The notes under the pieces were generated by a model. The model searched no databases. It had not been told where the DNA came from and saw nothing but the letters and a program-made list of their open reading frames with translations. Positions 1 through 34,532 of a stretch of 34,532 nucleotides of DNA are shown here, one piece after another (the stretch's first letter is position 1; each line of letters starts with the position of its first letter). The stretch is taken from positions 1 through 34,532 of the forward strand of contig JAIULZ010000031.1 in assembly GCA_022565805.1 (NCBI GenBank), given 5' to 3'. Origin of the DNA: Balneolales bacterium. GTDB taxonomy: Bacteria > Bacteroidota > Rhodothermia > Balneolales > Cyclonatronaceae. Position numbers and translations under genes: made by a program.

Positions 1-1
1 C

Positions 2-86
2 CCGGATTCCGGACTGCTTCGCGGAGTCCTCCATCCGGGGTTACAATATTGGTCGTGCCTGGCGGCACTGTTTCGAATCGAGCTTC
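2..86 (+). repeat. Dispersed ~85-bp repeat, copy 1
   Basis: Near-identical to 240-323, with about nine differences over 85 bases. Shared landmarks are the hairpin GGACTgcttcgcggAGTCC, the block 'atccggggttacaatat', and a second small hairpin made of GTGCC and GGCAC around a 4-base loop. The left edge may extend outside the window. The architecture resembles a REP-like intergenic element, but the family is not recognised. Confidence 0.75.
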
Positions 87-239
87 TAAGCGTAAATTTG
101 CATTTTGATGCGCATCGAATTTGCGGGCAATGTAACTGACTTCTGTCCGCTGATTTCTGATTTCTGTCCTCCGGTCCTCCGTCTTGGGTCTATTTTTATC
201 CGGCTAATTAACAAGCCACAGCTAGTCTCCCGACCTCCT

Positions 240-323
240 CCGATTGCGGACTGCTTCGCGGAGTCCTTCATCCGGGGTTACAATATCGGTCGTGCCTGAC
301 GGCACTGTTGGAAATCGAGCTTC
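240..323 (+). repeat. Dispersed ~85-bp repeat, copy 2
   Basis: Second copy of the element at 2-86, in the same orientation with a start-to-start distance of 238 bases. Its GTGCC/GGCAC hairpin half (282-307) recurs at 26321-26346 with 23 of 26 bases identical. This shows the hairpin half can occur alone elsewhere in the genome. Confidence 0.75.
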
Positions 324-383
324 GTAGAGTGAACTCAACACGTTTACAGTCGGGCGAATTAGCCGATACTTACTAACTTCTTC

Positions 384-3300
384 TCACTCGAAAAGTCCCA
401 ATAGTTCTTCGCGGTTTAGCTCCTTAAATATTCCGGCTTCCGGAGTTATTAACTGTTCGGAGAGTTTCTGTTTACGATCCTGCAGTTTCAGAATCTTTTC
501 TTCCACCGTATCGGGGCAAACCATCCGGTATACAAACACATTTTCGGTCTGTCCGATTCTATGGGTGCGATCCATAGCCTGCCGCTCTGCCGCGGGATTC
601 CACCAGGGATCCATGATAAATACATAGTCGGCAGCGGTAAGATTTAGCCCTTCTCCGCCGGCTTTAAGACTAATAAGAAAAAGTTTTGCCGTAGAATCTT
701 TCTGAAAACGGTCTACCCGTTCCTGCCTGTCCTGTGTTTTGCCATCCAGATATTCATAACTCCATTTTCTTTTTTTGATTTCATGTTCAAGAATTTTCAA
801 AAACTGAACAAACTGCGAAAAAACCAGCGCCCGGTGTCCTTCACTAATCAGCTCTTCTGCCAGCTCAAGAAAACGATTTACTTTTGCTGCATCTTTTGCC
901 GCTGCTTTAATAAGCTGTGGCGAGCAGCAAATCTGTCGCAAACGGGTTAGACCTTCAAGTACAGCAAATCGGGATTCCCGCAATCCTTGATCATCAATTT
1001 TTTTATTGATGAGATCGTAATAGACTTTTCGGTGTTTTTCATACACTTTCTTTTGTGAAGGTTCCATAGGGCAGTGCACAATCGAGGAAGTAAGCGAGGG
1101 CAGATCTTTGGCAACGTTCTTTTTGGTACGTCTCAGAATAAACGGAGCCACCATTTTTTGGAGCATTTCTCCGGCATCTTTATTGTCATATTTTTCTATC
1201 GGTTTTACCCACTTATTCAAAAAGTGGGTTTGATTGCCAATCAGACCTGGATTCAAAAAATGAAACTGCGTCCACAAATCCATAACGGTATTCTGTACCG
1301 GAGTACCTGTAAGGCACAGGCGAAATTTGGCTTGAATAAGCCGGATGCTTTTAAATGTTTGGCTTACAGGGTTTCGCATGCTGTGCGATTCATCGAGTAC
1401 GGCAATATCGAAAGTAATTTCTTTAAATGTAGCTATATCGATTCGCAACGTGCTGTACGTGGTAATGATGAGCGAAGCTTCCGGCCATTCATCTGCATTT
1501 GTTGACCTATCGGGCCCGTGATGAATATAGACGTTAAGCTCCGGCGCAAAGGTTGTGGCCTCTGCTTGCCAGTTTTGAATTACTGAGCGTGGTGCAACAA
1601 TGAGGCACTTGGGGGTATCACCGGAGTCTTCAGCAATTTTTTGGATGAAAGCCAGAACCTGAACCGTTTTCCCGAGGCCCATGTCATCGGCCAGAATGCC
1701 GCCAAAGTTATATTCGCGAAGAAAATTAAGCCAGGATAAACCCGCTTTTTGATAGGGGCGCAGCTCCCCCTTAAATTCTTTGGGCGAATTCGCTTCTTCA
1801 ATTCTGTCAAAAGATTTAAGTCGTTTCACATAGCTGCTGAATTCATCATCCACATCCAGCGAGTTGGCATCCTCGAGCAGATCCTCAAGCTGATTAGCCA
1901 TAATTTTCGGGATACGGGTCGTATCCTTATCAGTATCGGTGAGGTGCAAAATCTTTTTCAGCTTATTTAGCCACAATTCCGGAACTTCGCCGGTGCGATT
2001 TCCGGAAAGTTTTATATAAGAGGTGCCGGGTACAAGCACATCCTGAATATCCTTAAGGTTTATTTCATGACCTTCAAAATCGAGTTTTCCATCCATTTCG
2101 AACCAGTTTTCACCACTACTAATCCGGAAAGATTTGGATGTCATTTTCCGGGGGCGCGAAAACCTTTTTAAATCATCTTCTCCATAAATCTCAAATCCGG
2201 CTTTGGCTAATTGCGGCAGCTGATCTATCACCCATTGTAAAGCATTAAAAGTGGGCGTAAAATCACCGCTAGACGGCTCTCTGGTGAGGTTGGCATCCTG
2301 CAATTTTGCGAGCCATAAACGTTCGGCCTCGAAGTCCCTAACACTCCTGTTTATCCTAATTTCATCGGCTGTTGATCCGTTTTGTTCTGCTAAAGCAAAA
2401 ATGAACTTACTTTGAAGATTTTCTTCGATCTCCAGAACGTCATATCCGAATTTTAGGGAAATGAATAATTCCTGCCCGGATTCTCTCAGGTAGAGGCGCG
2501 GAACAGGCTGTATGTTTATCTCCTCAACTAATTCATCTTCAAAACTTAGTTCAAGATTACTCTTGATCAAATCGGGGAATAAATCCTGAAAAAAAGGAGA
2601 TAAATCCTCTTCTGTAATGGTAATCTTTTCAGACTCTGATGCATGCATAATGTTTGCAAGCAGGTTGCTTTTCCCGATCTCCAGTACTTCTCCATTATGA
2701 TATACCCAGCAAGGTTCATCACTTATAAGCTGACATTCGGATATGGGTATGGTTTCGCTATCTCTATCTCTATCTCTATCGTTATCGCTAATAATGGAAA
2801 AAGTGAGCTCAATACCTTTATGTGTATGTGGTTTTTCATTCTTTAGAGCCGAACTAAACCGCATTAAATTCATGCTAAGTCGATACTTTCGAGGAGAGAC
2901 ATAAACTTCTGTTCTGCTGTCGGATTCATGCTTGAGCTTTAGCTTTTCACCCCTCAACAATTCGAATATATCGGCAAAGTCCCCAATTCGTTTATTGGTT
3001 GAACCACTCATTGCATAAGGATCCATTTGCGATTCGTACACAGATCTAAGATAATTGACAATAATTTTATCAGTGGAATTTTGGGGCTTCAGCTCCTGCC
3101 AGGGGGAAGTATACCCATACATGCGGTACATTTGAAATTCATCAAGTTGGCTATTCACCTTTTTATAGATTGAATTCGGATATAAATCCCAGCTATTGTC
3201 GCTGTAGGTTAGTAGGTAAACAATTTTACTACCTGTACTTTTGGGATGTTTTCTTGAATTACCTTTAAGCATGTAAGACAGCCTGCGGTAGGTCGAAGAC

Positions 3301-3881
3301 TCCGTGCCAACATTAGTAAAATGCTCGGTACGCTGTCTGTAGGCAAGCTCTAATAATGCTGCTACAACATGCTTGCAGGTGAAGCGGTTATAGCTATTCC
3401 AGCCCTTTGCATACGGGCAATTACATTTACTTTTCTTTCGCTCAGGATGCAGGCTTAAGATTACATTATAGAGCTTGGTTCCCCGGACTTTGGCTCTGTA
3501 AATGGTTTCCTCTTTGTTTTCAGGGACAACTGATTCCACCTTATTGCCAATGAAATAGTTAATGCCTCTGTTGATAAATTCTTCACGGCTTTTGAAATCT
3601 ATCATTCTCAATTCATTCGCGACTTTTTCAGAAACCCCGTGGTATGGATAATTTTGCGGATTGGCGGGCAGCCCCTTACTCATGTAATCGAATGGAAGTT
3701 CATGAAGTAAATCAATAATTTCATCGGCTTTTGTATGGCCAATGCCTTTAAGCGCAAGCAAGTCTTTTCTTTCGAAACCGAACAATTGCTCAACACAAAA
3801 TACACCCTGTCGATTAAGAGCCGTAATACAGCTTTTGTGTAGTTTAAAGAAGATGGGATCTGTTTTTCCGCTATAACTCAC
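384..3881 (-). CDS. SNF2-family DEAD/DEAH helicase with SWIM zinc finger and alpha-CTD-like N-terminus
   Basis: An ATP-dependent DNA translocase of the bacterial SWIM-SNF2 type, 1165 aa and probably cytoplasmic. Residues ~10-55 have the pattern LHKSCITALNRQGV...EQLFGF...DLLALKGIGHTKADEI, which looks like a helix-hairpin-helix of the RNA polymerase alpha C-terminal type. A SWIM finger follows (C153, C155, C169, H171; CxC-x13-CxH). The SNF2 ATPase starts near residue 690: Walker A ADDMGLGKT (~732-740), Walker B variant DESH (~826-829) and LTGTPVQN. The helicase C lobe has AGGEGLNL (~1075) and the arginine-finger region DRTHRIGQ. All motifs look intact. The gene is monocistronic, divergent from the DUF892 gene, with a 535-bp gap upstream. 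The family is linked to DNA repair or transcription recycling, but the exact role is not known. Family assignment is secure; the N-terminal domain reading is by eye. Confidence 0.95.
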   Translation of the reverse strand: MSYSGKTDPIFFKLHKSCITALNRQGVFCVEQLFGFERKDLLALKGIGHTKADEIIDLLHELPFDYMSKGLPANPQNYPYHGVSEKVANELRMIDFKSREEFINRGINYFIGNKVESVVPENKEETIYRAKVRGTKLYNVILSLHPERKKSKCNCPYAKGWNSYNRFTCKHVVAALLELAYRQRTEHFTNVGTESSTYRRLSYMLKGNSRKHPKSTGSKIVYLLTYSDNSWDLYPNSIYKKVNSQLDEFQMYRMYGYTSPWQELKPQNSTDKIIVNYLRSVYESQMDPYAMSGSTNKRIGDFADIFELLRGEKLKLKHESDSRTEVYVSPRKYRLSMNLMRFSSALKNEKPHTHKGIELTFSIISDNDRDRDRDSETIPISECQLISDEPCWVYHNGEVLEIGKSNLLANIMHASESEKITITEEDLSPFFQDLFPDLIKSNLELSFEDELVEEINIQPVPRLYLRESGQELFISLKFGYDVLEIEENLQSKFIFALAEQNGSTADEIRINRSVRDFEAERLWLAKLQDANLTREPSSGDFTPTFNALQWVIDQLPQLAKAGFEIYGEDDLKRFSRPRKMTSKSFRISSGENWFEMDGKLDFEGHEINLKDIQDVLVPGTSYIKLSGNRTGEVPELWLNKLKKILHLTDTDKDTTRIPKIMANQLEDLLEDANSLDVDDEFSSYVKRLKSFDRIEEANSPKEFKGELRPYQKAGLSWLNFLREYNFGGILADDMGLGKTVQVLAFIQKIAEDSGDTPKCLIVAPRSVIQNWQAEATTFAPELNVYIHHGPDRSTNADEWPEASLIITTYSTLRIDIATFKEITFDIAVLDESHSMRNPVSQTFKSIRLIQAKFRLCLTGTPVQNTVMDLWTQFHFLNPGLIGNQTHFLNKWVKPIEKYDNKDAGEMLQKMVAPFILRRTKKNVAKDLPSLTSSIVHCPMEPSQKKVYEKHRKVYYDLINKKIDDQGLRESRFAVLEGLTRLRQICCSPQLIKAAAKDAAKVNRFLELAEELISEGHRALVFSQFVQFLKILEHEIKKRKWSYEYLDGKTQDRQERVDRFQKDSTAKLFLISLKAGGEGLNLTAADYVFIMDPWWNPAAERQAMDRTHRIGQTENVFVYRMVCPDTVEEKILKLQDRKQKLSEQLITPEAGIFKELNREELLGLFE
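2758..2780 (-). repeat. In-frame hexanucleotide repeat inside the SNF2 gene
   Basis: The unit 'tctcta' is repeated about 3.5 times and continues imperfectly to about 2789. Read on the minus strand it encodes the alternating run DNDRDRDRDS near residues 365-375. A 6-bp unit keeps the frame when copies are gained or lost, so it would vary length rather than switch the gene off. Confidence 0.7.
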
Positions 3882-4416
3882 GACTGAATTTTCCTGGATA
3901 AGTAGTGATTATTTCTACTGAAAATAGCCACAACATAGCATTTTTAGGAACTATTAGCATGTGGATTTCATGAAAAATTCTCTGCTAAATCTATTTCGAA
4001 TTATTCACTTGTAGTTAAGCTATATTGGCGATCGACACCGACTTCTGCTGATCCATTTATTAAATTAAACGGCAGTTTCCCCTAATTAGACTTGTCGCCG
4101 CGGGATTAATGCTCAATTCATCAACGTTTTTGACATCTTAACCTGATTATAATCTAACATTTCGTGGCCCCGTCAGGGATATCATATCTATTGCATAAAC
4201 ATTAGTTACAAGCTGGGAGCAAGTTTCTTCGCACAAGTTTAAGATGGTATTCCTGGCTTTTCATTTTACCTGTTTAGAAAGTTATCCCCGTGATTATTCG
4301 TCATATTTATCCCCGAAGCAAAAATAAGCGCATAACTCCATCCTTACTTTGCGTATCTTATTACAAAGCTCTGCAGACCGGGAGACCCAATAACAATTTA
4401 TTTCAGGAACATTATC
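3882..4416. other. Divergent intergenic region between SNF2 and DUF892 genes
   Basis: This 535-bp AT-rich region must hold the promoters of both flanking genes. I found no exact Bacteroidota -7 element (TAnnTTTG) with a matching -33. TTGACA at 4130-4135 and TATAAT at 4148-4153 are separated by only 12 bases, too short for a standard promoter. TTATCCCCG occurs twice (4282-4290 and 4307-4315). A usable ribosome binding site, AGGA at 4405-4408, lies 8 bases before the 4417 start. No small gene is supported. Confidence 0.5.
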
Positions 4417-4941
4417 ATGATGGTACAAAAAAATCTCCCCGACTCCTCCAGATTCGAAGCAGGCAGTAAGGAAAGAATAGCAGCAGATCAGATTTCTGCT
4501 TACGAAATTCAGCTTCGCAATATGCTTTATGCAGAAAAAGCTCTCCTCCGCTTTGTGCCAACAATGATGGAATCCACAACTTCACAGCCTTTAAACGATA
4601 TGCTCCGCGCATATCATAAGCAGATTAAAGGACATGTAATAAGTCTGGAAAGCGTATTCAAAACTGTGCGTATTCACCCCGAATCGCTAAAAGATGCCCA
4701 AACAGACAGCCTGCTTAGCGAATCTGAGCAGGGTATGAAAAATACTCGTCATGGTGTTCGCGATACCCAAATTGTAGAATCTTTGATTAAAATCAATAAG
4801 CACAAAGAAGACGCCTATATGGCTGTATCTGAGATTGCTAAAGCTATGGGGCTTAACGATTCTGTGCGTTTACTGCAGGAAATGAGCACAAACGAAAAGA
4901 ATAAAGCTGAAGAAGTAAAAGCGCTACAGATCGAAAGCTAA
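4417..4941 (+). CDS. DUF892 / YciE-YciF-like ferritin-fold protein
   Basis: A 174-aa, mostly helical, highly charged protein without a signal peptide. The helix-1 signature IQLRNMLYAEKALLRFVP (~30-47) is the hallmark of the YciE/YciF (DUF892) branch of the ferritin-like superfamily. The later stretch ISLESVF and the last helix (AMGLNDSVRLLQEMSTNEK) also fit. Members are four-helix bundles associated with stress; several bind di-iron. Here the usual Glu/His ligand positions of helices 2 and 3 (E-E-T and E-H-x-x-E in typical members) appear as K-Q-I and N-K-x-x-K, so metal binding is doubtful. Two adjacent ATGs begin the frame; the first is 8 bases after AGGA. The first ~25 residues are poorly conserved. 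The gene stands alone and is followed by a strong hairpin at 4994-5021. Confidence 0.82.
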   Translation: MMVQKNLPDSSRFEAGSKERIAADQISAYEIQLRNMLYAEKALLRFVPTMMESTTSQPLNDMLRAYHKQIKGHVISLESVFKTVRIHPESLKDAQTDSLLSESEQGMKNTRHGVRDTQIVESLIKINKHKEDAYMAVSEIAKAMGLNDSVRLLQEMSTNEKNKAEEVKALQIES

Positions 4942-4993
4942 GATTTTCGGACAGCTCACGATCAGACGCAGATAAAATTGATAACCCATGCGC

Positions 4994-5021
4994 TTGCCTG
5001 ACGGACTCTTTCGTCAGGCAA
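4994..5021. terminator. Perfect 10-bp hairpin between convergent genes
   Basis: TTGCCTGACG and CGTCAGGCAA are exact reverse complements around an 8-base loop. The hairpin sits in the 123-bp gap between the convergent DUF892 and amidohydrolase genes, which fits a bidirectional terminator. There is no proper T-run on either side, only 'aaacc' and 'gcgc', so termination strength is uncertain. Confidence 0.65.
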
Positions 5022-5064
5022 ACCAGGAACGCACTTAAGCTGTATTCAGAGATTTGCGTTAAAC

Positions 5065-6696
5065 TTAATCCACCTGTTTTGTGCCGGGAAGATAGATTTC
5101 ATAATTCAACCGCTCTTTTTCCAGCTTTACCATCTCCCGAACATCGGCCAAAAGCTGCCGTGCATCGAAAATGATGCCATCTTTTATAGTGTACTGTACG
5201 CCACCCATGCGAACCGGACGGTTATCCTCGCTGATGCGCAGTGCGCCGGTGCCATAAAGAAGCTTTAGGTCTTCCAGCGGGTTACCGTCTACAATTACCA
5301 AATCAGCCAGTTTGCCGGGTTCTATTGTGCCAATTTGATCGTCCATGCCCAGAGCTTCGGCTCCTTTTAAAGAAGCGGACTGAAGCACTTCCAATGGATG
5401 AAATCCGGCTTCACGAAGCATTTCCAGCTCACGAATAAAGCCAAAACCGTAAACTTGGAAAATATAGCCAGAGTCCGATCCGGCAGCGACTCTTCCGCCC
5501 CTGTTCTTGTAATCGTTCACAAAACGCATCCATAGACGGTAGTTTTCTTTCCAAAGTACTTCCTGTTCAATGCCCCAGTTAAACCAGTAGGAGCCGTGCG
5601 CAATCCGGTTTGGCTGGAAAAACTCCCATAAAGAGGGCAGCGTATAATCGCGATGCCACTCGGCGGTGTATGCTCTCATCAGATCGCGATTGGCGTCATA
5701 AATATTGAAGGTTGGCACAATGGTGAAATCTCGCTCGAGCAGGGTATTCATCACATATTCGTAGCGATCGCTTCCCAGTGCAGCGGCCTGTTTCCAAAGT
5801 TTTCCGGCCTCCTCAAAGCGATGCTGCTCGTTCATGTAGTTGTAATCCAGGCGGTAATGCTGTATGGTGCGGTCTTCGAACAGCGCTTCCGGTAGCCCGT
5901 ACCAGTGCTCCATGGTGGTGAGTCCCAGTGCCGAGGAGTCGAGTACGTTCATCCATGCTACGTTCAGCTGCGCGTGATGTGCCGCTGAGCGCAAACCATG
6001 TTGGGACGCTTCATACAAAGCGGCTTTCATTATATCCGGTCGCAGCCCAAAGAATTTGATGCCATCACCCCCGTTTTGCGCCAGACTCCGAACCCAGGAC
6101 CGTGCCTGATCAGGATTCAGGATGGGTCCGTCGTGCCCGCGGCCAAAGCTGAGATACACATGAAGCCGGGGCGCGGTGATTTCATTTCGGGCACTACGCT
6201 CTTTATGGCTCAACGACCACTCAAGGCCGTTATAGCTACCAGGATCGCGCACGGTTGTAATACCATGAGCCAGCCAAAGTTTGAATACATACTCTGCCGT
6301 CGTTCCCTGAGCCGAGCCACCCATGTGCCCGTGCATATCCACAAAACCCGGCAAAATATACATACCTGCGGCATCTAGCTCCCGAGTGTTTTCATCGGCC
6401 TGAGGCCGGCGCTGCTCAGAAACCGGAACCCCGGGATAGCCCACGGTTACAATATTTGTGATGCGGTTTCCCTCAATAACAATATCAACCGGACCCGTTG
6501 GCGGAGCTCCTGTGCCGCTTATTAAAATGCCTCCACGAATAATCAGGCGGTCGAAGGGGCCATCACCCTCGCCAGCAGCCCGATCGGGTGCAGACTGAGG
6601 CAGCTGAGCAAAAGCTGTAGCATGCGAAAAAAGAAAACAAGAAATAATCAGCAAGAAAATCCGCAGAAAGCAGGAAAAATCAACCCGAAAAACCAT
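5065..6696 (-). CDS. Secreted amidohydrolase family protein
   Basis: A 543-aa metal-dependent hydrolase of the amidohydrolase superfamily (imidazolonepropionase/prolidase-like branch). An N-terminal signal peptide (hydrophobic FLRIFLLIISCFLFSHATAFA, then Q) predicts export. Metal-site motifs are in order: DMHGHMGG (~120-127), GGDGIKFFG whose Lys is a candidate carboxylated ligand (~215), SAAHHAQLN (~240), TMEHWYGLPE (~263) and AAGSDSGY (~406). The C-terminal composite beta domain has GTIEPGKLADLVIVDGNPLEDL. The ADLVIVDGNP signature and full motif set suggest an active enzyme, with substrate unknown; exported relatives often act on peptides or cyclic amides. It is convergent with the DUF892 gene and divergent from the HTCS gene, with 384 bp between starts, and probably transcribed alone. 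Confidence 0.92.
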   Translation of the reverse strand: MVFRVDFSCFLRIFLLIISCFLFSHATAFAQLPQSAPDRAAGEGDGPFDRLIIRGGILISGTGAPPTGPVDIVIEGNRITNIVTVGYPGVPVSEQRRPQADENTRELDAAGMYILPGFVDMHGHMGGSAQGTTAEYVFKLWLAHGITTVRDPGSYNGLEWSLSHKERSARNEITAPRLHVYLSFGRGHDGPILNPDQARSWVRSLAQNGGDGIKFFGLRPDIMKAALYEASQHGLRSAAHHAQLNVAWMNVLDSSALGLTTMEHWYGLPEALFEDRTIQHYRLDYNYMNEQHRFEEAGKLWKQAAALGSDRYEYVMNTLLERDFTIVPTFNIYDANRDLMRAYTAEWHRDYTLPSLWEFFQPNRIAHGSYWFNWGIEQEVLWKENYRLWMRFVNDYKNRGGRVAAGSDSGYIFQVYGFGFIRELEMLREAGFHPLEVLQSASLKGAEALGMDDQIGTIEPGKLADLVIVDGNPLEDLKLLYGTGALRISEDNRPVRMGGVQYTIKDGIIFDARQLLADVREMVKLEKERLNYEIYLPGTKQVD

Positions 6697-7080
6697 ATTG
6701 ATTTTGTGGTGAAATGAAAAAAAAACGAGCCTGAAAAGTTGCAGACTCTTATAAGAGAGTGAACCAAAAGAATAAGAAAGGAATCTGATTTTGGGAAATG
6801 CAGGATGTCAAATTCTTTCCTAAATATGAATGGGCTCCGGTATGTTAAGCGACTCAAGCTTGAATAACGAATAAAAGTATCTGATAAGCAGAACCTTAGA
6901 AACTCAATTTTTTTATTTTGTCCAAACGGATAGTAAACAAATATGGGTTGATTTTAGGGTATTGGCTGCTTATAGTGATTACGATTGAAATTTCCCCTTT
7001 AAGGATTCTAAACCCATCTGCTTTACTGATTCTAAATAATTTATCCCAATCCTGTTTATATCCCTCCGCTGTATACTTCC
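6697..7080. other. Divergent intergenic region, amidohydrolase/HTCS
   Basis: This 384-bp AT-rich region should contain both promoters. A perfect 12-bp palindrome CTCTTATAAGAG lies at 6746-6757, about 50 bp before the amidohydrolase start, and may be a protein-binding site. 'gattctaaa' occurs twice about 24 bp apart upstream of the HTCS. None of the 21-bp operator sites seen at 18569-18812 is present here, so there is no sign of HTCS autoregulation through that motif. No small gene is supported. Confidence 0.5.
6746..6757. promoter_or_regulatory. 12-bp palindrome upstream of the amidohydrolase gene
   Basis: CTCTTATAAGAG is an exact palindrome with an AT-rich centre, 49 bp upstream of the amidohydrolase ATG. 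The position suits an operator or a promoter-overlapping element. Palindromes of this size also occur by chance in AT-rich DNA. Confidence 0.3.
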
Positions 7081-10000
7081 ATGCGCAATAACTGGCTGTC
7101 CAAAAATCAACGATTTTATTCCTTAAGCAGTAAGTTTCAGCTGTTACTGCTTTTTTTCTCAGGCTTGTTGTGTTCTGCCGCTACTGCGCAGAATAATGCT
7201 GATTTAGCCGATGGTTTTCCCTTTTCGGTTAATTTTACACGAGGCGAAGATTACAGAGGTTCGCTCCAAACCTGGGGCATCATTAGGGATAACTACGGTA
7301 TTCTTCTGTTTGGAAACACAAATTACGGCGTTCAGCAGTTTGATGGCACCAACTGGCGAAATATTGCTACTCCAGCCAGCGCGCCACCCTTATCTTTTGC
7401 GAAAGGCACCGATGGCGAAATCTATGCCGGAACCTTCACCTCCTTTGGCCGGCTTATGCATGATGATGCAGGCCAATATCAATTTTATTCGCTTACGTAC
7501 CTGCTCTCCGATTCAGTAGCGGCTTCTATTCAGGATATTCATCATACCGTTTCCTTTGGTGAATCTGTTTTTTTTGTATCAGATGATGTAGCCTATCGGT
7601 TTAATGCGGCCGATTCGGTCATCACCCTGCTACCCGCAGAAGGGCGTTTTACGTCTGCCGTACAAACAAATACGGGCGTTTGGCTAAATGACTCTAAGCG
7701 CGGACTGGGCTACTTTTCGAACGAGGGCGAGACCTGGGGAAATAACATCCCTTTTGAACCGGAATCTCACCTGCTTTTGCTACTGAACGGGAAAGTTGCT
7801 GTATTAACCTCTGAAGCAGAATTATGGTTTAAATCCTATGACGAAAATCTGGCTAATGAAACCTGGGAGCTAAGAACCAGAATCCCGGGATTTGGCGGAG
7901 ATCGTTTCAGATCAATCAGGGTTGCTACTGGCCTTTTGGATGGTTCAATCGCAATTGCCGGTAGCGATGGCGTGTTTGTGTTTGATGCATTAGGTAAGCG
8001 CCGTTACCATTTTTCAGAAGAAAATATACTGACCGCCAGTTCGTCGCATAAAATCTATCAGGATGATGAGGGCATGCTTTGGGTGAGCGGGCAAAATGGG
8101 ATAACAGGAATTGAAATAGGTCGGCCTATGCGGGAATTACTGCCCGTTCAAGGCCTTCCGGCAAGCGGGATTAATACGGTAACCGAGTTTAATAAGTCTG
8201 TATTTATTGGAACCGGAAACGGTATTTATATTAGCGGATCCGATGGATTTGAACTCATTTTACCAGATGATATAATCTACGATTTTCACGAAACCCCGGC
8301 CGGGCTAATTATTGCAAGTAGTAACGGAATTTATTTGTATGATGAATTTGGAGCCCTTAGCACGATAAAGGAGGGAAGGCGCAGTAACAGGATTTTAAAA
8401 TCTGAATTTGATAAGGCTTTAATTTATGCTGCAATGTCAGACGGGCTATGGGCGGTTCAGAAGCTGGATGATGGCGGTTATAAAACGCATCGCTTATTCC
8501 CATTTGAGCACACCATTTTTACGATTCATGAAGATCAAACGGGTAATGTCTGGCTGGGAACAGGACGTAACGGTATCATCAGATTAAGCCTGAACCGAGA
8601 AGACGAAGATCTGCCGGAAGTTACTGCTCACCGCATTTTTACAAAGGCCGATGGCTTACCATCAGACGGCTTTAATTTTACTAAGCAGCTTCCCGGGGAT
8701 GTAGGATTCATTACAGAGGACGGCTTTTACCGTCTTTCGGATTACAGAAACAGCATCATAAAAGATATGCGGTTTGAATCTTTATTCGGCGATGCCGGTG
8801 GATTTCGGGTATGGCCCGTTACGCCCGGGCGCGATGGAAGCGCATGGGTTGCAAGTGCCGCGTCTAAAATTGGCAAAGCTACATATAACGAAGAAACCGG
8901 TCTCTTCGACTGGTACGAAAGTGAGTTTACCAGAATGGCGGTTTACAGAAGCGTAGAAACTATTCATGATGCTAAAAGCGGCCGTGTGTATTTCCAGTCT
9001 TTTAACAGGATCGGGTATTTTGATGAAACTATACCTCACCAACCAATGCCAGCATTCAGGTCGCATATCACACAAATTACGGCCTCCGATTCGCTTGTTT
9101 ACAGCGGGTGGGGTAAGAGTCAAAACCAGATAAGGCCAGCTTTAGACTATACAAGTAATAACCTTCGGTTTAACTTCGGGCTGATTTCATTTTTGCCCGC
9201 CTACCGAAACAGCTATCAGTATTTTCTGGAAGGCGCCGATACAGACTGGTCAGACTGGAATAATGAACTTTATGTCGATTATCGTAACCTGCGAGAGGGT
9301 ACTTATACATTTCATGTTCGCGGGCGGAATCTGTACTATGTACCATCCGAAACCGCATCTTTTACTTTCACCATATTGCCCCCGTGGTACCGCAGTTTAT
9401 GGGCATATTTTGGGTACGGATTATTTTTTATTGGAATAGTTCTGGGCTTTTCGAAATGGCGAACACAGCAGTTGATGGCCAGACAGGCCGATTTAGAGGC
9501 GCAGGTTATAGCGCGAACCGAAGAGGTTAGGACAAAAAGTGAACAGCTTGAAAAACTCGACAAAATAAAAAGCACATTTTTCTCCAACGTAAGCCATGAA
9601 TTTCGCACTCCACTAACGCTCATTAAAGGTCCGGCAGAAGATCTGCTTAGTAACGAAAACCTGAGCCTGTCTGAGAGAATAAGTAGTTACAAACGTATTC
9701 TCGAAAACTCCGACCGCTTGCTTTCTCTAATTAACCAGATTTTAGATCTGTCGAAAATGGAAAGCGGAACCTATATTTTACAACTTAGGCGAATAGATTT
9801 GAGACTGCTCATTTCGAAGGCTGCGGGCTGGTACCAAGGTTTAGCGACAAAAAAAGGACTTCATTTTACTATTCAATTACCGGATGAACCCTTTTGGATT
9901 TATGCCGATATCGAACAGGTAGAACTGCTGATTTCTAATCTGATTTCTAATGCCGTAAAATATACGGCTGACGGAAGCATCTCGGTTTCTTGCATTATCG

Positions 10001-11145
10001 AAGGGGAAACGGCTGTATTTGTGGTACGGGATACAGGTATTGGTATCCCACCGGCAGAACAGTCGCGCGTGTTCGATCGCTACTATCGGGCTAAAAGCGG
10101 CTTGCTGAGCACTTCAGGTTCCGGAATCGGACTCAATCTTGTAAAATATGTAGGAGAGCTGCATGGACTGGATTTAAATCTTGATTCAAAAGAAGGTTCC
10201 GGCACCGAGGTCAGCGTTCGATTTAAGAACGGGTTTGATCATATTACAGCTGAGTATATCACATTAGAAGACGATGACAGTATTCTGGCAGATCATCCAG
10301 AATTAGCTGGCAATCGAATGAAAACACAACCTTCAGAAACCGGGTTTTTGACTGATGAAGCCGAAGCTTTACCAGCATCAGAAGATATTCCATTGATTCT
10401 CATCGCCGACGACAACCATGATATACGGGCATTCATCCGGTCTGTGCTTGGTACTGATTATCGCTATGCTGAGTGTTCTGATGGTCATCAGCTGATAGCA
10501 AAAGCCAAAATAGAGCAGCCCGACCTCATACTTTCGGATGTGATGATGCCAGGACTTGATGGGTTTTCTGCCAGCCGAATCCTGAAATCCGATTCAGAGA
10601 CAGCGCACATCCCCATAATAATGATAACGGCAAAAGGCGGTGATCTGAATGAGCGAAGCGGACTCGAATCAGGAGCCAATGATTACATAACCAAACCATT
10701 CTCGCCTTCCATATTAAAAGCCCGCGTATCGGGGCAGCTTGCCCTGTTAATGCGTCTGCGAAAATTTTATAAAAAGCAGCTAAAAACCCAGAAGCTGTCT
10801 GAATCAGAAGAAGATGATGAGATATCGTCGGATTCTGATATACCAGACTGGAAAAATAAAGTAGATGCAGTCTTACACGACCCCGAATTTACGGTAGAAG
10901 AAATGGCAGCAGTACTATCGATGAGCCGGTCGACCCTACACCGATTCATCAAAAAAGAAACCGGAGTAAGCCCATTGGAATATATCCGCGATCAGCGCAT
11001 AGAGCGGGCATGCGAGCTATTAAGTAAAGAGAAAGGCTCTGTAAGTGAGATCGCCTATTCAGTTGGTTTCAGCAGCATCAACTATTTCAGCAGGGTATTT
11101 AAACAGTGCAAAGGGGTTTCACCTACGCAGTTTGTAGCGGGATGA
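7081..11145 (+). CDS. Hybrid two-component system (HTCS) sensor kinase/response regulator/AraC regulator
   Basis: A one-protein two-component system of 1354 aa, spanning the inner membrane. In order: signal peptide (~1-37); periplasmic propeller of Reg_prop repeats (~50-680; e.g. DQTGNVWLGTGRNGIIRL); a Y_Y_Y domain (~690-765, YFLEGADTDWSDW...LREGTYTFHVRGRN); a membrane helix (~772-790); HisKA with SHEFRTPL (H839); HATPase with N, G1 (DTGIGIP) and G2 (SGIGLNLV) boxes; receiver with ADD, phospho-acceptor D1153 (SDVMMPGLDGF) and K1205; and a C-terminal AraC helix-turn-helix (~1256-1354). All catalytic residues are present. HTCS proteins usually control polysaccharide utilisation loci, but no SusC/SusD or glycosidase gene is visible here. 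The neighbours are two giant T9SS proteins whose shared promoter region has tandem sites suited to an AraC dimer, so they are the likely targets (inference). Confidence 0.96.
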   Translation: MRNNWLSKNQRFYSLSSKFQLLLLFFSGLLCSAATAQNNADLADGFPFSVNFTRGEDYRGSLQTWGIIRDNYGILLFGNTNYGVQQFDGTNWRNIATPASAPPLSFAKGTDGEIYAGTFTSFGRLMHDDAGQYQFYSLTYLLSDSVAASIQDIHHTVSFGESVFFVSDDVAYRFNAADSVITLLPAEGRFTSAVQTNTGVWLNDSKRGLGYFSNEGETWGNNIPFEPESHLLLLLNGKVAVLTSEAELWFKSYDENLANETWELRTRIPGFGGDRFRSIRVATGLLDGSIAIAGSDGVFVFDALGKRRYHFSEENILTASSSHKIYQDDEGMLWVSGQNGITGIEIGRPMRELLPVQGLPASGINTVTEFNKSVFIGTGNGIYISGSDGFELILPDDIIYDFHETPAGLIIASSNGIYLYDEFGALSTIKEGRRSNRILKSEFDKALIYAAMSDGLWAVQKLDDGGYKTHRLFPFEHTIFTIHEDQTGNVWLGTGRNGIIRLSLNREDEDLPEVTAHRIFTKADGLPSDGFNFTKQLPGDVGFITEDGFYRLSDYRNSIIKDMRFESLFGDAGGFRVWPVTPGRDGSAWVASAASKIGKATYNEETGLFDWYESEFTRMAVYRSVETIHDAKSGRVYFQSFNRIGYFDETIPHQPMPAFRSHITQITASDSLVYSGWGKSQNQIRPALDYTSNNLRFNFGLISFLPAYRNSYQYFLEGADTDWSDWNNELYVDYRNLREGTYTFHVRGRNLYYVPSETASFTFTILPPWYRSLWAYFGYGLFFIGIVLGFSKWRTQQLMARQADLEAQVIARTEEVRTKSEQLEKLDKIKSTFFSNVSHEFRTPLTLIKGPAEDLLSNENLSLSERISSYKRILENSDRLLSLINQILDLSKMESGTYILQLRRIDLRLLISKAAGWYQGLATKKGLHFTIQLPDEPFWIYADIEQVELLISNLISNAVKYTADGSISVSCIIEGETAVFVVRDTGIGIPPAEQSRVFDRYYRAKSGLLSTSGSGIGLNLVKYVGELHGLDLNLDSKEGSGTEVSVRFKNGFDHITAEYITLEDDDSILADHPELAGNRMKTQPSETGFLTDEAEALPASEDIPLILIADDNHDIRAFIRSVLGTDYRYAECSDGHQLIAKAKIEQPDLILSDVMMPGLDGFSASRILKSDSETAHIPIIMITAKGGDLNERSGLESGANDYITKPFSPSILKARVSGQLALLMRLRKFYKKQLKTQKLSESEEDDEISSDSDIPDWKNKVDAVLHDPEFTVEEMAAVLSMSRSTLHRFIKKETGVSPLEYIRDQRIERACELLSKEKGSVSEIAYSVGFSSINYFSRVFKQCKGVSPTQFVAG

Positions 11146-11205
11146 GCGTTTCGCTCCCCCGGCCCCTCTCCCGAACAAAATTGGATGTTTTTTTAAGAGC
11201 TAATT

Positions 11206-11372
11206 GACATCTGAGGGGAGAAAAAAAACTCCCTCTCCTGCACAGATTTTTTAAACTCGCCTAAGATAGTCCTCAGGAGAGGGCCGGGGAGAGGTCGACA
11301 TCTGAGGGGAGGAAAAACTCCCTCTCCTGCAAAGATTTTTCAAACTCGCCTAAGAAAAGCCTCAGGAGAGGG
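11206..11372. repeat. Two-unit direct repeat with internal hairpins (REP-like), between convergent genes
   Basis: Unit 1 is 11206-11283 and unit 2 is 11297-11372, about 77 bp each and roughly 90% alike, separated by 13 bp. Each unit starts 'gacatctgaggggag', then an A-run, then CCCTCTCCTG, and ends with its exact reverse complement CAGGAGAGGG (11231-11240/11274-11283; 11320-11329/11363-11372). GAGGGGAG-(A)n-CTCCCTC forms a second hairpin. A further partial inverted match (CCCCGGCCCCTCTC at about 11157-11170 against GAGAGGGCCGGGG at about 11278-11290) brackets the first unit. It lies between the HTCS stop and the stop of the giant gene, so it may also end both transcripts. Confidence 0.8.
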
Positions 11373-11389
11373 CTGCGTCTGATGCTGGC

Positions 11390-14300
11390 TTATTTTACCA
11401 GCACCATTTTGCGGGTTAGTACATTCGTGCCTGCCTGAAGCCTGTAAATGTAAATTCCGCTTGCGAGCCGTTGTCCGTCGAACTGTGCTGTGTGATAGCC
11501 AGCCGTTTGTTCTCCGTTAACCAATGTCGCAACGCGCTGACCAAGCATATTAAATACATCCAAACGGATGTTGGTCGTTTCTGGCAATCCGTATTGAATT
11601 GTTGTAGTTGGGTTAAATGGATTGGGATAATTTTGGTTGAGGGTTACCTGACGCGGCAGCTCGGTTATTGGTTCGGTGGAAAGGAAAGATCCTACCGTAA
11701 GTCCTATAGTGAAACGAAGCTTGTCCATTTCGCTGCTTGGGCTGCTGTCGTCTTTTTGATTGTCATTCTGGGATTGCAGAAAGGGTAGTTCCAGCGGACG
11801 GGGCTCATTTTCACTTGCCGAGATAATTCCTCTACCCGAGGTTGTGCCTGCCGACACTCCAGCTTTTCTGGATTCATTTTTGTCGCCGTTTCCCTTCCCT
11901 TGTGTCTGTTCCTGTCTCTGATGTGTGAATATGTATGGCTGACCCGGCGTTAATACGATCGTTTCACCGGTTTGATGATCTGTTAATGTCATCGTTTCAT
12001 CTTCCCGGATATCAAAATCTGATACCTCAATTTGGTAAGTGCCGGTTTCTTTCACCAAGAGCTCCATTTCTAACTGATGCTCGAACCCTGACTCGCTATA
12101 GACCGATTGGTATACGGCAGGCCGGGCAGGTTCGGCTTCAAAGCCCCAAAGTAAACGTGGTGAGTTTAGGTTTACGGGAGGCAAAACCAGTTCTTCGCGA
12201 GCTTGCTCATCCTGGAGAAGATGTAGCACAGTTACGGCGCTTGAGTTTTCATCAGAAACCGAAAATACGATGGAATGAATCGTTTCCTCTTGTTCGGATT
12301 CATCATTACGGTACAGCTGACCATCGCCGTCTGATTGATGCTCCGGCTTAAATGTTATGGTTCCAGGTGTTCCGTCCATTTCTGCAGTTCGTGCCCAAAA
12401 TCCCTGAAACGGCGGTAAAATGCCATTATGGGATATAGTCCCGGGCAAACTTGGGATGTCGAATCCATAGTGCACGCGGTAGGCACCCTGCCCTTCGAAT
12501 GAATTTGCGTCATAGATAAATATAACCGGCAGCACATCGCTCAAACCGTTGGCTACAATACTGCGCCAATCCACGGGAAACGGATACGGATTGGAAATTA
12601 AATGCCAGCCCTGATTGCCATCATCCGGAGTAGCAACTGTGCTGGTTAGCTGAACAGGAATTTCACCTTCGGTTTGGAAACCATTAAACTGTACGCTTTG
12701 GGGCCATTCTTCGTCTTCATATACGTAAACAAGTATGGCTTTTCCAAGAGATGCCGTCGGATCATCACTTTCGTTGGCAATAAAGTCGCTTGCGTGCGCC
12801 GGTGCTTTCCACTCTCTTGTGGATTCATCATACCAGAATACGTTGGATGCACCATTTGCGCTATTTGATGCCCCAGGATATCCTTGTGTCCAGAGCCCGT
12901 CTAATAGAGTTGAATATCGTGAAAATAGCCCCGGTGCACCTATCATGCGCCAGCCGGCGTTTGGTCCGGCAATTTCGTAACTAAGGCTGGGCAGCTGTAT
13001 TACGCCCGGCTCGGTTTCAGACATATTATTTTGAAGATAAGGATATGAAGCAAGGCTGTCGCTGCGGATTGCCCATACATTTTCAAAATCCCAGCCAGCA
13101 TTGGTAAAGGTGTGTATATCCTTCATAAACGCGGTTGACAAACCTTGTTGACCGTCAGTATTTCCATCGGGAAGGCCACTGGTTTCAGCATCCCAGAACG
13201 ATTCAGAGACGTTCGCTTGGTTCAGCCCAATCAAGCCACCAGTCTCACTATTGCCAGATATCGAACCTGCGGCATAAGACTTTTCTAAAGTACCTGCTTC
13301 CAGATTATATCCTATAATGCCTCCAACGCGGTTGCCGCTGCTTGATACATTCCCCAAGGCATAGCTTCGGGAAATGATACCGGTGTTATAGCCGACCAAC
13401 CCCCCGGTGTAGTCGCCGGTGGCGGTAACGTTTCCAAGAGCATAAGATTGATCAATACTGTTGCCATTTGCCACAAAACCTGAAATGCCGCCTGTGCTGT
13501 TTCCGCCCTGAACCTGCACATTAGTCGAAGATTTCAAGATGGAACTTCCCTCAATCATTCTGCCTGTTATGCCACCCGAATCCCAGGTTGCAGTTGCGGT
13601 TACGCTGCCGGAAACATGCACATTTTCGACGATTACATTATTCAGCTCGCCCGCGAGGCCGCCTACATCCCGGCTGCCGGTTATTGTCACATTTGTAAGC
13701 CGAAGGTTTTTGATGGTTGCGTTAGATACTGCTCCGAGAAAGCCCATGTATCCTGTTTCCGGACGATGAATTCTCACTCCGGTTATTTCGTGATTGTTGC
13801 CGTCGAAGGTTCCCGTGAAGCGATTCGAACCCGTTCCTAAAGGTTCCCAACCGGCTCCATCATTCCAGAATTCGCCATCGGCCTCTCTTGTAGCGCTACT
13901 GAGGTCAATATCTTCGGATAGAATGAAATAGGCTTCGCGGTCGAAGCGTACCCGATCAAGGTCTGCCAAACTGGTAATTTGCCATGGATTTTCTTCTATA
14001 CCGCCTCCTGCCATCAGTTTAGTAGTGAAGCTGCGCGACTCGCTCCAAAGCATGGGTAAAAGGCCGTCAGCTCGTTCGAATATCCCGCGTACACGCCAAT
14101 GGTATGATGAGAAATACTCCAATCCAAGAACTTCTTCAATAGCAGTAGCTGCCGGGAGTGTTGTATCGGCAACAAGAGTGGTAAAATTGCTGTCAGTGGC
14201 TATTTCAAGCTGATAAAGGCTGGCAAAGTCGGTTTCGGACCATCCAAAGTTTTGGCTCAGCTCTGCTCCGGACAAATTCTGCTCTGGAGTAGTGAGGGAC

Positions 14301-17300
14301 GGCCCGGATCCTAAGGTATTTTGGGCACCAAAAATGCCGTCTGACTGCCGCCAAATCACATCCACGAAACCATTACGGGTAAGATGACCAAATGCGATTT
14401 GCTGAGCTGACTGCGTCTCTGCAATCTGCTGAGGCGGGAAGTAAGTGCTATCAGCGGGGTTGTAAATAAAATAGAAAAGACTGCTTTCTCCGGCGGCAAC
14501 CACGTCCAAACGACCATTACCGCTTAAATCTGCGGTTCCGAATGTTTGTATGACTGTAGAAGCTTCGGTTCCTTCGAGCGTTCCGCCCGGTGTGAAAGCT
14601 GCAAAACCGTCGTTTGTAAACCATTTTAGGTGACCACTTCCGGCTTCGCGCAGCAATAAATCGGGATACCGGTTTCCTGTGAGGTCAGCGGCGCTAAGCT
14701 TTTCAGCATTATTCAGACCGGTAAGCAGAACTTGACCGCCACTCAGCGGCGAGTCGCCTCCGTTGTTTTCAATCCAGCCGATGGAACTGATTCCAGCAAA
14801 GACCAGGTCGTTACGACCGTCGAGATTTAAATCTGAAACAAGAACTTTACGGATGTTTTCACTCAGTGGTGCCGTAAACGTTTGCTCTGTAAACAATTGG
14901 GTGAGTTCCTGTTGCTGAAGCCATATCGCGCTGTTACCGGTGGCAGCTGTTACTACAAAGTCTGTGAGGCCGTTTCCTGTAAGGTCTCCGGCGGTGAAGG
15001 CGCCGAATTCAGCTATCCCCGCTGATATTTCATTGGGCCGCGAATAGGCGTCCTGCTCCTGCACGCCCGGCAGATAGTTCAGGTTTTCTATCCACTTAAG
15101 GCGCGTATTGTTATCGCTTAAAAAGATGATGTCCGGGAATTGACTGTTCTGTACATCTCTGAAAAGCACCTCGCTACTCACCCCGGTGGCTAACGTAATA
15201 TCGGCCCCGTCGCGCTGTATGAGCAATTCTCCGCTGGAGGTAACGATGATTCTGTCGTAGGTGCCGTTTTTGTTGAGATCAATCCAGTAAAGCTGATCAG
15301 CCTCCGTGGTGGAAAGCTGTTCAGGATTGTCAAATAAACCGCCACTGCTGGTTATGGTTACCACTTCCGGAAGAACCAATACGGTATTATTTCTTTGAAT
15401 TCTTACAAAGTAAACACCGGGTGGAGTAGACGATGAAATAGTGTTGTACAAAGTTCCGGATACGAGGCTGTCCACCGGCACGGAAACTCCGCCGGAAGAA
15501 GTAGCTGAGGTATTCAGCTCGACGGAAATATTAGCCGTGCTGTTGCCCATGTTAGACACCGGCACGGGCAGTACATCGCCGGGGCTAAACATGGTTTGTG
15601 CCGGCGACTGCAATCGCTGATTATCGAATCTGTTTTGATAGACCTGAATTACGCCCTCGCTTGTGAGTACGGCAATATCCATATTCGGCGATAACGTGTG
15701 ATTATAGGGGTACACGGATGAAAATGCAGGTTGAGAACCTCCTGTTTTATGAATGTGAATAGCCTCCCCGAAGAGCCTCTCATTCGGTGCAGTGTTGCCG
15801 GTATTGGGAATCCAAACCAGCTTCTGTCCGGTATGATTGGCGCTACTGCGGGATACGACCGCGACATCATCGTAGCCGTTCCCGGAGAAGTCTGCCACGG
15901 CTACGTAGGGTGTACTCCAGGCTTCATCATAAATTACCCGGCCGTCAGAAAAACTGCCGTTACCAAGGTTTTCGTACCAGATGACTTCGTTTCGCCCAGT
16001 AACCGCCGCAACAATGTCTAATTTTCCGTTTCGGTTGATGTCTGCCGCCACAATTTTAGATACGCCGTCGGCCTGATTACTAATTATGTGCTTTGTCCAA
16101 TTATCAGAATTATCCTGAGGATTCTCAAACCAGGCGATGGTATTATCTCCGGTAATTGCGGCCGCGATATCATTACTCCCATTTCCGTTAATATCGAAGG
16201 CTTCTACGGAAAGAACCCCGGTGGCGGTGCCGCTAACGAGTTGTCTGTCAGGTGAAACTACGCCTAAAGTATTATCAAAAATAGCGATATCATCCCGCTC
16301 TGCATCGGCAAAGACCACATCAAGAGACCCGGAGTCGTTCATATCTGCCAGCTTTATATCCCGAATACTGCCCACATCATCGGTTATCAGCGTTGTTAAA
16401 AAAGGGTCCTGAGCAAACTGATTGTTACCCTGTCTACTGTTTGGGTCATCCAGATAGTAAAGAGCATCCCCGCCTGCAACCACATTAACCGCACCGCTGC
16501 GGTTAAGATCGCCCAGCGCAAACGTGTTGGTACTGTTGGGCATGCCGTTTGGAACTCTAGTGAAAGCATCGCTGGTAGACGCAAACCTGAACCCTGAAGT
16601 GCTGGTCTGTAAATTTATTGTACCGTCTGGATTCCTTATCTCTTGAGGCCCTGAGCTTAACCCGCTGTTAAAAAGGGCTGGCGTATTTACAAATGCACCA
16701 TGCATATACCCCAGCTCAATTCGGGAGTTAAACGGGGAGGGGGTCGTATAATCCAGGTTAGCGGCCTCAATCGGAGTGGATCTGAACATTCCGCCGGCTT
16801 GGACTATGTTTATATATTCGTAGTGTCTTCTCAGCGGCACATTACTCCCGGCGCTCTGGTTAAATAAAACAACGGTGTAAGTTCCGTTCGGCAGGTTTGG
16901 GCTAATGTAAATATAGCCGGGACCCGCGCTGTCTACCGGAACAAAGTTGGATGAAGCCAAATCTATTCTCCTTAGCTCAACCTGATTGTCTGTAAAGCCG
17001 TTATGTTCAATCCTTATTGGTTGGTTCGCGGGCGTGGTATTAGGTAAAATATTATGTATTACGGGCAGCGGTTCTCTGTATCGGTAGACTCTGGCTCTGC
17101 CCTTGAAGTTTACGCCCGGGTTTGATTCTTCCGGGCTTGTTACCTTCAGCAAGTTTTCATCCCTCCAGCTTATACTTGCTGCGAAACCGCTTGCTCCCGG
17201 CGGGGGCTGAATAATGCCCGAGTTGCTCCATCCGGTCATGGTCGAGTATTTGTAAAAAAATACTCGACCCTCGTTACCAGGTGCAGCTACGGCTAGCAGG

Positions 17301-18466
17301 TCTCCATTTTGATTGAATGTGACCTTATTTCCCAAGCGGTCACCGGTATCAATACCGGTAAACCCATCTTCTGAAAGGATGAAGCTATCTGCTTCTTTTT
17401 TATATAAAAGCACCTGCCCTCTGTCAGAGGCCCCTTTTGGAGCACCGACCGCAAGTATTTCTCCGTCTGGCGAAATATCTATGGAATGCCCAAACTGTGA
17501 ACCCGCTGCCGTTCCGTTTAGCTGCTGCAATAAGGTTCCGTCCCATCCATAAATAAACACTGCCCCGGTTCCATTATTCAAGTTGGGTGCAGAAATAAAT
17601 ACATACTGTCCATCATTGCTTATCTTTACCTGCGAGCCAAAACGATCTCCGGTTTCCGGGCCTGTCAGGGTTCGTACAAGGTTTTGCCGGGTTGCGGGCT
17701 GATCCGTAATTGATCCGCTGTACAAATAAACCCGGCCCGGGGCCGCCACCGGGTGAGCCCCAATTAACTCCAGATCTTCAGGGATATAATAAGTCGCGCC
17801 TACCGCTATTCGGGTGCCGCCCGGTGTAATGTCGAGTGCTGCGCCATAGGCATCGTTTATTTCAGGAGAGGTGAGTCTTCTTTGTCGCACATCTCCGGGG
17901 CCTTGCGGGAAAAAGAAATATACGCTGTTTGGTATCGTCCTTTCAAAATTTTCATCTAACATAGCCAGAGTGGTTACAAGAGCAAGGTCCGATACTTCTG
18001 AATATGCAATAGAATAGCCGAGATGCTCTGTACCCACATAAAACCCATGCTCAGAAAAATCATAAGTAGGTACCTGATAAAAATTTAGCGTACGCACGTA
18101 ACTGCGGTCATACGTTCCGATATAGGAGTGAACAAGAAATATTTCGACAGAACCTGATGAACCCGAGCTTTGAATGTTAACATCAACGGTTTTTGTCTGA
18201 TACATTCTAAAGTCTTCGCCATGAGCCATGTTGTATCCGAACCGTGCGTTGGGACCGGGTATAAAGTTGTTTTCTACGGGAGCCCCCCTTTCATCGAATT
18301 CGGCTCCGATACTGATTTGCCCGACGGCCGAATCTGTAAAAAGAAAGCCGGCGCCTGCTCCAAGAAGCAACAGAAGTAATAAATGACGTGCAGTGTAGAA
18401 ATGCCTGGAAAGGTGAGCAGCAAAATTACTGAATATTTCGGACGAAGGAGTAGAAAGAGATTTCAT
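11390..18466 (-). CDS. Giant T9SS-secreted FG-GAP/VCBS/GLUG-repeat protein
   Basis: A 2358-aa exported protein with a long signal peptide (hydrophobic core ~28-44, cleavage after SAVGQ). Order of parts: FG-GAP-like blades (~195-470; FGHSIDISPDGEILAVGAPKG type); an Ig/IPT-like strand domain (~467-550); VCBS repeats in two blocks (~640-945 and ~1055-1380; DINRNGKLDIVAAVTG pattern); a fibronectin III-like domain (~1390-1485); GLUG-type beta repeats (~1490-1820; DVGGLAG, STGGISG, YTGGLVGYN); a ~440-aa pre-sorting module beginning at N1836 (GWRMIGAPG, GWHLISNPYPFPVDW); and a C-terminal T9SS sorting domain (NYPNPFNPTT...MVLVK). Cell-surface or released; ligand unknown, adhesin-like. No catalytic motif is seen. 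It shares the C-terminal ~520 aa with the divergent giant gene and has tandem 21-bp sites ~102 bp upstream. Confidence 0.93.
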   Translation of the reverse strand: MKSLSTPSSEIFSNFAAHLSRHFYTARHLLLLLLLGAGAGFLFTDSAVGQISIGAEFDERGAPVENNFIPGPNARFGYNMAHGEDFRMYQTKTVDVNIQSSGSSGSVEIFLVHSYIGTYDRSYVRTLNFYQVPTYDFSEHGFYVGTEHLGYSIAYSEVSDLALVTTLAMLDENFERTIPNSVYFFFPQGPGDVRQRRLTSPEINDAYGAALDITPGGTRIAVGATYYIPEDLELIGAHPVAAPGRVYLYSGSITDQPATRQNLVRTLTGPETGDRFGSQVKISNDGQYVFISAPNLNNGTGAVFIYGWDGTLLQQLNGTAAGSQFGHSIDISPDGEILAVGAPKGASDRGQVLLYKKEADSFILSEDGFTGIDTGDRLGNKVTFNQNGDLLAVAAPGNEGRVFFYKYSTMTGWSNSGIIQPPPGASGFAASISWRDENLLKVTSPEESNPGVNFKGRARVYRYREPLPVIHNILPNTTPANQPIRIEHNGFTDNQVELRRIDLASSNFVPVDSAGPGYIYISPNLPNGTYTVVLFNQSAGSNVPLRRHYEYINIVQAGGMFRSTPIEAANLDYTTPSPFNSRIELGYMHGAFVNTPALFNSGLSSGPQEIRNPDGTINLQTSTSGFRFASTSDAFTRVPNGMPNSTNTFALGDLNRSGAVNVVAGGDALYYLDDPNSRQGNNQFAQDPFLTTLITDDVGSIRDIKLADMNDSGSLDVVFADAERDDIAIFDNTLGVVSPDRQLVSGTATGVLSVEAFDINGNGSNDIAAAITGDNTIAWFENPQDNSDNWTKHIISNQADGVSKIVAADINRNGKLDIVAAVTGRNEVIWYENLGNGSFSDGRVIYDEAWSTPYVAVADFSGNGYDDVAVVSRSSANHTGQKLVWIPNTGNTAPNERLFGEAIHIHKTGGSQPAFSSVYPYNHTLSPNMDIAVLTSEGVIQVYQNRFDNQRLQSPAQTMFSPGDVLPVPVSNMGNSTANISVELNTSATSSGGVSVPVDSLVSGTLYNTISSSTPPGVYFVRIQRNNTVLVLPEVVTITSSGGLFDNPEQLSTTEADQLYWIDLNKNGTYDRIIVTSSGELLIQRDGADITLATGVSSEVLFRDVQNSQFPDIIFLSDNNTRLKWIENLNYLPGVQEQDAYSRPNEISAGIAEFGAFTAGDLTGNGLTDFVVTAATGNSAIWLQQQELTQLFTEQTFTAPLSENIRKVLVSDLNLDGRNDLVFAGISSIGWIENNGGDSPLSGGQVLLTGLNNAEKLSAADLTGNRYPDLLLREAGSGHLKWFTNDGFAAFTPGGTLEGTEASTVIQTFGTADLSGNGRLDVVAAGESSLFYFIYNPADSTYFPPQQIAETQSAQQIAFGHLTRNGFVDVIWRQSDGIFGAQNTLGSGPSLTTPEQNLSGAELSQNFGWSETDFASLYQLEIATDSNFTTLVADTTLPAATAIEEVLGLEYFSSYHWRVRGIFERADGLLPMLWSESRSFTTKLMAGGGIEENPWQITSLADLDRVRFDREAYFILSEDIDLSSATREADGEFWNDGAGWEPLGTGSNRFTGTFDGNNHEITGVRIHRPETGYMGFLGAVSNATIKNLRLTNVTITGSRDVGGLAGELNNVIVENVHVSGSVTATATWDSGGITGRMIEGSSILKSSTNVQVQGGNSTGGISGFVANGNSIDQSYALGNVTATGDYTGGLVGYNTGIISRSYALGNVSSSGNRVGGIIGYNLEAGTLEKSYAAGSISGNSETGGLIGLNQANVSESFWDAETSGLPDGNTDGQQGLSTAFMKDIHTFTNAGWDFENVWAIRSDSLASYPYLQNNMSETEPGVIQLPSLSYEIAGPNAGWRMIGAPGLFSRYSTLLDGLWTQGYPGASNSANGASNVFWYDESTREWKAPAHASDFIANESDDPTASLGKAILVYVYEDEEWPQSVQFNGFQTEGEIPVQLTSTVATPDDGNQGWHLISNPYPFPVDWRSIVANGLSDVLPVIFIYDANSFEGQGAYRVHYGFDIPSLPGTISHNGILPPFQGFWARTAEMDGTPGTITFKPEHQSDGDGQLYRNDESEQEETIHSIVFSVSDENSSAVTVLHLLQDEQAREELVLPPVNLNSPRLLWGFEAEPARPAVYQSVYSESGFEHQLEMELLVKETGTYQIEVSDFDIREDETMTLTDHQTGETIVLTPGQPYIFTHQRQEQTQGKGNGDKNESRKAGVSAGTTSGRGIISASENEPRPLELPFLQSQNDNQKDDSSPSSEMDKLRFTIGLTVGSFLSTEPITELPRQVTLNQNYPNPFNPTTTIQYGLPETTNIRLDVFNMLGQRVATLVNGEQTAGYHTAQFDGQRLASGIYIYRLQAGTNVLTRKMVLVK

Positions 18467-18568
18467 ATTGTGTCGTGTTTTTTCAGATTTTGCTTTGTAT
18501 GAAGATGTGCAAAGCTTTCGATTAGCGTATTTAGAATTTATAAGGTAAGCAAACGGGAAGCAGCCAAG

Positions 18569-18610
18569 TTAGTACGCATCGGTCAAACTTTAGTACAGAT
18601 CGGTCAGGTT
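18569..18610 (-). promoter_or_regulatory. Tandem 21-bp operator pair for the leftward giant gene
   Basis: Two abutting 21-bp units on the minus strand. The distal unit (18590-18610) has core CCTGACCGATCTGTACTAA and the proximal unit (18569-18589) has core TTTGACCGATGCGTACTAA. The pair ends 102 bp before the ATG at 18466. It matches the consensus of the pair serving the opposite gene. A 21-bp period is two helical turns, so a dimer would bind one face of the DNA, as AraC-family proteins do. Binding by the neighbouring HTCS is inferred. Confidence 0.75.
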
Positions 18611-18770
18611 GGTGTTCACATAGAAGGCTTTTTGAACATTTATAGAAGCAAACTGATATTCAGGAAAAATGTCTGAATTTATGGTTTTTAAAATGGGGGA
18701 TGGCATATCAAGTTCGGGTGACATGGGGCATGATTCCCTTTTTTTATCCAGTTTAAGGTCACCATCCCTG

Positions 18771-18812
18771 ATTTTGACAAATTCGTGCTATACTTTGAAC
18801 GATTTGTGCTAA
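18771..18812 (+). promoter_or_regulatory. Tandem 21-bp operator pair for the rightward giant gene
   Basis: Two abutting 21-bp units on the plus strand: distal 18771-18791 (core TTTGACAAATTCGTGCTAT) and proximal 18792-18812 (core TTTGAACGATTTGTGCTAA). The pair ends 96 bp before the ATG at 18909. Across all four copies the bases A1, T5, G6, A7, A11, T12, G15, T16, C18, T19 and A20 are invariant, position 17 is a purine, and position 14 a pyrimidine. Confidence 0.75.
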
Positions 18813-18908
18813 CGGCTGGCCTGTCTCAAGAGTTAATTTATTACGTGGATTCAGCGACACTACTGTAATCCATAGTTATGACTTCGTATAAATCCCCGAA
18901 TAAATTCT

Positions 18909-21900
18909 ATGAGACAAAAAACTAATCCCATTGCCATTTTTTGTGTGTCGTTGCTTTTTTTGTGCACCCTTGTGTTTGGGCAAACGGCAATAGCTCAGCA
19001 AATTATTTATGTTAAGGCAGATGCCACCGGTGCCAATAACGGCACTTCCTGGCAGAATGCCTTCACCCAGCTGCAGCCTGCCATTCATGCAGCGGGTACC
19101 ACCGATCAGATTTGGGTAGCGGCCGGTACCTATTACCCAACCGAGCAGCGTATTGCAGGTGTAAACCGCAGCCGCTCATTTGTGATACCCGACTATAAAG
19201 ACGGAGTGCACATTTACGGGGGATTTGCCGGCACTGAAACACAGCTGTCGCAACGAACCAATCCGGGCGCCAATATAAGCCGGCTGTCGGGGGATGTAGA
19301 CCAAAACGATAAACCTCAAAATATTTATGAGGATAGTGACAGAACCCAAGGGCATCCAGCTCCATTTACGTTACAAGCCACGGATCACATTGTATTATCA
19401 GCGTTTTTTAACACTAATTTTGGCGGATTCATCCAAATATCAGATAATGCAAATGTGTATAGTGTATTGTCGTTGGGTGGTGGTATTACCCGCGCTACAG
19501 TATTAGACGGACTTACCATTTCCGGTGGTGTTGCGGCAGAACAAGAGTTAGCACTATACATTGAAGATGAATTTTTTTATTCCGGAGGTGGTCTGAATTG
19601 CAATGGATGTAGCACAACTTTTCGAAATGTTCGTTTCGAAGGTAATTATTCTATGCAATATGGTGGTGGGGTTTCAATTTATAATAATGGCGATCCGCTA
19701 TTTATAAATAGCGTTTTTTATGGGAATGGAGTCGGAGGAGATATACCCAACAACAGTCAACCTGTTAATACCAGTGCAATGCAAATAAGAGTGGAGTTGC
19801 TATTTGAAGGTATGCCCATTGATATTTTTGATCTTGGTGGCACCGGTGGCGCAATTCATGTAGCAAGTAGCGCCAATACTGAAATCATTAACAGTACATT
19901 TTTTGGTAATCTGTCTTCTTTTCCCGGAAGGCAAATCAAAGTTGAAGGGAATTTCACATTCAGGAATAGCATTACGTGGGGTAGCTTTGGTTTAGGAATT
20001 GATCCGGGTGATGACATAATTGCTAATACTGGTAGTATTTTTAACAGCGTGCTGCAGACGGGTTGCCCGACAAATGTGGCTTGCGCAGAGATTTCGAGTT
20101 CCGATCCCCTGCTAAACGATAGTCTCATCATTACCAGTGCCTCCAGCTCGGCGGTTGGAAGAGGCGATAACTCATTTCTGCCGGCAGATACCGATGATCT
20201 TAACGGGAATGGCGACGCCGAAGAACCCTTGCCTTTCGATGCAGCCGGTAATCCGCGTATTCAAGGAATAGTTGTGGATGCAGGGGCCTTCGAAAGTCCC
20301 TTCGAATTTGCATTTAATCACTCCTATTCTGCGGTTTCGCCGGGTCAGCAACAGCGGTTGACCTATTTTGGAGCAGGCTCTACTACGTCTGTAACCCTCA
20401 ACAATACGCCTGTTAATGATTTTACCATAGAAAACGCTAATCAAGTAAGGCTTACCATTCCGGAAGGTGCAGAAAGCGGACTCTATCGTGTTGTAAATAA
20501 TCTTGGAGAATTCGAAAGTTCTGAGGAAATCATCATTACTGATGCCAATGGCGGCGGTCGTGCTTTGGCGGCTAATGGCAGCGGGTTTGTAGAAGTGCCC
20601 GGAGACCCGGCATTCCGGAGTAACGCGATCAGCATTTCCTTTTGGATGCGCGTTACCGATCCTAACGCCTTTAGCGGGGATATCATTAGAAAAGGACAAG
20701 GAGAGCGTACAACGTTTAACCTCAGGGCTAACCCAAACACTGAAAGTGATCAGCTTACATTTCAGCTGGGTCTGCTAAATTTAAATAACCCCAATAATCC
20801 ACCCGTCATTACAGACCGTTTAAGCTCCGGCAGCATAAATGTGATGTCTGGCTCGTGGCATCATGTTGTTACTACTTATAATGATTTTGGTAATGGTAGT
20901 CAAACCATCAAATTGTCTGTTGACGGAATCATCCTCAGCAGGAGTGTCAGCAATAGTGCTATAGCAACCTACTTTGATCCAAATGAGTACTCTTCAATTC
21001 GTATCGGAAATGGGAACGGCTTTGAAATTGATAATCTGATGTACTGGAACCGGGAATTAAGTACCGGTGAAATGGCGGATTTGCGCCTGCGACACCTAAG
21101 CTTGAGCCCCTTTGACCCTGAAGCAAACGGGCTGATTGCCAGCTACCGCTTCGATTCCGACAGTGCCGACACCGTTTATGATTATGCGGGAAGGAAAAAC
21201 GGAGCCATAGTGGGCGGTATAGCGCGTTCGGCCTTCAGCGGGGCACCGGTTGCAACAACCATGGGTAGCACCGCGGGAACATCCGGAGCAACAATTAGCT
21301 TATCAAATCAGGATTATGAGGCATTGATGCTCGGGAATCCTGCTGAAGAACTTCTTGCCGGAAACTTGCCGGGAGAGTCTTATGCATTTGATGTATCAGA
21401 AGCAGACAGCCGCCGCAGTCCGGTGTCCTGGTTTGTAGTGCGAAATTCAAACGAACCTACACAGGCTGAAATCAGTTACGCCAACATCCCCGCTTTAGAC
21501 AATTCGCAATCACTCAAGGTTATTTACAGACCCATTTCGGGTAAACCCTGGGAATTGGCACCCGGAAACTGGGTTCATGATCCCGCGCAGCGCAGTTTTT
21601 CGCTTGAATCAGCAAGAGGTCTGTTGCCGGGTGAATACAGCATAACCAATGCTCCAATTGTTTTGCTATCTGCTTCAGTTAGCCCGCTTGCCCAAAACGC
21701 AGCCCCGGGCGAAAATGTGCAATTTACCGTAACGCTCAGAAATACCGGTGCGGATGGCACAACCTTGAATACCACGGCGGGAATCAACGTTCAGGGGCTG
21801 GAAAACATCTCTTTTTCGGGCGGGTCTGTGAGCGGAACGACCTGGACGGTTCCCGAACTCGAAGCCGGGGGATCGGCAACCCTCTTAATTAACGGAACCC

Positions 21901-24900
21901 GCGCATCAGGTTCCGATAATGCCACCCTAACAGCCTCAGTAAGCAATCCCTTTTACAGTGTGTTAAACGGCGGTCAGACCGCGCAGGTTTTTGATCCGGT
22001 GTACGAAACAGGTCAGCATATAAACATCACCGATATCTACTTATCTGCTCAGCCGAGCCCGGATGTGATGGGTATGCTGGATTCGGACTTCACTATGGAG
22101 GGCTGGATAAAACGGACAGATGAGCGTCCAGATAACCCCATTTTGTCCCAGTTCAATATTCAGAACACCAATACGCTGCGTATTGGCTTAATTAACGCAA
22201 GGCCAATTCTGGAGTTTAACGGCAGTCGTTTAACGGCTGTAGGCTTCCTACAGGCTGGTATATGGTATCATCTTGCATTTACGTTTGACAAGATCACCGG
22301 AGAGCGTAAAATATTTATTAATGGAGTGCAGCAGGCATCTGATGTTACCGACGCCGGAGCGATTTTGTTAAACTCTCCCCTGATTATTGGCGGCTGGAAC
22401 TCCGAAAATAACCGCACTCAGTTTGATGGATTTAAAGGCGGTATGCATAATCTCCGGATATGGAATGCATCGCTTACCCGGGAGGATATTCTGAAGCGAA
22501 TGCATCAGCATATTCCGGCAAATGATCCTCTGTATGGGTCGCTAACGGCCGATTTTAGATTTACGGAGGGACAAGGTGCATTGGCCTTCGATTACGCAGG
22601 TGGGAATCTGTTTACTAGCCCGCAAAACGATATCTGGAACGCGCGAGGCGGGGTGCTTTTTGGAACCGAAAGTGCCGTTGCGGCGGTGGATGTTCCGGCA
22701 TCTGCAGGTCTGTCCGGTGCTTCAATAAGCGCGTCGGGCGTTACAGAACGGGAAGTCATTCTGCATGTTTCCGGCCGGCCCGATGGCCCCGATCGTACTC
22801 CCGATGATATTGGCGAATCGTACGATGTTCAATTAAGTGAACTTTCACTCCCGCGCCCTAACGTAACCTGGAGCTTAAAAAGTACGCTCGGAGATCTGCC
22901 ACAAGCCGATCTGGAACTTGCCTACGGCGCGCTTAGCCTTGCCGATGAACTACCCGAAAGACTGTACGTTATCCACCGTACCGGTCCCGATCAAGACTGG
23001 GGCCTGGATCCTTCGTGGACGCATCACCCGGATACAAAAACTTTTACCCGCTCTGGTTCGATACAAATGGGCGAGTACAGCATCATAACAGTGCCAACAG
23101 CCAATTTAAGTTTGGATATGGAACTCATTAGCATTGGTTCCCCAAATGAGGACAGTTTTGAACTCCGGTTTACGGCTACCAATACAGGTATAGATACCCC
23201 AACCGAAGCTACAGTAACCACGATTGTCAGCAGTCTTTCGGCCTTCACCGGTCTGGAAGCAGACGGGTCCGGCTTCGATCCGGAAAACCTGTCTTGGACT
23301 ATTAGCGAGCTGGCGCCCGGAGTTACCAAAATCCTGATAATATCGGGCCTTATAAATGATGACGCCCTTATTTCTCTCCAGTCTGTGATTACAGGATCGG
23401 GTGTGCTAAATCTTGCTTCTGAGGAGCAAATAAGCAGTAGCGCGGTCATTTCAAAAGCTCCCTACGGCTCAGGATCCGCCTTACGTTTAATTAACGAACT
23501 TAACACAGGCGCCACTGGAAATCAGCTGGGATTGGTAAACAGCAGCTTCACTGTAGAAGCCTGGATTAATCCGTCAGTCATCTCGGGTGATCAAGCCATT
23601 TTAGGACAATCGATTCCGGAAAATCCGAATTCCCGTGCCCTTCATTTGATTCTCAGAAACGGCAAAATACTGATGGGCTTTTTTACGGATGACCTTGTTG
23701 GGCAGACCGATGTGCCGGCCAACACATGGTCGCACATTGCTTTTACCTATGATGTGGAAACCAATGCCCGCGTAGTGTACCTGAACGGAGTTGCCGATGG
23801 TTCAAATAATGCTACCGGGCCGTTTTTGGGTGAAGGAAACGTGTATATCGGGAAATGGACCGATACAGCTTTTCTGAACGGCCGCATAGACGAACTCCGC
23901 ATCTGGAACAGCGCGCGAACTGAGGAGGAAATCTTCCAGAACAAGCACCGCACGATTTCCGTGCTGGATGCCGATTTTCAAAACCTCAATGCCTATTATC
24001 GCTTTGATGAAGGCACAGGCACGGTAGCTCACGACATTCGCAATGGATTTAACGCTGATTTTGCCGGAAATTCGGTTTGGGAAACCAGTACGCTGCAGCT
24101 TGGCCGCGAGGCGCAGCTTGTCAGCGAAAACGGAACGGGCAGCGCGGGGGACTCTGGCAGTACCATAGAAATGGAGTCGCTTACGGGCGGTTCGGCAACG
24201 GTGTACACCTACGGAAACATCAACGCAATAAGGACATCGGAAAGCCCGGGCGAAGATTTCGACGCCCTCACCGATCTAGAAATACAGTCGCGAAGCGCCA
24301 TAGTGTGGGGCATCATCGCCGAAGAAAACCCGGATATGCAGGTTGACTTACGCATAGACTACAGCAGCCTGCAGGACACTTCACAAATCAATCAGTCGCC
24401 GGGTTTAATTTTTCGCACCAATGCCGGGGCCGAATGGCAGCTTTTGCCCGACAGCGCCTGGGTGCGTAATGTGTCGGCGAAAACGATAAGCTATAGCGGT
24501 CCGCTGCTTGCCGGAGAATACTCGCTGGCCATTGTGCCCTTTCTTTCCACCACCTACACCGGAAATACGGCCGGCTGGCGAATGGTAGGAAACCCCGGTA
24601 GCTTCGCGCGATACAGCGATGTGCTTTCCCAGGTCTGGACGCAGGGCTTTCCGGGCTCCAGCCAGAGCGAAACCGGAGTTTCCAATGTTTATTTTTATGA
24701 TGAGCCATCCCGCTCGTGGCAGCCGCCCGCCAATGCCATTAATATCTTTGGAACGGGCGTAAGCCAGGGCGCGCAGTCGGTTGGGAAATCCTCCATCGTG
24801 TACTTTTTTGAGGATGAGTTCCCGATCGAGATACGGCATACGGGCATCAAAAACTCGGGTGAAGTGGAGCTGGTTCTAAACGCTACGGTGCAGGACCCCG

Positions 24901-26111
24901 ATGATGGCGCACAGGGCTGGCATCTTGTATCAAATCCGTATCCATTTGCCATAGACTGGACAAAAGTGGTTGCGACTGGACTGGATGAGGTAGCCCCGCC
25001 CATTTTTATTTTTGATGCATCTACCTTTAATGGATCCGGCGGCTACCGCGTGCACTATGGCTTTAATGTGCCCGGTCTGCCCGGAGATATCCAGCATGAT
25101 GGAATTCTGCCCCCGTTTCAGGCATTCTTCATTCGAACGGCAAACATAGACGGCACGCCCGGCACGCTAACGTTCAAGCCGGAACATGCGTCCCAGAATG
25201 GAGGCGGTCAGCTGTACCGTCCGGCCCGAACGAACAGGCAAATAGATGAGCAGAGCACCCCACCCATTTCCGGGCTGGTATTTACGGTTGAGGACGAATC
25301 CGGTGTTTTTTCTGCCAGCAGTCTGCTTAAAAAACTGGCTGAGTCCGAAGAGAAAGCCCTGGAGCTGCCGCAGCCGTTTCCTTTAACCGCACCCGGCATT
25401 ACGTTTGGGATTCAGGGCGAAACATCCGCTGTTCTGGCCATGAAATCCATAGCCATGGAAGACGGCCAGAGTTATGAAATCCCGCTCACCTTCGAGGCCA
25501 GCTCGTCAGGATCGTATGTGCTCCGAATACCCAACCTTGAAGACTGGAACTCCGGCATCGTGCACCTTACGGATCATCAAACGGGCCGGGTAACGATGCT
25601 GGAAGCCGGAAGTGAATATATTTTTGAGCACGTCGCGGCGGATCCGGAACCGGATGCGCATCCTATGGGAAGAAAGGGCAGAAGCCTCGACGCCGTTCAG
25701 GCCGAGAGCGCATCGCTAAGGAAACCCGCCATACCCGGATTGAATGGCATGCATGGGGCAAAAGGACCAGAGAAAAGTATGGAGCCCCGGTTTACCATTA
25801 TGCTGAGCTACCAGTATTTGAGCCACGAAACGGGACCTGAACTACCGCGGGAAATGGAGCTCAGCCAGAACTACCCCAATCCATTTAATCCCACCACGGC
25901 AATTCGCTACGGCCTGCCCGAAGACGGTCTGGTGCAGCTGGAGGTGTTCAATATTCTGGGTCAGCGCGTGGCGGTACTCGCCAGCGGTCAGCAAACGGCC
26001 GGCTATCATCAGGTTCAGTTCGATGCGCGAAGACTGGCAAGCGGCGTGTATATCTACCGCCTCAGAAGCGGAGACACGCTGCTTACCCGCAAAATGATGT
26101 TGTTAAAATAA
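18909..26111 (+). CDS. Giant T9SS-secreted beta-helix/LamG-repeat protein
   Basis: A 2400-aa exported protein with a signal peptide (~1-30, cleavage near AIAQ). The N-terminal part (~30-465) is a parallel beta-helix of the 'choice-of-anchor Q' type: IYVKADATGANNGTSWQNAF, then GGGLNC, GGGVSIYNNG and INSTFFGN rungs. Then comes a ~480-aa composite unit used three times: a LamG/concanavalin-like domain (starting ~549, 1035, 1520; e.g. FTVEAWINP...WSHIAFTYD), a ~150-aa unnamed beta module ending GEYS(I/L) (near 909, 1388, 1868), and a DUF11-like domain absent from the third unit. A pre-sorting module follows from N1886 (GWRMVGNPG, GWHLVSNPYPFAIDW), then a T9SS sorting domain (NYPNPFNPTT...MMLLK). 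LamG domains usually bind glycans or proteins; no catalytic site is seen. It is probably co-regulated with the divergent giant gene. Confidence 0.93.
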   Translation: MRQKTNPIAIFCVSLLFLCTLVFGQTAIAQQIIYVKADATGANNGTSWQNAFTQLQPAIHAAGTTDQIWVAAGTYYPTEQRIAGVNRSRSFVIPDYKDGVHIYGGFAGTETQLSQRTNPGANISRLSGDVDQNDKPQNIYEDSDRTQGHPAPFTLQATDHIVLSAFFNTNFGGFIQISDNANVYSVLSLGGGITRATVLDGLTISGGVAAEQELALYIEDEFFYSGGGLNCNGCSTTFRNVRFEGNYSMQYGGGVSIYNNGDPLFINSVFYGNGVGGDIPNNSQPVNTSAMQIRVELLFEGMPIDIFDLGGTGGAIHVASSANTEIINSTFFGNLSSFPGRQIKVEGNFTFRNSITWGSFGLGIDPGDDIIANTGSIFNSVLQTGCPTNVACAEISSSDPLLNDSLIITSASSSAVGRGDNSFLPADTDDLNGNGDAEEPLPFDAAGNPRIQGIVVDAGAFESPFEFAFNHSYSAVSPGQQQRLTYFGAGSTTSVTLNNTPVNDFTIENANQVRLTIPEGAESGLYRVVNNLGEFESSEEIIITDANGGGRALAANGSGFVEVPGDPAFRSNAISISFWMRVTDPNAFSGDIIRKGQGERTTFNLRANPNTESDQLTFQLGLLNLNNPNNPPVITDRLSSGSINVMSGSWHHVVTTYNDFGNGSQTIKLSVDGIILSRSVSNSAIATYFDPNEYSSIRIGNGNGFEIDNLMYWNRELSTGEMADLRLRHLSLSPFDPEANGLIASYRFDSDSADTVYDYAGRKNGAIVGGIARSAFSGAPVATTMGSTAGTSGATISLSNQDYEALMLGNPAEELLAGNLPGESYAFDVSEADSRRSPVSWFVVRNSNEPTQAEISYANIPALDNSQSLKVIYRPISGKPWELAPGNWVHDPAQRSFSLESARGLLPGEYSITNAPIVLLSASVSPLAQNAAPGENVQFTVTLRNTGADGTTLNTTAGINVQGLENISFSGGSVSGTTWTVPELEAGGSATLLINGTRASGSDNATLTASVSNPFYSVLNGGQTAQVFDPVYETGQHINITDIYLSAQPSPDVMGMLDSDFTMEGWIKRTDERPDNPILSQFNIQNTNTLRIGLINARPILEFNGSRLTAVGFLQAGIWYHLAFTFDKITGERKIFINGVQQASDVTDAGAILLNSPLIIGGWNSENNRTQFDGFKGGMHNLRIWNASLTREDILKRMHQHIPANDPLYGSLTADFRFTEGQGALAFDYAGGNLFTSPQNDIWNARGGVLFGTESAVAAVDVPASAGLSGASISASGVTEREVILHVSGRPDGPDRTPDDIGESYDVQLSELSLPRPNVTWSLKSTLGDLPQADLELAYGALSLADELPERLYVIHRTGPDQDWGLDPSWTHHPDTKTFTRSGSIQMGEYSIITVPTANLSLDMELISIGSPNEDSFELRFTATNTGIDTPTEATVTTIVSSLSAFTGLEADGSGFDPENLSWTISELAPGVTKILIISGLINDDALISLQSVITGSGVLNLASEEQISSSAVISKAPYGSGSALRLINELNTGATGNQLGLVNSSFTVEAWINPSVISGDQAILGQSIPENPNSRALHLILRNGKILMGFFTDDLVGQTDVPANTWSHIAFTYDVETNARVVYLNGVADGSNNATGPFLGEGNVYIGKWTDTAFLNGRIDELRIWNSARTEEEIFQNKHRTISVLDADFQNLNAYYRFDEGTGTVAHDIRNGFNADFAGNSVWETSTLQLGREAQLVSENGTGSAGDSGSTIEMESLTGGSATVYTYGNINAIRTSESPGEDFDALTDLEIQSRSAIVWGIIAEENPDMQVDLRIDYSSLQDTSQINQSPGLIFRTNAGAEWQLLPDSAWVRNVSAKTISYSGPLLAGEYSLAIVPFLSTTYTGNTAGWRMVGNPGSFARYSDVLSQVWTQGFPGSSQSETGVSNVYFYDEPSRSWQPPANAINIFGTGVSQGAQSVGKSSIVYFFEDEFPIEIRHTGIKNSGEVELVLNATVQDPDDGAQGWHLVSNPYPFAIDWTKVVATGLDEVAPPIFIFDASTFNGSGGYRVHYGFNVPGLPGDIQHDGILPPFQAFFIRTANIDGTPGTLTFKPEHASQNGGGQLYRPARTNRQIDEQSTPPISGLVFTVEDESGVFSASSLLKKLAESEEKALELPQPFPLTAPGITFGIQGETSAVLAMKSIAMEDGQSYEIPLTFEASSSGSYVLRIPNLEDWNSGIVHLTDHQTGRVTMLEAGSEYIFEHVAADPEPDAHPMGRKGRSLDAVQAESASLRKPAIPGLNGMHGAKGPEKSMEPRFTIMLSYQYLSHETGPELPREMELSQNYPNPFNPTTAIRYGLPEDGLVQLEVFNILGQRVAVLASGQQTAGYHQVQFDARRLASGVYIYRLRSGDTLLTRKMMLLK

Positions 26112-26128
26112 GATCGGAATCACTCCCA

Positions 26129-26191
26129 AAAGCCGCTGTATTAATTCGAAAACTCATCGACAAACTCCCACGAATTAGTTGCAGCGGCTTT
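26129..26191 (+). terminator. Long-stem terminator of the LamG giant gene
   Basis: AAGCCGCTG (26130-26138) pairs exactly with CAGCGGCTT (26182-26190), and the stem continues through TTAATTCG (26141-26148) with CGAATTAG (26171-26178). The loop is about 22 bases. It begins 18 bases after the stop codon, and the 3' side runs into 'tttctt', an imperfect T-run. Confidence 0.68.
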
Positions 26192-26320
26192 CTTACAGGC
26201 TAATATGCAGGTGCAGGTGCAGCTGTAAACAGAATAAAGCATTGATTCCATTAAATATTAAGCTGAGTTCGATTTAAGATTATTGGCACAAAAGAGGTTT
26301 GGTCGAAGCGAGGCATGGAA

Positions 26321-26346
26321 AATATGGGCCGTGCCTGTCGGCACTG
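26321..26346 (+). repeat. Solo copy of the GTGCC/GGCAC hairpin repeat
   Basis: 23 of 26 bases are identical to 282-307 within the repeat at the left end of the window, including the GTGCC-loop-GGCAC hairpin. The rest of the 85-bp element is absent. Confidence 0.6.
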
Positions 26347-26485
26347 CCTTTAGCCGGTAGATTATCTAAGATGTCTACAAATGGGTGAACATGCATCGTA
26401 AATAGGCTTTGACGGTTCATACAGGTAATACATCATCTTTTGGAATCAGTGAAATAAATCCAATCATAATTGCTAAGACTCAACC

Positions 26486-26749
26486 ATGAAGATCATTTTT
26501 GCACCTTTATTCCTTATTTGCATCTTGGGATTAGGGACATCGGTTACAGAGATTTATGCAGTAGATAGGCACCAAAGCAGCAGTGAAGAGGTTTTGGGCA
26601 AACCGCGCGGGCCAGAAGCTCCTTTGTTGCCTTTGAACCAGCCAATGCCACCACAATTACCCCCATCTCCTGTTAAAGCACCAATAAATGGCGGTCTAGG
26701 TTATCTTAGTATTTGCTGGTGTTGTTTACGCGACTCTAAAACTGAGTAA
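26486..26749 (+). CDS. PID-CTERM-like small exported protein, frameshifted at its C-terminus
   Basis: An 87-aa frame with a signal peptide (MKIIFAPLFLICILGLGTSV..., cleavage near YAVD), a proline-rich middle (LPLNQPMPPQLPPSPVKAP) and then PINGGLGYL. That last motif matches the PIDGGL hallmark of the PID-CTERM sorting tail found in many small Bacteroidota proteins. The motif should be followed by a hydrophobic helix and basic end. The present frame instead gives SICWCCLRDSKTE. Reading from 26709 in the next frame gives VFAGVVYATLKLSKKIKSECA, exactly the expected tail, ending at 26774. One extra base near 26705-26710 explains this. The gene is either recently broken or contains a sequence error. 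It sits alone between a giant T9SS gene and a convergent nuclease-like gene. Confidence 0.7.
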   Translation: MKIIFAPLFLICILGLGTSVTEIYAVDRHQSSSEEVLGKPRGPEAPLLPLNQPMPPQLPPSPVKAPINGGLGYLSICWCCLRDSKTE

Positions 26750-26774
26750 GAAAATTAAATCAGAGTGCGCATGA
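26709..26774 (+). pseudogene. Out-of-frame C-terminal tail of the PID-CTERM-like gene
   Basis: This stretch encodes the missing transmembrane helix and Lys-rich end (VFAGVVYATLKLSKKIKSE) of the preceding small gene, offset by one base. The junction 'ttatcttagtatttgct' is not a long homopolymer. Restored, the protein would be about 95 residues. Confidence 0.6.
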
Positions 26775-26883
26775 TCTATTTAATACCTTCCTGTCTTTTT
26801 GAAGAGTCGTATATCTGTTTTTCGTATATCCCGAATTAATTAAGCAATAATCTGCCGTTAAAAAAGCATTGCATTTGCCGTAC

Positions 26884-28452
26884 TTAAGGGTTGATGTACT
26901 CTTCGCTTTCAATTACAAACTGCCAGTTCCCGCGGAATTTGCCCAGCCTTGCAATGAATTGGATTTCATTACCGGCTCCGGCATAAGCTGCAAAACGCTC
27001 ACGCACGTTAAAAGCCGGTGCCCAAAGATCGTAGAGCTCACCGTTTACGCGTACCTGAAAGCGGTCCGTAATTTCGGTTTCAACCAGAAAAAGCTGATCG
27101 AAAAACGCAGTGGTCCGTAGTTCTTGGCCATCGTAGGTCTCCGGCATAATTACATCCGACGGATCGGGCATGGTATATTGAATCGGAATTACGAAGCTGT
27201 CTTCATCATCGTTAAACCCGGGGTTTTCCAGGGTGATGAAATCCAGCCCTGAATCCGCATCGGCCAGCTGAAACCGCATACTTACGGGCAGGTGGTCGGA
27301 GTATCCGCCGCCGACTTCAAAGAAATGCCAGCGACGGGGCGCGCCGCTGTTGGCGTACACGTTTTTACCCGGCCAGCGGCCAACCGCAAAGCTGTTATCG
27401 ACATACTGCACGCCCTCAAAATCGTACATGCCTTTGCCAATCATTATTTGCATGAGCGTGCCCCAGCTACCGCGGAAAACATCCGATCCGCGCTCGTCCA
27501 GCGGGAGTTCGTACCAGAGATTGTACACGCCATCGTTTTCGCCCCGCTTCACTCCGCGCTCATCGCCAACCGAGCCCAGTACGTCGTTCACGGCCGTAAT
27601 TTCCATGTACGGATAGCGGTGACTCTGATGGTACTGACTATTGAAATCTCCACCCAAAATAAAATCCAGCTGCGGATTTTCGTCCAAGAGCTCGTCGAGG
27701 CGATCGCGAAGCACCTGCGCATTACGAATTCGAACCAGCTCCATTTCGGCATCGGAAGCTCTTGAGCGCCAGTGATTCACAAACAGTGCGAGTTCACTTC
27801 CATTTATATCGACCCAGGCTTCAAGGGTAGGGCGTGCGCTTTCGCCGGGCAGAGCGCGGGTGCGGTCGTGCAGAATGGGGAAACGGGAAAAGAGCACATT
27901 CTTTACGGCATGAGTCGGCCGGCCACTCTCATCCCGCTCGTAGGCGACGGCAACATCATAGCCGGTAAGCCCGTGATCGTGCATACCCTTAAGCAGTAGT
28001 ATTTCGGCCGGGAGGTCGGCGATTTTATCGTCGAGATGCGTGGTCAGCATCTGCTCAATGGTGAGGTGCTCGTACTTTGCCAGTACTTCCTTCGAGTCGT
28101 GCAGGGCAAATTCCGGCAAGGGTGTGAAATCACTTTCGATTTCTACGAACATAATGAGTTCGGGTCCGGCACCATCATTATATCGCGCCATCAGCCGGCT
28201 TGTTTTCTGGATTTTGGTGAGCAGGTGCTCGGGCCGGTACAGCGGGTTGCCGTCTTCATCAAAGGGCTGATAGTCGCTATAAACGGCAACTCCATCAATA
28301 TCAAAAATATTTTCTACGTTGTGGACGACTAGTTTATACTCCTGAGCGGAGGTAGAGGGAAGGGCAACAAACAGAGAAATAAGCAAAAAGGCAGGCATAA
28401 CCCTAAAAAAAGAAGATGCGAATCTGGAAAGACCGGGTGAGAGTGTGATCAT
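26884..28452 (-). CDS. Exported endonuclease/exonuclease/phosphatase-family protein
   Basis: A 522-aa protein with an N-terminal signal peptide (FRVMPAFLLISLFVALPSTSAQ). The EEP (PF03372-type) fold is shown by NVENIFD near the mature N-terminus, a metal-binding Glu in MFVEIES (~102), LFVNHWRSR (~225), GGDFNS (~266) and the catalytic SDHLPV (D386, H387). These cover the Asn, Glu, Asp and His residues used by DNase I-like phosphohydrolases. An extra ~110-residue C-terminal segment, probably beta-rich, follows the catalytic domain. Substrate cannot be told from sequence: extracellular DNA, phospholipid or phosphoester are all possible. The CDP-alcohol phosphatidyltransferase gene lies upstream on the same strand with 96 bp between, so co-transcription is possible. 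It is convergent with the small PID-CTERM-like gene. Confidence 0.9.
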   Translation of the reverse strand: MITLSPGLSRFASSFFRVMPAFLLISLFVALPSTSAQEYKLVVHNVENIFDIDGVAVYSDYQPFDEDGNPLYRPEHLLTKIQKTSRLMARYNDGAGPELIMFVEIESDFTPLPEFALHDSKEVLAKYEHLTIEQMLTTHLDDKIADLPAEILLLKGMHDHGLTGYDVAVAYERDESGRPTHAVKNVLFSRFPILHDRTRALPGESARPTLEAWVDINGSELALFVNHWRSRASDAEMELVRIRNAQVLRDRLDELLDENPQLDFILGGDFNSQYHQSHRYPYMEITAVNDVLGSVGDERGVKRGENDGVYNLWYELPLDERGSDVFRGSWGTLMQIMIGKGMYDFEGVQYVDNSFAVGRWPGKNVYANSGAPRRWHFFEVGGGYSDHLPVSMRFQLADADSGLDFITLENPGFNDDEDSFVIPIQYTMPDPSDVIMPETYDGQELRTTAFFDQLFLVETEITDRFQVRVNGELYDLWAPAFNVRERFAAYAGAGNEIQFIARLGKFRGNWQFVIESEEYINP

Positions 28453-28548
28453 GGGTAGAATTTTATTAGAAATTTGAATAGCTGAAAATACAGAAAAGAG
28501 AGTTCTATTTAAGGGGCCCGGTACTGTAGAAGGGATGTATGTACCTCG

Positions 28549-29115
28549 CTAAAACCGGGGGCGAAAAAAACTGCGAATATCTGGATGTACTTCGCCGTGC
28601 ACGAAATAAATAAGGATTACCTCTGTGAAGGCAAGCATATAAATTAGAATTACACCCCGGAAAACAAGAGTGGTATCTATGAAAAAAGAGGTAATCATGG
28701 CAAAGAAAATAGCTGCACCGCCCAATTTGCTCAGCCAGGTGTGCAGGAACAGTACCCGTCGAAATTTGAGTAGTGAAAGCAGAATGCTGGAAAAAAACAG
28801 CCCAAGAAGCAACTGCAGGTAAAAAAGATTGGGGGAGATGTAATCTGGAAAGAGAACATAGAAGAACCAGGCCGAGGAAAGATAGAAAACAAAATCGGCG
28901 GCAGAGTCGAGATGTGCCCCGAATGTAGTGGCCTGATTGAGCCATCGGGCAGCTTTCCCGTCCAGAAAGTCTGTAAGACCTAAAGCGACATAAAGCCCAA
29001 GAAAAGCGCTGAGCTGACCGCTGCCCAGTAGCCAGAATAAAAAGGGCACACCAAGCAGCCGGCTGAGAGATAGTGCATTGGGTAAATTTATGTAGGATAC
29101 GGGTGCTGTATTCAT
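28549..29115 (-). CDS. CDP-alcohol phosphatidyltransferase family protein
   Basis: A 188-aa integral membrane enzyme that transfers a phosphatidyl (or similar) group from a CDP-linked lipid to an alcohol in phospholipid synthesis. The full family motif is present: D49, D52-G53, A56-R57, then eight residues, G66, D70 and D74. The rest is about five or six hydrophobic helices, with a short basic C-terminus. N-terminal INLPNALSLSRL resembles the usual 'NiPNxLTxxRi' opening of phosphatidylglycerolphosphate synthase and cardiolipin synthase types. The exact alcohol (glycerol-3-phosphate, inositol phosphate or other) cannot be decided. A long overlapping frame at 28505-29149 is only its shadow. Confidence 0.93.
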   Translation of the reverse strand: MNTAPVSYINLPNALSLSRLLGVPFLFWLLGSGQLSAFLGLYVALGLTDFLDGKAARWLNQATTFGAHLDSAADFVFYLSSAWFFYVLFPDYISPNLFYLQLLLGLFFSSILLSLLKFRRVLFLHTWLSKLGGAAIFFAMITSFFIDTTLVFRGVILIYMLAFTEVILIYFVHGEVHPDIRSFFRPRF

Positions 29116-29170
29116 GAGAGATATTACCGGCTGCGCCGCAATTCTGCAAGTATCTGAGGAAATAAGTGGT

Positions 29171-29195
29171 GGTATTTTTTTTAACCCAAAATACC
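29171..29195. terminator. AT-rich 8-bp hairpin after the response regulator gene
   Basis: GGTATTTT and AAAATACC are exact reverse complements around a 9-base loop. It lies 64 bp past the restored stop (29259) of the response regulator and before the phosphatidyltransferase gene. On the transcribed minus strand the A-run falls inside the hairpin instead of a U-run after it, so a terminator role is only possible. Confidence 0.35.
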
Positions 29196-29258
29196 GGGTT
29201 CTCTCATTCTCATTCTTATTCTTGACTGTTTTTAAAGCAAAAGATAAGGCATCTGGTT

Positions 29259-29364
29259 TTAAGAGCCCTGTAGGGAACTGGTAATATTCGAAATCACTTC
29301 CTGAAATTTAGCAAAGTCTATTGGTTTAATAAGGTAATTATGCTCTAAACCAAGTAATGCAGCC
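29259..29364 (-). pseudogene. Out-of-frame C-terminal end of the response regulator
   Basis: In the -1 frame the sequence continues KAALLGLEHNYLIKPIDF and ends in NITSSLQGS before a stop at 29259-29261. It supplies the conserved Lys-Pro (K116-P117 in the joined protein) and final helix of a receiver domain. Joined to the upstream frame at the A6 run, the protein is 137 aa, a normal length for single-domain receivers. Confidence 0.7.
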
Positions 29365-29671
29365 TTTTTTGGTCATCTTCGCTGAGAGAACTGGTTAAGA
29401 TAAACACTTTTGAGACATCGTACCCATAGAGCCGGGAGAAAGCATCATAAAAGTCCCAGCCATCCCATACGGGCATATTTAGATCCAGGAAAATGATTCC
29501 AGGCAAAACGCCCGATTCTTGTACTCTTTTCAACATTTCGTTAAAGGCCAGTTTGCCATTAGAGAATGAAGTTGTTTTATACCCGGCGCCCAGCTTCTGT
29601 ACAAATTTATTGAGCAGAAAAATCTGAATCGGGTCATCATCTATGAAGCATATTTCATTTATTTTTGCCAT
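29345..29671 (-). CDS. Single-domain response regulator (receiver), truncated by a frameshift
   Basis: A 108-aa frame with receiver-domain features: acidic pocket FIDDDP (D11-D13), phospho-acceptor D63 in IIFLDLNMPVWDGWDFY and T93 in ILTSS. It stops after DQKRLHYLV, before the conserved KP and last helix. The cause is a run of six A (29365-29370, plus-strand T6): the -1 frame continues with the correct end of the domain to 29259. A seventh A would restore a 137-aa protein; so would ribosomal or polymerase slippage on AAA-AAG. It begins directly at the stop codon of the upstream histidine kinase (TAA then ATG, no gap), so the two are translationally coupled and D63 is presumably phosphorylated by that kinase. 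There is no output domain. Confidence 0.85.
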   Translation of the reverse strand: MAKINEICFIDDDPIQIFLLNKFVQKLGAGYKTTSFSNGKLAFNEMLKRVQESGVLPGIIFLDLNMPVWDGWDFYDAFSRLYGYDVSKVFILTSSLSEDDQKRLHYLV

Positions 29672-32600
29672 TTAATTAGGATTTAGGGGTAATATAACCG
29701 TTACTTTTGTTCCTTCGCCTGCTTGACTGCTAATCTCTATTTGGCCTTTCATTGCTTCAATTTGATTTTTTGCCATGTACAGGCTAAGGCCTTTGGAGTT
29801 ATGATTGTGGAATTTTTTATACATACCGAAAATCGAATTTCCGTGTTGCCCGAGATTAATTCCGACCCCGTTGTCTATCACCAATATTTTTATGTGGTTG
29901 TCTTCTGATTTTGCGGTAATCGTTACTATGGAATCCCGATCGGTGCTCGAGTATTTAATACCATTCGAAAGCAAGGCCGAGAAAACAGATTCGAAGTATG
30001 CCCGGTCTGTAACTAAACGCAGATCGGGATCTATATCTGTATCTATTTCTACTGCATATTCTCGTGCAAGCTCGATTTTGTCTGTAATAATTGTTGTTAT
30101 GGCATCGTAAACAGACACCCTTTCAAAATCAAGCTGATCGCCAGAGCGGATGCTAAGCACATCATTTAAATCCTGAATCGTTTCTTCGAGTTTGTTTGTC
30201 GAGGATTTTATAAGTCGGATCATCTCATTTTCAAATAACTCAGGTTCTTCATCTTCCAGAAACATGAGTAGCCCCAGCATATTAGCGGTATGCACCCTAA
30301 GATTATGCGACACAATATAGGTGAAGTCTCTTAAACTGCGATTTTGTCTGCCCTCTGTATCGAGCAGTTCCTGAATTCGTTGCAAATTAAACTGATAGTC
30401 TGTTATGTCTCGTACAGTTGTTATCACTCGGTCTTTTCCGAAACCGGTAGTTTTTGCGTTAAAGAAGTGTATTACCCCGTCTATTGTAAGTGAATAGTCA
30501 AACTCAACCGTTTTATTTGTGCTAAGACTTTTCTGAATGGCATCCATTTGTTTTTGGCAAACTTCGCTTGGGAAAAGATCCTTAATTTTTTTGTTCAGAA
30601 ACTCTGTGGGATCTAGCAAGAGCTTGTTTTTATCCGATGATTTATAGTCAAGAAATGTACCGTCGCCGCTAATTACAAAAATCAGATCCGGAATAGTTTG
30701 CACAAGTGAGCGATGGTAAAGTTCGCTTTCTTTCAGTTTAGATTCGGCAACTTTTAAGTCGGTCAGATTTATATCTATACAAAAAAGTTCTTTTTTGCCA
30801 TTCTGGTTTTCCAGCATTACATGGTTAGAATAAACATATACTTTAGCACCATCCTTTTTCTGAAGCGTGATTTCGGAAGACGGGATTTTTCCACCCTTAT
30901 CAATCCAGTTTTGAATCTTGCTTACGACCTCATCTTTCATATTGTCGGGTATAATAAGCTCTTCGAGACGGTGCCCGCTTACTTCTTCTTTGGTGTACCC
31001 GTATAAGGCCTCTGAAGCCTTATTCCAATAAATTACTTTTCGGTCTTCATCGTAACCCTGAACAGAAATTGCCGGTAATACTTCGAAAATTTCACGGAAT
31101 CTTTTTTCGCTCTCGATGAGTTTTCTTTCTATTGCCTTCTTTTCAGTAACATCTATATTGGTGCCCCGAATGCCAATAAATGTTCCGTTTCTATCATAAG
31201 CCGGCTTGCAAACGTGTTCTATCTCACGCAAGCTGCCTTTTTTGTTGTAAAGCCGAAAACTGCAATAATCGGGCCCATGTTGCGACCATGATCTGGTTCT
31301 GTGCTCTCTGTAATGTTCCAGATCATCGGGGTGCAGTATTTGTTCGAGTAATTTAGGTTCTTTTTCAAATTCCTCTATAGTGTAGCCCGTAATACGCTCG
31401 CATGAGGGGGAGTTGTATATAAAACTGCCATCCTCTCTTTCCCAAAATTCCCAGTGATAGGTGTTTTCAGAAACAATGCGAAATTTCTGCTCAGATTCCT
31501 GTATTTGCTGCTGGCTCTCTTTTAATTCGGTAACATCTAATGCAATTCCATCCCAAACTACTTCGCCTTCGATATTTTTTCGTGGTGTTGAAGAGGCTAA
31601 TAGCCAGCGGATGTTCCCGTGTGGGTCGTAAAATCGTATTTCGCCTTCAAACGTAGTAAGGTTTTTAAGAGCTAGTGTCTCTTTCTCCCTAAAGCCGATA
31701 ATGTCATCGTCAACATATTTTCCATACATAGCCATTGGATCCTGCATCACCTCTTCTTGTGAAACGCCAAACATTTCCTTAATTCCCGCACTTACATAGG
31801 TGAATTCAAGCTTGCTTCCATCAATACCTGTGTTGAGCTGATAAACAAACCCCCTGGGCATGTTATCGCTAATCATATTTAATTGTTTTCTGCTTTCATC
31901 AAGCTGTTTTTTTGTTTTGAGAAAATCGGTCATATCTATTGCGGTAGCCGCAAGGTAACCCGACTTGTTTTTCTCATTTTGTACAAATAAACCTGTCATA
32001 AGCATTGGGAAAGTACGTCCATCGCGATGGACATGCCATAACAGCACGGATTCGAATTTACCTTCTGCTTTTAATTGATTAAACAGCCTTTCAATATCCG
32101 GTAGCTGATCTTTGGAATGAAAAACAGAAACATGCTGGCCAGATAGCTCATTGGGCTCGTAGCCATGGATATTAGCATAAAAACGGTTTACGTAAATAAG
32201 ATTGCCGTCTAAATCTGCTATTACGCTTCCGTGCAGACCCGAATCTGAAATTTGTTTAAATCGCTCCAACTCTGCCTCGGCCCGTTTCTTTTCGGTGATA
32301 TCCTCCTTAACTGCCAAGAAGTTTATTATTTCTCCATCATCATTTAACACAGGAGAAATGGTTGCATCTTCCCAGTAAAACTCTCCGTTTTTGTTCAGGT
32401 TATAGAGCTCTCCTTTCCAGATTTTGCCTGTAGTTATGGTTTCCCACAGGTCTTTATAGAACGTATCTGATTGTGCTCCGGATTTGAGTATTTTGGGATT
32501 CCTGCCAATGGCTTCGTGAAGTGTGTAGCCGGTCAATTCGGTGAACTTTGGATTTACGTATTCGATGTCGCCTTTTGTATTTGTAATAATAATACTGGCC

Positions 32601-34123
32601 GGACTTTGCGTTACGGCTGTAGATAACTTTTTGAGCTCGAGCTCTGCTTCTTTTTGCTCTGTTATGTTAACAGTTACAGCTAATACCTGCTTTATTCCTT
32701 TGTATACGATTGGTTTAAGGGTTACAATTTCCCATTTTTCCTGACCTTTAGGTGTTGTGCTTTTCCACTCAAACTGTTGCTTGCCGTCTTTCGCTGCTCT
32801 ATGTATTAATCGTAGGGCCTCCTCTTTGTTATACGGGGCTTCCTCTGTCCATAAAACACTACTTTTTAATTGGCTAATGCTGTTTACCTGGTAATTCTCT
32901 ATAGCCTTTGGATTAGCATCAATAATTTCACCTGTGTTTTTATCATGTATTATCATGGAAACAGGAGAATCTTCAAAAAGAGTCTTGAATTGTTGCAGGC
33001 TGTTGCCAAGAAGCGTAGCCATTTTCCGGGCTCGTATGTTTAGTACAGCTGCAATAATGGCAAAACCAAGTGCAAGGATAATTAAAGCGGAAATAGCTAT
33101 CAGCCATGGCCAGAATGTTTTGACGGTTGCTCTTAGCGTAATGCCTTCATCGACGTAAGGCGGCAGTGAAATAATGCGGAGTAATTCATGTACTTCGTCG
33201 TACATTTCTGCAACTGTCCAGCCTGCAACGCCAAGAGAGCGTGCCGCCGGATGATCGTTCGGCATGCCAAGCAGGGCAATCGTAATTTTCTTACTTAATT
33301 CGTCGTTGGCGCTACTGGTTGCCGCAAATGGCCATTCCGGGTAAAGAGCGGTTGAAAGTAAATGGTGGTAATCCGGGTAACGCTCTTGCAGACTGTGAAG
33401 GATTTTTATTTGGTCGAGGTCCAGTAGGTTTTCTTCAGACATGCGCTCCAGCTGTGTGCTTCGTACGGTTCCGGCATCTGCTGCACCGCTTAAAACAGCT
33501 TCCACAACTGCATCATGCGTTCCTTTAAATATTACGGAAGCAAAATCGCGTTCAGGATTTAAGCCCGCCTGTATGAACTCTCTTAATGCAGCATGCCAGC
33601 CCCCCAAAGAAAGACTATCTACAGCCGCAAAGCGAGTACCTTTCAAATCGGCTAGATCAGAAATTCTTGTTTGATCGGTTCTTGTAAATATAACACCACC
33701 AAATAAAGTCTGTGGATGCGGGTTGCCCGCCATCTGCTTGGTTACAAGCCGGCGCCCTTCTCCTTTAAATTCTAAAAAAGCATAAAAGGAAGGATTCGCA
33801 GAGAAATAAGAAATATTTCTTTCCGATGATAAAACTTCTTCTAAAAAATCATTAAAAGGTAGAGGAACAATATGGAACCGGTGATTTGGAATTTGCCCGG
33901 ATAAATAGTTAGCCGTTGGCTCCCATTCTTTTAAACAAATTTGAGTGCCTCTGTTTGCAAGGACAGCTATATAGACATCGGTTTCGTAATGCGGTACACT
34001 TTCTGGTTGTGCCGTAATAGTGGAAAAGCATAATAAAGACCATAAAAAAAGGAGCGCACCTTTTTTCATGCGAAAAAATGAAGCTGTCTTTGAATAAAGC
34101 TTATCACTATAATTTGTAACCAT
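29672..34123 (-). CDS. Sensor histidine kinase with TtrS-like PhnD sensor and seven PAS domains
   Basis: A 1483-aa membrane sensor. The annotated ATG gives an 18-residue lead; the Met at 34069 (MKKGALLFLWSLLCFSTITAQ) gives a cleaner signal peptide and is a likely true start. Residues ~45-315 form a periplasmic PhnD/phosphonate-binding-like domain close to that of the tetrathionate sensor TtrS (FGGVIFTR, DLKGTRFAAVD, GGWHAALREFI, GTHDAVVEAVL, ADAGTVRS, YPEWPFAA). A membrane helix (~337-360) precedes seven PAS/PAC modules starting near 375, 498, 620, 748, 881, 1011 and 1137. HisKA has SHNLR (H1273) and the ATPase ends the protein (NGIKYSS, DNGVGI, KGLSLYMAKNQIEAM). The G2 box has Ser where Gly is common (GLSLY). 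The response regulator follows immediately. The ligand is not predictable beyond an oxyanion or similar small molecule. Confidence 0.93.
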   Translation of the reverse strand: MVTNYSDKLYSKTASFFRMKKGALLFLWSLLCFSTITAQPESVPHYETDVYIAVLANRGTQICLKEWEPTANYLSGQIPNHRFHIVPLPFNDFLEEVLSSERNISYFSANPSFYAFLEFKGEGRRLVTKQMAGNPHPQTLFGGVIFTRTDQTRISDLADLKGTRFAAVDSLSLGGWHAALREFIQAGLNPERDFASVIFKGTHDAVVEAVLSGAADAGTVRSTQLERMSEENLLDLDQIKILHSLQERYPDYHHLLSTALYPEWPFAATSSANDELSKKITIALLGMPNDHPAARSLGVAGWTVAEMYDEVHELLRIISLPPYVDEGITLRATVKTFWPWLIAISALIILALGFAIIAAVLNIRARKMATLLGNSLQQFKTLFEDSPVSMIIHDKNTGEIIDANPKAIENYQVNSISQLKSSVLWTEEAPYNKEEALRLIHRAAKDGKQQFEWKSTTPKGQEKWEIVTLKPIVYKGIKQVLAVTVNITEQKEAELELKKLSTAVTQSPASIIITNTKGDIEYVNPKFTELTGYTLHEAIGRNPKILKSGAQSDTFYKDLWETITTGKIWKGELYNLNKNGEFYWEDATISPVLNDDGEIINFLAVKEDITEKKRAEAELERFKQISDSGLHGSVIADLDGNLIYVNRFYANIHGYEPNELSGQHVSVFHSKDQLPDIERLFNQLKAEGKFESVLLWHVHRDGRTFPMLMTGLFVQNEKNKSGYLAATAIDMTDFLKTKKQLDESRKQLNMISDNMPRGFVYQLNTGIDGSKLEFTYVSAGIKEMFGVSQEEVMQDPMAMYGKYVDDDIIGFREKETLALKNLTTFEGEIRFYDPHGNIRWLLASSTPRKNIEGEVVWDGIALDVTELKESQQQIQESEQKFRIVSENTYHWEFWEREDGSFIYNSPSCERITGYTIEEFEKEPKLLEQILHPDDLEHYREHRTRSWSQHGPDYCSFRLYNKKGSLREIEHVCKPAYDRNGTFIGIRGTNIDVTEKKAIERKLIESEKRFREIFEVLPAISVQGYDEDRKVIYWNKASEALYGYTKEEVSGHRLEELIIPDNMKDEVVSKIQNWIDKGGKIPSSEITLQKKDGAKVYVYSNHVMLENQNGKKELFCIDINLTDLKVAESKLKESELYHRSLVQTIPDLIFVISGDGTFLDYKSSDKNKLLLDPTEFLNKKIKDLFPSEVCQKQMDAIQKSLSTNKTVEFDYSLTIDGVIHFFNAKTTGFGKDRVITTVRDITDYQFNLQRIQELLDTEGRQNRSLRDFTYIVSHNLRVHTANMLGLLMFLEDEEPELFENEMIRLIKSSTNKLEETIQDLNDVLSIRSGDQLDFERVSVYDAITTIITDKIELAREYAVEIDTDIDPDLRLVTDRAYFESVFSALLSNGIKYSSTDRDSIVTITAKSEDNHIKILVIDNGVGINLGQHGNSIFGMYKKFHNHNSKGLSLYMAKNQIEAMKGQIEISSQAGEGTKVTVILPLNPN

Positions 34124-34532
34124 ACAACCCGCAACTTTATGTTTTGTGATAGCTTGTAAAGCTCATGAGCGAAAATGGAAACTTGTTTTTTGATAGAAGG
34201 TTGCTTTGGTATTTAGACCTTTTAAAGCTACCATACATTTAAAATGGCAATAATTTCGTGTGATTATATCTCAAAGCTATTTTAAAACGGTGTTATTTAG
34301 AATTCCCAAAATTTTTCAAAAGATTATCGATATAGACCACAGACTAAGTCCGGATCATAAAAATGCGGATGTACATTCAGTTTTTTAAAGCTTTCTTTGG
34401 CGGCTTGGTAAAAAATAAGCACAGACCTGGCCCAAACGCGTGAAATACTAACGATATATATATAATTATGTACTCATAATCATTGGTGTCCGGTAAAAGT
34501 TGCAGGTTTCAACAAAAATGCTGTTTAAGAAT
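34124..34532. other. Upstream region of the sensor kinase; window end
   Basis: 409 bp, AT-rich, without a supported gene. It should hold the kinase promoter; no clear element was found. A pure AT tract 'atatatatataattat' lies at about 34453-34469. From about 34484 the text changes ('ggtgtccggtaaaagttgc') and an ATG at 34517 opens a frame (MLFKN) that runs off the window. That end may be the start of another gene or insertion sequence, but five codons cannot identify it. Confidence 0.4.

Follow-up and report, generated by a model that had tools for sequence, protein, structure and literature searches.

Tandem 21-bp repeats as putative operators of an adjacent HTCS between two divergent giant T9SS-tail genes of a Balneolales bacterium

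The class II arrangement of AraC, known from araBAD I1-I2, pairs direct half-sites at a distance of 21 bp and has the proximal half-site at the -35/-33 element. A comparable spacing was reported by Ravcheev et al. 2013 for Bacteroides thetaiotaomicron, whose predicted HTCS operators are direct repeats averaging 21 bp and located before HTCS-adjacent genes (PMC3878776). Bacteroidota sigma-A promoters carry TAnnTTTG at -7 (PMC7366714, PMC9723704), and in Flavobacterium this box occupies -12 to -5 (PMC9723704). Here we analyze a window of 34,532 nt, the whole of the stretch under study, from the Balneolales bacterium assembly GCA_022565805.1 (contig JAIULZ010000031.1), in which repeats of this kind separate two divergent giant genes close to an HTCS gene. 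Very probably, the four repeat units constitute two class II operators of this adjacent HTCS, which would activate both divergent giant T9SS genes together.

Repeat units between the divergent genes

Gene A (11390..18466, minus strand) encodes a 2358 aa protein with FG-GAP and GLUG repeats and a Por_Secre_tail, and gene B (18909..26111, plus strand) encodes 2400 aa with three LamG-type domains, DUF11 and a Por_Secre_tail. Both are putative T9SS cargo: the Por_Secre_tail is C-terminal in each, the T9SS protein SprA is encoded in the source genome (1473 bits), and Por_Secre_tail has 115 matches there, a picture consistent with T9SS export of both products. The proposed regulator (7081..11145, plus strand) combines within one chain a sensor made of a propeller and Y_Y_Y with HisKA, HATPase_c, a receiver and an AraC-type HTH_18, as is characteristic of an HTCS, and its AraC-type domain is the only one among the ten window proteins scanned. 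No SusC/SusD pair and no glycoside hydrolases, by which a polysaccharide-utilisation locus would be recognized, were found beside the HTCS among these ten proteins. A search with the HTCS protein against named genomes returned distant relatives only. Elsewhere, the minus strand of the window encodes a kinase of 1483 aa (29345-34123) that combines several PAS domains with a periplasmic domain of the phosphonate-binding type; a single receiver domain follows it directly.

The 442-bp gap between genes A and B contains two tandem pairs of units, each unit with a 19-bp core and the units of a pair spaced by exactly 21 bp. On the gene A side, the proximal half-site (18569..18587, minus strand, TTTGACCGATGCGTACTAA; assigned by pattern match and ten-site alignment) and the distal half-site (18590..18608, minus strand, CCTGACCGATCTGTACTAA), 21 bp from the proximal unit, read gene-ward as CCTGACCGATCTGTACTAA-AG-TTTGACCGATGCGTACTAA from 18608 to 18569 on the minus strand. 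The gene B operator is composed of a distal half-site at 18773..18791 (plus strand, TTTGACAAATTCGTGCTAT) and a proximal one at 18794..18812 (plus strand, TTTGAACGATTTGTGCTAA), and its gene-ward reading from 18773 to 18812 is TTTGACAAATTCGTGCTAT-AC-TTTGAACGATTTGTGCTAA. The original prediction of paired, abutting 21-bp units agrees with the offset of exactly 21 bp in both pairs, and its distances to the start codons, 102 bp for gene A and 96 bp for gene B, are reproduced when the count starts where the proximal 19-bp core ends. Its figure of 11 invariant positions out of 21 has to be corrected to 10 (positions 3, 4, 5, 9, 10, 13, 14, 16, 17 and 18).

The motif had also been described as absent from the rest of the window, and indeed the four units are the sole window matches at up to 3 mismatches (0.21 expected; a count of four was reached in 0 of 100 shuffles). 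Genome-wide at the same threshold, the matches with 0-2 mismatches are three of the four units alone, the other 19 matches all lying at 3 mismatches, and a reversed-pattern control in the source genome gives 21 matches in total. These and all other genome scans were pattern searches rather than weight-matrix scans. Tandem-pattern searches of the source genome returned no tandem pair beyond the two in the window. Autoregulation of the HTCS was considered and rejected, its upstream region being without a site in the window search at up to 3 mismatches.

Promoter geometry and direction of control

Each operator is followed by a predicted -7 box of the type defined in PMC7366714 and PMC9723704, starting 22 nt past the operator core: TACCTTAT at 18540..18547 (minus strand) for gene A and TAATTTAT at 18834..18841 (plus strand) for gene B. 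This distance is common to all ten sites that we collected from the genus (next section). Counted from the last base of the core, TAnnnT begins at exactly 22 nt in 10/10 sites, nine of them having the TAnnTT form; at any other offset its count stays below 3, and the maximum over all offsets in 5000 shuffles was 5. The DNA downstream of the operators played no part in finding the ten sites. When the proximal unit and the box are joined into one pattern and run at up to one mismatch against the six genomes of the genus, exactly those ten sites are returned. Neither this unit-plus-box pattern at up to one mismatch nor the tandem pattern yielded more targets in the source genome, and the six unit-plus-box matches found there at 2 mismatches equal the control (six) and were not taken as targets.

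Direct half-sites with an exact 21-bp lag in ten sites, together with a fixed distance from proximal unit to box in 10/10, are the features of an AraC-type class II arrangement. Since the Flavobacterium box lies at -12 to -5, transcription is predicted to start near 18535 (minus strand) and 18846 (plus strand), so that the proximal unit would span about -52 to -34 and the 5′ leaders would measure 60-70 nt. Because the -7-type box starts 22 nt after the operator, the proximal unit comes to lie against the -33 position; no clear -33 TTTG box was seen in the promoters behind the operators. The constant 22 nt to the predicted box marks the repeats as probable operators in a position suited to activation.

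In the mechanism that we propose, each operator would act as a direct repeat of two 19-bp half-sites whose 21-bp spacing corresponds to two helical turns, so that the AraC-type domains of an HTCS dimer could bind next to each other on the same face of the helix. Ending ~34 bp before the predicted transcription start, the proximal half-site would substitute for the -33 box, and the -7 box (TAnnTT) would start 22 nt past it. Once the sensor receives its signal, the bound HTCS would recruit RNA polymerase at both promoters, and both divergent giant T9SS surface proteins would be made together.

A proximal unit in the place of the -33 box could also be imagined to serve repression, the HTCS covering the -33 region and blocking RNA polymerase until a signal arrives. 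HTCSs are generally described as activators, which counts against such a role, and the constant 22-nt box distance and the lack of a clear -33 TTTG box fit activator dependence better, given that a repressor tolerates variable placement. The receiver of this HTCS (window 10417-10500) leaves some room for repression: it has AHIP where most HTCSs have S/CHIP, a variant common to its closest orthologues, and in Bacteroides deviations from S/CHIP are linked to a (predicted) loss of the inhibitory REC-DBD contact (PMC11253607). The AHIP variant group may bind without phosphorylation and may repress (PMC11253607). Owing to this variant, binding of the HTCS may not depend on signal and may be constitutive or repressing; overall, we regard repression as unlikely. 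Binding by this HTCS, and activation rather than repression, is what we infer from the combined evidence.

Occurrence in congeners and target genes

A strict tandem pattern built from the window and run in 60 related genomes matched the window itself and one site in the congener G002, whose HTCS orthologue is encoded on the same contig as that site. The loci of the closest HTCS orthologues, in the congeners G002, G004 and G005 (44-62% identity to the window HTCS), have a tandem 21-bp site in five out of five cases (L056, L057, L059, L060 and L061). A relaxed tandem pattern, written after inspection of those five loci, was run in 129 genomes of the order and found ten sites at 0-2 mismatches, all in G002, G004, G005 and the source genome (G000); as all close positives belong to one genus, these ten sites are not fully independent. 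In the two congeners G001 and G003, which have no HTCS orthologue, the relaxed tandem pattern detected no operator. Outside the genus, four scattered matches at 3 mismatches are near the control level (two reversed-pattern matches) and were not counted. The original prediction that tandem matches would accompany orthologues of this HTCS in relatives is thus borne out, strong matches being restricted to congeners that have one.

This co-occurrence bears on whether another AraC-type regulator, encoded elsewhere in the genome, binds the operators instead of the neighbouring HTCS. Sequence alone cannot name the binder, AraC-type domains are common in these genomes, and a non-HTCS AraC-type protein is encoded near one of the G004 loci (L057 13745-15670). 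Such a regulator is nonetheless improbable, slightly more so than repression: within the genus the operator tracks this HTCS clade (four genomes with both, two with neither), the sites lie mostly beside the HTCS, and other HTCS clades adjoin repeats of their own.

The neighbouring HTCS as regulator also finds support in the genes behind the sites, which were expected to be T9SS cargo genes and in the relatives are for the most part giants with a T9SS tail that adjoin the HTCS gene, two homologues of gene B among them. Both homologues belong to G005 (52-53% identity) and have an operator of their own, located 94 bp ahead of the homologous start codon. The two G005 copies (L109 234-7641 and L061 1084-8342) are 99% identical to one another over 3.7 kb, and an identical frame change interrupts both close to the C-terminal tail. 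The third G005 site precedes a gene for a 151-aa protein that is followed by a LamG giant. In G004, one operator lies ahead of a 2018-codon giant gene (LamG, GLUG, T9SS tail) and another ahead of a giant gene of at least 2028 codons that reaches the contig end.

Observations that count against reading the repeats as HTCS operators include the AHIP receiver discussed above, the first gene behind a G002 operator and a G004 site without target. At the G002 locus (L056 11941-13473) the first gene encodes an apolipoprotein N-acyltransferase and a GLUG/T9SS-tail gene comes next; behind another G002 operator, a second, similar gene start lies at a contig end (L085 1-242). The target-less G004 site (L086, contig G004:C95, 4857-4896, minus strand) has all parts of the operator, its -7 box at +22, and an ATG at 93 nt, a distance usual for these sites. 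The reading frame has 18 codons only and runs into an apparent intrinsic terminator, which suggests either that a target was deleted and this is its remnant, or that a small RNA is made here.

The repeats, their spacing, the promoter geometry, the restriction to HTCS-bearing genomes and the target class can all be read directly from the DNA. Since the two genes of the window have the same paired operator at a fixed promoter distance, and this operator is restricted to HTCS-bearing relatives, one sensor most likely turns on both. Congener co-occurrence, target class and the 22-nt box distance likewise favour the claim made at the outset that a single regulator, probably the adjacent HTCS, serves both genes.

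Other HTCS clades and comparison with known systems

Direct repeats of at least 14/19 identity were searched in 80 gaps near 25 HTCS genes of the order. A lag of 21 occurs in 13 gaps and is the only enriched one, the 17 other lags tested having a mean of 0.4; orthologous loci are included, so these gap counts are not fully independent. Gaps farther from HTCS genes were rejected as a clean negative control, because lag-21 repeats exist there too (at least 13/19 identity: 9 vs 17), and some of those belong to the type of site described here, at a distance of more than three genes. In three other HTCS clades the operator letters are unrelated (..GGGGAG, ..AGTCCAA and ..GGCAA), and a TA box is kept 21-22 nt downstream of the conserved block. 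In clade V (L074-L077) lag-21 repeats are present, and no constant box distance was found. In a second clade, with a member in the source genome too (G000:C67), the 21-bp tandem operator is a different one, TTTTGACCnAATnGGGGAG, and the box distance is the same (L081 5794; L082 5274 and 10227; L083 1152).

These clades also bear on whether the repeats of the window are a by-product of duplication, promoter copies that came along with the common C-terminal region and have no present function. Genes A and B do resemble each other over their final ~540 aa (44% identical). In their upstream regions, by eye, nothing but operators and -7 boxes looks alike; core letters, 21-bp lag and +22 box are kept across species, by which this explanation is largely refuted; and other HTCS clades have the same layout with different letters. 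We therefore consider a duplication by-product highly improbable and keep to functional operators of the adjacent HTCS.

A T9SS-tail gene is directly adjacent to 10 of the 25 HTCS genes and within two genes of 15 of them, in a sample that was chosen by similarity to P0001 and the Y_Y_Y family and is no census; several further HTCS genes adjoin giant genes whose tail falls outside the stretch examined. In Balneolales, HTCSs and giant T9SS surface proteins may make up self-contained cassettes of sensor plus cargo, each regulator clade having its own 21-bp repeat in one geometry, with the HTCSs acting as private switches for surface proteins rather than for glycan uptake; on this generalization we find the case evenly balanced. 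The proposed control would tie a sensor family known mainly from glycan uptake to the expression of giant secreted surface proteins. Promoters under HTCS control could be located in uncultured Balneolales, and possibly in other Bacteroidota, by the simple rule of a 21-bp direct repeat with TAnnTT 21-22 nt later. As several HTCS clades within one genus have diverged operators, the operator set may also be used to study DNA recognition by AraC-type domains.

A literature search combining HTCS, type IX secretion and AraC, of incomplete coverage, found no paper. What looks new is the class of target, the proposed joint control of a divergent pair of giants, and an operator-to-box distance that stays constant from clade to clade. 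With AraC compared, the proposed regulator here is a membrane HTCS with a C-terminal AraC-type domain, and the promoter is of the -33/-7 type of Bacteroidota. Like the sigma-A promoters of that phylum, those described here have a TAnnTT box where the -12 to -5 element is expected; unlike them, they deviate in the last box letters (TACCTTAT, TAATTTAT) and have no evident -33 box, as expected if they are activator-dependent. The kind of operator is already known, since the HTCS repeats of B. thetaiotaomicron are of about 21 bp: the two-box direct repeat is common to both, with letters that vary by HTCS clade (PMC3878776). The fixed distance from operator to -7 box is a feature of the sites described here that we did not meet in the parts of PMC3878776 available to us. 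The targets differ as well, being SusC/SusD polysaccharide-utilisation genes in B. thetaiotaomicron and giant LamG/GLUG/FG-GAP proteins with a T9SS tail here.
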